In this document: positions 1 through 54,978 of the stretch, in pieces
How positions within the stretch are numbered: position 1 is the stretch's first letter
Layout of the letters: the number at the start of each line of letters is the position of its first letter
IMG/VR virus record: IMGVR_UViG_3300027963_000094
Coordinates: 1 to 54,978 of that record
Length of the DNA: 54,978 bases
DNA from: a virus
Reading direction: 5' to 3' (one strand)
Made by a program: the position numbers and the translations under genes
The notes under the pieces: model-generated
The model's database searches: none
Told to the model about the DNA's origin: nothing
What the model saw: only the letters and a program-made list of their open reading frames with translations

Positions 1-154
1 GCAGAAGAACCGTTGTAGGAAGTTCCAGTAAGTCCAGTGCCAATGGTCAAAGCATTTGTGGCTGTGGCAGTAACTGTAATTGACCCACCTAAACTTACAG
101 GCGACCCGTTGATTGTGACTGCGCTATTTGTTAATGACGCATTTGCAATGTTAG
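1..154. repeat. Left copy of 154-bp terminal redundancy
   Basis: The first 154 bases are repeated at 54825-54978 with a single difference (G at 28, A at 54852). The repeat lies inside a fibre gene and keeps its frame, so it is best read as assembly overlap of a circular or permuted genome rather than a functional terminal repeat. The difference changes Thr to Ile in the fibre. Confidence 0.9.
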
Positions 155-1283
155 TCAGCGTGTTGCTTGCACCGCTGATCGTCTTATTTGTAAGAGTTTG
201 CGTTCCAGTCAGCGTTGCAACTGTTGAATCAATTGCAATTGTTACTGCAGCAGAACCATTGTAAGAAGTACCTGTAAGTCCTGTGCTAATTGTCAGTGCA
301 TTTGGTGATGCCGCTGTAATAGTACCTGCAGCGCCAAGGGCAACCGTGACGCCATTGTAAGTTACTGAACTGTTTGTTAAACCCGCGTTAGGGATAGTAG
401 CTACTGCAGTAAGAGCGCTTGTGCCATTACCAAACACATAGCCAGTCAAAGTACCTGTTCCTGTACCACCACTTACAACATTAAGCGTACCGCCTAGAAC
501 AATTGCGCCACTTGTAGGAACTGCAGGCGTTAACCCTGTAGACGCGCCACTAAACGATGTCACTCCACCAGCAAGAGAGAACTGTCGCCATATGCCTGAA
601 GAGAAACCATCAAATGTTGAAGTAGTTGTGTTGAATCTAAACTGGCCTTCAGCGCCAACGGGTTGCTGACCTGTTGTGCCTGACACTACAGTCATTGCGC
701 CTGTACCCGGAAGTACTACGTTATCTGCAATAGTTAATGTAGGGTCACCTGCGCCATTACCATTGACAACGCTAATCTGATTAGCAGTACCTGTGATTTG
801 ACGGCCTGCAATCGTAGTCCCACCAACAATTGCCAACATGCCCGTGCCTGACGCGTTTGCAATAGCCGCAGCAATGCCAGTCAACGAAAATGTAGGATTC
901 CCAGAAACACCATTACCATCTGCAACAGTAATACCGTTTCCTGTCGTTGACAATGTTCTAGGCACCACAGTGGAGCCGCCCGTCTTAACAATGATGCCGT
1001 TGCCTGCAGACTCTAAACTGCCAGACGCGCCATTTAATGTTATTTGCAACGTTGACTGAGCACCGCCATCAACTAAACCTATGCCTGTGCCGCCTGATAG
1101 CGCACGACTGTTAGCTAGTTGTGGAGTCTGATTGACCGTTAAATAAGTATACGGTTGACTTGGCGATGCAGCAATGGCGCCTGTAGTCGTCTTAACCGTA
1201 ACACCATTTTGAACAATAGGCACCGACTCGGTGCCTGTGATTGCACCAGCTGCTGGTAGTTGCGTAATTTGTATATTGGCCAT
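1..1283 (-). CDS. Tail fibre protein, N-terminal part (continues at 54824 across the map junction)
   Basis: This frame opens with ATG at 1283 (MANIQITQLPAAG) and is still open at base 1. Joined to 54824-53666 in the same frame it gives 2442 nt, or 813 residues. The protein is rich in Gly, Thr, Ser, Asn and Ala, with short beta-strand repeats such as LTGTQTLTNKTISG and SLTNSAVTINGSPVSLGG, as is usual for trimeric phage fibres. The first ~30 residues resemble the head-proximal end of other phage fibres (TQLPAAGAITGTESVPIVQ). No enzymatic motif is seen. The start sits next to the stop of the Cys-rich gene upstream (TAATATG), which suggests coupled translation. Fibre is a call from composition and position, and the receptor is unknown. 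Confidence 0.8.
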   Translation of the reverse strand, partial: MANIQITQLPAAGAITGTESVPIVQNGVTVKTTTGAIAASPSQPYTYLTVNQTPQLANSRALSGGTGIGLVDGGAQSTLQITLNGASGSLESAGNGIIVKTGGSTVVPRTLSTTGNGITVADGNGVSGNPTFSLTGIAAAIANASGTGMLAIVGGTTIAGRQITGTANQISVVNGNGAGDPTLTIADNVVLPGTGAMTVVSGTTGQQPVGAEGQFRFNTTTSTFDGFSSGIWRQFSLAGGVTSFSGASTGLTPAVPTSGAIVLGGTLNVVSGGTGTGTLTGYVFGNGTSALTAVATIPNAGLTNSSVTYNGVTVALGAAGTITAASPNALTISTGLTGTSYNGSAAVTIAIDSTVATLTGTQTLTNKTISGASNTLTNIANASLTNSAVTINGSPVSLGGSITVTATATNALTIGTGLTGTSYNGSS

Positions 1284-1284
1284 A

Positions 1285-1620
1285 TTACGGACTCAGGTTA
1301 TCAAGGTTGCCATTGGTCTCTGGATCATCGGTATTCTGCTCCGGAGAAATGTTGTACGTATTATAAGGCCCAGTAATCAACGAGTCTTGGTTTGCAGCTA
1401 CACTGACATCAGGCCTTGGAAATCTAAGTGCAATCTTTTCAGGCTGCCGCGCTGGTAAACGGTATGGGTCAAACTGATCTCTGCAGCCATGATCACAGAC
1501 TTTTAAGCCCGGATTATTGCCGTCAGGCATCAATTCAACATACGCTCGCTTCATGTGACACCTGTCACAAATTGCAATACTTAATACCGCATTGCCAAGA
1601 GTATCAAGCGTACGTGGCAT
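1285..1620 (-). CDS. Small Cys-rich (zinc-ribbon-like) phage protein
   Basis: This 111-residue protein has CDRC at residues 18-21 and CDHGC at about 42-46, a likely four-ligand zinc site. A DPYRLPARQPEK stretch and then a FPRPD segment follow. I recall this pattern (CxxC, short loop, Cys pair, DPYRLP, PRPD) from uncharacterised phage proteins encoded between head-tail adaptors and fibres. The ATG at 1620 is preceded by a GAGG ribosome-binding sequence, and the gene ends two bases before the fibre start. Its role is unknown. A structural zinc-binding protein of the tail or fibre attachment region fits the location, but that is inference. Confidence 0.7.
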   Translation of the reverse strand: MPRTLDTLGNAVLSIAICDRCHMKRAYVELMPDGNNPGLKVCDHGCRDQFDPYRLPARQPEKIALRFPRPDVSVAANQDSLITGPYNTYNISPEQNTDDPETNGNLDNLSP

Positions 1621-1622
1621 AC

Positions 1623-2681
1623 TTACCTCGTATAGTAACTAATATTAGGAGCAAAGTAAATCGGACTCTTGTCTCGTTCCTCTTGCTCAGCAATATTCCA
1701 ATACTTTTCAGCTTGCCCTTCAAGGTAAGAGATACGATCCCCTTGAACTGTAGGTAGCTCCATGGCCATCTGATGCGCAAGCATATTCTGAATGGCCAGA
1801 TACCATCTCTGAGGAATTTCTATCTCACCTGATAAATCACCTACATCCTGAATTTGCCGATGTCTCCAGACCACGATTTGTGGAGCGTATGACGACGGTG
1901 CAGGCCAAAGATACATTGCAGGCTGCGGAATGTTACGGTCAAACCAAAATTGCAACGGGTAAGCGCTAGTAAAATTCTTGTTAGGCAGGTTTGTGTAGTC
2001 ATCACGATTCAAACGTGCAAGTGGAATTTCCGTGGCATTTGAGCCAAAAACCACCTGATAAACACCCATATTAGAGCCTGCTGTTTGCAAGATTCTCCAA
2101 TACGGCGTGCTTGCTGAAGGCTCTAAATCATAGTAGATCCATGTGCCTGCAACCCAAGTAACTGCTCCGGGCGCGTAAACCGTTGTCCAAGTCGTGCCAT
2201 TGGTAGAAGACTGAATTAAGAGGGTCACTGAGCCGGATATTGCCGGTAGTATACCCACGGTCCCCATGTAGATGTCATTTCCAGACCCGTTGTTGATACC
2301 AATAAAGCCCGTGTTAGTGGTTAACTGGCAAATATTGGTGTATATACCATCAAAAGCGTTGGCTGCAACGCCAGAAGAACTGTTTGCGCCAGTGTTATTT
2401 GCAGTAACTGTTCGGTAATTAGAATTCAAAACATCTACCGTGCCTGTTGGCAGATAGTAAACATACTTGTCGGGATTAAGACCTATGACTGTCTTGTCAA
2501 TACACCAGTATTGAATGCCGCGATTTGCAAGATTAGAAAGCAAGTAGTAAAGACTATCCTTAGATGCCGATACTTGCTCATTGGTTAATTCTTCAGCCAG
2601 CTTTCCGGCACGACGCGCGCCATGATCAATCAGATTTTGAACCGTGATTGTTGTTTGGCCAACTGTTCCACTAGTGCTCAT
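1623..2681 (-). CDS. Head-tail adaptor (P22 gp4-like) with inserted beta domain
   Basis: This 352-residue protein has flanks that look like a podovirus head-tail connector subunit. The N-terminus (residues ~10-60) is helical with the DSLYYLLSNLANRGIQYW signature. The C-terminus (~235-352) has RDDYTNLPNKNFTSAYP, a proline-rich strand region, and helices (IPQRWYLAIQNMLAHQMAM) ending in EKYWNIAEQEERDKSPI. Between them, at ~90-220, is a Gly/Thr/Asn-rich stretch that looks like a galactose-binding or jelly-roll insertion (SSTNGTTWTTVYAPGAVTW, YWRILQTAGSNMGVYQV). Such proteins form the ring beneath the portal. A second, shorter adaptor candidate lies at 47397-48032. The assignment is from motif memory and context, with good confidence for the family and less for the insertion. 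Confidence 0.7.
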   Translation of the reverse strand: MSTSGTVGQTTITVQNLIDHGARRAGKLAEELTNEQVSASKDSLYYLLSNLANRGIQYWCIDKTVIGLNPDKYVYYLPTGTVDVLNSNYRTVTANNTGANSSSGVAANAFDGIYTNICQLTTNTGFIGINNGSGNDIYMGTVGILPAISGSVTLLIQSSTNGTTWTTVYAPGAVTWVAGTWIYYDLEPSASTPYWRILQTAGSNMGVYQVVFGSNATEIPLARLNRDDYTNLPNKNFTSAYPLQFWFDRNIPQPAMYLWPAPSSYAPQIVVWRHRQIQDVGDLSGEIEIPQRWYLAIQNMLAHQMAMELPTVQGDRISYLEGQAEKYWNIAEQEERDKSPIYFAPNISYYTR

Positions 2682-2684
2682 ACA

Positions 2685-3230
2685 TTACCACCCAGGACAA
2701 TTCCAACGTTTAAGAGATGCGGCCTTACGAGTAAGCTCGCCTTTTTCATCGCGCTTAGGCCCCGGCATTCCAGACATTCTAGCACAGAATGAATCCTTAC
2801 GACCTTGATCAGCTTTTGTTTTTGGGTTAGGCGCAGGAGCTTTAAGATTAGAGCCAGTTGCACGATTAAACTTATCACGGCCTTTTTTCGTTAATCCGGC
2901 GCCTTGACTTGTAGGTAGCTTCTCACCACGAGAGACCGAGAGTCTAGGGTCACCGCCATCTTTCATTTTGGCTGTTTTGGCTGACTGCTTAAAGTCTTCA
3001 GCCGTTGGCGCGCCTTTGCTACCCACTCTGCGCATTTTCTCCCCAGAGCCTTCAGCGATTCTTTCACGTTTTGCATGAATGTTGGCATATAAACCGCCTT
3101 CTTTAAATTTCTTGCCTTTATCAGCCTTGACAAACTCTTTGCCAACTTTTTGCGGCACACCACCAAAGCCATCTTTTGTATGCGCGGCGGCTTGCATTAA
3201 ACGATGCTGAGCTGGTGATTTGCTTGGCAT
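2685..3230 (-). CDS. Conserved basic phage virion-region protein (RMSGM family)
   Basis: This 181-residue protein is very Lys/Arg-rich. It begins MPSKSPAQHRLMQAAA, a start common to small phage structural-cluster proteins. Its C-terminal half carries a conserved block: GLTKKGRDKFNRATGSNLK, then RKDSFCARMSGM, then TRKAASLKRWNC. I recall this block from podovirus and myovirus head-region proteins with DUF annotations (possibly DUF6321, not certain). It contains two Gly-Gly motifs (FKEGGLYAN and MKDGG) like those in four other virion-cluster proteins here. It starts at ATG 3230 and ends 3 bp before the adaptor start. High basicity suggests contact with packaged DNA or RNA, but the function is unknown. 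Confidence 0.7.
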   Translation of the reverse strand: MPSKSPAQHRLMQAAAHTKDGFGGVPQKVGKEFVKADKGKKFKEGGLYANIHAKRERIAEGSGEKMRRVGSKGAPTAEDFKQSAKTAKMKDGGDPRLSVSRGEKLPTSQGAGLTKKGRDKFNRATGSNLKAPAPNPKTKADQGRKDSFCARMSGMPGPKRDEKGELTRKAASLKRWNCPGW

Positions 3231-3232
3231 AA

Positions 3233-3637
3233 TTAGTTATACCCTTTGACCATTTCCAAAATGCACCAGTATGTGTCACCAGAAGATGCATCAGCAGTGC
3301 TAAACATAATGTCGCCAGTAACACCCGTACCGCCGTTGTTGGTAATACCACCAAAGCCTGACATGTCAAGCATTTGCGTTGCACCGGGCGAGGACAAAAA
3401 GAACGGCACATCTGTTGTGGCGTCCCAATACATTCTGACTTCCATGCCATGGTTGGCAATGTAGATTTTATTGACTGTAACTCTGGTGCAAGTTTGACCC
3501 GACGCGCTTGGCGTTAATGCAGAAACATCTACTTTTAAAACTGCAGATTCACCAGTGCCATCACTGATGTTTGTAAATTTCATGATGACCATGCGCTCAC
3601 CATCGATAAGCGTCTGGCTCGTAACCGAATCAGCCAT
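3233..3637 (-). CDS. Small structural protein, unknown
   Basis: This protein has 134 residues from ATG 3637 (MADSVTSQTLIDG). That start is preceded by GGAG at the right spacing and is preferred over an upstream TTG at 3649. The sequence reads as a small all-beta protein: RMVIMKFTNISDGTG, VTVNKIYIANHGMEVRMYWD, then a Gly-rich loop and DTYWCILEMVKGYN at the C-terminus. I recall similar proteins next to major capsid genes in environmental phages, with no assigned function. It follows a UUCG-loop terminator, so it may be expressed at a lower or separately tuned level. A decoration or minor head protein is a guess from location. Confidence 0.65.
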   Translation of the reverse strand: MADSVTSQTLIDGERMVIMKFTNISDGTGESAVLKVDVSALTPSASGQTCTRVTVNKIYIANHGMEVRMYWDATTDVPFFLSSPGATQMLDMSGFGGITNNGGTGVTGDIMFSTADASSGDTYWCILEMVKGYN

Positions 3638-3659
3638 ATTTTTCTCCAATTAAAAGGAA

Positions 3660-3673
3660 GGGGCCGAAGCCCC
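3660..3673 (-). terminator. Rho-independent terminator with UUCG loop
   Basis: On the minus strand GGGGC (3673-3669), TTCG and GCCCC (3664-3660) form a C(UUCG)G-capped hairpin. It is followed by TTCCTTTTAATT. It lies between the stop at 3682 and the ATG at 3637, so it could attenuate transcription leaving the capsid cluster. Confidence 0.7.
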
Positions 3674-3681
3674 GACCTTGA

Positions 3682-4146
3682 TTAGCAAGAACCGCCGTAA
3701 GCTTTTTTCATCTTACCACCGGTTTTGTACTTTTGAATTACGCCACCTGTAGCGTACTTCTCAATTACTCCACCAGTTTTCAGACCTTTATGAGCTTTAG
3801 ACGCAGACTTATCTGCATGAGACTTAAGATCGCCCTTAATGCCTTTAATAGCTGACATCTCAGCTTTGTGCATCTTAGGAGACTCTACCTCACCGCCCTT
3901 TTTACGCATCATTGGCGCAGGCATTGCACCAGTTTCCATACGAGTGGGGATACCACCCATACCGATACCGCGCTTAGGCATGGCAGGCGCCATACCACGG
4001 CGAGCAGCCATAGGCGCACCACGTGCAGAAGCTTTTTCAGGGATAATTCCACCCATAGCTTTCTTTACTGCGCCGCCTTTTTTAAGCTTCAGTTCAACTG
4101 AAGGCTCAGTGGTCATCATCTTAGGCATTGGTTTAAATTGACCCAT
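3682..4146 (-). CDS. Lys/Gly-rich virion-cluster protein with repeated KxGG motifs
   Basis: This protein has 154 residues from ATG 4146 (MGQFKPMPKMMTTEPSVE). The start is preceded by AAGGGG and preferred over the longer frame from 4212. It is low-complexity and very basic, with Met/Pro/Ala/Gly-rich middle segments. It has at least seven short motifs of the form K-x-GG or Y-x-x-GG, including KKGGAVKKAMGG, RKKGGEVE, KTGGVIEKYATGG and QKYKTGGKMKKAYGG at the C-terminus. The same motif occurs once or twice in four other proteins of the structural clusters. No known domain is recognised. It sits between two structural genes, so a virion-associated, perhaps DNA-binding or scaffold-interacting, role is likely but unproven. 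Confidence 0.65.
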   Translation of the reverse strand: MGQFKPMPKMMTTEPSVELKLKKGGAVKKAMGGIIPEKASARGAPMAARRGMAPAMPKRGIGMGGIPTRMETGAMPAPMMRKKGGEVESPKMHKAEMSAIKGIKGDLKSHADKSASKAHKGLKTGGVIEKYATGGVIQKYKTGGKMKKAYGGSC

Positions 4147-4156
4147 GTCGTTCCCC

Positions 4157-5134
4157 TTAGGCTTGTGTGACGCCAAATGCGCCAACACGAGTTGCATTTG
4201 GACCTGCCGCAATTGCTGGCAGGGCTATTCCCATTACAAGACGCTTGATACCGTCACAAGCAGACGAGGGCAAATAAGTACCCCTCACATCACCAGTGGT
4301 TGTGGTTGCTGTGGCGGTAGCGGCAACAGTCATAGTTCCAGCATCTTCAGCCAAAGTATTGTCCCAACCAGCGCGGGTAACGTAGCCTCTATCAATGATA
4401 CGCAATGGTGCGCCCAAGATGTCGGTTGTACCTACCGCAACAGTTACCACACTTCCGCCAGAAGCAGTGACACTAGAGATCTGGTAGAAGGCTTTTTTAC
4501 CATTAACAGTTGTTGATGCCACTGTTCCTGTTGCAATCACCTCGCTCATGGCTTGACCGTAGTAGTCGTAACCAGAAACAGTAATGTTGACGGAAGTTGG
4601 AGTACCAGCACCAGTGGTTGTAGAAACCGCACGAGGGCAGTCAAGTTGCAAGCCTGTTGCACCGCCTGTAATTGTGGCGGATGTAACACCAGCACCTGCG
4701 GCAAGCGTGAGCGTGGTAGCAGTTGTGATGACAGCGGCGACAATGTTGGTTGTCAGCTTTGCTTGTGGTACAGCGTCCCAAACGTAGAGGCGACCCAATG
4801 GGCCAACACCTGTGCTCATTGGCGATGGGTTTTGCAACAAAGCATTACCTGAGCCAATAATTGTGGCGCTTGCCACAGTCTGTGAAGCACTTACGGTGTA
4901 AGTACCAGTACCACCTGTACCCGTGCCAAAAGCAGTAATGTAGGTACCATTAGTAAGCGACGTTGAACTGTCAATGAACATACCCACAGTAATTGGGTCA
5001 CCCGAAAGCATGGCGGTGACGGTCAATGTGGTGGTAGCAATTGAGCCAGTAAAGGTTGCAACAGCAGGGTAGGCGTCCGCACCTTGATAGGTAATGGCAG
5101 AGCCTAGAAAAAGATCATCTGAAAACTGGGGCAT
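4157..5134 (-). CDS. Structural protein, Thr/Ala/Gly-rich (capsid-associated)
   Basis: This protein has 325 residues from ATG 5134 ([18 protein letters not shown]). That start has AAGGAG seven bases upstream, and the alternative start at 5161 has none. The sequence is almost entirely short beta strands rich in Thr, Val, Ala and Gly. An Ig-like or beta-sandwich repeat is plausible in residues 20-100 ([20 protein letters not shown]). The C-terminal half contains [18 protein letters not shown] and a conserved-looking [19 protein letters not shown]. It follows the major capsid gene and its terminator, a position often held by head decoration or head-fibre proteins. The exact role is unknown. Confidence 0.65.
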
Positions 5135-5175
5135 GGTCTGCTCCTTGAAAAGTTTGACCAAACATTAAGAAAAGA

Positions 5176-5195
5176 GGCAGGAGTTTATTCCTGCC
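5176..5195 (-). terminator. Rho-independent terminator after the major capsid gene
   Basis: On the minus strand GGCAGGA (5195-5189), a six-base loop and TCCTGCC (5182-5176) form a 7-bp GC-rich stem followed by TCTTTTCTT. It lies 12 bp after the capsid stop. It probably separates very strong capsid expression from the downstream structural genes. Confidence 0.8.
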
Positions 5196-5206
5196 CCCAC
5201 TTGGGT

Positions 5207-6121
5207 TTAGACGCCGGGTGTACCGTACATTGAGCGCCAGTCAGTCCAACCAAGGTCATAACGCTCGGTGGCCTTATAACGCATTGAGTCGGTCTCAAAG
5301 TCGCCTTCCATGGTCTTTTCCAAGCCACGGCGCATCATCAACTTCATGCCTTCAGGTGCATCAGTCTGAACCCACCACGCTGTGGCAGATGTCAAACGGG
5401 AGATAACTGAAGCGCCTTCAGGCATCAGACCAATTGATTTAATTGGGTTGATGTCATTGTTGGCTGTGCCAGCACGAAGAACAGATTTCAGCAAAACTTC
5501 AGCTTGGAAGACATTACCGGGAGCAACCACTAACTTCAGAGGTTGCAAGCGGATCTTCTTGCCGTTGTTGTCTACTGCTTGACGAACTTGGATCAGCATC
5601 TGCTCCAAGGAAGTCTGGCTTAAGTTAGCAGCTGTGTTCAGCAAGTTACTTGCTGTACCGCTAACCAGTGGGTGCGTAGAAGCATTTAACTGAACGCCGT
5701 CGCCACCAGCATATGCCGAGTTAAACGCTTGGTTCATCACGTTGGCAGCCAATGTCTCTTTAGTTTCCACCAAAGATTGAGCCAAGTGCTTAGCGTAAAC
5801 TTGACCGATACGGATGTGGTCGCCGTCTTCAACCAATACCTTAGTCAATGCGAAGGCTAAGCCATACACATTGTAGAGGTAACGCTTGAGGAACAGCACG
5901 CCACCTTGTTGGTAAGCAACAGGGCTGCCGTCAGGCAACTGAGGTGCTGCACCAAAGCCGTACAAGACAGGCTCTTCGTGGTAGTTACGTGGAATACCTT
6001 GTTGTTCACGGAAAACCGTGGACCATTCGTCCGAACGTTGATCGTAGACACCGTCGAAACATTCATTAAGAATTGGTTCGACGATGCTACGAAAGTCGGT
6101 ACTGCGCATTGGAGCTGCCAT
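5207..6121 (-). CDS. Major capsid protein (HK97 fold)
   Basis: This 304-residue protein has features of a podovirus major capsid protein. It has an N-terminal region with DEWSTVFREQQGIPRN, an E-loop/P-domain stretch around DGDHIRIGQVYAKHLAQSLVE and LAANVMNQAF, and a central LVVAPGNVFQAEVLLKSVLRAG. A C-terminal A-domain has TSATAWWVQTDAPEGMKLM, YKATERYDLGWTDWRSMYG. The pattern resembles Mu gpT-like and environmental podovirus capsids. There is no obvious N-terminal scaffold (delta) domain, and a separate scaffold gene lies at 7291-8283. The start at 6121 has one of the strongest ribosome-binding sites in the window (AAGGAGGGAG), and a terminator follows, both fitting a highly expressed capsid gene. 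Confidence 0.88.
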   Translation of the reverse strand: MAAPMRSTDFRSIVEPILNECFDGVYDQRSDEWSTVFREQQGIPRNYHEEPVLYGFGAAPQLPDGSPVAYQQGGVLFLKRYLYNVYGLAFALTKVLVEDGDHIRIGQVYAKHLAQSLVETKETLAANVMNQAFNSAYAGGDGVQLNASTHPLVSGTASNLLNTAANLSQTSLEQMLIQVRQAVDNNGKKIRLQPLKLVVAPGNVFQAEVLLKSVLRAGTANNDINPIKSIGLMPEGASVISRLTSATAWWVQTDAPEGMKLMMRRGLEKTMEGDFETDSMRYKATERYDLGWTDWRSMYGTPGV

Positions 6122-6136
6122 GGTTCACTCCCTCCT

Positions 6137-6709
6137 TTAAACTGCAACAACGGACGCATTGAACTGCGACTCGTTGATAGTTACGCGCACAATCGTGTAC
6201 GCATCGCCCCAAGCATTGTCAGGGTACGGAGCTAAGTCACGGATCAACATCTGTGCGCTATTACCAGCGCCAACCAATGTGGTTGACAAGGTGCAAGCAG
6301 ACAAACCAGTTGTGGTTGAACCAGCAGTGGTGTTGCTCAAATCAGCCATGTCACCCACGGATGTTTGCGCTAACGAACCAGCAGCTTGAATCTCATACAC
6401 AATGTTAGGATCGTTGTAATAGTATGCAACGCATGAGCCAGCAGTATACGCAGTATTTGCTGGCCAATTGTTAGATACACGTGCACGACCTGTACTGTCA
6501 GTAAACTGCACGCCAGCAAAGGCGCCTTGGAATGAATCCCCAGCAGCAGCGACGACAATATTACCTGAAGTGTTCAACTTTACGGGTTGACCCTTTAAGA
6601 TGGCCGTGTTATAGGCAGAAGCGATGCCGTCAGCCAGCGTCACAGCGCGATCTAACCCTGAGGGATGATACGCGGGACGAAGACCAAACGGCGCATTAGT
6701 TGCACTCAT
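6137..6709 (-). CDS. Capsid-associated structural protein (decoration-type)
   Basis: This 190-residue protein begins MSATNAPFGLRPAYHPSG, a start I recall from phage proteins encoded just before the major capsid gene. It has a beta-rich body with a KGQPVKLNTSGNIVVAAAGD segment, then a FAGVQFTDSTGRARVSN region and an aromatic AYYYNDPNIVYEIQAAG. Small capsid decoration proteins have this order of strands. It has a GAAAGGA ribosome-binding site before ATG 6709 and lies 15 bp upstream of the capsid start, so the two are likely co-transcribed. Decoration or cement protein is an inference from family memory and neighbourhood. Confidence 0.65.
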   Translation of the reverse strand: MSATNAPFGLRPAYHPSGLDRAVTLADGIASAYNTAILKGQPVKLNTSGNIVVAAAGDSFQGAFAGVQFTDSTGRARVSNNWPANTAYTAGSCVAYYYNDPNIVYEIQAAGSLAQTSVGDMADLSNTTAGSTTTGLSACTLSTTLVGAGNSAQMLIRDLAPYPDNAWGDAYTIVRVTINESQFNASVVAV

Positions 6710-6751
6710 GATTGAGTCCTTTCAAATATTGAAATAAAAACTTTGTCATGT

Positions 6752-7288
6752 TTACTCAAAAACAGGACGGGGTTTAACTTTTGCATCGAAACCTGTGCCA
6801 TTGCCTTCAATAGTGACCAATGTCTTGCCATTGCTATCACGTTCACCCAGCAATTGTTCTTGTTGAATCTTAATCTTCTGTTGCTCTTCCATAGGAGCAA
6901 GATGATGAAGTTCATACATAAGTTCTTGATAAATGTCCATAGGCAATTTATACAAAAGCATCTCATTACAAGCAACAAAACCGGTGTGTTCGCCAGCTTT
7001 CACCTTCAAATGCTCAAAGCCGGGTAATTCTTCGGCTTTTACTGGTTCGTAGCCCAGTCGCATACGCTTGTGAATTGGGTCATATTGGTTGGTAGAAGAC
7101 AACCAGCATAGGTGGTATCCCGGTATCTCGGGAGGGGTCGGAAGCGCTTCTTGAAGCCACTCCGAGCGGAACATCCTACGACGTTCCTCGGAAGAAACAA
7201 ATTTTTCTTCAGGTGCAGCGCGTGATTCATCTTGCGATGCACGATTCTCACGTCCTGCGTTGGTGTTCTTTTTAATACGATCGTCCAT
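6752..7288 (-). CDS. Conserved phage capsid-cluster protein, unknown
   Basis: This 178-residue protein has a charged N-terminus (MDDRIKKNTNAGRENR), then WLQEALPTPPEIPGYHLCWL, and a central PIHKRMRLGYEPVKAEELPG. A helical C-terminal half follows with MDIYQELMYELHHLAPMEEQ. The PGYHLCWLSSTN and RMRLGYEPV blocks are recognisable from environmental phage genomes, where the gene lies between scaffold and capsid. It starts at ATG 7288, directly after the scaffold stop, so expression is coupled to scaffold. It may assist assembly or contact the scaffold. No catalytic motif is visible. Confidence 0.65.
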   Translation of the reverse strand: MDDRIKKNTNAGRENRASQDESRAAPEEKFVSSEERRRMFRSEWLQEALPTPPEIPGYHLCWLSSTNQYDPIHKRMRLGYEPVKAEELPGFEHLKVKAGEHTGFVACNEMLLYKLPMDIYQELMYELHHLAPMEEQQKIKIQQEQLLGERDSNGKTLVTIEGNGTGFDAKVKPRPVFE

Positions 7289-7290
7289 GA

Positions 7291-8283
7291 TTATTTCCGT
7301 TTCTGTTGTTTGTCATATTCTGCGAACTTGCGAATCATTTTGTTTCGCTGCTCGATGTTATCCCACATGCCTGCCTCTTTAATGGCAGCAACACGCTTAG
7401 GATCAACGATGTATTCGTTGGCCCTTGTCGTCGCAGTGGTATCACGTCCTGAACTTGTCACAACAGATCTCGGTCTTTGGTTTCTCGTACCATTACTATA
7501 CCCCGAATTATATCGGTGTGGTAAATATTTTTGCAATCTGTCGTCGAGCTCATCCCAGTAGTCGGGAAGTGCTGGGTCGTAGCCTTCTTCGGTCAACGCC
7601 ACGTCAATGGTCTGAGCAATCTTAGAATCTGCATCCTTCAATTGCGGGTCATACCACTTATTCTTATCGATCCAATCAGAGGCCATTTTCTGGACCATTG
7701 GGTCGGGAAGCTTAATGTTCTGTGAAGTCTGTGTAAGCTGCTTGTTAGCAGTTTCACGCAATGACTGCAAAGACTCTAAATGTCGTTGGCTGTCGTACCA
7801 AAGCTGCTGAGCCTTGGTAACTTCTTCACCATTACGAGCATTCACAGCCTCTTGTAGCTTCATTTTGGCGTACTCAAGCCTTGTGCCTGCGTCGTCAATG
7901 GCCTTATCAACCCTTGCCAACTCAGCACCAGACGTGCGTTTCTCCAAAAGAGCTACTCGCTCCGCCATTTGTGAGTTCTGCTTACGCAGAGCCGTGATCA
8001 AATGATTAGATTCACGAGCTTTTTCACGATGAAGTTGCTTCTTAAGCCTTCTTTCATCGCGTCGAGCGGCACGAATGGCCTCTCTTTCCGGATCGTCTGT
8101 GTTAGAACCTTCACCACCGTCGTCTCCGGGTCCCTCAGTGTCACCTGATGCCTCAGATACGCCATCTTCGTCATCATCTTGGTCGTCAGACTGGGGATTT
8201 GACATTCCGTCGGGTAGTTGCGCAATTGCCGAGCCATCTTTGGTCTCGTCAACCTGCATTTCCAACTTTTCAGTTGCATTCAT
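7291..8283 (-). CDS. Capsid scaffold protein
   Basis: This 330-residue protein has an acidic, low-complexity N-terminus (residues ~25-70, with DDQDDDEDG and GDDGGEGSNTDDPE). A long coiled coil (~70-200) follows, with RRDERRLKKQLHREKARE and MAERVALLEKRTSG. The C-terminus is basic and less ordered. It has no catalytic motif. Acidic-plus-coiled-coil proteins encoded just upstream of the major capsid gene and downstream of the portal are usually scaffolds, as in P22 and T7. The order portal, scaffold and capsid here matches that plan. A scaffold-protease fusion is unlikely because no Ser/His/Asp protease block is visible. Confidence 0.75.
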   Translation of the reverse strand: MNATEKLEMQVDETKDGSAIAQLPDGMSNPQSDDQDDDEDGVSEASGDTEGPGDDGGEGSNTDDPEREAIRAARRDERRLKKQLHREKARESNHLITALRKQNSQMAERVALLEKRTSGAELARVDKAIDDAGTRLEYAKMKLQEAVNARNGEEVTKAQQLWYDSQRHLESLQSLRETANKQLTQTSQNIKLPDPMVQKMASDWIDKNKWYDPQLKDADSKIAQTIDVALTEEGYDPALPDYWDELDDRLQKYLPHRYNSGYSNGTRNQRPRSVVTSSGRDTTATTRANEYIVDPKRVAAIKEAGMWDNIEQRNKMIRKFAEYDKQQKRK

Positions 8284-8301
8284 ATATCATCCTTTCAAAG
8301 C

Positions 8302-8724
8302 TTAAATAAAAGCTTTAATGTCACGAGGGTCGCCAGTGACTTTGCCAATGAGTTCATGATCATTGAAGAAGGTGAAAAGGCATTTGCCTTCAGCGCCATG
8401 CTCATCTTTGAAATCAATCTCCCATCGATCACCGCCCCACTTAGGTACACGAACAAAGTCGCCTACCTGTGCCCATGCGCCTTCAGGCCAAGACTCCATG
8501 GATTCGCGTTTCTTAAAAGCAAGAGGCCCGATTGAAATGATCTTCCCGACTTGGGTATTCCACTTCTCGGTCTCCTTAGTTTCCTGCGGAATAAAAATTC
8601 CAGCAGATGAGACTTTTTCTTTAACTGCTCGTAACTGCACAAGAATCCTTGCGCCATACGGTGCCATTAAAGGGTCTATGGTAGGGAACGCTTCTGCAAG
8701 CGTCTGTTCAATGTCATTCGACAT
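8302..8724 (-). CDS. GroES-like co-chaperonin
   Basis: This 140-residue protein aligns by eye with GroES. It has PYGARILVQLRAV at residues 22-34, then a mobile-loop-like VSSAGIFIPQETKE (38-51). The hydrophobic triplet is I43-F44-I45, where GroES has Ile-Val-Leu, followed by TQVGKIISIGPLAF (57-70). The C-terminal GDFVRVPKWGG and a final LIGKV fit the remaining GroES strands, with an insertion of ~20 residues. Phage co-chaperonins such as T4 gp31 dock on host GroEL through this triplet and enlarge the chamber to fold the capsid protein. Its place between portal and scaffold supports such a role. It overlaps the gene upstream by 11 bp. Confidence 0.8.
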   Translation of the reverse strand: MSNDIEQTLAEAFPTIDPLMAPYGARILVQLRAVKEKVSSAGIFIPQETKETEKWNTQVGKIISIGPLAFKKRESMESWPEGAWAQVGDFVRVPKWGGDRWEIDFKDEHGAEGKCLFTFFNDHELIGKVTGDPRDIKAFI

Positions 8725-8899
8725 TTTTTTCCTCTTCTAAAAGTTGGTTAATGATAAGCAAGGCTTCCTCCAAGCCTTGGTGCTGGCCGACTAAGCGCTG
8801 GTAGGCTTCGAATGTGACTGCGTTTCCCTGAACTAGGGATTCAGCAATTCGCTCTTGCCTTTGCTTAATAAGACCAATGAAATTTGCAAGCGTCGCCAT
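8714..8899 (-). CDS. Small helical protein, unknown
   Basis: This 61-residue protein is predicted to be almost wholly helical, with two amphipathic helices (FIGLIKQRQERIAESLVQ and LEEALLIINQLLEEEKNVE) joined at a FEAYQRLVGQ turn. It is acidic at the C-terminus. It overlaps the GroES-like gene by 11 bp and lies 2 bp after the KxGG protein, inside the tight portal-to-scaffold run. No domain is recognised. Confidence 0.6.
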   Translation of the reverse strand: MATLANFIGLIKQRQERIAESLVQGNAVTFEAYQRLVGQHQGLEEALLIINQLLEEEKNVE

Positions 8900-8901
8900 G
8901 T

Positions 8902-9189
8902 TTAGCGGCCACGACCTGCAGACTTCTTCACGGGGATCGCGATGGTTACTGCAAAGCCAGACATCTTCTTGGCGGCTCCGCCTTTTTTCATCGTCGCAAT
9001 TTTGCCAGTAGGCTTAGGCAAGGGTGGAGGCGCAGAGCCACGTGCTGGCAAATTAGCCACACGAGACTCAGGCATCACGCTGCCGCCTGACTTATATTTT
9101 TGAATAACGCTTTTGCCTTTAGCAATGGCTGTGGACTCACCCATTCCCATTGCCAAGCGCTTGTGCATGTTAATGCCTTCATCAGCCAT
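8902..9189 (-). CDS. Small basic virion-cluster protein with GG motifs
   Basis: This 95-residue protein starts at ATG 9189 and overlaps the portal stop by 8 bp (MADEGINMHKRLAMGMG). It is basic and low-complexity, with QKYKSGGSVMPESR near the centre, a proline-rich APPPLPKP and MKKGGAAKK near residue 70. The QKYxxGG motif is the same as in the protein at 3682-4146, which suggests a common partner or processing signal. It has no catalytic residues in a recognisable pattern. The neighbouring portal suggests a small head protein. Confidence 0.6.
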   Translation of the reverse strand: MADEGINMHKRLAMGMGESTAIAKGKSVIQKYKSGGSVMPESRVANLPARGSAPPPLPKPTGKIATMKKGGAAKKMSGFAVTIAIPVKKSAGRGR

Positions 9190-11722
9190 TTTGAGCTCCT
9201 AGAGTTTGTTGAATTAGATTCTGCGCTTCTAAAGCAGTTTTAACCTGCTCATACTGTAAGTTAGCGGCATCGCGCGTAAGGTCCGCTGACTTAATTCTTT
9301 CTTGCGTAAGATTGTTCTCAGTATTCTTAGCCATATCGGCTTGGAGTTTCTGAGTTGCAAGTTGCATGTCCTGCTGAAGCTTAGCAGCTTCCAATTGCAT
9401 CTCGGCTTGATCTTTGGTAGCGCGGCGCTGTGTCTCGGCCATGCTGGTTTGGATGAAAGCTTGAGTTGCGGGATCGGTAGGCGGTTGGCCTGACAATTGC
9501 TTGATAGCAGCAATGGCGTTCTGAATGATAGGTGGCAATGCCTTAAACGTCTCACCAGTATCTTTATGCACGTGCTGCGCAACTGCGGCAAGCAACTGAT
9601 CCGCGCCTTGCGGCAGTGTCTGCTCTTTCAAAACATTGAATGGTCTGTTCAACGCAGCGCTGCTATAAGAATCAACTTGGTTAAGGTACCACAAAGTCAA
9701 GTGCTGCTTGACATGCTCTAAACATAGCGGTATGAAAGTTGGAGCCATGATTGGATTGGCACCATACATGGGGTCTTGCAAGTAATCCAAGTGAACCTGA
9801 ATGTGGGATAAATGATCTTGCCTTGGGAAAGCGCCGGCGTGCTTGCCAAAAGTCATGGCCACGTTCTCCAAGGCAGGATTCATTTCCTTCACGTCGTTAG
9901 GATCAGGCAGCACCTCGTTGACATCAGGCAGCCTGATCTGCTTAAGGATTCGCTTCTCAACAGCAAGGCGGTTGTACAAGTCAGGGTTGGCCTGAGCTCG
10001 TGCAGCCAAAGTCTGGATCTGCGCATACCGTTGCGTCTCAGCAAAGATGTGAGGGTCAGACACTGGAACAATGTCGGAGTTCCTAGCAAAGTCTTCCTTG
10101 GTGACATCCAAGTCCTCAACCATGTCGCCTTTAACCTGCTCATCCAAGTACCAGTTATTCAACCTTGCAATAACTTTCAACACTCGGCGTTGTGAGTCGT
10201 GGAGTCTTGCATGCACAGCGCTAAACACCGCGGCGCCTTGCTCAATCAAAGCTTGTGTTGTGCCAACTGGAGCGTTAGATGTAATGTCTGCAATCTTCTC
10301 TTCGCTTGTAGTAACCACGCCTTTTGCAGCGGTGGTTAACCAACCTAGCAACTCAAGCAGCACAGGAGAGGGCTGGTTAAATGGCAATGGCATGGCAATC
10401 TTGCGAATATCGTCAATGCCCGGTGCGCCCTCAATCTCACTGACCTGCGTAGGCTCAACGACTAGCGACTGCCCTGACATCTTGGCGCCTTTAAGCTTAA
10501 GCATTGTAGGCGCGTTGGTAATATGCGCTGAATCAAGCAGTGCACGCAACGAGCCAGTAAGTGCTGCAGATAGGCCACCAATAAGATGCGGTAAGCCGAT
10601 TGCGTAAGCCCCCCGCCATGGAATAAACTTAAACTCGATCAACCAGTCCAGCTTGGTCATGGTCTTATCACCATCCGACCAGTTGCGATACAAGCCAACA
10701 ACCTCGGTTGTTAGGTCATCAATCATCAAGATGTACGGCGCACGCTTTGAATCTGAGTAGTTGTCATCATCAAGGTTTAGCCAAGTGTAGATGTGGTATA
10801 CACGGCGCACGCCGTCTACGTTATCCGCTTGGCTCTTACGACCTTCAATCTTATTGTTTGCCTTCTCGGACTTGGACTCTTCAGGCTCCATGCTGGCGCG
10901 AACAATATCAATGTCAATATACAAACCGGTGTCAACGCGCTCTTCAAAAGTCTCTTGCGTAATGTCTTGGACTTCAGTGACGCGGCCTGCAGTGTAAAAG
11001 TTTACAGCTGCAAAAGGCAAGTACACGTTGTCAATAGGCACAAACTCAGCGCAAGGCCTGCGCTTTTGGTCATCGTACCAGATCTTCATGTATTGGCTAC
11101 CACCAAGCGGCAACTGAGTTAACAGCTGCTCTTCCTCGTCGCGGTATTCCTCGATCTGCTCAGTAAGCTGCCAGTTCATGTAGTCGCGTTTACGCTCGGC
11201 GCGTTCTACCTTTTCATCCGTAGTCTCGCCAATGATCTTGGTTTTGACCGGCCCATCAGCAGGGAATAGTTCCTTGATGGCTCGAGCGGAGAAGTCAACG
11301 CATGCCTCAGCCATGAGTGGGTGGACAACCTTGCTGGCTCCGGTAAACTGCGCTCCGCCCGGTGCATCGTGGCCTAAGCCCGTACGACGCAAGCCTTCTT
11401 CGTATTGCTTATCACGCTCCTCGCGAGCTTCCTTGTCTTTCTCAATCAGATCAACGTACTTGTGAGCTAATTTGCTGAGGTCGTAACTATCAAGCACGTC
11501 AGCTAAGTTCTCGTAGAAGTCCGGTTCGCCTTCAGGCCCCTTGGAATCATCTTCCATTCTTACGATGGCCGAGCCGTCGGGCAATTCTTCTACTTCCGGA
11601 GTCTCATCTTCCATCTCATCGAACATGGTGAGAGCAGAAGGCCCAGCGGCTTCGGCTTCATCGTCTGACATGGGCTCGATAAAGCGATCGAAGTCCGGTG
11701 GAATTGGCATCTGTGTGGCCAT
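9182..11722 (-). CDS. Portal protein
   Basis: This 846-residue protein is the length of large podovirus portals. It has an acidic N-terminus (to ~residue 70), then LAHKYVDLIEKDKEAREERD and a DAPGGAQFTGASKVVHPLM block. A conserved-looking FSARAIKELFPADGPVKT region follows, then FIPWRGAYAIGLPHLIGGL and APGIDDIRKIAMPLPFNQPS. The C-terminal ~170 residues form a long helical barrel-like coiled coil (AETQRRATKDQAEMQLEAAK). Portals form the dodecameric ring through which DNA is packaged and ejected. Its position between terminase and scaffold is canonical, with only the giant gene at 11726-17296 inserted. A subtype assignment would need a profile search. Confidence 0.85.
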   Translation of the reverse strand: MATQMPIPPDFDRFIEPMSDDEAEAAGPSALTMFDEMEDETPEVEELPDGSAIVRMEDDSKGPEGEPDFYENLADVLDSYDLSKLAHKYVDLIEKDKEAREERDKQYEEGLRRTGLGHDAPGGAQFTGASKVVHPLMAEACVDFSARAIKELFPADGPVKTKIIGETTDEKVERAERKRDYMNWQLTEQIEEYRDEEEQLLTQLPLGGSQYMKIWYDDQKRRPCAEFVPIDNVYLPFAAVNFYTAGRVTEVQDITQETFEERVDTGLYIDIDIVRASMEPEESKSEKANNKIEGRKSQADNVDGVRRVYHIYTWLNLDDDNYSDSKRAPYILMIDDLTTEVVGLYRNWSDGDKTMTKLDWLIEFKFIPWRGAYAIGLPHLIGGLSAALTGSLRALLDSAHITNAPTMLKLKGAKMSGQSLVVEPTQVSEIEGAPGIDDIRKIAMPLPFNQPSPVLLELLGWLTTAAKGVVTTSEEKIADITSNAPVGTTQALIEQGAAVFSAVHARLHDSQRRVLKVIARLNNWYLDEQVKGDMVEDLDVTKEDFARNSDIVPVSDPHIFAETQRYAQIQTLAARAQANPDLYNRLAVEKRILKQIRLPDVNEVLPDPNDVKEMNPALENVAMTFGKHAGAFPRQDHLSHIQVHLDYLQDPMYGANPIMAPTFIPLCLEHVKQHLTLWYLNQVDSYSSAALNRPFNVLKEQTLPQGADQLLAAVAQHVHKDTGETFKALPPIIQNAIAAIKQLSGQPPTDPATQAFIQTSMAETQRRATKDQAEMQLEAAKLQQDMQLATQKLQADMAKNTENNLTQERIKSADLTRDAANLQYEQVKTALEAQNLIQQTLGAQNG

Positions 11723-11725
11723 AAG

Positions 11726-14700
11726 TTATTTTCTCCGCATCGTGAGGGCGTATCGCATTTGATCGGTAGTCGGATTTTGTTGGACTATACCACCATTTGC
11801 CTTTTTAATGAAGGCTTGACCCTGAGTTTGTGTACGAGATGCACGTTCAGCTTCCGCCTGTACGAGATCTTCCAGCTCGGCCTGAGACTTGGCACGTTGC
11901 CCCAGCTCTGCTCCAAAGCGGTTATTGTGGGTATCCATACCATAGTCAGCTGGCATTTGCCCTCCAAACATGGATTTGACAGCCTGAAGCGGGGAAGTCG
12001 TGAACTCGTGTGCTTTGCCTAGGAATTCAGCTGTCTTAGGCCCATACTTACGTGAAAGGGTGCCTGCTGCCAACATATGCCTTGCTGCATCCCGCTGGTC
12101 ATCTTGCCCTTTTTGGCCGGGGTACATCTCATAAGCTACAGTCTCCGAGTAAGTCGGGACACTGAATAGCCAAGGCGTTGGCACGTCAGGCTTTTTGACA
12201 GACCCACCGGCTTGGTAGCCACGAACTGGACCGCCATTGGCGTAGTCGTCCATGCCTTGGTATCTTGCAACAAGCGCTTCAAGCTTAACTTCAAGAGCCT
12301 GCATAAGCTCAGGTGACCATTCATATCCTGTTGTGGCCATGCCTAAGATGTCTTCAAATGCCTGTTCGCCACTGCGATTCAACGCACGTAAATGCTGTCG
12401 AATTAAACGAACAGCAGCACGCGGATTAGGCGTGTCTGTATAGTAACCGTCCTCAAGCAAGTTTACAATCTCTTCAGCTGTTGCACTATACTCAGCGTTT
12501 CTAGCAAGAGCTTCAGGTAAGCCACGTGTCTCAACAAGTTGCGCTAACGCCTCGCGTTGTGCCTGTGTTGGATTATGCGTGCCAATCTCATCATCGCCTC
12601 GAATAAAGTCCGCTAACTCAGCAGGTTGCCATTGTTCAGTAATCTCGCCATTGTCAAGCAAGCGTTGATAATCTCTAACGTAGTTATTGTATAGAACATC
12701 TAATTGCTCAGGGCTTATCTGCGCAATGGCGCCTTGATCTGGTACAGGTCTATCAGGGCGTATTTGCGTAATAGGCGGCTCAATCAAATCAACCATGTTA
12801 GCCAAGTCTCTAAGCGCTTGCGCAGTTGTAGGATTAGTCTCTATCTCTGCGGCCTCGTTAAGTCGAGTTGCAAACGCCGCAGGCTGTTCTCTAAGAGCTT
12901 CATCTACGTCAGGAAAACCTATGCCATCAGCAATAGTTTCACTAATGTGGCCAACATCACGTGCAGTAGGCGCAGGCGCGTTTTCGCGTAGATAATTAAC
13001 AAAGAGGTTAAAGTCTCCAACTTCAAAGCGTCGCATTGCAGGGGCAGGCGGTACACCATTTGGATTCAGTGCTCTAAGTTGCGGCTCTTCTAATAACCGC
13101 TGCATTTCAAGAGCAGTTGCTTGAGCCGCTCTAGCACGCTCGATAGGTGCTAAACCTCGTAACACCTCATGATCGTAGTCATTATTCTCTAGCAATGTTA
13201 AGGCGTCTACGCGATGCCCAGGCGCTTCTTCACCAATAATACGTTGCGCGAGATCACGAGGGTTAAACTCAATGTAATTGGCGCGTTGGCGAAGTGCTTG
13301 CGCGTAATCGCGACGTTCAGTTTCCGCTAAAGAGATCCAGTGATTGTTTGCCGCTTGATTCAATGGGTTGCTTAACTCATTTGCCAAGAAGCGCAGATCA
13401 TTAGGGTTTAATTCCGGATCATTTATCGCGTTTTCAAGTTGAAATATACGATCATTACGTTGATTATCAAGATCTGCAGGGCGTGGTTGCGCAGTTGCCT
13501 CAACGTCATCAGCTAGTCTATTTAACTCACGCGTAATAGTAGCATGGGTAGCGTTCACACTTTCTGCGCGCAACGCATTAGCGTAGCCTACAGGGTCTAC
13601 CTGCGGGTTATATTGCGCAGCTACATTGCGCGCCATTTCAGCGTAGCGACGAGCAATGGTCTCACTTAAAATGCGTAGCTCATCAGCGGCTGTATCCACA
13701 GTATTTTCAAAGTCAAAAGCCTGAGGTCGACGCGCAGGTGGCTGCGCATCTGCTGGCTCCCAATCACGTATGTACGCACTTTCCATTTGATCAGCCAACT
13801 CATTCAATACTATCTCTGCACTACCGTTAACAGCAGCGTCTGCCTGTTGCCGTAGAGCGCGAATATACGCATCGGTGTCATTTGCGGGGTCAAGCGCCCT
13901 GTCAATCTCCCCACGACCTTCTGAAATAAAGCGCAAAGCGGCGCGTACTTCGTCAGCAGTTTGCACACCCCATTGTCTATCAGCTGCCAACGCTGCATCA
14001 TGCGTCATACGCAAGTAATCAGGTCTTACTTCTGGCAATAAGCGATTGTTTTCTCGCCAATTTGCGTACTCGTCAATCATATTGCCAGTAATTTCAGGTG
14101 TGGTTGCATCTTCCCAGCGAGCTGCAAAGTCCTGTAACCAATCTACTTGCGCAGGCGATAAGCGATCGCGGTACGCAGTAAGCAGTTCTGGCGTGTCTAA
14201 ATTAGGCATTGGGTCGCCACGTTGCTCAAAAGCAAAAGGTTGTGCCGCTTCCTCAGCGGCTATACGCGCGGCTACGTAATCTGCTTGCAACCCTAAAGTT
14301 TGCTGTAAGTCTCTAATGCCTTCAGCAATAATGTTGGCAACTATACGTGGGCTATTGGCGTATTCGTTCTCAAGATCATATAGTCGTTGATTAGTAAGCT
14401 CTAATGCACGAACTGGACCTTGCAAGTTTTGATACGAATCAAAGTAATCACGGATGCCACTAAAGAATGTTTCTGCTTGAACAAACTGATTGCTCTCCCC
14501 TGCCTCATCAAATGCGCGTCTTTGAGAATCAAGTGTATTGTCGATTGACGACGCCACAGCGCCTGAAGTAGACGCTGACAAGCTTTCACTAGGCCGTTGC
14601 GACAAGACTGCAGGTGCTGATTCTTGCGGCGCATTAGCTTTAAGCTCTTCAACATAATTGCGAATGTCGCTGCTTGTGACAAACCGCGGCAGTCCTGACA

Positions 14701-17296
14701 GGTCATACTTTTTAAACGTAGTCACAGGTGTATTAACAACAGCGGCCAGCGCACTGTTCGACATACGCTTGCTATCGTAGATACCTAAGTTCTCATTCAT
14801 CTTATCGCTAACACCACGAATTCTATCTTCACGGCTGTTCAGATAAGACTTAATGCCTTCAACATACTCAGTCTTAACAGCACCGTTTTTGCGACCTGAC
14901 GCAAAGTTAATGTCATACTTACCAGATGAGCTAGGGTTAAAGTCAAAAATGGCAACAGGCTCACCTGTAACTACATCTCTAAAGCTAACCATTTGCGAGC
15001 CATTTGCAACAGCGTTAATGTATGTCCCTCTTGGGCTGGTTGCATTCGGGTCACGCTGGCCTGTAACAATGTCATAAATTGGAATGTACTGGCGATCACC
15101 GGTGCCGGGATGCCAAGGGTTTGGCTTATTTTTAACATTACCGCCTTCGCCAATGCAAACGTCCAAAGCCAAAGTGTCTTCACTAACTAATTGCGCAACT
15201 TGCTCAGGCGTAAAGCGATTGGTGATCTCCAACGCGCCAACGTTGCCAAAGACCTTGTCATTAGGAATATACAACGCCGCGCTTCGTGCAAACTGGTTAT
15301 CAGCATCCGTCTTAAATTGCTTCTCTTTAGCTTGCGCAAGCTTTTCTTTAGCAATACGACCTTCAGCAGTATCGCGTATATATTTTTCAACAGTCATCTT
15401 TGGAACTTTGTCCAACTTTATTTTACGCGACATCACATCGCTGTAAAAGCTTTTTGCGAGGTCACCAAACCCAAGCTCACGCAATCGTTGTGGTGATGCC
15501 ATATACACACGCTCTTCATCAGGTGTTCGCATTAGTGCAGGGTAAAACTGCTGCTCACCGTATCCAAGGTCTTCTTTCAAGCTCTTGGCGGTGTCTGCGT
15601 TAATTGCAATGTCAGTTGCAGCTTCATACGCAGAGCCTAAACGCAAATTGTCAACCACCTTTTGTTGCTTTCTATACGCGGCGTTTGCTTTATCAGACTC
15701 ACGTGATGCCTGTGCAAAAGGCTCATACCTTCCAAGATTCATACCTTCAGGCACAACACCTGTATTAGGGTCAACTGCGCCGTAACCTAGCTGCTGGGCA
15801 ATTGCCTCCTGCTCACGTTTACGAGTTGCAGCGTCAGCAGATTGTTGTACCAAGTCAGACAACTGCTGATTTGCTGCAACCAATGCCTCATCAGTTGGTG
15901 TTTTGACTGGCATGCCTGCTGCAGCGCGCTTATTGCTAACTATGGAACCTGTCATGTTTGCGCTATCAAATATTTCTGATGGCGGGTAAAACGTTAAGCC
16001 TTGGCTTGCCAGCTTGGCTGCAGGCTCATTAGGCGTGCCAACCTTCTCAATGATGTAATTGGTAAACTGGGAATTAAGCCAATTGGCTGCAGCTTCATGC
16101 ATTGCAGGCAACTCTTCTGCAGACGGTAAGTCAAGCTCCGCTCTGTATTGCATGCCTTTAGGCGTATTTAAGAACTCGTCGTACATCTCTAATGAGTGCG
16201 CAGCAGATGCTTCCCTATCGCCGAATCTGGCTTTATACGCCGCCAATGCCGCGCCTTCTGATGGGGCGTCAGGAAACATCTCATTGGCCTTTGTTTTAAG
16301 GAAAGACTCGAACGCTCTGCGTGCAGACGCTGATTCAGGTTTACCTAAAATGTTGTGCTGTATCTCGTCCAATGCCTGTACAGGCGTCATATTTGTATCA
16401 CTAATGACACTACGAACAAGATCACGTGCAGGTGTGTAAGTCGCAGCATCTTGCTTTGCAGTTGCAGGCAGTGTGGCAGATGTAATCCTTGACCCTTCAG
16501 GTCGCATGGCATATAGCTTAGGGTTTGTTGGCTGCATGGAAGCTGGGAGCCCAGGGATAGGTGGCAACCCTTGCATTTCCCTTTGCGCCATAATGTCGCC
16601 AATGCTATCAGCAACGCCTTGGAGCTTAGCGCCGTATGTAGGCTGACCTGTGATTGGGTCTAACCTTTGCATGCCAGATTGCGCGTTCACAAAGTCTGTA
16701 GGTATATCCTTGACTTGCCTGCCTACACGCGTGGCCTCAGCGCCCATAACCCGCAGATCATTAGGGGTAAATGCTGGGCGGCCAGTTGACATCTGCCCAA
16801 GGTACGCAGGCAGATCAGCCATGTACGGCGCAATCGCGCTTGTGAATTCCTGCGCCATTGGCGTTTGCGGCGCGTTCTGTTGCATGAACTGCGTGGCAAC
16901 TTTCTCGGCGTATGCAGGCGCTTTGCCTGATGTAAATGTGCCAGCAGGTGATGTGGTTAAGCTTTCACCAACGCCTTTGACCGCAGCCACAGCAGGCACG
17001 GTGATGATACCTGCAGCTTCACGCATGGACTTGGCCATCATTAGCGGATTGAACTTGGTGGCCAACTCAGTAAAGTTACCAGCAGCTGAGCCCAACGGGT
17101 CAGGCGGCGTTTGTGATGGCGGGACTGGGCGGCCGTAGCCGGGGATCTGTGATGCCAAGGACTGTGGAGCTACGAACTTCTCCATCTGCTGCGGCGTAAG
17201 TCTGTTCTGCTTTGACAGCTCTAGATTCATTTGATCTAGTGTAGGACCACCGTCATCGCCTATGATGTTACCTTGCGGATCGTAGATTGCTGCCAT
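11726..17296 (-). CDS. Giant multidomain protein between terminase and portal (polyvalent-type), C-terminal His/Glu/Asn domain
   Basis: This 1856-residue protein sits where phages rarely carry large genes. Residues 1-~400 are Ala/Pro-rich. A middle block at ~760-900 has LALDVCIGEGG, PNPWHPGTGDRQYIPIYD and VSFRDVVTGEPVAIFDF. Residues ~1000-1640 are repeated helices (ANALRAESVNATHATITREL). At ~1665-1685 it has DYANGGPVRGYQAGG. The C-terminal domain at ~1730-1810 has DQRDAARHM (R1739, H1740), GKAHEF (H1763, E1764) and MDTHNNRFG (D1788, N1791, N1792). I recall this pattern from toxin and phage domains annotated DUF6973. Large multi-domain proteins of this kind have been described as polyvalent proteins that may be injected with phage DNA. 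Function, and whether the C-terminal block is catalytic, is inference. Confidence 0.65.
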   Translation of the reverse strand: MAAIYDPQGNIIGDDGGPTLDQMNLELSKQNRLTPQQMEKFVAPQSLASQIPGYGRPVPPSQTPPDPLGSAAGNFTELATKFNPLMMAKSMREAAGIITVPAVAAVKGVGESLTTSPAGTFTSGKAPAYAEKVATQFMQQNAPQTPMAQEFTSAIAPYMADLPAYLGQMSTGRPAFTPNDLRVMGAEATRVGRQVKDIPTDFVNAQSGMQRLDPITGQPTYGAKLQGVADSIGDIMAQREMQGLPPIPGLPASMQPTNPKLYAMRPEGSRITSATLPATAKQDAATYTPARDLVRSVISDTNMTPVQALDEIQHNILGKPESASARRAFESFLKTKANEMFPDAPSEGAALAAYKARFGDREASAAHSLEMYDEFLNTPKGMQYRAELDLPSAEELPAMHEAAANWLNSQFTNYIIEKVGTPNEPAAKLASQGLTFYPPSEIFDSANMTGSIVSNKRAAAGMPVKTPTDEALVAANQQLSDLVQQSADAATRKREQEAIAQQLGYGAVDPNTGVVPEGMNLGRYEPFAQASRESDKANAAYRKQQKVVDNLRLGSAYEAATDIAINADTAKSLKEDLGYGEQQFYPALMRTPDEERVYMASPQRLRELGFGDLAKSFYSDVMSRKIKLDKVPKMTVEKYIRDTAEGRIAKEKLAQAKEKQFKTDADNQFARSAALYIPNDKVFGNVGALEITNRFTPEQVAQLVSEDTLALDVCIGEGGNVKNKPNPWHPGTGDRQYIPIYDIVTGQRDPNATSPRGTYINAVANGSQMVSFRDVVTGEPVAIFDFNPSSSGKYDINFASGRKNGAVKTEYVEGIKSYLNSREDRIRGVSDKMNENLGIYDSKRMSNSALAAVVNTPVTTFKKYDLSGLPRFVTSSDIRNYVEELKANAPQESAPAVLSQRPSESLSASTSGAVASSIDNTLDSQRRAFDEAGESNQFVQAETFFSGIRDYFDSYQNLQGPVRALELTNQRLYDLENEYANSPRIVANIIAEGIRDLQQTLGLQADYVAARIAAEEAAQPFAFEQRGDPMPNLDTPELLTAYRDRLSPAQVDWLQDFAARWEDATTPEITGNMIDEYANWRENNRLLPEVRPDYLRMTHDAALAADRQWGVQTADEVRAALRFISEGRGEIDRALDPANDTDAYIRALRQQADAAVNGSAEIVLNELADQMESAYIRDWEPADAQPPARRPQAFDFENTVDTAADELRILSETIARRYAEMARNVAAQYNPQVDPVGYANALRAESVNATHATITRELNRLADDVEATAQPRPADLDNQRNDRIFQLENAINDPELNPNDLRFLANELSNPLNQAANNHWISLAETERRDYAQALRQRANYIEFNPRDLAQRIIGEEAPGHRVDALTLLENNDYDHEVLRGLAPIERARAAQATALEMQRLLEEPQLRALNPNGVPPAPAMRRFEVGDFNLFVNYLRENAPAPTARDVGHISETIADGIGFPDVDEALREQPAAFATRLNEAAEIETNPTTAQALRDLANMVDLIEPPITQIRPDRPVPDQGAIAQISPEQLDVLYNNYVRDYQRLLDNGEITEQWQPAELADFIRGDDEIGTHNPTQAQREALAQLVETRGLPEALARNAEYSATAEEIVNLLEDGYYTDTPNPRAAVRLIRQHLRALNRSGEQAFEDILGMATTGYEWSPELMQALEVKLEALVARYQGMDDYANGGPVRGYQAGGSVKKPDVPTPWLFSVPTYSETVAYEMYPGQKGQDDQRDAARHMLAAGTLSRKYGPKTAEFLGKAHEFTTSPLQAVKSMFGGQMPADYGMDTHNNRFGAELGQRAKSQAELEDLVQAEAERASRTQTQGQAFIKKANGGIVQQNPTTDQMRYALTMRRK

Positions 17297-17310
17297 GTGC
17301 GCACCTTAAG

Positions 17311-18738
17311 TTAGACGGCGTAGGGGTTTACCCGCTTAGGACGATCTTCTTCGTAGTCGTCATCCGGATTGTATACCGGGTCGATGGAAATTAACCCTAA
17401 GTCTCGCAAAAGCCTTAACGCCTGAGATGTGGAGTCCACCAAGTCATCGTGCCGGACTTCGGGGAAGGCGCATAGCTGGCTGATCAAAGGCTCGGCCCAA
17501 TCACGAGCCATGCCTGCGTTGACCGAGGACTCGGGAATGTAGACACGGCCTTTGGCTATGATGGGAGCCACGATGTTGAGGCGTGTAGTCTTGTCCGCGT
17601 TCCCGGGATTGTAGCTTCTCACAGGCAGACCGGCGCGTTGCAGATCTTGGATAAGCTGCGTGCCGGCGGACTTGTCCTCGATGAGGATCATGTCTACTTT
17701 TTTCCCGTGACCAAACTCATTCTCATCACCGTAAATGGCGGTGGACTCCTCGATCACCTTAGGTCGCAGTTCAGGATACTGCATGTACTCCTCCCAGCAG
17801 TCGATGAGCATAACACTCATAGCCTTGTCGGGACTTGGCCTAAAGATACCCCACACCGTGCAGGCCGTCGGGTCATTCTTGGTCTTGTCACTGGTCGCGC
17901 AGTCATAAGACTGAAGCACGTACTCAAATCTAGGCAGCGGCTTCTCGTTGTCCCATAGCTTGAACCAGTCACGCTTGATGATGCCAGCCTCTTCAGGATC
18001 TAGAATCTCGGCGTAGATCTCTTGGCGTCCGAGCTTCGTACCCTCGTACTGCAGGATCTGCGCTTTGAACGATGGGGCGAGGTTGTGGATGTTGTCGTAC
18101 GTGCTGGCCTTGGTACATATCACATCCTCCCCATCTCTGTTCACCAGATCCACGATCAATGGCTTAGGCTTAGGCGTTGTGGTGCATAGCATCTTAGGCT
18201 TCTGACCTAAGCGCATACCAAACTGAATCATGTCCCAGGATTCGTCAAGGTAGTCCCATGCAGCAAGCTCGTCGAACCAGCCTCCATGGAATTGCGGACC
18301 GCGGAATCGTGAGGGCTCAGACGCCGGAATCCCCTTGATCAGCGACCCGTTAATGAGGACTATCTCATGCAAGGATCGCGTGTAGTGGTGAATCAGCTGC
18401 TCTGGGATCACCGTTGTCAAACCTGAGTCGCCTTCGAAGCAAACGTCGCGGACATCGGATGATGTAGGCGCGGAGACTAACCATCGAGTCTTAGGATGCG
18501 TCCAAGCTTCGTACCATAGCCACTCTGCAGCTGCGCGAGTCTTGCCTGCGCCTCGGCCTGCGAGTAAAAGCCATACAGTCCACCAATCTCCGGGTGGAGG
18601 AATTTGATGGTCATTGGCAATTCTGAGCCAATCTTGTCGAGCCTTGTGCACAGCTTTGCGCTCATCCGCCATGAGGTTAAGATCAGGACCCTTGCGGATC
18701 CGATCGGCGAACTCACTTGCTCTTGCTTGACTTAGCAT
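17311..18738 (-). CDS. terL: Terminase large subunit
   Basis: This 475-residue protein has the full ATPase-nuclease plan. Walker A is GRGAGKT (61-67) and Walker B is WFDELAAW with D156 and E157. The coupling motif is CTTTPKPKP at ~residue 186. A C-terminal RNase H-like nuclease has SYDCATSDKTKND (~280), ILIEDKSAG (~355) and RHDDLVDSTSQAL (~430), whose Asp and Glu residues are the expected metal ligands. It cuts and pumps concatemeric DNA into the prohead through the portal. It overlaps terS by 26 bp and lies 14 bp before the giant gene. The subtype, and with it cos or headful packaging, cannot be told by eye. Confidence 0.93.
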   Translation of the reverse strand: MLSQARASEFADRIRKGPDLNLMADERKAVHKARQDWLRIANDHQIPPPGDWWTVWLLLAGRGAGKTRAAAEWLWYEAWTHPKTRWLVSAPTSSDVRDVCFEGDSGLTTVIPEQLIHHYTRSLHEIVLINGSLIKGIPASEPSRFRGPQFHGGWFDELAAWDYLDESWDMIQFGMRLGQKPKMLCTTTPKPKPLIVDLVNRDGEDVICTKASTYDNIHNLAPSFKAQILQYEGTKLGRQEIYAEILDPEEAGIIKRDWFKLWDNEKPLPRFEYVLQSYDCATSDKTKNDPTACTVWGIFRPSPDKAMSVMLIDCWEEYMQYPELRPKVIEESTAIYGDENEFGHGKKVDMILIEDKSAGTQLIQDLQRAGLPVRSYNPGNADKTTRLNIVAPIIAKGRVYIPESSVNAGMARDWAEPLISQLCAFPEVRHDDLVDSTSQALRLLRDLGLISIDPVYNPDDDYEEDRPKRVNPYAV

Positions 18739-19183
18739 CAGCTTGGCGCGTAGCTAGGAGATCATCCAACAAGGCTTGTGAGAAGTCATGCACCATGTCG
18801 ACTTGAACTGGCCCGTCATTCTTGCCTGTGACCTCGAGCTTAGAGTTCTCACGGTACTGATCAGGGAAACGCGCCGACATACTACGACTCCACAACCCAG
18901 TGTTAAGTCTCGGCCCGCCAGGGTTCTCAACCATGTGATTCTGTGCGAGTTCTTCCCAGTAACACAGCGCATCAAGTCGTGCTTCTTCCAATGCAGCCCG
19001 AAAATCGTCGTGTGCGCCTTCCCAGTTTTGGAGATTGCGCCATCCGATGTTAAGCTTCGATGCGATTTGCCAACGCGATAAGCCCTCTTTGCCAAGAGCT
19101 GCGATTTGCTCGCAGTATGCAGGGTCGTACTTTGAAGGACGGCCCAAGAACTTACCGTTCTCAGATTGTGTCTTTGTAGTCAT
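18713..19183 (-). CDS. terS: Terminase small subunit (HTH DNA-binding)
   Basis: This 156-residue protein has a helix-turn-helix at residues ~28-60 (GLSRWQIASKLNIGWRNLQ). A RAALEEARLDALCYWEELAQ helix follows for oligomerisation, then a Gly/Pro-rich linker and an acidic tail. Small terminase subunits recognise packaging sites and recruit TerL. The N-terminal GRPSKYDPAYCEQIAAL start is typical of the family. It lies directly downstream (minus direction) of the GGTAAC repeat region at 19233-19390, so those repeats could serve as its binding site or as a promoter or origin. Confidence 0.85.
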   Translation of the reverse strand: MTTKTQSENGKFLGRPSKYDPAYCEQIAALGKEGLSRWQIASKLNIGWRNLQNWEGAHDDFRAALEEARLDALCYWEELAQNHMVENPGGPRLNTGLWSRSMSARFPDQYRENSKLEVTGKNDGPVQVDMVHDFSQALLDDLLATRQADAKSSKSK

Positions 19184-19232
19184 GTGCGGATTGTAATCCT
19201 AGAGTTGGAAGTGTGTACATTTTATTGCTGCA

Positions 19233-19390
19233 GGTAACGGTAACAAGGTAACATATGGTCCAGAAAACTATATAGCTATACACTATTACTATATATACTA
19301 TACTTTATAAAATAATAGTTACCTACTGTTACCTTGTTACTATTCAATCCAGATAAGGCTTTCAGAAGTAACAGTTTGGTAACAGGTAAC
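19233..19390. other. GGTAAC repeat cluster around AT-rich core (candidate origin or operator)
   Basis: The 219-bp gap between terS and the primase gene holds at least eight copies of GGTAAC or its complement. GGTAAC or a one-base variant is at 19233, 19239, 19247, 19367, 19378 and 19385. GTTACC or GTTACT is at 19318, 19328 and 19336. The 14-base unit at 19239-19252 and its near-complement at 19328-19341 (13 of 14) form inverted arms around a 65-bp, almost pure A/T core with TATATAGC and TATATATAC runs. Iterons beside an AT-rich melt zone next to a primase-helicase are typical of replication origins. A terS promoter-operator is the alternative. Confidence 0.5.
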
Positions 19391-19402
19391 AAGTGCTTGA
19401 CA

Positions 19403-21490
19403 TCAGAAACTACCATTTTGCTCCAATTCACGCTGCAGTGCGTCCTCTGTTCTCGTGACAACCTGTGACCAAGTCGGCTCGACCCTTCGAGCTAATGTTA
19501 CCTCAGACGTGATAAACGTGGTGTAGCGTGAAGGTTTACCATGCACTTTTATGAGCTTACTTGGATCAATTGTCCCTTGCGGTTGCAAAGCCTTACGTAT
19601 GTATTGCGCTTTGGCTCGGCTATCGTGGCCCCAACGCTCACATAAAACCTGCAGCTGGGGCGCGGTGAACGCCGCCATCCCTTCAAGGTGATCATTGACC
19701 CAAGCTTTAAGCTCTAATGCAAAAGCTTCAAGTGGAGTCTTGGAAAGCTGGATCGCAGTCTCACGATACTGAGTCTTTGGTGCAGCTTGCTTGCAATCAA
19801 AGCCAGATATATCACGATTCATGTACCAGTTAAGCATGATGCCAAAGCCCTGCTGCGCCTTGGCCCAGCGCATTAAAGCCACGACCTTGGGATGTGTTTC
19901 TTGGTTGGACAAGCTAGCCGGACTATAGATAGCTTCACGCCTTGCGGTATCCCCCATGTGCGTGACGTAGCTCTTATTTGTCGTGAATACGAAGTTGATG
20001 TAGTTGGTGATGGCGTACTGAGCGCCGTACTTATTGTTGATGGTGAGCTCATTAGATGTGATGTAGTTCTTAAGCTTCGCCGAGTGGTCATCACGATCAG
20101 ACGATGGTTCGTTCACGACTATGAAGATCTTACCCTTTAACATGCCGTTGAAGTTGCCAAATAGCTCATCAGGCCCGATGATAGCAGCAGGCCCGCCGTC
20201 CCCAATGCCTAGCATCTCGGCTATAAACTCGGCGATGGCTGATTTGCCGATGCCCTCAATGGAAGAAGCAAACTGCGGTGTGGTGTAGTTCCTTCTCCAT
20301 GGGAATTGTACAACATTGGCCACCCAGTTATGCCAGTAGTCGGCAAAAGCAGGCTCATCACGAAAGAAGTATTGGCAAAACTCAAGGTAAGGTGTAGGAT
20401 CACCCACGGTAGGCTCGTTGGACCAGTTCTTGAACAGGTTGTAATGCCTTGTCGGGGTGATAGTAAGCCCTTGATACTCGGGAAACATGCCTACGCCATC
20501 CAGATCACACCGCTTTGCCCAGTCCTTATAGGCATCCAAGATGTAGATGGTCTTGCTACTGGTGCCACCATTAGGCCGCTGTGTAACTTGCACGAAGTAA
20601 TCCTGCGCTGCGTCTATACGAGCCTTGTTCCAGCCAAGTATTAAGCCGTCTTTGAGTCTGATCACATCGCCGTTGATGAGGGCGTACTGCGTTTTGAACT
20701 CATAAAGCTTGGTTTCCAAAGTGTCGATGCCGTTCATCACCGTGCTAGTGCTGGTGAGGACTTGGCCAAGATTGCCGCCGGCTTGTAGGTGGTCATCAAT
20801 GGCGTACTTGGTGCCCTTACCAGCTCCGAACCTGCCAACACGGCAAAGGTGTACCTCAGCCCCTAGCCCTCGAAGCGTGACAGCAAGCTTGGTTTCGGCC
20901 ATGCCAACCTGTTCATTGGGCTCACCATCCTCGCCTGCTCCATCGTAGTCGAAGACAATATAGACCTTGCGGTGCTTCTCAGCAAAGCTGGTCTTACGCT
21001 GCCAAATGATCTTCATCAGGTCTTTGTGAAGGTGTAAACCAGATTTGTCAGTCCAACTTGTAACACCGGCTAAACCTAATGTGGCGTAGTTAAGGGTGTC
21101 CTTGCTGATTTGCTTGGTAATGGCCCATGTCTTGAACTCACCTTCGGTGATGATGATAGGAACATCTACGTCCTGCGCGACCTGCTTCCAACCTATGGTG
21201 GGTGGAAAGTATACGTGGCTTCCGCTGGCTCGAGCCTGAGAATACTTCATTTTGCCCTTCGGTGTCAGTATCCTGACCCGATTAAAGCCGGTTTCTTGGC
21301 CCAGCATATCAAAATACGGGATTTTGATGCTCCACTCACGAGTGTGGCCTAGTAATTGGTAACATTCCTCGGGGTCAAGCAAAGATAGGCCCAGCGCCTG
21401 TATATCTTTGTCCTCAAATGCCCTTGCCGCTAGGAAGTTAGTGTATAATTCTGTCGGCTGTGTTGTTAGTGCTGCAAAACCTGATGACAT
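19403..21490 (-). CDS. Replicative primase-helicase (Toprim-like plus SF3-type ATPase)
   Basis: This 695-residue protein is likely bifunctional. Residues ~110-250 have a Toprim-like core: IIITEGEFKTW with E116, then YIVFDYDGAG with D181 and D183. This fits a DUF3854-type domain. Residues ~380-590 form a virus-type (D5/DUF5906-like) helicase: QFASSIEGIGKSAIAEFIA is a Walker A variant and FIVVNEPSSDRDD is a Walker B-like segment. ITNYINFVFTTNK is motif C. It would prime and unwind DNA at the fork with the family A polymerase at 25539-27359. It is the only replication gene on the late strand and diverges from the early plus operon across a 447-bp spacer. Its C-terminus abuts the GGTAAC cluster. 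Confidence 0.8.
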   Translation of the reverse strand: MSSGFAALTTQPTELYTNFLAARAFEDKDIQALGLSLLDPEECYQLLGHTREWSIKIPYFDMLGQETGFNRVRILTPKGKMKYSQARASGSHVYFPPTIGWKQVAQDVDVPIIITEGEFKTWAITKQISKDTLNYATLGLAGVTSWTDKSGLHLHKDLMKIIWQRKTSFAEKHRKVYIVFDYDGAGEDGEPNEQVGMAETKLAVTLRGLGAEVHLCRVGRFGAGKGTKYAIDDHLQAGGNLGQVLTSTSTVMNGIDTLETKLYEFKTQYALINGDVIRLKDGLILGWNKARIDAAQDYFVQVTQRPNGGTSSKTIYILDAYKDWAKRCDLDGVGMFPEYQGLTITPTRHYNLFKNWSNEPTVGDPTPYLEFCQYFFRDEPAFADYWHNWVANVVQFPWRRNYTTPQFASSIEGIGKSAIAEFIAEMLGIGDGGPAAIIGPDELFGNFNGMLKGKIFIVVNEPSSDRDDHSAKLKNYITSNELTINNKYGAQYAITNYINFVFTTNKSYVTHMGDTARREAIYSPASLSNQETHPKVVALMRWAKAQQGFGIMLNWYMNRDISGFDCKQAAPKTQYRETAIQLSKTPLEAFALELKAWVNDHLEGMAAFTAPQLQVLCERWGHDSRAKAQYIRKALQPQGTIDPSKLIKVHGKPSRYTTFITSEVTLARRVEPTWSQVVTRTEDALQRELEQNGSF

Positions 21491-21521
21491 AGTGCTTTTC
21501 TTTGCAAGTTGCCTACTTTAT

Positions 21522-21549
21522 AAGGGTCTAGACTTACCTCTAGATCCTT
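21522..21549 (+). terminator. Terminator-like hairpin upstream of early genes
   Basis: AAGGGTCTAGA (21522-21532), a six-base loop and TCTAGATCCTT (21539-21549) pair over 11 positions with one G-U in the plus-strand RNA. The run TCTTTTT follows. In minus-strand RNA the same pair is a C-A mismatch, so the plus orientation is favoured. No plus-strand gene lies upstream, so what it would stop is unclear. Confidence 0.5.
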
Positions 21550-21848
21550 TCTTTTTGCCTGTGTGCAGGCTATATTGAGTGTGGCGGTGCTCGGCCAATG
21601 GTGGCCATGCGTAATGTCAATAGTCATAATGTTCCAATTTATCAATAAAAATCTACCCTGTACGGCAGACGGTGGGGTAAGTAATATACATCAGCTGCGG
21701 TGGCGGTCAAAAGTATTTCTTTTCGGTCTTTTGAGTAACTGTTACCTCGAGAAACAAAAGTATACAGAAGCACTAACTGCTGCAGTTTTTGAAAACACAG
21801 GTATTCAAAAATAAATGCAAAAAAGTTGAAAATAATTGCAAAAACCTG

Positions 21849-21876
21849 TTTTCAATCACGAGAATGGCTATATAAT
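21849..21876 (+). promoter_or_regulatory. Sigma70-type early promoter
   Basis: A perfect -10 TATAAT (21871-21876) lies 16 bp after TTTTCA (21849-21854), four of six matches to the -35 consensus. The transcript would begin just before the stem-loop at 21881-21909 and read into the DUF932 gene. This is the strongest plus-strand promoter I see and probably drives immediate-early genes using host RNA polymerase. Confidence 0.65.
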
Positions 21877-21880
21877 TCAC

Positions 21881-21909
21881 TTACAGCAACAAACTTCAGA
21901 TTGCTGTAA
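21881..21909 (+). promoter_or_regulatory. 5' leader stem-loop of the early transcript
   Basis: TTACAGCAA (21881-21889) and TTGCTGTAA (21901-21909) are a perfect 9-bp inverted repeat with an 11-base loop, directly after the promoter. It would cap the 5' end of the mRNA and could protect it from decay. The 33374-33390 leader carries a second, unrelated-sequence stem at the same place. Confidence 0.55.
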
Positions 21910-21937
21910 CTTAACTGACTTTTGAAAGGTATTTATC

Positions 21938-22900
21938 ATGGCACACTTAATCGCAAACACAATCTCCGGCAAGGCTGCAATCGCTTACGTTGGTGAAACT
22001 CCATGGCACGGTCTTGGCCAGCAGTTGACTGCTGACTCATCCATTGAAACATGGGCCGAAGAATCTGGCCTTGACTTCCAATTGGCTACCGCTGATGTGC
22101 AGTTCACTCCTCCAGCCAGTGTGTGGAACGGCTTCAAGGCGCAGGCCCTGCCTTATGACGGCAAGAAAGTAATGTATCGCACAGACAGCAACTTGCCTTT
22201 AGGCTTGGTGTCTAGCCAATACAAGATCGTTCAGCCGATCGAGGTCCTCGAATTCTTCCGCGACATGGTCGGCAATATTGCTCACCTTGAAACAGCCGGC
22301 GTCCTACGCAATGGCGCGCATTACTGGGCCCTCGCCAAGATGGATGGCGAGTTCAACATTGCAGGCGATAAGGTTAACCAATATCTCTTATTGGCTAGCT
22401 CCGCTGATGGCTCTCTGGCCACTCAGGCTCGCCTCACCAGCGTTCGTGTTGTATGTAATAACACTTTGCAGCTGGCACAGCAAAAAGGCAAGGCCAACGT
22501 CAGCGTTCGTCACAACTCCATCTTCCGCCCCGAGGCCATCAAGGCCGAGTTGGCCAACAGCAACGAAACATTCCGCATGTTCGAGCAAACGGCCAAGTTC
22601 TTGGCTTCAATCAAGGTTGGCTCCACACAGGCACAGGCCATCTTCACCAAGATCCTTGGCGGCGATGAAAAGAATCCTTCACGCGCAGCAGCCAGAGCAT
22701 TGGCTCTCTTCGAAGGTGCAGGCATTGGCGCTGAGTTGGAATCAGCCAAAGGCACAGCATGGGGCGCTTTAAATGCCGTCACTCAGCTGATGGATTGGGA
22801 AACAGCTCGCACCGGCGATGCGCGGTTGGCCAATGCTTGGTTTGGCGGCGGTGTGAATGTTAAGCAACAAACTGTTGACGCCCTCTTGGCATTGTCATAA
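21938..22900 (+). CDS. DUF932 phage/plasmid-like protein
   Basis: This 320-residue protein matches the DUF932 (phage/plasmid-like, TIGR03299) family. It has ETPWHGLGQQLTADSSIETW at ~20-40, PLGLVSSQYKIVQPIEVLEF at ~86-105 and VRVVCNNTLQLA at ~170. These blocks are constant in the family. Its function is not established. It is common in phages, plasmids and integrative elements. As the first early gene, with a strong leader (TTGAAAGGT before ATG 21938) and codons richer in G/C than its surroundings, it is probably made early and abundantly. A hairpin terminator follows, so it may be expressed above its downstream neighbours. Confidence 0.85.
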   Translation: MAHLIANTISGKAAIAYVGETPWHGLGQQLTADSSIETWAEESGLDFQLATADVQFTPPASVWNGFKAQALPYDGKKVMYRTDSNLPLGLVSSQYKIVQPIEVLEFFRDMVGNIAHLETAGVLRNGAHYWALAKMDGEFNIAGDKVNQYLLLASSADGSLATQARLTSVRVVCNNTLQLAQQKGKANVSVRHNSIFRPEAIKAELANSNETFRMFEQTAKFLASIKVGSTQAQAIFTKILGGDEKNPSRAAARALALFEGAGIGAELESAKGTAWGALNAVTQLMDWETARTGDARLANAWFGGGVNVKQQTVDALLALS

Positions 22901-22903
22901 TAT

Positions 22904-22933
22904 TTTTGGGGGTACCTCACACGGCCCCCAAAA
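22904..22933 (+). terminator. Rho-independent terminator after the DUF932 gene
   Basis: TTTTGGGGG (22904-22912) and CCCCCAAAA (22925-22933) form a 9-bp stem with a 12-base loop, beginning 3 bp after the stop codon. The following TTGTTGT is only partly T-rich, so termination may be leaky or act in both directions. Confidence 0.7.
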
Positions 22934-22997
22934 TTGTTGTACAATTTAATCTCACGTTACTAGTCCTCCTGTTTTTTTGATTATTGAAAGGTATTGT

Positions 22998-23510
22998 ATG
23001 AACATCTTTTTCTTACACCATCTGCCCAGCATTGCGGCAGTTATGCATTGCGACAAGCATGTCGGCAAAATGCTTATCGAATCATGCCAGCTGCTTGCAA
23101 CTGCGCATCACTTCTACGGCAACGGCGACAAAGTATCCTATCGCCCCACGCATGCCAATCACCCCTCAGCCGTCTGGGTTCGCGAATCACGGTTGCATTA
23201 CAACTGGGTCAGCGATCTTGCACGTTTCCTTGGCCGTGAATTCAAGTACCGCTATGGCCACGGCCACAAAAGCAATGATGTACTACACGCCGAATTATTA
23301 GTGTGCCCCGAGGCCATGCTCATGCTTCCTACCAAATGGTCTCCACCTACATTGGCAATGCCCGATGAATTCAAAAGCAACGACCACGTCGCATCATATC
23401 GTCGCTATTACGCTAGCAAAATTGCTACCATGCCGCTTGTGTACAACAAAGGCAAAGACCAGCAGCCATTGTGGTTGCAAGACTTACTCAACCAAGTGGA
23501 GGCCGTATGA
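22998..23510 (+). CDS. Conserved phage protein of unknown function (MNIFF-CDKHV family)
   Basis: This protein has 170 residues from ATG 22998, preceded by GAAAGGT. That start is preferred over 22977, which lacks a ribosome-binding site. The N-terminus MNIFFLHHLPSIAAVMHCDK leads into KHVGKMLIESCQLLATAHHF. A THANHPSAVWVRESRLHYNW block follows, then RYGHGHKSNDV and a C-terminal YRRYYASK. I recall many phages with this MNIFxL-CDKHV-KM-E and NHPSxxWVR pattern, always without a proven function. The conserved His, Cys and Asp residues suggest metal binding. It may be a DNA-modifying or nucleotide enzyme, but I cannot name one. Its stop overlaps the next start (ATGA). Confidence 0.75.
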   Translation: MNIFFLHHLPSIAAVMHCDKHVGKMLIESCQLLATAHHFYGNGDKVSYRPTHANHPSAVWVRESRLHYNWVSDLARFLGREFKYRYGHGHKSNDVLHAELLVCPEAMLMLPTKWSPPTLAMPDEFKSNDHVASYRRYYASKIATMPLVYNKGKDQQPLWLQDLLNQVEAV

Positions 23511-23959
23511 CTAAAACTGTAACCATCCCTCTTATCGAGCTGCAGGAAATCTACCAAGGCCTTGAGGCTTTTGTCATTGACGCACCTGCTGATGCCATTG
23601 TCTTGGCGTCGTGGAAAGAGCAATTGGAATTGCGCATGGCAGCAGCACGCGCCCTTGGCCACCTCAGCGCATACGTTATTTACGCAACACCAAAACCTAC
23701 TATGCCAGATGAATACGAATACTCCTTAGATCACTATGGCTTAGACAATTGGCAAGCCGAGTGGGGTGATGGTGATATTGAACGCGACATTGTTGTTATG
23801 TATACCCCTACGCATCGCGGTTTTGACTACTGCGTTTTAATGGATGGCAATGACATTACAGCAACGCTTAACCCAGCCAACCGCAATGCGTATGAGGCGC
23901 ACATGTCAAAAGAATGCGCAGCCCGCGCTGCAACAGCAAATGATTATGCATATGACTAA
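23507..23959 (+). CDS. Hypothetical early protein
   Basis: This protein has 150 residues from ATG 23507, which overlaps the previous stop by 4 bp and has GGAGG upstream. The N-terminal half is helical (LIELQEIYQGLEAFVID). The C-terminal half is rich in Asp, Tyr and Trp (DEYEYSLDHYGLDNWQAEWG), with a strand pair around DYCVLMDGNDITATLNP. I do not recognise a domain. It may be an early host-takeover or accessory protein. It overlaps the MazG-like gene by 8 bp. Confidence 0.6.
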   Translation: MTKTVTIPLIELQEIYQGLEAFVIDAPADAIVLASWKEQLELRMAAARALGHLSAYVIYATPKPTMPDEYEYSLDHYGLDNWQAEWGDGDIERDIVVMYTPTHRGFDYCVLMDGNDITATLNPANRNAYEAHMSKECAARAATANDYAYD

Positions 23960-24359
23960 TTCAGAAAAGGTATTGGCATTCCGTCGCAAGATGGGTTTGC
24001 CAATCTCCACTACACCTACTCTGCTCTCGTCTGAGCAGGCCAGTTACTTTGCTCGCTTCATCATGGAAGAGCTTAGTGAATACCTTCGTGCTTGCGAGGA
24101 GAATAGCCTTGTTGATGCTGCTGATGCTTTGGTCGATCTTGTCTACGTCACCATGGGTTGCAGCCATGCTATGGGGTTACCTTTTGACCAGCTTTTTAAT
24201 GTGGTACACGAAGCAAACATGAACAAAGAACCAGCCAATGATTACATTAGGTCATTGCGCGGCTCACAATACGACGTCATCAAGCCCATGGGTTGGCAAG
24301 CCCCTGAGGCCATGATGTTGGCCATCATACAAACAGAACAACAGAAAGCAAAGCCATGA
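23952..24359 (+). CDS. MazG-like NTP pyrophosphohydrolase
   Basis: This protein has 135 residues from ATG 23952, chosen because it overlaps the upstream stop by 8 bp and begins the conserved region. It has the all-alpha NTP pyrophosphatase signature: EELSEY with E39, E40 and E43, and then VDAADALVDLVYVTMG with D55, D58 and D62 as Mg2+ ligands. VVHEANMNK follows. Such enzymes hydrolyse nucleoside triphosphates to monophosphate and pyrophosphate. Its specificity cannot be read from the sequence. dCTP removal would fit the dCMP hydroxymethylase cassette at 30615-33202, as T4 gp56 does for T4, but dUTP or other house-cleaning is equally possible. Confidence 0.75.
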   Translation: MTNSEKVLAFRRKMGLPISTTPTLLSSEQASYFARFIMEELSEYLRACEENSLVDAADALVDLVYVTMGCSHAMGLPFDQLFNVVHEANMNKEPANDYIRSLRGSQYDVIKPMGWQAPEAMMLAIIQTEQQKAKP

Positions 24360-24721
24360 ACATTAAAGAATTGATTGATGATTACGTTGCAACTAAAAAT
24401 GCGCGTGAAGAACTTTCTACTACAATCAAAGACATGACGGCCAAGCTCGGTCGCCTTGAAGGTGACATCATGGCCCTTATGTCTGATGCAGGCATTAGCC
24501 AAGCGGCATCCGATAAAGCATCATGCTCTATGAAAATGACCAAGCACCCTGCCATCAAAGATTGGCAAGCTTTTTACGGCTATGTCGCACAGACAAGCCA
24601 ATTCGAATTGCTGCATAAGCGGCTTTCCTCAACAGCCTTCCGTGAGCGGTGGGAAGCTGGTGAGGCCATCCCCGGGACCGAAGCATCTGAGGTCTGGGAA
24701 CTTACCGTTCGTCGTAAATAA
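24356..24721 (+). CDS. Conserved phage early protein, unknown
   Basis: This 121-residue protein has a coiled-coil N-terminus (residues 1-45, TIKDMTAKLGRLEGDIMALM). A PAIKDWQAFYGYVAQTSQF segment follows, then LLHKRLSSTAFRERWEAGEA and IPGTEASEVWELTVRRK at the C-terminus. The block around HKRLSSTAFRERW with IPG is familiar from phage replication regions, with no function assigned. It starts within the stop of the MazG-like gene (ATGA). A structural partner of the next gene's product is possible, but not shown by the sequence. Confidence 0.65.
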   Translation: MNIKELIDDYVATKNAREELSTTIKDMTAKLGRLEGDIMALMSDAGISQAASDKASCSMKMTKHPAIKDWQAFYGYVAQTSQFELLHKRLSSTAFRERWEAGEAIPGTEASEVWELTVRRK

Positions 24722-24747
24722 TCTCTTGTTTAACTTTAAGGAATTGT

Positions 24748-25497
24748 ATGTCTAAGACTACTACACAACTGGCTTTGTTTGAAGACCAGCTCGCCGCATT
24801 GGCCATTGAATCGGTAAAGGCCGAGCAAAGCAGCCTCGCCACTGCATTTCTTTCCACCAAGGGGGGTAACCTCACATACCGTGGTGATGTAATCACTGGC
24901 AACAAGCTGGCCTGCGTCGTATTGGCGGCTCCCATTGAGCGTCTGTACTACAGCAGCCGTTATGATCCTACTAAGGTCACAGGCCCTGATTGCTTTGCAA
25001 TTAGCGCAACGGCAACAGGCATGGCTCCTTCATCCGCATCACCTGCAGTTCAGCATGCAACCTGCGAAGGCTGTCCTAAGAATGAGTGGGGCTCCGCCGC
25101 TAATGGCGGTAAAGGCAAAGCTTGCCGTGAAACACGTCGCCTGCTGCTAATCCCTGCTGATAGCATTGGCAGTGTTGATGCCGTCAAGGCTGCTGAGGTT
25201 GCAGCACTGCGTCCGCCCGTTACCAGCTTAAAGAACTACGCAACATACGCGCAGACTTTGGCTGCAACACTGAAGCGTCCACCGCTTGGTGTGATCAGTG
25301 AAGTTGCTGTTGCACCAGATGCCAAGACACAGTTCAAGGTAGTTTTTAACATGGTCAAGGCTATTGAGGATAACGCTGTCATTGGCGCATTGATTGAGCG
25401 TGCCAAGACAGAAGTGCAAAAGGCAATTGACTCAGCCGGTGCTGTTAACGAAGAAGTTGATGCCGCCGTAGCTGTGGATGGCAATCCAAAGTACTAA
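24748..25497 (+). CDS. Cys-rich early protein, candidate ssDNA-binding protein
   Basis: This 249-residue protein has RYDPTKVTGPDCFAIS (C82), then CEGCPKNEWGS (C106, C109) and GKGKACRETRRLLL (C126), a likely four-Cys zinc site. LRPPVTSLKNYATYAQTLA follows, then a long strand-helix tail (FKVVFNMVKAIEDN). The acidic, Ala-rich C-terminus (EEVDAAVAV) is short. I recall this CxxCPxNxWGS-GKGKAC signature from phage replication genes that are probably ssDNA-binding or replication accessory proteins. It lies directly upstream of the DNA polymerase and has its own ribosome-binding site (AAGGAATT) before ATG 24748. The SSB reading comes from neighbourhood and Cys pattern, not proof. Confidence 0.55.
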   Translation: MSKTTTQLALFEDQLAALAIESVKAEQSSLATAFLSTKGGNLTYRGDVITGNKLACVVLAAPIERLYYSSRYDPTKVTGPDCFAISATATGMAPSSASPAVQHATCEGCPKNEWGSAANGGKGKACRETRRLLLIPADSIGSVDAVKAAEVAALRPPVTSLKNYATYAQTLAATLKRPPLGVISEVAVAPDAKTQFKVVFNMVKAIEDNAVIGALIERAKTEVQKAIDSAGAVNEEVDAAVAVDGNPKY

Positions 25498-25538
25498 AGC
25501 GCTGGGGGAAAGCCTACGGCAAGTACCCCGCCTTCATT

Positions 25539-27359
25539 ATGAAACCTGTTTATCTTGATTTTGAAACAATGGCTATTGGCCCACGGCCGGAGTATCCTCC
25601 GGTGCCAGTTGGCTTGGCCGTCTACGACCCTGAAGGTGAATACCCAGATGGCTACCACGCCTTTGGCCACCTCACAGGCAATAACACAACGCAAGCAGCT
25701 GTCAAAGCTATGATGGAGTTGATCTATGATAGTGGACGCGACATCTGTTTTCATAACGCTATGTTTGACCTTGATGTTGCTGAAACTCATTTGGATGTAC
25801 CCATCCCACAGGACACCACGCGTGTACATGATACTCTTATTCTTGCTTTTCTCCACGATCCTCACGTTCAGTCTTTATCTCTAAAAGACTTGGTTGTTAC
25901 TTGGAGCTTGGATATCCCTAACGAAAGGGATGAGCTGAAGGAGTGGATCCTTGCTAATGTAGATGAGGCACGTCGTAAAAAGTCTACATGGGGCGCATAC
26001 ATTTCTCGTGGCCCCGTGGAATTGGTAGGCAAATACGCCGCAGCTGACGTACGGCTTACAAGCAAGCTTTATGAGTATCTCATCGAGCAGGTTTTACCCG
26101 CACAGCAGGAGGCTTACCACCGTGAGGTGGCTTTGATTCCAATGTTACTTGAAAACTCCCGGTTAGGAGTAAGGGTTGATCGAGTCGGTTTGCAAAAAGC
26201 AAAAGAGCAAGCAGTAATAGATATTGAAAAGTGTAATGTTTGGGTTCGCGCATTGTTAGGTTCTCCTGAGTTGAATCTTGACAGCGATAAAGAGCTGGTC
26301 AATAGTATTTATCCCACAGAATACTGGATCAAAGATAATGGGTGGCCTACCACGGATAAGGGCCAACCTAGGGCAGACAAGGAAACCTTTGAAGAACTAA
26401 TCACCCATACGGAGTTAAAAGATGTCCTCAGATATAGAGCCAACCTATCAACATGTTTGTCAACTTTCATTGAGCCCTGGTTACAAGCTTCTGCATCTAC
26501 AGGTCGAATCTACACAAACTGGAACAGTGTACGAGGTGAGCGTGGGGGTACACGAACCGGCCGACTCTCCTCAACACCCAACTTTCAAAATGCGCCTGTC
26601 CGTTACCCGAAAGTTGGGATCCCACCCGACTTGGATGTGGCAACCCTCCCACTCATCCGCAGCTTCATCCTAGCCGATGAAGGTCATAAGCTAATTGCAT
26701 GTGACTTTAACGCTCAGGAGTTGCGTATCTTTGCGCACTTTGAAGGCGGTGCATTGATGCAGCAGTATCAAGCCGATGCTCGTGCTGATCTGCATACTTA
26801 CGCAGCAAAGATGATGACTGAGGCCAGTGGCCGTGAGGTGTCAAGGACTTACTCCAAAGGCGTATCATTTGCTATTCTTTACGGCGCAGGCCCTAAGAAA
26901 ATCAGTGAAATGCTGGAGATAGACTATGAAATGGCAAAGACATTGGTGGATACATATACCACCGCGGTGGCTCCGGGCCTCAAGACAATGCAGACCACCA
27001 TGCGGACAAGGTATAAATTGAACCAACCATTGAAAACCATTGGCGGGCGTCTAATCAAGATGGAACCGCCTAAGATTATCAATGGCAGGTTAAGAGAGTT
27101 TGACTACAAAGGGGTTAACCTTTTGATTCAAGGCTCTGCGGCTGATCAGGCCAAGGCCGCCATGCTGCTGTACCAAAGCAAACGTCAAGGCAGCAGGCTT
27201 TTGCTTAGTGTTCATGATGAGTTGGTTATCTCAGCTCCGGAAGAGCATGTGGTTCGTGAGGCTGAATGCCTAACATGGTCTATGTGCAATGCAATAACAA
27301 TGGATGTGCCTATGGTTAGTGATTACAAAATTGGTAATACGTATCAGGAGGTCAAATGA
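25539..27359 (+). CDS. DNA polymerase, family A
   Basis: This 606-residue enzyme has a 3'-5' exonuclease and a polymerase domain and no 5' nuclease. Exo I is YLDFETMAI with D7 and E9, Exo II is CFHNAMFDLDVAE at ~75 and Exo III is YAAADVRLTSKLYEYL at ~165. Polymerase motif A is ACDFNAQELR with D389. Motif B is RTYSKGVSFAILYGAG with R436, K440, F444 and Y448. Motif C is HDELV with H559, D560 and E561. The F444 position matches E. coli Pol I Phe762. This is the replicative polymerase. Exo and pol motifs are intact, so it is expected to proofread. It overlaps the next start by 4 bp. Confidence 0.95.
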   Translation: MKPVYLDFETMAIGPRPEYPPVPVGLAVYDPEGEYPDGYHAFGHLTGNNTTQAAVKAMMELIYDSGRDICFHNAMFDLDVAETHLDVPIPQDTTRVHDTLILAFLHDPHVQSLSLKDLVVTWSLDIPNERDELKEWILANVDEARRKKSTWGAYISRGPVELVGKYAAADVRLTSKLYEYLIEQVLPAQQEAYHREVALIPMLLENSRLGVRVDRVGLQKAKEQAVIDIEKCNVWVRALLGSPELNLDSDKELVNSIYPTEYWIKDNGWPTTDKGQPRADKETFEELITHTELKDVLRYRANLSTCLSTFIEPWLQASASTGRIYTNWNSVRGERGGTRTGRLSSTPNFQNAPVRYPKVGIPPDLDVATLPLIRSFILADEGHKLIACDFNAQELRIFAHFEGGALMQQYQADARADLHTYAAKMMTEASGREVSRTYSKGVSFAILYGAGPKKISEMLEIDYEMAKTLVDTYTTAVAPGLKTMQTTMRTRYKLNQPLKTIGGRLIKMEPPKIINGRLREFDYKGVNLLIQGSAADQAKAAMLLYQSKRQGSRLLLSVHDELVISAPEEHVVREAECLTWSMCNAITMDVPMVSDYKIGNTYQEVK

Positions 27360-27448
27360 TGACACGCTGGGAAAAGCTTGAAAGGGTTGTGTTTCTGTTA
27401 GGACTTATTGTTGTGTTGATGGATTTGTATGTTTGGAGGCCGCTATGA
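27356..27448 (+). CDS. Small single-span membrane protein
   Basis: This 30-residue ORF starts at ATG 27356 within the polymerase stop (ATGA) and ends inside the next start (ATGACT at 27445). After MTRWEKLERV it has one membrane helix, VVFLLGLIVVLMDLYVW. Tight coupling on both sides argues that it is real. Its function is unknown, and a membrane anchor or host-envelope effector is possible. Confidence 0.55.
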   Translation: MMTRWEKLERVVFLLGLIVVLMDLYVWRPL

Positions 27449-27663
27449 CTGAAGAAGATGAGGCGTTTAACGAGCTTGAAAAGGCGTTGGGCTGGCGCAA
27501 ACGGCAAATGATTATGAAACAGCTTGACCCTATCTCAAACAAGATCAGAAACGACGCCCTTGAAGAAGTGGCAAAAGAAGTTGACAACTTCAAAGCGTTT
27601 GAAAAAGACACAATGGCAAGCTTTGCCGCATACGTAAGGAGTATGAAAGGTGCCCAGACCTAA
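27445..27663 (+). CDS. Small acidic helical protein, unknown
   Basis: This protein has 72 residues from ATG 27445, with GGAGG upstream and a 4-bp overlap with the membrane ORF. It is helical and charged (EDEAFNELEKALGWRKRQMI, then DALEEVAKEVDNFKAFEKD). The N-terminal half resembles a short coiled-coil phage protein. No domain is recognised. Confidence 0.6.
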   Translation: MTEEDEAFNELEKALGWRKRQMIMKQLDPISNKIRNDALEEVAKEVDNFKAFEKDTMASFAAYVRSMKGAQT

Positions 27664-27838
27664 ACCGCCTGAGCCTTTGATAGGCAGACAAATACGAATG
27701 TCAGATAGACAATTCATTGTTTTTAATCATCTTGGCGGCGCTGAATGGTTAAGACAATTGCTAGATAAAAAAGATCCATTTCCTAAACAATACTATGAAA
27801 AACTAAAAGATGCAAATAATGGAACTAATAAAATATGA
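27650..27838 (+). CDS. Small conserved phage protein
   Basis: This protein has 62 residues from GTG 27650 (MPRPKPPEPLIGRQIRMSD), overlapping the previous gene by 14 bp. After a proline-rich basic start it has RQFIVFNHLGGAEWLRQLL, a FNxLGGAEWLR block I recall from small phage early proteins. It may be a DNA-binding or protein-interaction peptide. No function is known. Confidence 0.55.
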   Translation: MPRPKPPEPLIGRQIRMSDRQFIVFNHLGGAEWLRQLLDKKDPFPKQYYEKLKDANNGTNKI

Positions 27839-28040
27839 TCATGAAAAAGGTTGCTTTGTTGCAAAAAGCAATAAACCTACTCATGTGGTAAGCCCCTTTG
27901 AATGGCAAAGCGATCCACGGCCTAGCATCTTTTTGCAAGACCCTAGATTTCGTACACGCAATGGCATGCAGCAAGTAAAGCTTGTTGTTGATAACCCAAA
28001 GCCTTTCTTCCCTTATACTGATACTCTGAAAGACAAGTGA
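27810..28040 (+). CDS. Small early protein, unknown
   Basis: This protein has 76 residues from ATG 27810, with an alternative ATG at 27819. It overlaps the previous gene by 29 bp and ends inside the start of the next (TGATG). It is compact and mixed (YDHEKGCFVAKSNKPTHV, then DPRPSIFLQDPRFRTRNGMQ) and ends in a charged PYTDTLKDK. No family is recognised. Confidence 0.5.
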   Translation: MQIMELIKYDHEKGCFVAKSNKPTHVVSPFEWQSDPRPSIFLQDPRFRTRNGMQQVKLVVDNPKPFFPYTDTLKDK

Positions 28041-28675
28041 TGGCATACTCAAACTCATCAATCAAAACATACGAAGACTGCCCTTACAAGTATAAGCTGA
28101 CTCGCATTGAGCATCGGCATGAGCCGGCAGGCGACGCCGCGGAACGTGGCAAGATGATTCACGCCGAGTTTGAAGACGCTTTAATCAATCTCAATCTAAT
28201 TCCTGATGAACGCAAGTTCTGGTTTCCTTACCTTGAAGAGCTTGTTGCAAAGAAAACACGCAGCGAGGTAGAGTTTGCTGTAACCAAAGATTGGCAACCG
28301 TGTGACTTCAAGGCCCCCGAGGCTTGGGTAAGGGGTATCTATGATGCTGTGTATTTCGATGGCGCCAGAGCCCACGTCCTTGACTGGAAGACCGGCAAAG
28401 AGCGTGAGTACGGTGATCAGTTAAAGTTGTATGCAACAATCATCTTGTCCAGCCACCCAGAAGTGGAGACCGTAACCACCGAGATTTGCTACATTGACTT
28501 AAACAAGCAATCACCCTACCCAGCGTACACACGCAAAGACTTTCCAACATTGCAAGCTTGGCTGTCAGCACGTGTAGGCAAACTTGAGAATGATGACGTC
28601 TTTGCGCCTAAACCGTCTTATGGCTGCAGGTGGTGCCACTTCCGCAAATCCAATGGCGGGCCCTGCCAGTGGTAA
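28040..28675 (+). CDS. Cas4/RecB-type PD-(D/E)XK nuclease
   Basis: This protein has 211 residues from ATG 28040, overlapping the previous stop (TGATG). The RecB-nuclease plan is clear: SNSSIKTYEDCPYKYKL with C14, GKMIHAEFEDAL with H41, and GIYDAVYFDG with D102. HVLDWKTGK carries D115 and K117, and GDQLKLYA carries Q127. The C-terminus has C196, C199 and C209, which with C14 matches the four-Cys iron-sulphur pattern of Cas4 and AddB. Such enzymes resect or cut DNA ends with polarity. No CRISPR locus is nearby, so a replication or recombination role is likely. It overlaps the VRR-NUC gene by 7 bp. Confidence 0.85.
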   Translation: MAYSNSSIKTYEDCPYKYKLTRIEHRHEPAGDAAERGKMIHAEFEDALINLNLIPDERKFWFPYLEELVAKKTRSEVEFAVTKDWQPCDFKAPEAWVRGIYDAVYFDGARAHVLDWKTGKEREYGDQLKLYATIILSSHPEVETVTTEICYIDLNKQSPYPAYTRKDFPTLQAWLSARVGKLENDDVFAPKPSYGCRWCHFRKSNGGPCQW

Positions 28676-28956
28676 CCGCGGTTTTGCTTGAGCGGCATTT
28701 GGAGACTTACTTCTCTGCAGCTTGCAAGAAACGTGGCTTGCTTACGTTGAAGTTGAACGTACGCTATGCCCGTGGTTGGCCCGATCGTATTGTGCCGTTG
28801 AAAGGTGGCGGGGTTTTGTGGGTAGAACTAAAGCGGCCCGGGGGTAAAACCTCAGCGCTGCAGGACAAGGTGCATAACGACTTGCAAAAGTTTGGCCACC
28901 ACGTCCACATCATTGACTCTAAGGAAGGTATTGACAATGTTTTGGGAACCGCATGA
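28669..28956 (+). CDS. VRR-NUC domain nuclease
   Basis: This protein has 95 residues if GTG 28669 is the start, which overlaps the upstream stop. GTG at 28630 is the longer alternative. It is a single VRR-NUC domain: LLERHLETYF with E6, ARGWPDRIVPLKGG with D38, VLWVELKRPGG with E52 and K54, and SALQDKVHNDLQ with Q64. This fold makes structure-specific endonucleases such as junction or flap cutters, and stand-alone copies are common in phages. It likely works with the neighbouring RecB-type nuclease and SNF2-like helicase in processing replication intermediates. Its 3' end overlaps the helicase start by 20 bp. Confidence 0.85.
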   Translation: MVTAVLLERHLETYFSAACKKRGLLTLKLNVRYARGWPDRIVPLKGGGVLWVELKRPGGKTSALQDKVHNDLQKFGHHVHIIDSKEGIDNVLGTA

Positions 28957-30334
28957 GTACCAGAAAGAAGCTGTAAAGTTTCTGGTGGAAAAAGGCTCGG
29001 CAGCTTTATGGCTGGATCCCGGGCTTGGTAAAACAGCTGTTGTGCTATCGGCTTTTAGAATCCTGAAGCTTAAAGGTTTGGCCAAGAAAATGCTGGTCAT
29101 TGCTCCACTCAGGCCTGTGCATGGCGTGTGGCCGCCTGAAGCTAAGAAGTGGGAGCAGTTTGCAGATTACTCAGTTGGCGTGCTGCATGGTGGAACCAAG
29201 GCTAAAGTCTTAAAGCAACAGCATGACATATATGTTATCAACTTTGAAGGCCTTGGCTGGCTGTCTTCGCAACTTAATGGCAAAGATTGGCCCTTCCAAA
29301 TCCTGACGGTGGATGAGATATCTTATATGAAAAACACCCAAACTCAAAGGTTTAAGACAATAAAGCCTTTGCTGGACAAGTTTGACCGCAGGTGGGGCTT
29401 AACCGGATCACCAGCGCCAAACAGTTTGCTTGACATCTTCGGCCCTCAGCTTATCCTTGACCAAGGTGCTACCTTTGGCCCTTACATCTCACGATTCCGT
29501 ACTGAATACTTCTTCCCTTCCGGTTACGGCGGGTATGAGTGGAAGCTGCAATCAGACGGTGAGGCTAGGATTCATGCGGCTTTGGCTGGCAAGGTGCTTC
29601 GTATGGCGGCGCTGGACCATCTAGATCTGCCCGAGTTAACTTACAACGACATTATGGTAGATCTACCACCTAATGCCAGAAAACTGTACGACGCCTTTGA
29701 AAACAACCTGACAGTGGAATTGAATAGCGGGAATGTAACGGCTGTCAACGCTGCTGTGGCCGTAATGAAAGGCCAGCAAATTGCCAATGGTGGCTCATAC
29801 TTGGATGATGATGGGAGTGGTAATGCTAGAATCTCAACGCATCTTCATGACGCGAAGACTGAAGCGGTTCTCGATCTGGTCGAGGAGCTATCAGGGCAAC
29901 CTTGCATCATCGGTTATCATTTTACGCATGACCTCGAGAGGCTTAAGGTTGCCTTTCCTAATGCGCCTATCATTGGCAGTGGGGTTATTGGTCGTAAACT
30001 TGATTCTGTTATTGATGATTGGAACGCCGGTAAGACATCAGTTCTTCTGGCTCACCCAATGTCGGCGGGTCACGGTCTTAACTTACAAGGTACTGGGCAT
30101 GCTGTCATCTGGTATTCGCTGACTTGGAGCCTTGAGATCTATGAACAGTTTATTCGCAGACTCTGGAGGCAGGGTCAAAAGAATCATATTGTTGTTCACC
30201 ACATCATGGCCAAAGACACCATTGATGAAGCCATTATGATGGCCATCAGAAGAAAAGATAAAACGCAGCAAACTTTGTTAACCGCAGTGCGTGATTACGT
30301 TAATCGTGATACAATCAATCCCGTTGACCATTGA
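28937..30334 (+). CDS. SNF2-like superfamily 2 helicase
   Basis: This protein has 465 residues from ATG 28937 (MFWEPHEYQKEAV), with GGAAGG about ten bases upstream. It has the Q-motif-like start, Walker A LWLDPGLGKT (24-33) with K32, motif II LTVDEIS and motif III GLTGSPAPN. The C-terminal lobe ends in motif VI IRRLWRQGQKN. The gap between lobes is short and there is no HNH or chromatin domain. Phage SNF2-like helicases act as DNA translocases in replication or recombination. The order nuclease, nuclease, helicase suggests a functional set. Confidence 0.88.
   Translation: MFWEPHEYQKEAVKFLVEKGSAALWLDPGLGKTAVVLSAFRILKLKGLAKKMLVIAPLRPVHGVWPPEAKKWEQFADYSVGVLHGGTKAKVLKQQHDIYVINFEGLGWLSSQLNGKDWPFQILTVDEISYMKNTQTQRFKTIKPLLDKFDRRWGLTGSPAPNSLLDIFGPQLILDQGATFGPYISRFRTEYFFPSGYGGYEWKLQSDGEARIHAALAGKVLRMAALDHLDLPELTYNDIMVDLPPNARKLYDAFENNLTVELNSGNVTAVNAAVAVMKGQQIANGGSYLDDDGSGNARISTHLHDAKTEAVLDLVEELSGQPCIIGYHFTHDLERLKVAFPNAPIIGSGVIGRKLDSVIDDWNAGKTSVLLAHPMSAGHGLNLQGTGHAVIWYSLTWSLEIYEQFIRRLWRQGQKNHIVVHHIMAKDTIDEAIMMAIRRKDKTQQTLLTAVRDYVNRDTINPVDH
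30307..30315 (+). promoter_or_regulatory. Extended -10 promoter candidate
   Basis: TG (30307-30308), one base and TACAAT (30310-30315) form an extended -10, inside the end of the helicase gene. The preceding CGTGAT also occurs before the TATAAT at 33362. It would drive the small gene at 30346 and the modification cassette. No convincing -35 is seen. Confidence 0.45.
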
Positions 30335-30345
30335 AAGGAATCTAT

Positions 30346-30618
30346 ATGCAACTTACCGCTATTGTCGAAAGACCTAACCCCATACAACAGGAAGATACTG
30401 ACATGTCAGAAGCAAAGCTACGCGCCCGTGCAAACAAAAAAGCAATCATTACTTTGGTTGCAGAAACCAACCCAAAGCGTAACAACACATTGTCACGTGA
30501 ACGTTTTGCTTTGTACCGCACTGGCATGACAGTTGCTGAATACATTCAAGCCGGTGGCAGATCAGGCGATGTGAATCACGACGCTGCTGAGGGCTACATC
30601 ACGCTTGCATTGCCATGA
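30346..30618 (+). CDS. Small basic early protein, unknown
   Basis: This protein has 90 residues from ATG 30346, preceded by TTGAAAGGAATCTAT, the leader shared by several early genes. A second in-frame ATG lies at 30403. It has a charged middle (EAKLRARANKKAIITLVAE), then NTLSRERFALYRTGMTVAEY and a Gly-rich DVNHDAAEGYITLALP end. The LYRTGMTVAEYIQAGG stretch could be a small DNA-binding helix pair. It ends 4 bp inside the start of the candidate glycosyltransferase. No family is recognised. Confidence 0.6.
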   Translation: MQLTAIVERPNPIQQEDTDMSEAKLRARANKKAIITLVAETNPKRNNTLSRERFALYRTGMTVAEYIQAGGRSGDVNHDAAEGYITLALP

Positions 30619-31526
30619 ATATCTTAATTACCGGCGTTACAGAGACGCATACCAACCATCCACAGCGTGCTAGCTCTACCAAGTTTATTTCCATCCCCGA
30701 ATTGATGGCATCAGCTTTTGGTCGTATGGGGCATCACGTTGATCATCGTGCCGTTACATCGGGTGAAGACCTCTCACGTTACGACAAAGTGTTTGTGTAC
30801 CTATACCCCTTGGATCACAATGCTTTGAACCCTGATGGGGCCTTGTGGGCCTTAGAAAGCCGCTTTGATGCGTATGTTTGCCTTGATGATTGGGCTTTCC
30901 AAAAGATCCTACCATCATGGGAAAATAAGATCGCACCAGAATCATTGTGTGAGCATACATGGATTGCGCCGCTATTTCCATGGGGCAGCACACAAGCCAT
31001 GGGTTTGCCAGTGGAAGACATTATTGCATGGGATCCAAGCCCGCTGTATGAAATGCCTGCTGTGCATCAAATGTCTTGGGATCGTCGCAAAACCGAGTGG
31101 TACAATGCATCCCTTTCAAAAGAGGCGCATGACTGGGCTTCGGCACAACACCTTGCATGGCCTATTCACAGTGTAGGTGGCAAGGCACTAGGTCAGCCTA
31201 GAATCCTTGAGTCCGATGTTGTTTGGCAGTACGGTAGCTATAAAGGCGTGCTGTGCCCTACGTATAAGCATGCAGGCTGCGGTTGGTGGCGTGTTCGTTA
31301 CTTGCACGCCGCGCATGCCGGCTGCGTTCTTGGCGGCGACCCCAAGGAGCTTGGCGTCATTGACCCATCATACGATTACACACTCCATGAATTAGAAAGC
31401 ATGGATGATTACCAACTTCAACTGACTGCAGCGCAGCAGGCTACTTACTTGCGCACCGCGTCGCTTGAAGACACACTATCAAAACTTGAGGGTATCTTAA
31501 ATGATCGTAATTCTAGAAGGGGCTGA
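30615..31526 (+). CDS. Candidate DNA glycosyltransferase (GT-B-like)
   Basis: This 303-residue protein looks like a compact two-lobe sugar-nucleotide transferase. It starts with strand MNILITGVTETH, then an ASSTKFISIPELMASAFG helix, GHHVDHRAV and SRYDKVFVYLYPLD. This order resembles T4 beta-glucosyltransferase (strand, Ser-Ser helix, Gly-His-x-Val strand, YD-x-hydrophobic strand). Near residues ~225-245, WWRVRYLHAAHAGCVLGGD looks like the GT-B acceptor loop that in T4 ends in a bound Asp/Glu. The end is helical. It sits directly before a nucleotide kinase and a dCMP hydroxymethylase, the T4 partner set. There is no detectable sequence identity to T4 enzymes beyond this order, so the call is inference from topology and context. 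Confidence 0.45.
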   Translation: MNILITGVTETHTNHPQRASSTKFISIPELMASAFGRMGHHVDHRAVTSGEDLSRYDKVFVYLYPLDHNALNPDGALWALESRFDAYVCLDDWAFQKILPSWENKIAPESLCEHTWIAPLFPWGSTQAMGLPVEDIIAWDPSPLYEMPAVHQMSWDRRKTEWYNASLSKEAHDWASAQHLAWPIHSVGGKALGQPRILESDVVWQYGSYKGVLCPTYKHAGCGWWRVRYLHAAHAGCVLGGDPKELGVIDPSYDYTLHELESMDDYQLQLTAAQQATYLRTASLEDTLSKLEGILNDRNSRRG

Positions 31527-32442
31527 TGGCGGGGGAAAGACTACCCTGTCAGAGACCTTGCGACAACGATTGCAGAAGGACAAGATGACCCATGTCGTAA
31601 AGCATGGTCCTTATCGTGGTATGAATACCGAGGACCTTTGCCGTACGTATTTTCGTGGCATGACAGCGGCGTTGACCTACGATGACCACGTCATCATGGA
31701 TAGGTCATGGCTGTCTGAGCCAGTCTATGGCAACGTGTACCGTAAAGGGGATAACCGCATTGATATGCCGCGCCGTAGAATGTTAGAGCGTGCAGCCTTG
31801 GCACGAGGTGTTGTGGTTATTCATTGCCAACCGGATTTTGAAGTGTGTATGCAAACATTCAAAGATCGCATTGAGGATGAGTACTTGGATAATATCAAAC
31901 AATTGGAGCAAGTGTATGAAGGCTACACATCATTGCCTATGGATACCTCACTGCCAGTCATCACCTACGACTATACCAAAGATGATATAGAAGAGTTGTT
32001 CATTAAGCTTGCAACCAAGACAATGACTAACAAATCATCCGGTGGCGGCGCCTTTGTTGAAGGCAATACACTAATGCTTTGCGATAAGGGGCCTCGTACA
32101 AATGTTAAGTCCACCGCAGCCGTGGTGCCTTTCATTAACTTCTTGGATAATGATGGCCCTAGCAGAATGCTGGCTGAAACTCTGGAGCGTGAGAATGTAC
32201 CTGAAACTGGTTTGTACTGGGTTAACACTCAAACTTACCAAGGCACACCTATGGATTCAGCCTTCATCAAACAACTGAAGCCAAAACGTATCTACGCCCT
32301 TGGCAACAATGCCTACACGTGGGCAATAAACAATGAAGTGCCGGTAATTAAGTTACCACCGCCTTTGTATCATATGCAACACTATCCCGACCAACCCTAT
32401 TTAATTACGGAAGCTGATTATGGAAATGCTGATTCGCAATGA
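31501..32442 (+). CDS. Deoxynucleotide kinase fused to uracil-DNA-glycosylase-like domain
   Basis: This 313-residue protein has two parts. Residues 1-~175 are a thymidylate-kinase-type P-loop enzyme: MIVILEGADGGGKTTLSE (P-loop 7-14), VIMDRSWLSEPVYGN as the DR-like motif, VVVIHCQPDFEVC, and a LID-like FKDRIEDEYLDN. Residues ~180-313 resemble the uracil-DNA glycosylase superfamily: TLMLCDKGPRTN where glycosylases have the water-activating loop, GPSRMLAETLE, LYWVNTQTYQG, then IKQLKPKRIYALGNNAYTW and HMQHYPDQPY. The fusion is not one I recall. A hydroxymethyl-dCMP kinase is implied by the next gene. The second domain may bind the modified base rather than excise it. Overlaps with both neighbours (26 and 23 bp) indicate coupling. 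Confidence 0.6.
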   Translation: MIVILEGADGGGKTTLSETLRQRLQKDKMTHVVKHGPYRGMNTEDLCRTYFRGMTAALTYDDHVIMDRSWLSEPVYGNVYRKGDNRIDMPRRRMLERAALARGVVVIHCQPDFEVCMQTFKDRIEDEYLDNIKQLEQVYEGYTSLPMDTSLPVITYDYTKDDIEELFIKLATKTMTNKSSGGGAFVEGNTLMLCDKGPRTNVKSTAAVVPFINFLDNDGPSRMLAETLERENVPETGLYWVNTQTYQGTPMDSAFIKQLKPKRIYALGNNAYTWAINNEVPVIKLPPPLYHMQHYPDQPYLITEADYGNADSQ

Positions 32443-33202
32443 GCCTGAGCTCATCAATCTTTACAACGTGCTGCAGCAGCATGGCACTTGGACAAGTCCA
32501 CGTGGTGAACGGTGCCTTGAGATTGAAAACTTTACTTACACGGTCAACCCCTTTGTAAGGTTCAATTCATTCAAAGGTCGTAACTTCAATGTGAAGTACC
32601 TTAAGCGCGAAATGTCTTGGTACATCAAAGCTGACCCGTATGATCTTAGCATTGCTGATCACGCTGCGCAGTGGGGCAAGATTGTAGCCAACGGCAAGTT
32701 GAATAGCAACTACGGCAGCTATTGGTTTGGCAAACACGGCGCTCTGCATATTGCAAAGTTGCTGACGCAGGATCCAATGTCCCGCCGCGCTGTGATTCCA
32801 ATGTACGGCACTGACATAGACCATATGGATATAGAGGCAAAGGATGTTCCATGCACGCTGGCCATTGAGTTCCGAATCAGGAATGGTAGATTGAACGCCA
32901 GAGCCATCATGCGAAGCCAAGATATTCTTTGGGGCATGGCAAATGACTTGCCAACTTTCAGCTTTTTGCAGGAAATTGTGGCTAACTTGGTTGGCGCCGA
33001 GATGGGAACATTGACAATATCTGCAGGTTCTTTCCATGTCTATGAGTCTCGATTAACCATGTTCAATGACATCATCAATACCAATATCCATGAAGTGCTG
33101 GTTGACAAGCCTCCACGGATTAACAGGTACGAGGCCAATCTCTTGGCAGTCAAATCCATTAACCCTACTTTTGAGTTTGCAAAATGGCTATCGAACGTGT
33201 AG
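32420..33202 (+). CDS. dCMP hydroxymethylase (T4 gp42-like)
   Basis: This 260-residue enzyme has the thymidylate synthase fold but T4 gp42 determinants. It aligns by eye with gp42: YLKREMSWYI, KLNSNYG, SRRAVIPMYGT (R122, R123), VPCTLAIEFRI with C145, MRSQDILWGMANDLPTF with R165, S166 and D176, then AGSFHVYE with H206 and Y208. The offset to T4 Cys148 and Asp179 is 3 in both cases. D176 replaces the Asn that makes thymidylate synthase choose dUMP, so a cytosine substrate is expected. The product would be 5-hydroxymethyl-dCMP, made with methylene-tetrahydrofolate. It is coupled to the kinase and followed by a short gene. Confidence 0.85.
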   Translation: MEMLIRNEPELINLYNVLQQHGTWTSPRGERCLEIENFTYTVNPFVRFNSFKGRNFNVKYLKREMSWYIKADPYDLSIADHAAQWGKIVANGKLNSNYGSYWFGKHGALHIAKLLTQDPMSRRAVIPMYGTDIDHMDIEAKDVPCTLAIEFRIRNGRLNARAIMRSQDILWGMANDLPTFSFLQEIVANLVGAEMGTLTISAGSFHVYESRLTMFNDIINTNIHEVLVDKPPRINRYEANLLAVKSINPTFEFAKWLSNV

Positions 33203-33366
33203 ATTTATCATTCGCTGTTCAAAAAGAACTTAGAATATTTGTTTTTGAACTTATTCGTGACGGTTATCAAATGGAGGATATACTGACGGCATTGGCCGCT
33301 CTAAAAGTGGAAATGGCTTCTGCCATGGTTTGGCAAGATGTAATAAGTACAAAAGACGTGATATAA
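33184..33366 (+). CDS. Small helical protein, unknown
   Basis: This protein has 60 residues from ATG 33184, overlapping the hydroxymethylase by 19 bp. It is helical and acidic (FAVQKELRIFVFELIRDGYQ, then EDILTALAALKVEMASAMV). Its stop overlaps the promoter at 33357-33372. It may be a small regulator or subunit, but nothing in the sequence shows this. Confidence 0.5.
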   Translation: MAIERVDLSFAVQKELRIFVFELIRDGYQMEDILTALAALKVEMASAMVWQDVISTKDVI

Positions 33367-33390
33367 TTCACGTTATGGGATAACCCCATA
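33357..33390 (+). promoter_or_regulatory. Extended -10 promoter with palindrome and 5' stem-loop
   Basis: TG-A-TATAAT (33359-33367) is a perfect extended -10. It sits inside the palindrome CGTGATATAATTCACG (33357-33372), which could be an operator. The transcript then has TATGGG, a 5-base loop and CCCATA (33374-33390), a 6-bp stem like the one after the 21871 promoter. Downstream is the TGACTATTGAAAGGAATT leader of the gene at 33422. Confidence 0.6.
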
Positions 33391-33421
33391 CTTTGTAAAC
33401 TGACTATTGAAAGGAATTGAA

Positions 33422-34132
33422 ATGTTAAATAAAATTCGTTGGACCAAGATAGAACGCAGCATCGTCATTGAGACGGCAGTGACGTTCTACAATGAAGGCA
33501 CCTATAGCCCAATTGCAGCAATTAGACAAGCTCAGCAAGTTGTGCTATTGCCCAATCGCCGCCGCACACTTGCTAGCCACTCAGCAGCGCCTGACTTGAT
33601 CAAATTGCTCAAGCAAAAGGCGGCGCAGGATGTGCCAAAGCAAAAGGTGGTGGAAACTACCACACCAGTGGAAATAATGCCTCCAGCGCCACTGGTAGTG
33701 CCTAAAACCGATGCACCAGTTGATCTCGTTGAGCAGTTGGTGAATACTATTACACAACGATTCATTCTGGGGCTTCGTGAAAGCCTGCAGATTGCCGTTA
33801 AAGAGCTTGAGCATGAGTTTAAGCTTCCAAGGCATAACCCTGAGTACAACGCAATTGGCAAGTCATTGCCTAAGGTAGTCATCATTGGGTTGCTGGGTGA
33901 TCAGGTCTACGCCATCACCAAAGAATTCTCTGATCGGTACGAGGTAAAATGCATTGATACTGATAGAGCCATGGGTATGTCACCGCCACAAGCTAATGCA
34001 TACCTTTTGATGAAGAACTTCATCAACCATCCGCTGTACCACAAGTACCAAGCATTTCCCAATCATGTTTTAATAGACGGCGGCATGTCAACACTTCGCA
34101 TGTGGCTCAATACTAAAGGACAAGACTTATGA
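33422..34132 (+). CDS. Early protein with possible DNA-binding N-terminus, unknown
   Basis: This protein has 236 residues from ATG 33422, with GAAAGGAATT directly upstream. The N-terminal ~50 residues (WTKIERSIVIETAVTFYNEG, AIRQAQQVVLLPNRRRTL) could form a small DNA-binding domain. A proline-rich linker (PVEIMPPAPLVVPKTD, ~80-95) follows, then a helical region and a compact C-terminal domain. That domain starts KVVIIGLLGDQVYAIT, continues with VKCIDTDRAM and ends GGMSTLRMWL. The GLLGDQ and GGMSTLRxxL blocks are familiar from phage genes without a function. It begins a new transcript with its own promoter, so it may act later than the cassette. Confidence 0.6.
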   Translation: MLNKIRWTKIERSIVIETAVTFYNEGTYSPIAAIRQAQQVVLLPNRRRTLASHSAAPDLIKLLKQKAAQDVPKQKVVETTTPVEIMPPAPLVVPKTDAPVDLVEQLVNTITQRFILGLRESLQIAVKELEHEFKLPRHNPEYNAIGKSLPKVVIIGLLGDQVYAITKEFSDRYEVKCIDTDRAMGMSPPQANAYLLMKNFINHPLYHKYQAFPNHVLIDGGMSTLRMWLNTKGQDL

Positions 34133-34341
34133 CAACCGAGGATTTTGTGTATACACCTTCATCAACTTGCATCACCGAAAGATGGCGCCGCGTTTACAAC
34201 TGGGTCCCCCCATCCGAGGATCCTGCGTATACCAAAAAGTGGTATGACTTCAGAGCCAGATTTGCTCGAGGCCTTGAGGCTTTAGATCAAACCATTGATG
34301 TTCCGCAGTTCATCTCTATCAAGAAGTGGAAGAAGCAATGA
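34129..34341 (+). CDS. Small early protein, unknown
   Basis: This 70-residue protein starts inside the previous stop (ATGA at 34129) and ends in the next start. It is aromatic and basic: STCITERWRRVYNWVPPSED, then YTKKWYDFRARFARGLEALD and a KKWKKQ end. It has no recognised domain. Confidence 0.55.
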   Translation: MTTEDFVYTPSSTCITERWRRVYNWVPPSEDPAYTKKWYDFRARFARGLEALDQTIDVPQFISIKKWKKQ

Positions 34342-34664
34342 AGCAAGCCCCTGACATGGTCAAAATGAGTTTTGATGATTGGGTAGATCTGCTCACGCAT
34401 ACTAACCACTTGGAACTGCTAAGTAATCCATACGACGTGTGGATCGAGGCTTTCCATGTAGGTAGTACTTTAGAGCGTAGGAACTGCGCGCATCAAATAC
34501 GCACAAGCATGGGGCTGGTTTCTTCAGAAGACTTTGATGATGACACGACTATGTCGGTCACCGATGTCAAGCAAATGCAAATTGGCTTACTTAAGAAAGT
34601 CTTGGAGATCTTAGAGCCTACCGCACAGACCCCGGCGGTTCCGATGGTGGAGGCAAAGCCATAG
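34338..34664 (+). CDS. Last early gene, small protein, unknown
   Basis: This protein has 108 residues from ATG 34338 (MKQAPDMVKMSFDDWV), overlapping the previous stop. It has an acidic helical body (HLELLSNPYDVWIEAFHVG, DFDDDTTMSVTDVKQMQIGL) and a proline-rich end. Its 3' end runs 47 bp over the converging gene at 34618-35631, so early and late transcripts read into each other. No terminator hairpin is visible in the overlap. Confidence 0.6.
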   Translation: MKQAPDMVKMSFDDWVDLLTHTNHLELLSNPYDVWIEAFHVGSTLERRNCAHQIRTSMGLVSSEDFDDDTTMSVTDVKQMQIGLLKKVLEILEPTAQTPAVPMVEAKP

Positions 34665-35631
34665 GGTTAGCCTTAGGCGCTGCAGGCTCATTGTACTTAT
34701 CCAAAGCGTATTGCGCTCCTGTGGCGCCTAGTCCTACCGCAAGCCCTGGGATTTGAAGCCCTGGAACCATAGACATTAAACCGCCAGCGCCGGCCAAAGC
34801 TGATAGCACAGCTCCGGATGTATCACCATTCATATAACGTTGATAAGCTTCATAAAAGCTCATACCAGCCCCTGCACCGCCTAAGGCTCCACCAACAAGC
34901 GGCGCTTTAGCAACACTTGCCAACTTGGACATAGGCCCTGGAGTTGCGTCAGCCAACCGCTTAGCAGCGGCAGCTTCAGCAGCTGGCATTGCGGCGTTTC
35001 TTGCAGCAGTGGCAGCCTCGGCTTCTTTGCCTTGCGCAATAAGTCTATCCACCAAAGACGGTTTGATTTGCCCGGGCTCGCCGGTAAAGAGGTCAGGCCC
35101 AAACTTCTTGGTCAAGTTCTTGGTAACTTCACCTTGGCCTTTACTGCGCTGATACTGGCCTGCGGCTTGTGGAACTCCACCGGCAATCTCTTTATTTCCA
35201 CCAGCCCAATTCTGATACCACTTGGTGCCAGAAGTTGGCGTCTTGGCTGCAACAGGCTCAGGCTGAATGCCAGCCTTAAGTAACTCTTCATCCCGCAGCT
35301 TTTGCAACATGTCTTTAACACGCTGCTCTTCTTGAAGCTTCTTTACACCTTCAGCTGTTCGCATTTCCTGTGTTGGAAATAACTTGCCCATACCTTTTTG
35401 TACAAGCGGGCCAGATGCGGCGCCTACACCAGTGGCAACAGCTTTTTCTTCACCCGGCGACAAGCCTAGTTCAGGAACTAAGGTCTTACCTTTTTTGCCG
35501 GTAGTTGGCGCAGTCTTTGCAGCACCAATTGGCATGGCAAAGATGTCATCGAGTTGGTCTAAACCCTCAACCTGTGATGTACCCTGTTGGTCGCCAAAAA
35601 TAAGTGCATCCAGCTTGTCGTCTTTTGCCAT
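34618..35631 (-). CDS. Candidate ejection/internal virion protein (third of cluster)
   Basis: This 337-residue protein has an acidic start (MAKDDKLDALIFGDQQGTS), a charged helical middle (TAEGVKKLQEEQRVKDMLQKL) and an Ala-rich helix (ATAARNAAMPAAEAAAAKRL). A C-terminal hydrophobic Gly-zipper-like segment follows (~220-300, GGALGGAGAGMSFYEAY and GLQIPGLAVGLGATGAQ). Such a membrane-prone segment in a late gene beside ejection-type proteins suggests a protein delivered into the host envelope with the DNA. No catalytic domain is seen. It is the last late gene and its stop overlaps the converging early gene. Confidence 0.5.
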   Translation of the reverse strand: MAKDDKLDALIFGDQQGTSQVEGLDQLDDIFAMPIGAAKTAPTTGKKGKTLVPELGLSPGEEKAVATGVGAASGPLVQKGMGKLFPTQEMRTAEGVKKLQEEQRVKDMLQKLRDEELLKAGIQPEPVAAKTPTSGTKWYQNWAGGNKEIAGGVPQAAGQYQRSKGQGEVTKNLTKKFGPDLFTGEPGQIKPSLVDRLIAQGKEAEAATAARNAAMPAAEAAAAKRLADATPGPMSKLASVAKAPLVGGALGGAGAGMSFYEAYQRYMNGDTSGAVLSALAGAGGLMSMVPGLQIPGLAVGLGATGAQYALDKYNEPAAPKANPMALPPPSEPPGSVR

Positions 35632-35642
35632 ACATTAGCTCT

Positions 35643-37214
35643 TTAAGGGTTAAATTGACGGAACAACTGCATCCGATAATCGGCGTAGTCTTTGTTGATC
35701 TTCTCATACACGCTGCCGGGGCTAAAGAATTGTCTTGGTGAAGCAGCGGGGCCAGCTTTGCTGGTGTACCCATCATATGCGCCGTATAAAGCTTCACGTT
35801 GCTTATTTAATAGCAACTGCTGGCGTGCCCATAACTGAACAGCACGTGATGAGTCATCAATACTTGCCATTGGTGCCTGTAAGAGCCTTGCATCGTTATC
35901 CGTGGGGTTAACACCCAATAAGCCTTTATTGGCTTTCACGTTGGATAAGAATTCAGTTCCTAAGATGCGACTAACATCACGCACAGCTTGCTGATCTTCA
36001 GGTGAAAGCTTAACACGCTGTAAGAATTCTTTGACTGGCAAACCAACTCTTACGTTGTATTGGCCGGCTTGAGCTTGAATACCTTCTTGCGCTGCCGTCA
36101 TCAAGCCAGAAAGCAAACCTTCATTTTGCATCATTGCAAAGATTTGCGGCTTACGTGTTGCAATCTCGTTCAACTGCTTTAAATTAGTATTGGATGATTC
36201 CAATAGCTGCGGCGTGTAGTTAAGGATCTCATCACGCTTGGCGTTAAATGACTTATCAGCTTCTTGCACACGTTGCTTTTGAATCTCAGCTTGTGATTGC
36301 AAAGGCATACCGCCCAAATCATTAGCCCTAGGCACTTGCCCGGGTGCAGGCATTGCAGGTTGAGCCATAACTGCTGGTGCTGGCGGTTGGCCTGCTTGTT
36401 GCTGCGCAACCAATGGCATAACAACAGGCGGCGGAGCTGGAGCACCGGGTATAGCACTTGGAGCTGCACCGGGCATTGCTGCTGGAGCTCCAGGCATTGC
36501 TGCAGCTGGCGCAGGCGGTTGAACAACTGGTGCTTGCGGCTTGCTACCTGCAAAACGCTGGCCACCGGGCATGATGGCAACTACAGCGTCGCCGTACTTG
36601 GCAATAAGATCAGCCTCAGTCATACCAAGCTTACGATCTTCAAGAGCGTTAGTAATTAGACGTTGATCTTGCTCTTGCTTAAATTTATCTCTATCAAGTT
36701 GGAGCTTGCCCATCTCATTCTGCATGGTGAATGTACCCTTGACAATCTCACCAACTTTAGGCGAGAGTTGCGCAACCATGGGGTAAATTTGTGCAAGCTT
36801 TGCTGCAACATCTGGAGTTACGTTGCCACTTGCTAATGCGGCTTCAACTTGAGCCGGTGCGACGCCTAAAGTGCTAGATAGTAATTGCAAAGCTTTGCCT
36901 TGGTTCTCTACTTCATATTTTTGACCAGCCAGCTGAGCTCGCATTTGCGCAATAGGTAGCTGAGCCTCGTTTTGTCTTTCTTGCTGCGCGCCAATAACAC
37001 CTGCTGCTCTGCCTGCTGCTTCACCAAAGTTGCCTGTGCGGCCGGGATCTAATAGCGCTGCGCCAACTTGAAACCAGTTAGGTCCTTGTTGCGTTCTTGC
37101 TTCCAACGCTGCAAGAGTCTTTTGAATTGCATCAAAATATTCAGTTTTAGCTCTATCATCTCCGCCAATCAGGAATGGCGTTGATGAAGGTAATGCGCCT
37201 GTTGGTGTTGCCAT
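35643..37214 (-). CDS. Candidate ejection/internal virion protein
   Basis: This 523-residue protein begins with helices (DRAKTEYFDAIQKTLAALEA) and a WFQVGAALLDPGRTGNFGEA block, then coiled-coil segments. A proline/Ala/Gln-rich linker spans ~225-320 (APVVQPPAPAAAMPGAPAA, ALPA-type repeats). A final helical domain has EFLQRVKLSPEDQQAVRDVS and ILGTEFLSNVKANKG. The WFQVGAALLDPGRTG-type N-terminus is familiar from phage internal or ejection proteins of environmental podoviruses. No lytic domain is seen. Ejection role is inferred from neighbours and composition. Confidence 0.5.
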   Translation of the reverse strand: MATPTGALPSSTPFLIGGDDRAKTEYFDAIQKTLAALEARTQQGPNWFQVGAALLDPGRTGNFGEAAGRAAGVIGAQQERQNEAQLPIAQMRAQLAGQKYEVENQGKALQLLSSTLGVAPAQVEAALASGNVTPDVAAKLAQIYPMVAQLSPKVGEIVKGTFTMQNEMGKLQLDRDKFKQEQDQRLITNALEDRKLGMTEADLIAKYGDAVVAIMPGGQRFAGSKPQAPVVQPPAPAAAMPGAPAAMPGAAPSAIPGAPAPPPVVMPLVAQQQAGQPPAPAVMAQPAMPAPGQVPRANDLGGMPLQSQAEIQKQRVQEADKSFNAKRDEILNYTPQLLESSNTNLKQLNEIATRKPQIFAMMQNEGLLSGLMTAAQEGIQAQAGQYNVRVGLPVKEFLQRVKLSPEDQQAVRDVSRILGTEFLSNVKANKGLLGVNPTDNDARLLQAPMASIDDSSRAVQLWARQQLLLNKQREALYGAYDGYTSKAGPAASPRQFFSPGSVYEKINKDYADYRMQLFRQFNP

Positions 37215-37220
37215 ATTGTG

Positions 37221-38228
37221 TTATCCTGGAAAGTCGCCTAATGATTTGGAGTAATCCGCTATTTGCTGTGCAGTAGGCCCTGGTGCTGCGCCCGTTGCGT
37301 CTATAGTGTTACCGCTTGGAAACAACCCACTTATAAAATTGCCTGCTGCCGTGCCAAACGGTGTTTGACTTACGCCGCCAATGATTGAGCTTAAGCCTGC
37401 AATTTGCTGAAGTGGTGAAGCTGCATAGGCGCCAGGGATTGGGCCTGTGTAGGTATTGGCAACTGATGTTGGCACATTGTAACCACGAAGTGCTTGTGCG
37501 CCAAGATTGGCAGCTGTCAACGGGAACAGTTGCTGGTTTTGATTGATGGTTTGCTGCTGACTGCCCATGGTGGCCAGCGCGTTAATGTCTGCCAAGTTAG
37601 CTGCTTGGCCTGCAGTTGCAAGACTGCCGTACTGCTGCGCAGCATTTAGCTTTTGTGTTTGATCAGCTTGTGCAGCTCGTAATGCTTCAGTATAGCCTTG
37701 CTGCAATGCCTGTGATTGCGCAGCTTGTGTATTTTGTAGTCCCGTGTTAATGGCTTGACCAAGAACCTCGGCGCCACGCTTAGACCCGAATTGGCCAGTG
37801 CCAACCGCTGATGCTGTAGCCTGCGGGGCCAAGAATTGCTGAATATTGCGCTGACCCAATGTCCCTAGTGCATCCACAACCTGCGTTGTGTAAGGGTTCA
37901 TGAACTGCTCAATCCGGCTTTCGCCGTCTTTAATTGGCAATCCTGTTTTTGGATCTACAGGCTTTGCCGTAATATCGGTTTGACCAATATTACTAGTTGC
38001 TTGCAATGCAGTATTGAAATACCCAGGGTAAGTATTGGTTGTGGTTGCAGCTTTCTCAAATGCTGCAGTTTGCAGCGGCTGCGCATTAGCATACGAGGCG
38101 CCTGCAACATTTGCGGTAGTACTTTTTGCTAAGTCACTTAAATAATCAGTGTACCAAGACGGCGCAGATGTTACTTGATTCTGCGTCGTGGTGATATTCG
38201 GTAGTGGATCACCTTGCATTAAACTCAT
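37221..38228 (-). CDS. Candidate ejection/DNA-transfer protein
   Basis: This 335-residue protein starts MSLMQGDPLPNITTTQNQVT. It has PSWYTDYLSDLAKSTT near the N-terminus and Gln/Ala-rich helices from ~100 to 230 (RNIQQFLAPQATASAVGTGQ, QALQQGYTEALRAAQADQTQ). A GTGQFGSKRGAEVLG element lies at ~145. A hydrophobic end has QIAGLSSIIGGVSQTPFG. Ala/Gln-rich helical proteins with a hydrophobic end, encoded next to the large internal protein, resemble podovirus DNA-transfer proteins. It overlaps the 1899-residue gene by 4 bp (ATGA). Confidence 0.5.
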   Translation of the reverse strand: MSLMQGDPLPNITTTQNQVTSAPSWYTDYLSDLAKSTTANVAGASYANAQPLQTAAFEKAATTTNTYPGYFNTALQATSNIGQTDITAKPVDPKTGLPIKDGESRIEQFMNPYTTQVVDALGTLGQRNIQQFLAPQATASAVGTGQFGSKRGAEVLGQAINTGLQNTQAAQSQALQQGYTEALRAAQADQTQKLNAAQQYGSLATAGQAANLADINALATMGSQQQTINQNQQLFPLTAANLGAQALRGYNVPTSVANTYTGPIPGAYAASPLQQIAGLSSIIGGVSQTPFGTAAGNFISGLFPSGNTIDATGAAPGPTAQQIADYSKSLGDFPG

Positions 38229-41200
38229 TTCATGCCTTTCAAATATGACAGGGGTGACTTAGCCTTAGGGGGTATTTTACCAACAGGGGCTGATCTTTTG
38301 TGTTCTCTTATGCTTTCACGCATTTTATCCAAAACTTGGGCACCAGCCTTATTTGAGCCATTGCCCAGTGCTGCAACTGTATCAGCGTCAAACACGTACT
38401 CGCCATCCGCTAACATGGCGGGAATACTATCTGACTGGCCATCGCCTGCACCTTGCACGTAATTGCCGGTCTTTCCAGTAATAAACTTGGGAATATGCTC
38501 TACTTGACCGCCTTTAGCATAGCCCGATAGCGGGCTGCCACCAAGATATTTTAGTCCAGATGCAGTCAAGTTGCCTGTACTCACGCCCGGGATCATCGTG
38601 CTATTATCGCTACCGCTTACTGGATTCCCGGGAGATGGCGTGCCTGCAAGTTTGGCCCCTACAAAGCCGGTGCCTTCTTCAGTCTCAGCAGCTTCTGCAG
38701 TGGCAGGCTTAACCCGACCTGTTAAGACTTGCAATAGCTTGGAGTCTACATTAGCCAATTGTGGGTAAAGTTGCGTAAGTTGCGTCATCCCTGAATCATC
38801 CTTAATTCCTGCGCCAGCCAGCATTGTTGGTGTTAACGTCCCGGGCAATGCACCGGTACTTGCTGGAGTTGTTACTGCACCAAGTGCGCCTGACTGCGTT
38901 GTCTTTGTTGGTGTCTTTGTTGTAGGCGTCTTTACGCTTGGTGTTGTAGTTTTTGTAGGGTCTGTTGGTGTGGTTGTAATGGTTGGAGGTGTTGTCGTAT
39001 CAGTTGGTGGAGTAGATATAACAACAGGAGGCGTTACATCCTCAGGTGGGGGCGTGACAATACCGGGAGGTGTTACTGGCAAACTGCCTGTAGGTATTGT
39101 AGGCGTTGTAAGTGTAGGTATGTCTGTATTGACAGCTGGGTTAGTCGTAACTGTTGGGTTAGTCGTAATCGTTGGATTAGTTGTAATCGTTGGGTTAGTC
39201 GTAATCGTTGGATTAGTTGTAACAGTCGGATTAGTTGTAATCGTTGGGTTTGTAGTAACTGTTGGGGTTGCAATAACAGTGGCCAACGGGTTAGTTAAAA
39301 CTGTAGGGTTTATATTAACGTTAGCGTCAATTGCAGCTTGCGCATCAATCGCAGCTTGTGCGTCAGCGGCAGCCTTAGCATCAGCTGCGGCTTTAGCTTT
39401 AGCATCCGCAGCAGCCTTAGCCGCAGCCTTAGCCGCAGCCAGAGCTGCTAACGTGGCATTTGTTGTTGGGGCAGCTGTTACCGTGGCAGCAGCGGCGGCG
39501 TCTGCAGCAGCCTGCGCATCAGCGGCAGCTTGAGCAGCTGTAGCAGCATCCGCAGCAGCCTTGGCGTCCGCAGCAGCTTGAGCGGCAGCAGCAGCGTCAG
39601 CAGCAGCCTTAGCATCAGCGGCAGCTTTAGCATCAGCGGCAGCCTTAGCAGCAGCAGCGGCATCAGCGGCAGCCTTGGCATCAGCGGCAGCCTTAGCATC
39701 TGCTAGAGCTTTAGCCTCAGCTGCTGCAGCAGCCTTGGCAGCAGCATCCGCAGCAGCATCCGCAGCAGCCTTGGCAGCGGCATCCGCAGCAGCCTTAGTG
39801 GCAGCATCGGCAGTTGCAGCAGCCGCGGCAGCATCAGCTAGAGCCTTAGCATCAGCCGCAGCTTTGGCAGCAGCAGCGTCGGCAGCAACTTTGGCGTCAG
39901 CAGCAGCTTTGGCATTTGCGGCAGCAGTGGCAGCAGCAGCATCAGCTGCAACTTGCGCAGCAATAGCTGCATCAGACGTAACTTTAGCATCAGCTGAAAA
40001 CAGTGCGGCAGCTTTTGCAATGGCATCAGCTTTTGCTTGTGCTTCAGCTTGTAGTGCTGCGTCTATTGTTAATTGCGACCCTGTACCTGTTGTTGATGCG
40101 GCTCCAGTTCCGGCTGTTGTCGTTAACGCGCCTGTGCCTGTAGTTGAAGCAGCACCCGTTCCGGCTGTAGTAGCTGCACCCGTTCCTGCTGTAGTTAATG
40201 CGCCAGTACCAGATGTTGTAGCGGCACCTCCACCAACGGTAGATAGCGCGCCTGTATTGGTTGCTGCAGCTGCTGTACTCTTTGCAGCAATTGCAGCACT
40301 TACGTCACTTAAGTTTAACCCTGCCTCAGCCATAGCTGCGCCAACTTCTGCTTGTGACGCGCCGGGATGGTCAGCTAACCAAGAGTTAATGCTCTCATGA
40401 ACTTGATCTTGTGAGATATTATTTTCTTGTGCCCACTTCATCCCTGAACTTGAAAGATCCAAGCTTGAATTTGCATTGCCAATGTTAGTTAAAGTTTGCG
40501 CACCGGCGTCGCTAATTACAGACTGCCCAGTTGATGTGTCTACTAATGCGTTAATTTTGCCTGAGCCGTCTGTTGATGCAATGCCTGACTTACTAAGTTC
40601 TTCGTTAAAGGTGCTGTTAGTATCAGCAATAACTTTTTGAATGTTTGAGACTTCAATAGATGACGAGGTCTTGCCAGCAATAAGACCTTCAATCACGCCT
40701 TGTGTTAAAGACTTATTGATATTTACAGGTCTGCCTAAGGCAACGTCGGTAAGAACATCGGTTGTAAATGCCTCGATAAGATCGGATGTGCCTTCTTTTG
40801 TAAAACTAGCGCCTGCTTTGGTTGTTGCTTTACTAAGCGCGTTACTAACTTTATTAACCAATGCAGCATCTGCAACTCCGCCTGTAGCTACTGTGACTGC
40901 TGCAGCAATTTCAAATGCTGTTGACGCTTCAGCATCAGCTTGCGCATCAGTCTTATTTGCAGCTTTAGCTTCTCTATACTTATCGTTGTAAGCTGCACCA
41001 CCTGATTCCATGGCGTTCAATGCAACATCAACGCCTACAGCTGCAAATTTACCTGCATACTTAAGCACTTTAAGACCTAAGCCAATTGGTAAGCCTTCTT
41101 GGATAACCTCAATGGCAGCCATATTAAGTGACTGCGGATTGTTGTAAACAGCTTTTACGCCTGCAACAATCTTATTTCCTAGTCCTTGCGCGTCATTCAC

Positions 41201-43924
41201 TGCTTGAATAACATTTTGATTGGCTTCATTAACAGACTCTAGCTGCAAAGCCTCACCTGCACGTGTAATTGACTGCCCAGCATTTGTCATCGCGTTTACA
41301 GGGCCTGTAAGACCTAAGGCTGACCCTGTGGCGCCTACAAACTCAATAGTTTGACCCGTTGCTTGATTGATGTTTGCTAAACCTTGTTGCGCAATTGCTG
41401 CAGCGGTAGAACCTTCACCAAAAATGGAATTAATCGCAGCTTTAGCGGCTGTTGCTGCTTGCGCAGCTTTGGCTAACCCTAGGGCGTTGTTTTGCTCAAA
41501 TAATCTTTTGGTCTCAGCGCTAGACTCAGTGGTGTTAGCATTAGCCAATGCTGCGTTTTGGTTAGCCAACCGTTGCGTTTCAGCATTTGATTGCTGGACA
41601 GTAAGGTTGGGAGTCTGCAACGCGCCAATAGTATTGCCTAAAGCGTCTGTAGTTGCTGTACCTGACCAATAGTCAGTATTGCCAGCGTTTGCTACGTTAT
41701 TGGCGCTTGTCAATGCTGCAGTGTTTTTAGCTGCTAATGCACGAGCAGTGGCATCATTCTGTGCTGCAACTGTCTGAGACGCATTAGTTACTGTAGATAA
41801 GTTAGCAGCATTTAAAGCGCCAATCTTAGCATTTGCAGCTGCTGTAGCTTCTTCGCCTGTGCCAGTAGTAAAAGTGCCTGTTACGCCTGTTGCAGGATTA
41901 GTCCATTCAAAGGTAGTATTAGGCCCAAATGCTGCGCGATTAGCTGCAAACGTGTCATTGAATGACGTAGGCTTTGTAACTTTGGCTGCATTTGCCGCAA
42001 CTGCTGCGTCGTAGTTACCAAACTCATCCGTGTAGTTGCCAACATCGGTAAGGATGTTAGAACCATTACCAAAGTTTAACGTATTGATTGCGCCGGTATC
42101 ATTGCCAATTGATGAAGTAATCTGCTTGGTAGATAAGTTTGATGCGCCTGTAAGACCGGTCTTATCAGTTGTTGCCGCAGTTTGCAATGCGCCTACTGTA
42201 TTTTGGCCTTTAGCCTCGGCTATAGTTGCGTTGGCTGTTGCAATAGCGGAATTGATTACAATTTGATCAAGCGTTTGGCCTGATAGAGCGCCTGTTGTAG
42301 CGTTAATAACGAGTTGTTTTTGCGCGTTTGAAAGATCTGCAAACCCATCGATACTACCTAACAGCGTATCAACAGCGGCGCCTGTTCCACCAGTAGCAGC
42401 ACCTTTTAGTACGGCATCGCCAATGTCTTGGCCTGACAATACAGCTTTACCGCCTGCCACAGCTGCATTTTGGAATGCTTTGGATAATATGCCTGAGGAG
42501 TCAACTGTATTAAGAAAGTTGGTGCCGTCTTTAATAGCGTCAAGTCCTGGGATTTGCGCGCCTGCATAACTAATTGCGGCACCCTTAATTGCTTCCCCTA
42601 TATCTTTACCTGATAAGACTTGCACAGCCATGTTAGCTGCAATCTGTTGTGGCAAAGATAAGCCACCTGTTGCAATTGCAAGACCAATTTGCGCAAGTGG
42701 TCCCAAATCTTGCATCAAGATTGCAAGGTCATTAGATGTTGCTTGTGTTGTATAAAAGATAGGATTGCCTGATGCATCAAACTGCACGCGGTAACCGGTG
42801 TTGCCTTTACCGTCAAAGGTGCCGCCAAAGGCATTGCCTTGCTGGCGCTCACCGTATGTGCTGGCAACTTCTTGCCCAGTAAGCTTATTGCCAAATACTT
42901 CTTGCTTTCCTACAGGCGCTGTGTAGACAAGCTCTGCACTGCCTGAATCACCACCACTGTAGACTGTATCTGACTTAACCAAACTGGCGTCAACAGGTTT
43001 TCCATTTTGATCTACATAACCAACTATTTTCTGTGAGTAAAATTGCTGACCTTCACTATCTGTTACCAAGTCGCCTTGCGCGTATACAGGCTGCACCGCT
43101 GCGTCAACAGTTTTAGTAACCTTGCCAAACTGGCTAATATCTGTAGCGCCAGTATCAGCAATGATCTTGGCCATGTCTGCAGCATTCTTTTCAGCAGAGC
43201 CTTTGCCTTCACCTTTCCACTTGTCTGAAGTGCCTTGCGCAAGAATCTGCTGCGTAATCTTAGCTACAACATCTTCTTTGGACATAGGCGCTGCTGCTGC
43301 GGCAGTATCAGCTTGCGCTAACGCGCCGGTAGCTGCTGGAGTAGTAACTACTGGCGCAGCTTGTGCTAACGCGCTGGTTTTAACCACAGCAGCATCAGTC
43401 TGCGCTTTCGTGGCAGCATCCGCTGCAGTTTTAGCAGCAGCAAGTTCATTTGCACGTTGTGCGTCAGCTTGTGCTTTAGCTGCTGCGTCAGCTTGTGCCT
43501 TAGCTGCTGCGTCTGCTTGCGCCTTGGCTGCAGCTGCCTCGTTGGCTCTTTGCTGCTCTGCGTATAAGCGTTGATTTTCAGCTTGTTGCGCTGCCCATTG
43601 CCGCTGATTTTCAGCTTGCTGTGCTGCCCATGCAGCCTCGTTGGCAGCTTGTTGCCTTGCAGCTTCTGCCGCGGCAGCTCTATCAGCGGCTGCAGTATCA
43701 GCAGCAGGTGGTGCTACATTTGCTGAGCCAAAGTAATTATTAACTTCTGCAGTTGAAAAGCCTGTAACCCTTGCAAGATCTGCAACAGACACGCCATTGG
43801 CCGCTGCTGCAGCTGCAATTACGGCAGGGTTGTTAATGTTGGCTTGTACAAACGCAAGAATTACGTCATCTGACAAGCCACCTGTGTCTTCGTATGCTGT
43901 GCTGTATGATGCTTTTGCTGCCAT
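38225..43924 (-). CDS. Giant Ala-rich internal virion protein with tape-measure-like C-terminus
   Basis: This 1899-residue protein opens with coiled coil (residues ~70-190, rich in Ala/Gln/Arg, QQAENQRQWAAQQ). Middle helices have GKDIGEAIKGAAISYAGAQ and IGLGLKVLKYAGKFAAVGV. At ~1300-1530 is an extreme Ala/Lys/Asp repeat (AAADAKAAADAK), and at ~1550-1600 a TTNPTITTNPT repeat. The end has GYAKGGQVEHIPKF, then QSDSIPAMLADGEYVFDAD. The last block resembles the C-terminus of tape measure proteins, but no tail tube genes exist here. It probably is an internal or ejected protein of a short-tailed virion. The repetitive DNA may be unstable or misassembled. Confidence 0.55.
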   Translation of the reverse strand: MAAKASYSTAYEDTGGLSDDVILAFVQANINNPAVIAAAAAANGVSVADLARVTGFSTAEVNNYFGSANVAPPAADTAAADRAAAAEAARQQAANEAAWAAQQAENQRQWAAQQAENQRLYAEQQRANEAAAAKAQADAAAKAQADAAAKAQADAQRANELAAAKTAADAATKAQTDAAVVKTSALAQAAPVVTTPAATGALAQADTAAAAAPMSKEDVVAKITQQILAQGTSDKWKGEGKGSAEKNAADMAKIIADTGATDISQFGKVTKTVDAAVQPVYAQGDLVTDSEGQQFYSQKIVGYVDQNGKPVDASLVKSDTVYSGGDSGSAELVYTAPVGKQEVFGNKLTGQEVASTYGERQQGNAFGGTFDGKGNTGYRVQFDASGNPIFYTTQATSNDLAILMQDLGPLAQIGLAIATGGLSLPQQIAANMAVQVLSGKDIGEAIKGAAISYAGAQIPGLDAIKDGTNFLNTVDSSGILSKAFQNAAVAGGKAVLSGQDIGDAVLKGAATGGTGAAVDTLLGSIDGFADLSNAQKQLVINATTGALSGQTLDQIVINSAIATANATIAEAKGQNTVGALQTAATTDKTGLTGASNLSTKQITSSIGNDTGAINTLNFGNGSNILTDVGNYTDEFGNYDAAVAANAAKVTKPTSFNDTFAANRAAFGPNTTFEWTNPATGVTGTFTTGTGEEATAAANAKIGALNAANLSTVTNASQTVAAQNDATARALAAKNTAALTSANNVANAGNTDYWSGTATTDALGNTIGALQTPNLTVQQSNAETQRLANQNAALANANTTESSAETKRLFEQNNALGLAKAAQAATAAKAAINSIFGEGSTAAAIAQQGLANINQATGQTIEFVGATGSALGLTGPVNAMTNAGQSITRAGEALQLESVNEANQNVIQAVNDAQGLGNKIVAGVKAVYNNPQSLNMAAIEVIQEGLPIGLGLKVLKYAGKFAAVGVDVALNAMESGGAAYNDKYREAKAANKTDAQADAEASTAFEIAAAVTVATGGVADAALVNKVSNALSKATTKAGASFTKEGTSDLIEAFTTDVLTDVALGRPVNINKSLTQGVIEGLIAGKTSSSIEVSNIQKVIADTNSTFNEELSKSGIASTDGSGKINALVDTSTGQSVISDAGAQTLTNIGNANSSLDLSSSGMKWAQENNISQDQVHESINSWLADHPGASQAEVGAAMAEAGLNLSDVSAAIAAKSTAAAATNTGALSTVGGGAATTSGTGALTTAGTGAATTAGTGAASTTGTGALTTTAGTGAASTTGTGSQLTIDAALQAEAQAKADAIAKAAALFSADAKVTSDAAIAAQVAADAAAATAAANAKAAADAKVAADAAAAKAAADAKALADAAAAAATADAATKAAADAAAKAAADAAADAAAKAAAAAEAKALADAKAAADAKAAADAAAAAKAAADAKAAADAKAAADAAAAAQAAADAKAAADAATAAQAAADAQAAADAAAAATVTAAPTTNATLAALAAAKAAAKAAADAKAKAAADAKAAADAQAAIDAQAAIDANVNINPTVLTNPLATVIATPTVTTNPTITTNPTVTTNPTITTNPTITTNPTITTNPTVTTNPAVNTDIPTLTTPTIPTGSLPVTPPGIVTPPPEDVTPPVVISTPPTDTTTPPTITTTPTDPTKTTTPSVKTPTTKTPTKTTQSGALGAVTTPASTGALPGTLTPTMLAGAGIKDDSGMTQLTQLYPQLANVDSKLLQVLTGRVKPATAEAAETEEGTGFVGAKLAGTPSPGNPVSGSDNSTMIPGVSTGNLTASGLKYLGGSPLSGYAKGGQVEHIPKFITGKTGNYVQGAGDGQSDSIPAMLADGEYVFDADTVAALGNGSNKAGAQVLDKMRESIREHKRSAPVGKIPPKAKSPLSYLKGMK
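39131..39276. repeat. 18-bp tandem repeat coding NPTxTT
   Basis: Within the 1899-residue gene about eight degenerate 18-bp units (GTTGGATTAGTTGTAATC type) encode TNPTIT or TNPTVT. They form a Thr/Pro linker between the Ala-rich coiled coil and the C-terminal domain. Confidence 0.8.
39340..40040. repeat. Ala/Lys/Asp-codon repeat tract
   Basis: About 700 bp of degenerate GCAGCAGC- and GCATCAGC-type units encode AAADAK-like repeats in the 1899-residue protein. Such tracts often expand, contract or misassemble, so unit number is uncertain. Long plus-strand frames across this tract are reverse-strand shadows. Confidence 0.8.
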
Positions 43925-43926
43925 AA

Positions 43927-44187
43927 TTAGCTCGTTGCTGGGTTAACTGCATTGACAAGCTGCTCAGCCCATTCTTGCCAATCATCAAACTGGTATGGCC
44001 CGGGAATACCCTCATTGGTAAACACGTCAATGGATTTTAATCCTGCGCCCCATGCTTTCCAATCAGTATTTGCATCAGGAATTGATAACTGCTGCGCCGA
44101 GTATAGCTCAACCATAAGGCAAGCCCACGACTCAAAAGTGTGATACCTAGGGTCATAGACCTGAGCAACGTTAAGTAGATTAGCCAT
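43927..44187 (-). CDS. Small conserved phage protein, unknown
   Basis: This protein has 86 residues from ATG 44187 (MANLLNVAQVYDPRYHTFES), with GGAG upstream and an 8-bp overlap with the nozzle gene. ATG 44208 would add seven residues. It is aromatic and acidic (SWACLMVELYSAQQLSIPDA, TDWKAWGAGLKSIDVFTNEG). The ending DDWQEWAEQLVNAV is helical. I know similar W-rich small proteins between tail nozzle and internal protein genes in environmental podoviruses, without function. It may be an assembly factor. Confidence 0.55.
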   Translation of the reverse strand: MANLLNVAQVYDPRYHTFESWACLMVELYSAQQLSIPDANTDWKAWGAGLKSIDVFTNEGIPGPYQFDDWQEWAEQLVNAVNPATS

Positions 44188-46168
44188 AAGGTCTTGAATC
44201 TCCAACATCCGCGTCTAACAAGATCTTACCTAATTGGTAGTCACCGCCTGCCACGTTAGATACAAACTTCAATCGCAACTCACGACGCTGTTCACGCATG
44301 TCAATCTTACCTGTGCTGGAGCTAAAGGTGTAAGCCGCTGAGGTTACGTCAGCTGTTTGCGCAAATGGACGACCCGTGACATACAAATCCATGTCACCTT
44401 CTTGTATAAAGTCAGGCTCTACACGCTCTAGTCTTAACCATCTATTCTCACCAACAGGGCTAGGTTGCGACGGGCCACCTGAAACCAACCCAACGTCATT
44501 AGTTTCAAAATATGACTCAATAGCTGTGGAAAGCGCGCCTACAACTTTATCAGTGCCAATCTCATTCTGGTACAGTGAGACAAAGCTCATTAGTGTAGCA
44601 ACTGTTAAAACAAAACCTGAACCGCCTGCAATGGTTGCAGACAGCGTATTGCCAACGACGTAGTTAATGCCGTGGCCATTGATCACCACAGCAGTTACAA
44701 CATTGCCCGCTACAGTAATATTAGCTGTTGCGCCTGTACCCGAGCCACCTGTCAATACCGTATTGTTATAAGTGCCATTAGTGTATGCTGACCCTGCATT
44801 GGTAATAGTTGCAGTTAAGATGCCACCGGTGGCATTGACATTCCAATCTGTAGTAATGGGGTAATGGAACACTTGAGAGAAGTAACCTGCAGATCGCTGA
44901 GCGCCTACTGCAAAACCTGCGTCATACCACACGTTTTCACGCACGTTATAAATAACAGCGTCATTGCACTCGGTGGCAGTGCCTGAGGGGTAGAACCACC
45001 AGATCTCTCCAAAACGAGGTACCTTGGTGACCCAAATCTTTTCACGTTGAGCGTAGTTCAGGTTGTCAAAGAAGTGATTTTGGTTGAACGCGTTAGGGAT
45101 CTCTTTTACAACGCCGTTATAAAGCAAAAACCTATCAACACCACACCAGTAATACACACCGTCATACTCAATGACCGACTGGCTTGAAAGAATAGATGAC
45201 TGGCTTGAAATTAAGTCATACCGCCAGTACTGCGGAGGTGACCCTGCACCGCCAATGTAAGACACTCGAATTAAAGAATCCAAGCTCCAAAAGAGACCCG
45301 ATGGTGCATTTGAGCCACCACGTACGGGTAATCCTTGGACAATCTTGCCGGTGGCCACTGAGACCTCGTTGGCGTCAACAGATACCCAATCATTCACATT
45401 TCCAGCTGAGCAATTCTTAATTAGCCCATCATTACCATAAACAAACACGTAGGGGTGAAGCGTAACCACGCCACCTGATACAGAGATCTGATTGTTAAAA
45501 GTTAGTGTAATGCTGGAGCCTGTAGCAGTTGCAGGAGCAGAAATTACCAGCGTAGTGCCTGAGATGGACACAACAGTTGCCGCTGAAGGAATACCCGTGC
45601 CCGTCACCACTTGGCCTGCTCCAATCTGTGTATTAGCAGCAGCCAAAGTAATGGTGGCTGACCCGCTGGTAATAGTTGCAGCAACTGCTGTGAACACGCC
45701 AATAGGACTTAAACTTGTGCCTGTAATGGTGCCACCAAGCACGGATGTGTTGACGTTGTTGTCAATCAGTGAGAGGTTCTGCCCAGGATGAGCCAGCAAT
45801 AAGTTATTACCTGAGCCCGTGCCGTCAAAGAATGTATCAAACTGCCAGAGGTTATTAGCGTTTGCAGTAAACCCGGTTAACGTAAAGTCAGTAATGCCCG
45901 AGCCAATACCCACATTGTTAATCGGTAAAACTTGCAACCCACCTGAATAGCCATTGAAAACGTTGTTAAAGCTTTGCTGTGGGTTCAAGTAAACACCACG
46001 ACTGGGGCCTGCAAAGTCATTCACAATCTCTCTGTAGCCACCTATCTTTCGCGGACGGCCTCGTTGAAACCTTACCCAGCGACCATCAGAGTACGCATCT
46101 GCATCAAGTGTGGTGCCATCCCGTTGAATTCCGGGCTTTGTATCTAAGGCAAAAACTTTCTTGGTCAT
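44180..46168 (-). CDS. Tail nozzle / stabilisation protein (P22 gp10-like)
   Basis: This 662-residue protein begins KPGIQRDGTTLDADAYSDGR and WVRFQRGRPRKIGGYREI. I recognise this start from podovirus tail proteins grouped with P22 gp10-type stabilisation or nozzle proteins. The rest is beta-rich, with YWCGVDRFLLYNGVVKEIPN and KIWVTKVPRFGEIWWFYPSG at ~355-425, consistent with a beta-propeller-like body. A Thr/Gly-rich stretch at ~460-530 may be an insertion. Such proteins extend the tail below the adaptor ring. The neighbours (adaptor 47397-48032 and fibre-like 46165-47400) fit this. The exact equivalence to gp10 is inferred from the N-terminus. Confidence 0.6.
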   Translation of the reverse strand: MTKKVFALDTKPGIQRDGTTLDADAYSDGRWVRFQRGRPRKIGGYREIVNDFAGPSRGVYLNPQQSFNNVFNGYSGGLQVLPINNVGIGSGITDFTLTGFTANANNLWQFDTFFDGTGSGNNLLLAHPGQNLSLIDNNVNTSVLGGTITGTSLSPIGVFTAVAATITSGSATITLAAANTQIGAGQVVTGTGIPSAATVVSISGTTLVISAPATATGSSITLTFNNQISVSGGVVTLHPYVFVYGNDGLIKNCSAGNVNDWVSVDANEVSVATGKIVQGLPVRGGSNAPSGLFWSLDSLIRVSYIGGAGSPPQYWRYDLISSQSSILSSQSVIEYDGVYYWCGVDRFLLYNGVVKEIPNAFNQNHFFDNLNYAQREKIWVTKVPRFGEIWWFYPSGTATECNDAVIYNVRENVWYDAGFAVGAQRSAGYFSQVFHYPITTDWNVNATGGILTATITNAGSAYTNGTYNNTVLTGGSGTGATANITVAGNVVTAVVINGHGINYVVGNTLSATIAGGSGFVLTVATLMSFVSLYQNEIGTDKVVGALSTAIESYFETNDVGLVSGGPSQPSPVGENRWLRLERVEPDFIQEGDMDLYVTGRPFAQTADVTSAAYTFSSSTGKIDMREQRRELRLKFVSNVAGGDYQLGKILLDADVGDSRPYG

Positions 46169-47400
46169 GTGAACGTACCTCCAGCAATGCCGGTGGTAAA
46201 CGTGCCTGAGCCAGTCACAGAAACGCCAGTAGCAGTTGCTTTAAGCCTTTGCGTGCCAAGCACTGAAATGCCAAACTCGCCAGCTGCAGGTCGATACACG
46301 CCGGTGCTGGTTTCAGCAGCAAAGTTAAGTGACGGTGTTCCGACAGTTCCGTCAACTAAACTAATAGACGTTGCGCCGGCTTGGGTTGTATTGGCGTTTA
46401 AAAAGTTAATGCTATCACAAATCAGCGTGGCTTGCTGCCCAGGAGGAATTGTAGCAGTGGCTCCAAGGCCGGTTGTAATAGTAAGGCTATAGCCATTATC
46501 CGTTGTCTGGTTTGAGATGACGTACAGGTTAACAATTGGCGGAAACGTTACGGTCACGTTGCTTGTTAAATTGCCAACGTACTCTTGAATATTGTTTGCC
46601 GCTTCGTTGTTGGTCAACAAAACCGCGCCACCCGTAACACTCTTTGTTAAAGAGGTAAACACAAATGAGGTGCTTACTCCATAGCCAACGGTGACATACG
46701 CCGTGCCAGTGCAAACAATAAACGCCGACTCTGTTGGGTTAAACGTCTTGGTGCTATTGCCATCAATCAGCTCAGCGCCAGTACAAGAAATAATGAATGA
46801 GCCTGTGCCATTGTTCTTAAACAACGTGAACCAGTTATTGCCTAACGTTGCAGCTGCTGGAAGTGTTGCAGTGCCTGCACCGCCGCCCCACACTCTGGTT
46901 TGCGCTCTGTCTGTAGTTGCAAATGTAGAGGTCGATGTGATTGCCGCTGAAGGATGGCTTTGATTCAGCGTTACGCCGCTTGCAACTAATCCGTAGCCTG
47001 CCAACGTGGTGGCGTCGGCGCTGGACGTGCCAGTTCCAAAGGCAATAATGCCCCAAGTGCCTTGGCTGGTTGAATTAGTTGTTATATAGATATACTTGGA
47101 TTCTCCGGCAGCCACTGAGACGATGGTATTTGTGCCTGCGTAGTCCTTAACAGTGAACGTATTGGCGCCAATGTTGCGAATTAGCGCGTCGTTGCCTACA
47201 GATGTTTGATCCGCCGGTGGCATATACAAGTTAAGACCGGCAGTGCTAGCCGTGACCTGCATGATACGCGCAGCAAAGTCAGAGTTGGTTGTACTATTGG
47301 AAGGCCAGTTTAACTGCGTGTTGGCAGTTAGCGTGACGGCGCGGTAGCTAACATCAGTTGGCTGAATAACATCACCGGTAAAAGGGCTTACATAGCTCAT
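46165..47400 (-). CDS. Tail fibre/tail-associated protein
   Basis: This 411-residue beta-rich protein starts MSYVSPFTGDVIQPTDVSYR and has VTLTANTQLNWPSNSTTNSD. Repeated patterns follow (NTFTVKDYAGTNTIVSVAAG, FTLFKNNGTGSFIISCTG). The C-terminus has TSTGVYRPAAGEFGISVLGT and ends TFTTGIAGGTFT, similar to the GIFGGTF end of the 813-residue fibre. This shared end suggests common ancestry or the same partner. It lies between adaptor and nozzle genes with 4-bp overlaps on both sides, so a tail-associated fibre or collar fibre is likely. The receptor is unknown. Confidence 0.6.
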   Translation of the reverse strand: MSYVSPFTGDVIQPTDVSYRAVTLTANTQLNWPSNSTTNSDFAARIMQVTASTAGLNLYMPPADQTSVGNDALIRNIGANTFTVKDYAGTNTIVSVAAGESKYIYITTNSTSQGTWGIIAFGTGTSSADATTLAGYGLVASGVTLNQSHPSAAITSTSTFATTDRAQTRVWGGGAGTATLPAAATLGNNWFTLFKNNGTGSFIISCTGAELIDGNSTKTFNPTESAFIVCTGTAYVTVGYGVSTSFVFTSLTKSVTGGAVLLTNNEAANNIQEYVGNLTSNVTVTFPPIVNLYVISNQTTDNGYSLTITTGLGATATIPPGQQATLICDSINFLNANTTQAGATSISLVDGTVGTPSLNFAAETSTGVYRPAAGEFGISVLGTQRLKATATGVSVTGSGTFTTGIAGGTFT

Positions 47401-48032
47401 GAATCCACCGCAATGGCTTGACGATCTGCAATGCGAAGCTTATCTTCAGCCATCAGTGTTTGCATGATCAAATCATAATTTTGCTGCCACATTGGCATAC
47501 GCTCGTCATTCTTCAGGAATGGCATCGCTTGCATCAGTGACCCGTACAGCAACGCCTGAGGAGCGTATATGGTAAACCAATTAGTTTGATTCGATGAATC
47601 CAGAGGTTGTACTCGTTCATAATATAACACCTCAAACGCGTAGTTAGCGTTTGGCGTTGGCGCTATCAACCAGTTGGAGTAATCATAGTCGCAGTAGTAC
47701 AAAGGCACATCAGTGGCTGTTGAATCCGGCCAGTAATTGCGAAGGTACTCGTATTTACGAAGCAGTACGGGCTGACGATCACCACTTACCGTCACGTTCA
47801 TGGAAACAGTCTTATGCCAACGAGCGGGCTTGGCAATAACGCCATTGCCTGATACCATTGTGCTTGTATTGACCGTTAAGTTGCCAAGGAACTTAATCTG
47901 GCTAGCAATGATCTGCTCAGCCAACATAATGAAAAGCGGAATCTTATTAAGCGTAGCAGTGTCCGTACGCTCTAAATAAGACTCAATATTTTCCACCAAA
48001 GTGGTGTATGTCATTACTGCAGCAGTTGCCAT
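47397..48032 (-). CDS. Head-tail adaptor / connector protein
   Basis: This 211-residue protein starts MATAAVMTYTTLVENIESYL, then LNKIPLFIMLAEQIIASQIK, followed by a strand-rich centre (ARWHKTVSMNVTVSGDRQPV). NYWPDSTATDVPLYYCDYD and FEVLYYERVQPLDSSNQTNW follow, then helices with NDERMPMWQQNYDLIMQTLM. The helix-strand-helix plan and the NY-WP motif are typical of phage adaptor proteins between portal and tail (T7 gp11/gp8-like or P22 gp4-like). It lies after a small basic gene and before a tail fibre gene. A larger adaptor at 1623-2681 may be the direct portal partner, leaving this as a second ring. Confidence 0.65.
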   Translation of the reverse strand: MATAAVMTYTTLVENIESYLERTDTATLNKIPLFIMLAEQIIASQIKFLGNLTVNTSTMVSGNGVIAKPARWHKTVSMNVTVSGDRQPVLLRKYEYLRNYWPDSTATDVPLYYCDYDYSNWLIAPTPNANYAFEVLYYERVQPLDSSNQTNWFTIYAPQALLYGSLMQAMPFLKNDERMPMWQQNYDLIMQTLMAEDKLRIADRQAIAVDS

Positions 48033-48034
48033 AC

Positions 48035-48205
48035 TTACTTGCCCCGTTTCCTAGCCATAGCCATATTATCAACTAAATTAGGGTAAGGTCTACCTGCTGC
48101 TTTAGCTCTTGCTTTTGCTGCCGACTTTTTCTGCGGCGAAAGAGGCTTAGGTTTACCTAATGATTTTGGCCGTGGTTTTTCCCAAACAGGCTTACTTGAT
48201 GCCAT
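48035..48205 (-). CDS. Small basic phage protein (56 residues)
   Basis: This protein has 56 residues from ATG 48205, with AAGGAG nine bases upstream, and ends two bases before the adaptor start. It is almost pure Lys/Arg/Ala/Pro: MASSKPVWEKPRPKSLGKPK, then QKKSAAKARAKAAGRPYPNL and an ARKRGK end. The AAGRPYPNLVDNMAMARK block is common to small phage basic proteins next to adaptors. A DNA-condensing or capsid-internal role would fit its charge. It is below the usual ORF size cut-off and easily missed. Confidence 0.65.
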   Translation of the reverse strand: MASSKPVWEKPRPKSLGKPKPLSPQKKSAAKARAKAAGRPYPNLVDNMAMARKRGK

Positions 48206-48241
48206 TTTAAACACTCCTTAAAAATAAAGATATAATATTTT

Positions 48242-48685
48242 TCACGTGAGCAAAGCGCACTCAGCAGTACGCCGTTTAAGCAAGCCCGGCAATACCTTGC
48301 CGCCACCTTTAGTCCAGAGCATCAGTTGTTCTTTTGCCCCTTCCCAATCTTGTGCATTGATCTTACGCTTTAACGTAGATGTTTGCAAGCGTCCAGTGCC
48401 CAAATTGTAGGCAAAGTCCACAATGGCATTGCACTTACGCTCATCAGTTATCAAGCCGGGGCAGTTACGTAGAACACCGGGTAGGTACGTGTGCTCAAGC
48501 TCAATCATTAAAAGAGCACGTGCCGTGGATTCATCCATCGGAGCATCTTCCAAGGTTACCTTGCGTTTATCTGCATAGTAGGTAGAACCATAGCCAATCG
48601 TGGCTACACCAGCCGGACAAAGGTAAGGCTTGGCCCGATACCCCTCGTACCGGCGGCACAGTTCAGCGGCTAGTTCTAGATTCAT
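48242..48685 (-). CDS. Endolysin, glycoside hydrolase family 24 lysozyme
   Basis: This protein has 147 residues from ATG 48685, which overlaps the upstream stop as ATGA. The GH24 triad spacing is clear: E14, eight residues, C23, five residues, T29 in RRYEGYRAKPYLCPAGVATI. Cys in place of Asp occurs in several phage members. The rest has NAIVDFAYNLGTGRLQTS and LMLWTKGGGKVLPGLLKRR, also family-typical. It cleaves the MurNAc-GlcNAc bond of peptidoglycan at the end of infection. No signal sequence is seen, so a holin from the adjacent genes must release it. Confidence 0.9.
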   Translation of the reverse strand: MNLELAAELCRRYEGYRAKPYLCPAGVATIGYGSTYYADKRKVTLEDAPMDESTARALLMIELEHTYLPGVLRNCPGLITDERKCNAIVDFAYNLGTGRLQTSTLKRKINAQDWEGAKEQLMLWTKGGGKVLPGLLKRRTAECALLT

Positions 48686-49176
48686 ATGCCACGCTGTTTC
48701 AGAGTACGGTCGAGGAACCAATAGTTAATTGTCCCAGACAGCAGGGCTGAGAAGTCAGGTGTCATCATGGTTTTAAACACTTCTACAGCTGGTGCACCAC
48801 CAAGCCATGCGTTCCATGCAAACCATACGTGGATAAACGACCAGACAAACAGCACCCAGTAAGTCACGACTGGACGTACAGAAGCTGACAGGCTAGCTAC
48901 CCAACCGCCTGCGGCTTTAACCATCTCGGCCTGCTGGGTGATGGCGTTATTAAAAGCATCCATAACCCCAACGTCCATGGCTGCTTCACGTTGCGCGCCA
49001 ATCTCAGCCAGCTTTTGCTGACCACGAAGTGTTTCAAGCTCGCACTGTCGTGCAAACATATTCAGCTCGTGCTGTCGCTCGTTCTTCTTGTCAAAGAACT
49101 TTAGCACCTCGGGTGCCATACGAAAGATGCCACCAAAGATGGAGCCTAGCAAACCACCGGAAAGAATGTCTAACAT
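48682..49176 (-). CDS. Candidate holin with coiled coil
   Basis: This 164-residue protein has an amphipathic N-terminus (GGLLGSIFGGIFRMAPEVLKF) and a charged coiled coil (~30-70, NERQHELNMFARQ). A central membrane helix (~105-125, TYWVLFVWSFIHVWFAW) and a weaker C-terminal hydrophobic segment with FSALLSGTINYWFLDRTL follow. It overlaps the lysozyme gene by 4 bp, the usual holin position. The segment PDFSALLSGTI resembles PAFSTLIGGMI in the next gene, which may mean a related pair. Confidence 0.55.
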   Translation of the reverse strand: MLDILSGGLLGSIFGGIFRMAPEVLKFFDKKNERQHELNMFARQCELETLRGQQKLAEIGAQREAAMDVGVMDAFNNAITQQAEMVKAAGGWVASLSASVRPVVTYWVLFVWSFIHVWFAWNAWLGGAPAVEVFKTMMTPDFSALLSGTINYWFLDRTLKQRGI

Positions 49177-49451
49177 TTGTGATCCTTTTTATCTTCATTT
49201 TGCATTAGTTTGATACCACTCAGGAACCCAATCATGCCGCCGATAAGTGTAGAAAAAGCGGGTGAAATCATTTTGAATATCTCTGCGTTGTCCACTTCTT
49301 TGGCCCAAAGGCCAAGCATAAAGCTGAAGACCATAGCCAAAACAGAGATGCACAGGGTGAAGCTGACCATTAACGTGACCCACAGGGTCAGCTTGTCTTT
49401 GGTGTCCATCGACACTTTCTTCACTGGTCTGGGTATCGGCTTTCTGGTCAT
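49170..49451 (-). CDS. Candidate holin or antiholin, two membrane spans
   Basis: This 93-residue protein has two membrane segments: LTLWVTLMVSFTLCISVLAM with VFSFMLGLW at ~23-50, and FSTLIGGMIGFLSGI at ~66-80. The N-terminus is basic and the C-terminus charged, as in small holins. It overlaps the neighbour's start by 7 bp and the upstream gene by 4 bp. With 48682-49176 it may make a holin-antiholin pair, but which role each has is not shown by sequence. Confidence 0.55.
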   Translation of the reverse strand: MTRKPIPRPVKKVSMDTKDKLTLWVTLMVSFTLCISVLAMVFSFMLGLWAKEVDNAEIFKMISPAFSTLIGGMIGFLSGIKLMQNEDKKDHKC

Positions 49452-49687
49452 ACATAAATATCCAGCTTACGGTTGGTAAAAATCTCAAGGCTAAGTTGGT
49501 TGCGTTCTGCCTTCTTTACGTACAACTCAAACTCAAGATCATCAATTTTATCCTTCACCTTCTTCATCTTTAAAGCTTGCGCGTATTCTTCTTGCATACG
49601 TTCAGCCCTACGTTCAAGCGCATCTGTTTTAGTTGGCTCGCCTCCCGGTTGTACCATAGGATACCACTTGTGAATTGGCGGAATCAT
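49448..49687 (-). CDS. Small coiled-coil lysis-region protein
   Basis: This protein has 79 residues from ATG 49687, which overlaps the stop of the previous gene (ATGA). It has a short MIPPIHKWYPMVQPGG start and then one long coiled coil (ALERRAERMQEEYAQALKMK, KKVKDKIDDLEFELYV). No membrane span is visible, so a classical i-spanin is not supported. It sits in the lysis cluster. Confidence 0.5.
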   Translation of the reverse strand: MIPPIHKWYPMVQPGGEPTKTDALERRAERMQEEYAQALKMKKVKDKIDDLEFELYVKKAERNQLSLEIFTNRKLDIYV

Positions 49688-49971
49688 TTCTTTTCACGCT
49701 CAAGTGCATCTTTATACCCATGTACAACCTTGTTTCTAAGCCATGTGGAGTCGGCTGTGCCCGCCCACTCTGACAGATTGTTCCAGATAACTACATATTC
49801 TGTTGATTTGCAGTAGGGCGCATTCTTGTCGAGCCACGCCATCATTTCTCTGTGCCGTATGGTCGGGTCGTGAATTGTATAGCCTATGCCGTAAAACTCT
49901 CGTACATGACAGCCATTCTTGGCAACAGCCCCCACTAGGGCTAACAACATTAACAATATAAGCCAGCGCAT
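49684..49971 (-). CDS. Small secreted or membrane-anchored protein
   Basis: This 95-residue protein has an N-terminal signal or anchor (MRWLILLMLLALVGAVAKNG). After it a Cys (residue 21) lies in KNGC, not a good lipobox. The mature part is compact: REFYGIGYTIHDPTIRHREM, then a Cys and EYVVIWNNLSEWAGTADSTW. It may be a periplasmic protein in the lysis region. I do not recognise a domain. Confidence 0.5.
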   Translation of the reverse strand: MRWLILLMLLALVGAVAKNGCHVREFYGIGYTIHDPTIRHREMMAWLDKNAPYCKSTEYVVIWNNLSEWAGTADSTWLRNKVVHGYKDALEREKK

Positions 49972-50067
49972 TCACCATATTCCTACCCATACAATCATAC
50001 AAGTACAGAAAATAATGGTGACTGCTATAAGGGCGGCGACTGTTAAAGCCTCCGCCCAGTCCCACAT
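49972..50067 (-). CDS. Tiny single-span membrane protein
   Basis: This 31-residue ORF starts at ATG 50067 within the upstream TAATG, and its TGA abuts the next ATG (49971). Nearly all of it is one hydrophobic segment (ALTVAALIAVTIIFCTCMIV) after a MWDWAE start. The tight position inside the lysis operon argues that it is translated. It may be a lysis regulator. Confidence 0.45.
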   Translation of the reverse strand: MWDWAEALTVAALIAVTIIFCTCMIVWVGIW

Positions 50068-50312
50068 TACTGCACCGATACGTCAGTTACGTCAGTCACG
50101 GCCTCTTCAGGCTTGGTTTCTAACGCATCCTTCAGCATTCTGAAGAAGGCATCTCTGCCCACCTGAAGCTGATCCACATTGAATCGTGCTGAGTCCAACT
50201 TACGATCCAAGTCGGCAACATGGTTGAGCAACATCTGCTGTTGCTGACTCATGTCTTCAAACTTGTAATCTACGCCGTCAATCGTCACAGGGGTTTTTTC
50301 GTTTTTTCCCAT
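50067..50312 (-). CDS. Conserved small phage protein, unknown
   Basis: This protein has 81 residues, MGKNEKTPVTIDGVDYKFED, then QQQMLLNHVADLDRKLDSAR and FNVDQLQVGRDAFFRMLKDA with an acidic end. The pattern VTIDGxxYxFED, then LNHxADLDRKL, and QLQVGRxAFxxML is familiar from marine and freshwater phages, with no function known. It has one long helix with a possible coiled coil. It lies just after a hairpin. Confidence 0.65.
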   Translation of the reverse strand: MGKNEKTPVTIDGVDYKFEDMSQQQQMLLNHVADLDRKLDSARFNVDQLQVGRDAFFRMLKDALETKPEEAVTDVTDVSVQ

Positions 50313-50329
50313 GATGTTTCCTTTAATGT

Positions 50330-50351
50330 GCCACCAAGATTGGGTGGTGGC
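50330..50351. terminator. Intergenic hairpin without U run
   Basis: GCCACCA (50330-50336) and TGGTGGC (50345-50351) form a 7-bp stem with an 8-base loop, between the stop at 50358 and the ATG at 50312. No T run follows on either strand, so it may be a processing or mRNA-stabilising hairpin, or a weak terminator. Confidence 0.4.
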
Positions 50352-50357
50352 TTCCCG

Positions 50358-50576
50358 TTATGCTGATGCTGTACGCAGGGGTGTTAAATCTTCTGTTGTC
50401 CAGAATTCCTTGGCAAGCATGATTTTCAAATGTTCTTTGTTGCGTGAAAGGCAATCAGCCCATTCGTCAGCAGTCATACCTTCGGGCTTGACGCCGTTGA
50501 TAAGATTCACCGAGTCCATTGCGGCGCTGTAGTGCTGTGCGATTTCTTCTGTTGTGGGTTTAGTATCAATAGTCAT
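50358..50576 (-). CDS. Small phage protein, unknown
   Basis: This 72-residue protein starts MTIDTKPTTEEIAQHYSAAM, then SVNLINGVKPEGMTADEWAD and LSRNKEHLKIMLAKEFWTTE. It is helical with a WTTEDL end. It resembles small phage proteins annotated as unknown near fibre or lysis genes. It lies between the fibre gene and the hairpin. Confidence 0.55.
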   Translation of the reverse strand: MTIDTKPTTEEIAQHYSAAMDSVNLINGVKPEGMTADEWADCLSRNKEHLKIMLAKEFWTTEDLTPLRTASA

Positions 50577-50591
50577 AATTTACCTTTCAGT

Positions 50592-53500
50592 TTAAAGATT
50601 AGCGGCATCTAAACGCGCCTTGAGAGAATCGTTTTGTGCTTTCAGTTCTTTGACAGCGTTAATTAAGTACCAAGTTAGGTTGTCGGTATCGACAGATAGG
50701 ACACCAGTTGATTCTTGTTTTACGCAATCAGGTAGAACAGCTTGTAATTCTTGAGCAATTACACCTAACTGAACACCTGATTTATGGATTGCGTCACTAG
50801 AACTTAGTTCTGTAATTTCTTCAGGCAAACGATATTCAAAGTTACGAACTTGAAGTTGCGTAAGTTTTTCCAAACCAACATTATTGTTGACGATGTTCTT
50901 CTTTAATCGTTGGTCAGAAGTTGTTGCCCAAGACGATGAGTTGTTGCCCTGATAAACACCACCACTATTAGGATTGATAAAACCTGTGCTGTTGCCTTTA
51001 CCTAATGAGGGAGTAGTTGTGCCAATAACAATTTGATTGTTGCCACTAGATGCGCTTGGGCATGGCCTATTACCAATTAAAATGTTTTCATAGCCTGTGG
51101 TCAGACTAAAGGCTTCATCACCTGCGCCATAACCAATCAGCACATTTTTATATCCAGTAGTTACTGTACCCCCTGCTTGAGTTCCAATAGCTGTATTGTA
51201 CGCAGTACTGTCTGAGGTTCTATTAGAACTAGCAAGAGCAGCCCAACCCACCGCTGTATTACCATTTGCCGTAGTGTTAGAGCGAATTGCGGCATTACCT
51301 ATTGCGGTGTTATAAGAGCCAGTTGAGTTGTTTGCAAGTGCTGCATATCCAGTAGAACTATCTTCACTACCCATAGCCACGTTGTCTGTGCCAGTGGTAT
51401 TGCCCCCTAATGCGCCAGTACCAAACGCATTGTTGTTTGCGCCAGTTGTATTGTTTTGCAATGCGTAAGCACCAACAGCAGTAACCCTATTTGCGGTGTT
51501 CAAACGCATGGTCTTGGCGCCAATGGCAGTACATCCAAGCGTTGTTAATAAAGAGGCAAGAGCCGAGCCACCAATTGCTACGTTATCATAACCAGTTGTG
51601 ACAGAAGCGCCTGCACCATTACCAATAAACACAGAACCCCAACTATCACCGCCTGTGTATGCAAAACCCGCATTTTGACCAATTGCCGTGATTGGGCCAC
51701 CAGTCTGATTTGAATATGCGGCACGATAGCCTAACGCAGTATTGTTTGAGCCTGTGGTGTTGGAACGAAGTGTTTGATAACCATAACCAGTATTGTTACC
51801 GCCAGTTGTGTTTGAAAGAAGCGACTCCACACCAAAGGCGCAATTCAAAGCCCCAGTTGTGTTAGCCCTTAGTGCGTTATAGCCAAACGCGCTGTTTTCA
51901 CCAGCCGTTGTATTTGAATAAAGTGCGCCGTACCCAACGGCAGTATTAACAGTGCCTGTGGTGTTGCTGTACATCGCCTGATAACCTACAGCAGTGTTGT
52001 TAGATGCTGTGTTTAGATAAAGTGCTCGGTCTCCAAGGGCTGTGTTGTAGCTACCTGCGGTATTTGCCCGAAGTGCGTTTGAGCCAATAGAAGTGTTATC
52101 AACTCCAGTTAAATTTTCAAACTGAGAAAAACTACCTACAGCAGTATTATCTGAGCCTGTAGTTTTTTGCAACGACGAATAACCAAATGTCGTATTAGCA
52201 CTTCCAGTAGTAACAGCGTTTAACGCGCCATACCCAAATCCAGAATTATTTGTTCCAGTGGTAATTGCCGCACCAGCATAAGGGCCAAAAATTGAGTTTC
52301 CGCTACCAGTAGTGATTGCGCCTAAAGCCCCGTTAGAGCCAACCACAGTATTTGAACTAACAGCACTTGCACCGCGACCAATTCTCACACTGGTTGCATA
52401 AGTATCATTAGCGAGAGTAACTGTAGTTCCATCAAATGTAAAATTGGCAGAACCAGCAAATGCTCCAGCGTTGTTGTACTGAACTTGCGTAGTTGAACCG
52501 CCGGGCGTTCCACCACCACTTACTGTTGTCCATGTTGGAGCCGCCGCAGAACCGCCAGAGGTCAGCACCTGACCGTTTGTGCCGTAGTTAGCACCGTTTA
52601 GTCCGTATGCACCAGAAGTGTTAATTGCTAGTCGTGGGTTGCCATCACCATCAGACAGCACGATGTAGTTGCTGGCAGTGCGAATGTCTAGGCCACCTAA
52701 GTTTCCTGAGTAGCCACCGATGATGACATTTTTAGAACCTGTGGTCATTACCTCGCCCGCACTGGTAGTGCCTGACCCAATAAATGTATTAGATGCACCT
52801 GTTGTCAGTACATTACCAGCCGCATAACCAAGCATTGTGTTAAAAGAGCCAGTTGAAACAGCATTACCTGCGCTTTTACCAACAAATGTATTTGCGGCAC
52901 CTGTTGCTAAATATCCTGCTTGGTAGCCAACAAATGTCTGTGAACTTGATGTCGTATTTGTATATCCCGCCTGATAACCTACCGCAGTATTGTTGCTGGC
53001 TGTGGTGTTGGAAAACAAGGCTGAATTGCCAAGTGCTGTGTTACCTGCACCAGTAGTGTTGTTGTACAAGACTGCATTACCAACGCCAGTATTAGCACCG
53101 CCTGTTGTTACTACCCTGAGAGCGCCATTTCCTAAAGCGGCATTTTCAGCACCACTCGTATTTGCCGCCAAAGCATTAGCACCCACCGCAGTATTGCTAG
53201 ATACAGCACCCGTACCACGACCAACAGTTAGACCATAAACAGTCAGGTCAGTACCAGAGTACAACAAGTTAGCAGAGTCAGTTAGCAAGCCACCAGTTGA
53301 TGCGTAAGGAACGCGACCAGAGGTCAGGCTAGAGAGCGTAATGGAGCCAGACGAAGTCAGGCCAGTCAAGCCAGTCAAAATGCCAGCATCGCTCAAGATG
53401 CCAACAGAGTTCTGAATTAGTTTACCTGTGGTGAGGTCAAAACGTGCCAGAGCATTGTCAGTGGCAGAGGCTGGGCCAACCACATCGCCAGAAGCGCCTG

Positions 53501-53666
53501 CGGCTGAAGCCAGCAACGTCACAACACCAGAATTGTTTTCGTAATAAAGTTTGCCGTCAACAATGTTGATTGCTAATTCACCTTGCGCAAGATTTGCCGC
53601 CAGAGGCACAGCCGCCGCAGTGGTGCTGTAGTAGAGAGATATTGGGGTGTAGCCTGCTTGAGACAT
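50592..53666 (-). CDS. Trimeric fibre with YadA-like repeats and S74 chaperone
   Basis: This 1024-residue protein has an N-terminal attachment region (MSQAGYTPISLYYSTTAAAV). Two long beta-helix regions (~130-330 and ~440-840) of the head-repeat type follow, such as NTAVGYQAGYTNTTSS and NTALGNSALFSN. Both start with a similar block (SVRIGRGASAVSSNT), a sign of internal duplication. The C-terminus is a Peptidase S74 intramolecular chaperone: SDQRLKKNIVNN from S917, with the Ser and Lys of the dyad, then GVIAQELQAVLPDCV and a coiled coil end. It should trimerise, then cleave off its chaperone. Overlap with the preceding gene is TAATG. Confidence 0.85.
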   Translation of the reverse strand: MSQAGYTPISLYYSTTAAAVPLAANLAQGELAINIVDGKLYYENNSGVVTLLASAAGASGDVVGPASATDNALARFDLTTGKLIQNSVGILSDAGILTGLTGLTSSGSITLSSLTSGRVPYASTGGLLTDSANLLYSGTDLTVYGLTVGRGTGAVSSNTAVGANALAANTSGAENAALGNGALRVVTTGGANTGVGNAVLYNNTTGAGNTALGNSALFSNTTASNNTAVGYQAGYTNTTSSSQTFVGYQAGYLATGAANTFVGKSAGNAVSTGSFNTMLGYAAGNVLTTGASNTFIGSGTTSAGEVMTTGSKNVIIGGYSGNLGGLDIRTASNYIVLSDGDGNPRLAINTSGAYGLNGANYGTNGQVLTSGGSAAAPTWTTVSGGGTPGGSTTQVQYNNAGAFAGSANFTFDGTTVTLANDTYATSVRIGRGASAVSSNTVVGSNGALGAITTGSGNSIFGPYAGAAITTGTNNSGFGYGALNAVTTGSANTTFGYSSLQKTTGSDNTAVGSFSQFENLTGVDNTSIGSNALRANTAGSYNTALGDRALYLNTASNNTAVGYQAMYSNTTGTVNTAVGYGALYSNTTAGENSAFGYNALRANTTGALNCAFGVESLLSNTTGGNNTGYGYQTLRSNTTGSNNTALGYRAAYSNQTGGPITAIGQNAGFAYTGGDSWGSVFIGNGAGASVTTGYDNVAIGGSALASLLTTLGCTAIGAKTMRLNTANRVTAVGAYALQNNTTGANNNAFGTGALGGNTTGTDNVAMGSEDSSTGYAALANNSTGSYNTAIGNAAIRSNTTANGNTAVGWAALASSNRTSDSTAYNTAIGTQAGGTVTTGYKNVLIGYGAGDEAFSLTTGYENILIGNRPCPSASSGNNQIVIGTTTPSLGKGNSTGFINPNSGGVYQGNNSSSWATTSDQRLKKNIVNNNVGLEKLTQLQVRNFEYRLPEEITELSSSDAIHKSGVQLGVIAQELQAVLPDCVKQESTGVLSVDTDNLTWYLINAVKELKAQNDSLKARLDAANL

Positions 53667-54978
53667 TAAAAAGTTCCTCCGAAGATGCCAGTTGTTGCGG
53701 TTACTGTTGTTGCGGCTACAGTAGTAAATGCGCCTGTCGTAGGCGTTGTAGCACCAACAGTACCGTTAATGTTGATCGATGCAGTACCTGTTAGGTTTGT
53801 AACTGTACCACTGCTAGGTGTTCCTAAAACTCCACCGTTGACCAAAACAGAACCAGCAGAGCCAACAGCAACACCTAAAGCCGTTGCAACGCCAGTTCCA
53901 AGGCCAGATACTCCAGTGCTAATTGGCAATCCCGTAGCATTTGTTAACGTTCCTGAGCTTGGTGTACCCAATGCACCATTGAACGTCACAAAGGCGCCAG
54001 CAGAGCCTACGTTGACCGCCAAGGCAGTCGCCACACCTGTACCCAGTCCAGTAATGCTTCCGACCGCTGGAGTGACCGTGATGTTGCTTGCTAGGGTCAA
54101 CTGACCTTGAGCATTGACCGTGAACGTACCCACCTGTGTGGCAGAGCCATATGAAGCCGCCGTTACAGCCGTATTGGTGATGCTGAACTGCGTCCCCGTA
54201 AGAGTCAATCCCGTACCTGCGGTGTATGAGCCTACACCCGCAAACTGAACCCAAGTGATAGGGGTTGTGCCTAAAGTACCGCCAGCGTTGGAAGTACATA
54301 CCCAACCTGTGTCAGCCCAAGTGGTTCCTTGTTCGATGAAGGTGAACGCCCCCGGCACCTCCGCCCATGTGTCCATATCCGTTGCACGAGTCCATGCACC
54401 CGCCGCAACCAAATAAATTCCATTGTTCTGACTCAGTGTCTGGTCTTTAACCAAGCACCTATCTCCCGCAATCAACGCCACACCATCAATCGTCTGCGTT
54501 CCAGACAATGTAATGTTTGTCGTCGTTGCCGCCACGCAAGATGCCTTGGGGTCTAACCCTTGAGCCACAGAATCTACATACTGCTTAGTTGCTAATTCAA
54601 GCGCAGACGTTGGGTCTTGCGTCACGGCAACAGAAGTCAATCCGCCCAAGGTAAGACTTGATGCACCCAAAGCAATTGCCGTAGTACCAACAGTTACCGA
54701 TGAGTTGGTTAGGCTTGCGTTGGCAATGTTTGTCAGGGTATTGTTTGAGCCACTGATCGTCTTGTTGGTCAGCGTCTGAGTACCAGTTAGCGTAGCAACA
54801 GTTGAGTCAATGCCAATAGTGACAGCAGAAGAACCGTTGTAGGAAGTTCCAATAAGTCCAGTGCCAATGGTCAAAGCATTTGTGGCTGTGGCAGTAACTG
54901 TAATTGACCCACCTAAACTTACAGGCGACCCGTTGATTGTGACTGCGCTATTTGTTAATGACGCATTTGCAATGTTAG
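53666..54978 (-). CDS. Tail fibre protein, C-terminal part (continues from 1 across the junction)
   Basis: This frame is open at base 54978 and ends at 53666. Removing the repeat (54825-54978) and joining to 1 gives the full fibre. Repeats like LTGTQTLTNKTISGSNNTLT occur here and in the N-terminal part, so at least two modules stand in tandem. After these come QDPTSALELATKQYVDSVAQ, AVTAASYGSATQVGTFTVNA and a repeat pair with LGTPSSGTLTNATGLPIST. The end is ATTGIFGGTF, similar to the end of the 411-residue protein. The ATKQYVDSVAQGLDPKASCV-type block occurs in many phage fibres. Its stop overlaps the next ATG. Confidence 0.85.
   Translation of the reverse strand, partial: NIANASLTNSAVTINGSPVSLGGSITVTATATNALTIGTGLIGTSYNGSSAVTIGIDSTVATLTGTQTLTNKTISGSNNTLTNIANASLTNSSVTVGTTAIALGASSLTLGGLTSVAVTQDPTSALELATKQYVDSVAQGLDPKASCVAATTTNITLSGTQTIDGVALIAGDRCLVKDQTLSQNNGIYLVAAGAWTRATDMDTWAEVPGAFTFIEQGTTWADTGWVCTSNAGGTLGTTPITWVQFAGVGSYTAGTGLTLTGTQFSITNTAVTAASYGSATQVGTFTVNAQGQLTLASNITVTPAVGSITGLGTGVATALAVNVGSAGAFVTFNGALGTPSSGTLTNATGLPISTGVSGLGTGVATALGVAVGSAGSVLVNGGVLGTPSSGTVTNLTGTASININGTVGATTPTTGAFTTVAATTVTATTGIFGGTF
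54825..54978. repeat. Right copy of 154-bp terminal redundancy
   Basis: This copy matches 1-154 except at 54852. See the left copy. With it removed, unique length is 54,824 bp. Confidence 0.9.

Follow-up and report, generated by a model that had tools for sequence, protein, structure and literature searches.

A short Gly-Gly motif in this lake virus is probably a recognised joint between shuffled protein modules, a judgement that covers recognition and not cleavage. The window (the whole stretch analysed, 54,978 bases of IMG/VR virus record IMGVR_UViG_3300027963_000094) encodes five proteins, designated here by their first coordinate, in which an initial annotation had pointed out KxGG or YxxGG motifs; the motifs that it quoted are present in all five, and all lie on the - strand (Table 1). 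In protein 2685 the motifs FKEGG and MKDGG coincide exactly with both module joints, and because the motif stands, in at least one protein, exactly where separately encoded blocks join, we regard it as a real joint mark. On the most likely reading, the head and tail blocks contain small peptide modules, for the most part basic, that elsewhere are short separate genes and that here have been concatenated into longer proteins, nearly every joint being written as [F/M/Y/K/L]-[K/A]-x-G-G-(x-V). YATGGVIQKYKTGG is an example of a joint-motif peptide.

Table 1. Proteins, modules and Gly-Gly motifs in the window
Feature	Residues (aa)	Window position	Strand	Remarks
Protein 2685, three-module protein	181 in all	2685..3230	-	Pfam, PHROG
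phrog_16759-like module of 2685	1-44			phrog_16759 4e-13
phrog_16028 'LYANIH' module of 2685	~47-88			phrog_16028 4e-25
DUF6321 module of 2685	~94-181			Pfam PF19846 1e-20
Joint motif FKEGG of 2685	42-46	3093..3107	-	Directly precedes LYANIH
Joint motif MKDGG of 2685	89-93	2952..2966	-	LYANIH / DUF6321 boundary
Protein 3682, basic, 8 GG, ends in Cys	154 in all	3682..4146	-	Conserved family downstream of major capsid gene
Motif LKKGG of 3682	21-25	4072..4086	-	GG invariant
Motif KAMGG of 3682	29-33	4048..4062	-
Motif KKGG of 3682	82-85	3892..3903	-
Nine-residue tandem run LKTGGVIEK / YATGGVIQK / YKTGGKMKK / AYGG of 3682	122-152	3691..3783	-
Protein 8902, basic	95 in all	8902..9189	-	Between portal and GroES-like genes
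Motif YKSGGSV of 8902	32-38	9076..9096	-
Motif MKKGG of 8902	67-71	8977..8991	-
Protein 11726	1856 in all	11726..17296	-	Gene lies between those for terminase and portal; C-terminal DUF6973 domain (E=4e-7) has motifs on either side
Tandem motifs YANGGPV + YQAGGSV of 11726	1685-1700	12197..12244	-
Motif KANGGIV of 11726	1832-1838	11783..11803	-	Begins 25 aa from C-terminus
Protein 38225, tape-measure-like C-terminal module (..SDSIPAMLADGEYVFDADTV..)	1899 in all	38225..43924	-	Weak phrog_5448 E=0.003; tblastn
Motif YAKGGQV of 38225	1802-1808	38501..38521	-	Just ahead of tape-measure-like module

The head and tail genes of the window lie on the - strand in two blocks (1285-19183 and 34618-54874), and the replication genes, mostly on the + strand, lie between them. 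PHROG and Pfam assign a terminase, portal, GroES, capsid, SU10-type adaptor and tail-fibre protein; no tail-tube gene was identified in the window, and the gene set is podovirus-like. Relatives of the portal include those of Caulobacter phage RW, Pelagibacter phages HTVC023P and HTVC027P, Roseobacter CRP-902, and DSL-LC04. From their gene neighbourhood, the five motif carriers appear to be virion proteins. We note that the phage-encoded GroES-like co-chaperonin (8302-8724) lies within the head gene block and is present in relatives too. The major capsid protein (5207-6121) carries a YQQGGVL that is invariant in all near relatives; it probably belongs to the capsid fold, was taken as part of it, and is not counted as a joint motif.

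The three modules of 2685 match families that are catalogued without function (DUF6321, PF19846; phrog_16028; phrog_16759), and the DUF6321 match (aa 110-176) scores 74.6 bits, above the gathering cut-off of 28.5. LYANIH (~50 aa) and DUF6321 (~85 aa) are separate genes lacking the motif in cultured cyano- and pelagiphages, the phages that have modules as their own genes being Eistla, P-SCSP1d, S-RIP1, DSL-LC05, CRP-5, CRP-810 and Bylgja. The stand-alone genes often adjoin scaffold, capsid, portal or terminase genes; phrog_16759 was not seen as a free-standing gene in the relatives examined.

Comparison of fused and free modules shows how closely the Gly-Gly follows fusion. In a set seeded with a query that holds both joints of 2685, and which is therefore biased toward GG and includes many closely related sequences, GG is found upstream of 54 of 54 fused LYANIH modules and of none of 15 free ones, upstream of 47/47 fused and 0/18 free DUF6321 modules, and on the C-terminal side of LYANIH in 47/47 fused as against 0/28 free copies. 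Because of this bias, two further checks were made. Among relatives whose loci were fetched with other proteins (L001-L136), GG is present at all 71 module joints (LYANIH 17/17, DUF6321 26/26, phrog_16759 11/11, YSVKR 17/17). With free-standing queries nearly all matches are free-standing, and inspection of 94 free LYANIH copies revealed none with a real upstream GG, the seeming ones preceding the true start codon; this set holds about five real fusions, three of them with GG. Joints that lack GG occur at L519 (..KAKKG-LYANIH) and L537, and the rule, which is strong in freshwater relatives, is not absolute. Module orders and partners differ (for example YSVKR-DUF6321, 16759-DUF6321 and 16759-LYANIH-DUF6321), each with a joint of the [FMK][KA]xGG type, and joint length is almost fixed (KMKDGG, KMKEGG and the like). 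As in viral polyproteins with GG sites, a conserved Gly-Gly thus stands, with rare exceptions, at the boundaries of units that also exist separately. The rule is demonstrated only for modules of the 2685 type, and comparable boundaries in 3682, 8902, 11726 and 38225 are no more than plausible. A C-terminal tail common to unlike IMG/VR proteins, '[YF]AKGGSV..SxRADGIAQRGKTKG', directly follows the motif and is another candidate module (loci L138, L145, L160, L164, L176, L193, L205, L254 and L256).

The motif was initially described as unlikely to arise by chance. When the loose pattern (KxGG/YxxGG) is tested in each protein against shuffles of its own composition, this is borne out for 3682 (8 observed, 2.5 expected, p<0.002) but not for the other four taken singly: 2685 (3 vs 1.66, p 0.24), 8902 (2 vs 1.01, p 0.25), 11726 (4 vs 2.95, p 0.33) and 38225 (5 vs 3.64, p 0.28). 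Because the loose pattern exceeds composition in 3682 only, the statement was not yet justified, and for the whole set it holds only with a tighter motif, [YFM][AK]xGGx[VI], derived from Gly-Gly contexts listed in annotated relatives. Across 671 non-redundant protein clusters from 119 loci of related viruses the strict motif occurs 53 times forward and once reversed, the motif having been tuned on partly the same relatives and its reversal serving as an internal control; Y at -3 together with V at +2 around GG is found 36 times as against three mirrored. In eight genomes the strict motif occurs 38 times across the 309 genes of the virion module, against 0.95 expected and 0 for its mirror, and at the gene level it is present in 23 of the 309 and in none of 158 replication genes (Fisher p = 7e-5). 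These counts include homologues, which are non-independent, and assign genes to modules by synteny with the window; the motif is thus not equally frequent in non-virion proteins. Because other viral contigs, sampled over 1.13 Mb, show no clear enrichment (7 forward, 4 reversed, 4.7 by shuffle), the strict motif is not general to viral proteins. The in-frame fraction among the matches listed (forward 99/123, reversed 90/120) is not informative. In IMG/VR, the neighbours of YAKGGxV carriers belong to portal, adaptor, minor tail, GroES and terminase families, whereas those of controls are mixed. The motif is real and directional and, in the eight genomes tested, has all its copies in the virion module; the initial observation is to this extent confirmed, although it was misframed.

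The glycine codons at the motif vary synonymously, much as in the background, and selection therefore acts on the protein and not on the DNA; the motif is preserved at the amino-acid level rather than the DNA level. These codons bear on a DNA-level cause, whereby the motif would be a translated Shine-Dalgarno relic or a sequence through which the fusions recombined. Such an origin would account for motifs at gene-fusion points, and AAAGGAGGT would read KGG, but GGA is not favoured (2 of 52 first glycines, against a background of 0.13), and this explanation, largely refuted by the codon data, is almost certainly wrong. The joint motif between the 2685 modules is in no family library searched, and literature searches on it returned nothing relevant. 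It is a real, lineage-wide motif, ordinary in kind (a short linear motif or a processing site) and undescribed as far as our searches reach.

In 3682, all eight GG pairs have K, R, Y, F or M no more than three residues before them. Among 14 relatives its GG columns average 86% conservation compared with 62% for other columns, and individual relatives have between 5 (an incomplete row) and 19 GG pairs. Structure prediction gives a mean pLDDT of 52 from shallow alignments, and the protein is probably disordered. In the 8902 family (20 relatives) all four residues of both GG pairs are 100% invariant, with other columns at 58%. Neither 3682 nor 8902 matches Pfam families, including KGG stress-protein and other repeats, at E<=0.1; searches of cultured relatives returned no match for either except MW202545 to itself, and no 8902 family member was found in bacterial genomes. 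This sequence-specific conservation, the clustering of carriers beside portal and capsid genes, and the rise from 8 to 19 GG in relatives of 3682 would suit a docking code, in which the inner wall of the capsid, the portal or the tail tube would bind a short linear motif and multi-copy proteins such as 3682 would act as multivalent hubs. A single copy per protein should then suffice, however, whereas the motif marks nearly all joints and free modules lack it, such that docking seems unlikely. It is improbable that these basic aromatic-glycine repeats would bind or condense nucleic acid in a sticker-and-spacer manner: 3682, 8902 and 2685 have high positive net charges (+22, +14 and +24), but both large carriers are acidic (-68 and -45) and keep the same motif. 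That the motif binds chaperonin by imitating the mobile loop of GroES (K-x-x-GG-I-V/L) is very improbable indeed; loops such as KTKGGIIL do occur in the GroES of relatives, but the residue right after GG in the motif is usually polar and the window GroES loop has no GG.

Since selection and directionality extend past the two glycines, the joint is probably read by some factor. The most likely single reader, though on balance less likely than not, would be a maturation protease by which the modules are set free, and this would be the most economical one because the mark is at joints and absent from free ends. The initial annotation had suggested processing sites, and this interpretation is partly supported. 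On such a reading, which we advance tentatively from the sequences, a candidate protease of phage or host would cut at the joint GG and free the modules, much as a single short motif directs prohead proteases to several internal head proteins. The placement of GG precisely at the limits of units that elsewhere are free-standing genes, and the near-fixed joint length, are as expected of it. Against it, Pro directly follows GG in 17 of the 47 joints on the LYANIH C-terminal side, which is awkward for a cut there, and in the Pfam and PHROG scans of window proteins no peptidase family reached the cut-off, the one weak PHROG 'peptidase' match being at 34618-35631 (E=0.014). Moreover, separate genes can yield separate proteins and phages seldom need polyproteins, and the nine-residue spacing of motifs in 3682 would give fragments too small for obvious modules. 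A gene of DSL-LC04 in the same position as 11726 encodes a PcfJ domain; this was considered as a candidate enzyme and set aside, the window protein having no Pfam PcfJ match.

The tolerance of Pro after GG is more readily accommodated if the joint is an uncut, sequence-specific spacer, whose Gly-Gly would keep fused modules independent and unstructured for packing or passage through the tail channel. Gly pairs and GGG at joints are in keeping with this, as is the prediction of motif segments at pLDDT ~40-50, from shallow alignments. A spacer has no need of direction, yet forward copies far outnumber reversed ones, and selection acts at positions -3 and +2 relative to GG. We consider the uncut spacer rather unlikely, ranking it after the protease and ahead of docking.

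The tape-measure proteins provide a further context for cleavage of the joints by a protease. The C-terminal region of 38225 is homologous by tblastn to annotated tape-measure genes of Caulobacter GB2A (2e-16) and DSL-LC04 (3e-5), and in relatives, too, YAKGGQV precedes the tape-measure-like module. The C-terminus has a mean predicted pLDDT of 48, and long Ala/Lys/Asp-rich and NPTITT repeat stretches lie ahead of it. The same kind of C-terminal module is known from Gordonia phages and lambda gpH; unlike those systems, the window virus is podovirus-like and most of its motif carriers are not tape-measure proteins. Lambda gpH has FATGG at 733-737 and YATGG at 778-782, near its C-terminus, and a cut after Gly737 would leave a computed 80.1 kDa of 92.3. 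The processed product of gpH has a reported size of ~78 kDa; its cleavage site was not found in the literature searched. The tape-measure proteins of lambda and T5 are processed near the C-terminus (PMC10038345; processing also PMC3224144), as is that of DT57C (PMC10713586), but T5 is cut after Arg1127 and not at GG (PMC10038345). We treat the connection with tape-measure proteins and gpH as a lead, not as evidence. In its widest form the protease proposal would have environmental tailed phages use an undescribed Gly-Gly maturation protease for which the motif is the recognition sequence. Its substrates would be small internal virion peptides strung together like polyproteins and possibly the C-termini of tape-measure proteins, that of gpH included; as a whole this is doubtful.

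Several known systems are similar in part. The proteases of adenovirus and African swine fever virus act on Gly-Gly at precursor joints, and adenovirus sites have a hydrophobic residue two before GG. The window motif shares the Gly-Gly at joints but differs from adenovirus sites in having K or A two before GG and a bulky residue three before, and no homologue of these proteases was seen. Prohead proteases, of which T4 gp21 is an example, recognise Glu-based motifs. As with their sites, one short motif recurs in several internal virion proteins of the window virus, but here it is Gly-Gly, and a protease candidate was not found among the window proteins scanned. Another prohead protease is SPN3US gp245 (PMC10052503, PMC7411985). 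Encapsulin cargo-loading peptides (PMC8346489), short motifs on disordered tails that load an HK97-fold shell, would work alike, although the window motif is at internal joints; the likeness is one of mode of action.

With modules and a joint mark, the 'hypothetical' small genes in the virion blocks of lake and marine phages acquire a readable grammar, and annotators could split such fused proteins correctly. Whether the joints are cut could bear on the old question of tape-measure processing, as in gpH.

Among the other features of these families, we note that a Cys lies at or next to the C-terminal end in the 3682 and 2685 families (..GGSC, ..KADEC, ..KCNY; in DUF6321 ..RWNCPGW and ..RKWKC). 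A LYANIH-like match is also present in Limnohabitans phage DC33 (L461, PQ492659), which is filed under Inoviridae, but its 39 kb circular record seems far too large for that assignment and the taxonomy looks wrong.

Follow-up and report, generated by a model that had tools for sequence, protein, structure and literature searches.

The DNA of Stenotrophomonas phage AXL3, which also carries a ThyX-type gene (gp50), is cut by only two of 37 restriction enzymes, both with sites made of A and T only, and the 35 enzymes that fail all have G or C in their site (PMC7504290). In another group of systems, the 5-carbamoyloxymethylcytosine (5cmC) module, carbamoylation of 5-hydroxymethylcytosine (5hmC) was demonstrated in vitro with an enzyme encoded by a contig carrying such a module. 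In the same work (PMC8670742), the thymidylate-synthase-family (TS) proteins of modified and unmodified contigs are best told apart at positions 177 and 147, Asp177 marking the modified ones.

The window analysed here (the whole stretch of viral DNA, 54,978 nucleotides long) carries a block of overlapping genes that probably constitutes the core of a pathway replacing dC by glycosylated 5-hydroxymethyl-dC in the phage genome. Its portal protein is nearest to those of a set of other phages that we take to be podoviruses, in agreement with the original prediction of a podovirus-like genome.

Layout and conservation of the gene block

All genes of the block lie on the + strand. A small conserved ORF, starting at 30331 (TTG, 95 aa) or 30346 (ATG, 90 aa) and ending at 30618, is followed by a 303-aa GT-B fold glycosyltransferase of the phrog_14998 family (GT, 30615–31526), a 313-aa fusion of a thymidylate kinase (TMPK)-like kinase with a domain resembling the uracil-DNA glycosylase (UDG) superfamily (31501–32442) and a 260-aa TS-family protein that appears to be a dCMP hydroxymethylase (32420–33202). 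The three larger ORFs, initially described as overlapping by 4–26 bp, are confirmed: GT and kinase overlap by 26 bp, kinase and TS by 23 bp, and the 4-bp overlap is that of the small ORF with GT. Overlaps extend beyond the block, as the upstream SNF2 ORF shares 4 bp with the small ORF (TTG start) and the small ORF that follows TS shares 19 bp with it. What had been regarded as a leader preceding GT is instead this small conserved protein gene, which was detected in 54 of 58 loci and has AAAGGA within 20 bases upstream of its ATG.

Excluding gapped hits and pairs with dS ≥ 1.5, median dN/dS is 0.166 for the small ORF (21 comparisons), 0.055 for GT (20), 0.058 and 0.046 for the N- and C-terminal parts of the kinase (18 and 20) and 0.086 for TS (19). 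These values support the genes of the block as coding and place them under purifying selection.

Sixty-one TS-bearing loci of the same phage group were found in IMG/VR. Conservation of the block in related phages, a check proposed beforehand, was observed: gene order is identical in all 58 contigs whose sequence extends more than 2.7 kb beyond the upstream side of TS (L014, L029 and L059 were omitted, their upstream sequence being too short), although within such a close group this is weak functional evidence, because SNF2 accompanies the block just as constantly as GT does. The promoter predicted at 30307 was not recovered. A consensus scan of 28000–34800 gave 18 promoter-like sites (mean of shuffles, 9.5), none of them at 30307, a position that lies inside the SNF2 ORF; transcription of the operon through from SNF2 is just as likely as a shared promoter there.

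In favour of this pathway, palindromic hexamers are not avoided in the window as they are in T7 (observed/expected 0.93, against 0.59 in T7 and 0.92 in AXL3); a point against it is that palindromes are still slightly scarce there (hexamers, z −3.3; tetramers, 0.915, z −3.6).

The glycosyltransferase and its acceptor

GT matches phrog_14998 (1.8e-20) over two stretches, the best being residues 1–95, and has no Pfam match at E up to 10, no NCBIfam match and chance-like matches only in a sequence search of the PDB. Its predicted structure (pLDDT 85) has SenB as top structural match (Z 16.6), followed among others by T4 BGT (Z 15.8, 279 residues aligned) and T4 AGT (Z 14.3). As 264–279 residues align to SenB, BGT, BshA, PimA and AGT entries with Z from 14.3 to 16.6 (Foldseek TM about 0.4–0.57), the model assigns to GT a two-domain GT-B fold along the whole chain. 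Membership of the AGT (PF11440) or BGT (PF09198) family was rejected on sequence: GT has no similarity to these family profiles, blastp against AGT and BGT gave nothing below 1, and hhalign with T4 BGT gave 0.033 over 56 N-terminal columns only. The GT-B fold serves many acceptors and by itself reveals none; SenB is a selenosugar enzyme.

Relatives of GT are encoded on 512 IMG/VR stretches. In phage records, they adjoin a UDP-galactopyranose mutase (UGM) in at least 24 of 42 cases. This neighbourhood points to a possible furanose donor rather than to glucose, the sugar named in the original prediction, which nothing in the data shows. Neither the window nor 25 contigs of the family yielded a UGM, so that the sugar donor would have to be host-derived. 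A search of species genomes with GT returned 15 stretches and no true relative, and therefore gives no clue to the host. TS genes accompany those of GT in other phages: D177 and T147 are both found in the TS of the seven GT-bearing phages compared, the window included, and a TS relative is present in all 13 Gordonia records with GT. Against such a pairing stands Aeromonas phage 50AhydR13PP, with about 28 kb between its GT and TS genes.

The cassette could conceivably make hmC (or 5mC) DNA while GT acts on something else, such as a host surface glycan, the capsid or a cell-wall precursor. SenB, PimA and BshA, which act on glycans or small molecules, are among the top structural matches, GT has no sequence link to DNA glycosyltransferases, and bacterial UGM supplies galactofuranose (Galf) to surface glycans. 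This alternative is nevertheless rather unlikely given the overlap of GT with the kinase gene in the window and their proximity (60 bp or less) in 58 of 58 contigs, the constancy of D177 in the TS of GT-bearing phages, and the arrangement found in Lactobacillus phage ATCCB, in which TS (D177), a T4-BGT homologue (31%, 2e-48) and UGM are consecutive. Action of GT on hmC-DNA is thus the preferred proposal. A bolder version of it is held only tentatively: GT would represent an unrecognised family of DNA glycosyltransferases, spanning the podovirus group, Aeromonas and Erwinia T4-like phages and actinobacteriophages, that adds a furanose or another new sugar to 5hmC, and the UDG-like domain of the kinase would be a quality-control unit of the pathway, sensing nucleotides that are unmodified or carry uracil, or removing them, ahead of polymerisation.

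The TS-family enzyme, the fused kinase and the MazG-like protein

The TS protein matches Pfam Thymidylat_synt (6.5e-18), and its best PDB matches are CMP 5-hydroxymethylase and T4 dCMP hydroxymethylase. The nucleophile C145 and D176, which corresponds to N177 of E. coli (the N177D switch), are present in 69 of 69 distinct TS proteins, that of the window included. The protein is identical to T4 gp42 at 12 of 12 compared positions, which we take to be active-site or folate residues and which include T147 and D177, a state that differs from those of E. coli ThyA and of the SPO1 dUMP hydroxymethylase. A hydroxymethyluracil-forming enzyme of the SPO1 type was rejected, since it needs Asn177: SPO1 gp29 has N and the TS of the window has D. 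Conversion of dCMP to 5-hydroxymethyl-dCMP by the TS-family enzyme is thus strongly supported by its predicted active site. The checked residues do not separate dCMP methylases, which give 5mC, from hydroxymethylases. A hydroxymethyl rather than a methyl product is expected because the GT also present needs a hydroxyl.

It is improbable that the enzyme would instead make 5-hydroxy-dCMP, as in RB69, with GT adding a pentose (e.g., arabinose) directly at O5. RB69 p048, which we take to be the enzyme that forms 5-hydroxy-dCMP, also has D177 and a thymidylate-kinase-like gene nearby, and a furanose-making mutase is found near relatives of GT. However, at positions 169, 173 and 209, presumably folate-site residues, p048 has N, V and F, whereas the window has D, G and Y as in gp42, and these three are invariant in 55 of 55 TS proteins of the family, with a single 5-hydroxy enzyme as yardstick. 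Formation of 5-hydroxy-dCMP by a TS-family enzyme in RB69-type phages is described in PMC13390438.

The kinase half of the adjoining fusion is a putative hm-dCMP kinase. The TMPK-like kinase occupies about residues 1–175 and the UDG-like domain about residues 185–303. The former has a P-loop, matches Pfam Thymidylate_kin above the cut-off (1.3e-8) and the NCBIfam dTMP kinase model below it; its structural matches are YorR (Z 17.3) and TMPKs, over residues 1–183 only, and are mute on the second domain. The C-terminal domain matches PF03167 weakly in the window (0.17), and, with an E limit of 10, the profile is matched by 39 of 55 family members, the best of them at 0.0011. Its relative in Bacillus phage G, gp315, matches it above the cut-off (1.5e-12); AXL3 gp29 is another relative of the fusion. 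Searching the PDB by profile, the UDG-like domain gave one chance-like match only, and tblastn of this domain alone against phages had a best E of about 3.

Finally, a role of TS and kinase in ordinary thymidylate supply, making dTMP and dTDP for replication with GT as a passenger, fits the reading of the AXL3 authors themselves and the way relatives are annotated, as thymidylate synthase and kinase, but is very improbable given D177 and T147 in the TS of the window and of the relatives compared and the resistance of AXL3 DNA to 35 of 37 enzymes (PMC7504290); the ThyX-type gene gp50 of that phage also suggests that AXL3 TS may be dispensable for dTMP.

An ORF with a PRA-PH match (1.2e-16) lies on the + strand at 23844–24359, some 6 kb ahead of the block. 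The MazG-like gene previously placed at 23952 is real, 23952 being an internal ATG of this ORF (gene 23952–24359), and its product would be the dCTP-depleting partner of the block; homology to T4 gp56, by contrast, is undetectable, and identification as a gp56-type dCTPase was rejected after blastp, run to E 1, failed to match the two proteins. The protein shares 35.5% identity (7.6e-25) with AXL3 gp30, an NTP pyrophosphohydrolase (NTP-PPase) whose gene adjoins that of the AXL3 kinase, and PRA-PH proteins are encoded by 23 of the 25 family contigs searched. A 5cmC module, which needs a 5hmC carbamoyltransferase, was rejected, as a search of the window for Carbam_trans_N found none (the control was positive in 3 of 14 genomes). 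Searches of the window and of the 25 family contigs gave no dCMP deaminase, an enzyme present in many relatives.

A putative pathway and its relation to known systems

Considered together, these genes suggest the following scheme. The MazG-like NTP-PPase would, by homology, hydrolyse dCTP to dCMP, removing the competitor and supplying the substrate. The TS-family enzyme would then convert dCMP to 5-hydroxymethyl-dCMP with methylene-tetrahydrofolate, a step strongly supported by its active-site residues. The TMPK-like half of the fusion would phosphorylate hm-dCMP on the way to the triphosphate, which would be polymerised, as its fold and gene neighbours support; the UDG-like half might, as a guess, recognise an unmodified or uracil competitor. 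After replication, GT would move a sugar from a nucleotide-sugar onto the hydroxymethyl group, in line with its fold, operon and neighbourhood. We infer the glycosyl-hmC product, as no analysis of virion DNA was found for this phage family. The idea of a compact T4-like cytosine-hypermodification cassette is upheld by the TS active site, the GT-B fold, the TMPK-like kinase, the NTP-PPase, the conserved block and the resistance reported for AXL3. Because AXL3 has no GT match at 0.01, its resistance is evidence that C or G is altered, but not that the alteration is a sugar.

If this scheme is true, hmC hypermodification is not confined to large T4-like genomes but can be encoded by a short block of overlapping genes in 55-kb phages, whose group is common in IMG/VR. 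What is new would be a candidate family of DNA glycosyltransferases that the sequence searches made here do not link to known ones, together with a hint that the donor sugar is unusual. Novel chemistries of sugars on DNA matter for defences based on restriction, CRISPR or glycosylases, and for tools that label 5hmC. In the open-access literature, searched mostly by title, no earlier description was found of UGM with hydroxymethylcytosine in a phage, of galactofuranose with hmC, of a kinase–UDG fusion or of UGM or hypermodification in Aeromonas phages.

Like the T4 system for glucosyl-hmC (gp42, gp1, gp56, Agt/Bgt), the window encodes a predicted TS-family dCMP hydroxymethylase with the same checked residues, a nucleotide kinase, an NTP-PPase and a glycosyltransferase whose GT-B fold matches those of BGT and AGT. 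Unlike in T4, where gp42, gp56, Agt and Bgt were the proteins compared, GT belongs to another sequence family, the kinase carries a fused UDG-like domain, the NTP-PPase has no detectable relation to gp56, and the genes form a single overlapping block in a 55-kb record.

The 5cmC module (Xp15, Acinetobacter MD-2021a and Effie type) also has a P-loop protein adjoining a D177 TS, and encodes a PRA-PH protein nearby; in Xp15 and MD-2021a, carbamoyltransferase, PRA-PH protein, short P-loop protein and TS (D177) are consecutive, and their TS proteins (38.6% and 37.9% identity, respectively) are among the closest to that of the window in the phage collection. However, a carbamoyltransferase takes the place of GT, the P-loop protein (160–165 aa) lacks the UDG-like part, and in these two phages a deaminase gene follows TS. 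The gp313–gp319 cluster of phage G shares with the window a GT, a kinase–UDG fusion (UDG above the Pfam cut-off) and a D177 TS, these and a dCMP deaminase lying within 6 kb, but its GT is AGT-like (PF11440), the deaminase was not found in the window, and the cluster spans both strands of a 498-kb genome. Homologues of GT occur in Aeromonas T4-like phages, Erwinia FBB1, C48C1 and DSL-LC01, where, unlike in the window, GT pairs with UGM. AXL3, Pseudoxanthomonas phage PW916 and ctUtU524 have an NTP-PPase, a kinase–UDG-like fusion and a D177 TS that are adjacent, and differ by giving no GT match and by the presence of a dCMP deaminase; their DNA polymerases are the closest to that of the window (35–37%).

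Gene block, its conservation and genome setting

In the ORF listing, the plus strand shows, after an SNF2-type helicase gene (28892-30334), a small ORF that ends at 30618 and starts at 30331 or 30346, a glycosyltransferase (GT) ORF of 303 aa (30615-31526), a kinase fusion ORF of 313 aa (31501-32442) and a thymidylate synthase family (TS) ORF of 260 aa (32420-33202). Successive overlaps are 4, 4, 26 and 23 bp, the last three of which, from the small ORF through TS, bear out the overlapping block of the original prediction; the promoter of its own that it placed at 30307 is without support in the window. The TS ORF overlaps the next small ORF by 19 bp. That downstream small gene and the one following it are about 40 bp apart in the window, as in other relatives, and about 300 bp apart in some (relative loci L003:3773-4075 and L005:6376-6678). 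The 54,978-base IMG/VR record carries no end repeats.

A TS search of IMG/VR yielded 61 loci. The block is conserved: in 58 of 58 loci with enough upstream sequence, none of the kinase, GT and SNF2 genes is missing and their order is kept, and kinase-TS and GT-kinase alignment ends lie at most 60 bp apart. The block is under purifying selection (median dN/dS of 0.046-0.086 for the three main genes and 0.166 for the small ORF). The product of the small ORF (30346-30618) keeps the pattern NPKR..TL...RF.LY..GMTV.EY...GGR..D, and its gene lies 5' of the GT gene wherever detected.

The MazG-like gene (23952-24359) had been proposed as a functional counterpart of T4 gp56. A PRA-PH (MazG-like) match is present in 23 of 25 contigs taken from the longer ones of the window's family, the two others probably ending short of the gene's place. 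The window protein is 35.5% identical (7.6e-25) to gp30 of phage AXL3, the NTP-PPase adjoining the AXL3 kinase, and gave no match to T4 gp56. Neither UDP-galactopyranose mutase (UGM) nor dCMP deaminase was found in these 25 contigs (0/25 each).

The portal (9182-11722) is nearest to those of a Manatee Spring record, Caulobacter phage RW and Roseobacter CRP-901, which we take to be podoviruses, and the DNA polymerase (25539-27359) is closest to those of ctUtU524, PW916 and AXL3, siphoviruses by record titles or papers. These kinships point to a mosaic genome, with a head set of one kind and a replication/modification set common to another.

Probable TS-family hydroxymethylase

By Pfam (6.5e-18) the 260-aa protein belongs to the TS family, and its closest solved structures, above every thymidylate synthase, are CMP 5-hydroxymethylase (MilA) and T4 dCMP hydroxymethylase. 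All 69 distinct family proteins have Asp at the site of E. coli N177, and likewise the catalytic Cys (69/69). At 12 positions, which we take to be active-site or folate residues, the window TS equals T4 gp42 (12/12), E. coli ThyA departs from both at 147 and 177, and the SPO1 dUMP enzyme at 127, 147 and 177. Positions 177 and 147 are also, in PMC8670742, the top separators of TS from modified and unmodified contigs, Asp177 marking the modified ones. The dCMP hydroxymethylase step of the cassette is thus strongly supported. The enzyme may instead methylate dCMP to 5mC, a reading with which the residues alone would be compatible.

A TS-family enzyme makes 5-hydroxy-dCMP in RB69-type phages (PMC13390438); p048, as the TS-like member of the RB69 arabinose cluster, is here taken for this enzyme. 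At positions 169, 173 and 209 p048 has N, V and F, versus D, G and Y in the window TS, differences that favour folate-dependent hydroxymethylation over 5-hydroxylation. RB69 DNA contains arabinosylated 5-hydroxy-C.

Kinase fusion and predicted glycosyltransferase

Residues 1 to about 175 of the fusion are TMPK-like, with structural matches to YorR (Z 17.3) and many TMPKs, and the kinase step is supported. RB69 also has a thymidylate-kinase-like gene, p045 (L235:48-596), near its TS-like gene, paralleling the window kinase. After residue 175 or so, no Pfam family exceeds the cut-off; the UDG profile PF03167 is touched by 39/55 members of the family, at best with E 0.0011, and the runner-up Pfam family by 9/55. 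The fusion is related to AXL3 gp29 across residues 2-300 (30%, 4e-38), and in gp315 of phage G the UDG domain passes the Pfam cut-off (1.5e-12). Taken together, these data lead us to read the fusion, with moderate confidence for its second half, as a TMPK-like kinase plus a UDG-like domain. In BFVD, its model aligns loosely with gp315 over both domains (TM 0.45, rmsd 10.2, 338 columns); the top match there is an unnamed 285-aa protein (TM 0.70).

The sole family match of the GT is phrog_14998, a family whose function is not known; Pfam and NCBIfam gave no match, and PDB sequences only two chance-like ones. Its AlphaFold2 model, built from 32 sequences (pLDDT 85, pTM 0.85), has a GT-B fold resembling SenB (Z 16.6), T4 BGT (Z 15.8, 279 residues aligned) and T4 AGT (Z 14.3), with BGT and AGT at Foldseek ranks 7 and 12. 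Sequence and profile comparisons give no support for kinship with BGT, so that the GT may work like BGT/AGT, which does not imply membership of their families. D92 is kept in 11/11 aligned GT sequences and followed by Trp in 10/11; as a guess, both could be catalytic. The glycosylation step is likely.

The GT family occurs in 42 phage records and is adjoined by UGM in at least 24: 21 T4-like records of Aeromonas/Stenotrophomonas, Erwinia FBB1, C48C1 and DSL-LC01. In avDM4 the pair spans the record ends. This adjacency is seen in four phage lineages and both gene orders (phage stretches L106:4895-7077, L231:2937-5062, L104:8992-11128 and L103:6001-8033). The other 18 records comprise 13 Gordonia, 2 Caudoviricetes sp., 2 Providencia and 1 Morganella; annotated UGM is absent near the GT in the two neighbourhoods examined, BlueNGold and ctIqW946. 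All 13 Gordonia records have a TS relative, and the 7/7 GT-bearing phages whose TS was read, window included, carry D at position 177 and T at 147. Where UGM accompanies the GT, a furanose donor is suggested. In the window family, where UGM was not found, the donor would need to come from the host and may as well be glucose.

Related cassettes in other phages

In AXL3, PW916 and ctUtU524 the genes for NTP-PPase, the kinase fusion and TS are clustered. Of 37 restriction enzymes applied to AXL3 DNA, two cut it (PMC7504290): TasI and Tru1I, which recognise sites of A and T only. The AXL3 authors assigned gp28 and gp29 to thymidylate synthesis; D177 in the AXL3 TS argues for cytosine instead. A search of PMC9414467, on PW916, gave no passage on restriction or digestion. 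Observed/expected values for palindromic hexamers and tetramers are 0.93 (z -3.3) and 0.915 in the window, 0.59 and 0.739 in T7, 0.92 and 1.031 in AXL3, 0.99 and 0.908 in a sample of T4 plus RB69, and 0.85 and 0.91 in 12.6 kb of Xp15. These frequencies agree weakly with protected DNA, but depend on the host.

Xp15 and Acinetobacter phage MD-2021a group a carbamoyltransferase, PRA-PH, a short P-loop gene and a D177 TS, whereas the window family has a GT instead. Their P-loop proteins have no Pfam match below 0.01; the one from Xp15 turns up when the window kinase is compared by structure. Bacillus phage G (gp313-gp319, L240:2259-7995) packs into less than 6 kb a GT of AGT type, a kinase fused to a clear UDG domain, a dCMP deaminase and a D177 TS, which suggests hypermodified C. 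Lactobacillus phage ATCCB (L241:3992-7047), with a D177 TS, a T4 beta-glucosyltransferase homologue (31%) and UGM in a row, is a candidate furanosyl-hmC phage. A hydroxymethyl-dCMP core would thus be paired with varied finishing enzymes, the window family having its own GT there.

Taken as a whole, the cassette can be viewed as a conserved cytosine-hypermodification block working like that of T4. Of the T4-like scheme originally predicted, the hydroxymethylase step is strongly supported, the kinase step supported and glycosylation likely: the window TS equals gp42 at every position compared and the GT fold is like BGT/AGT. Sequence comparison linked neither the GT to BGT nor the NTP-PPase to gp56.
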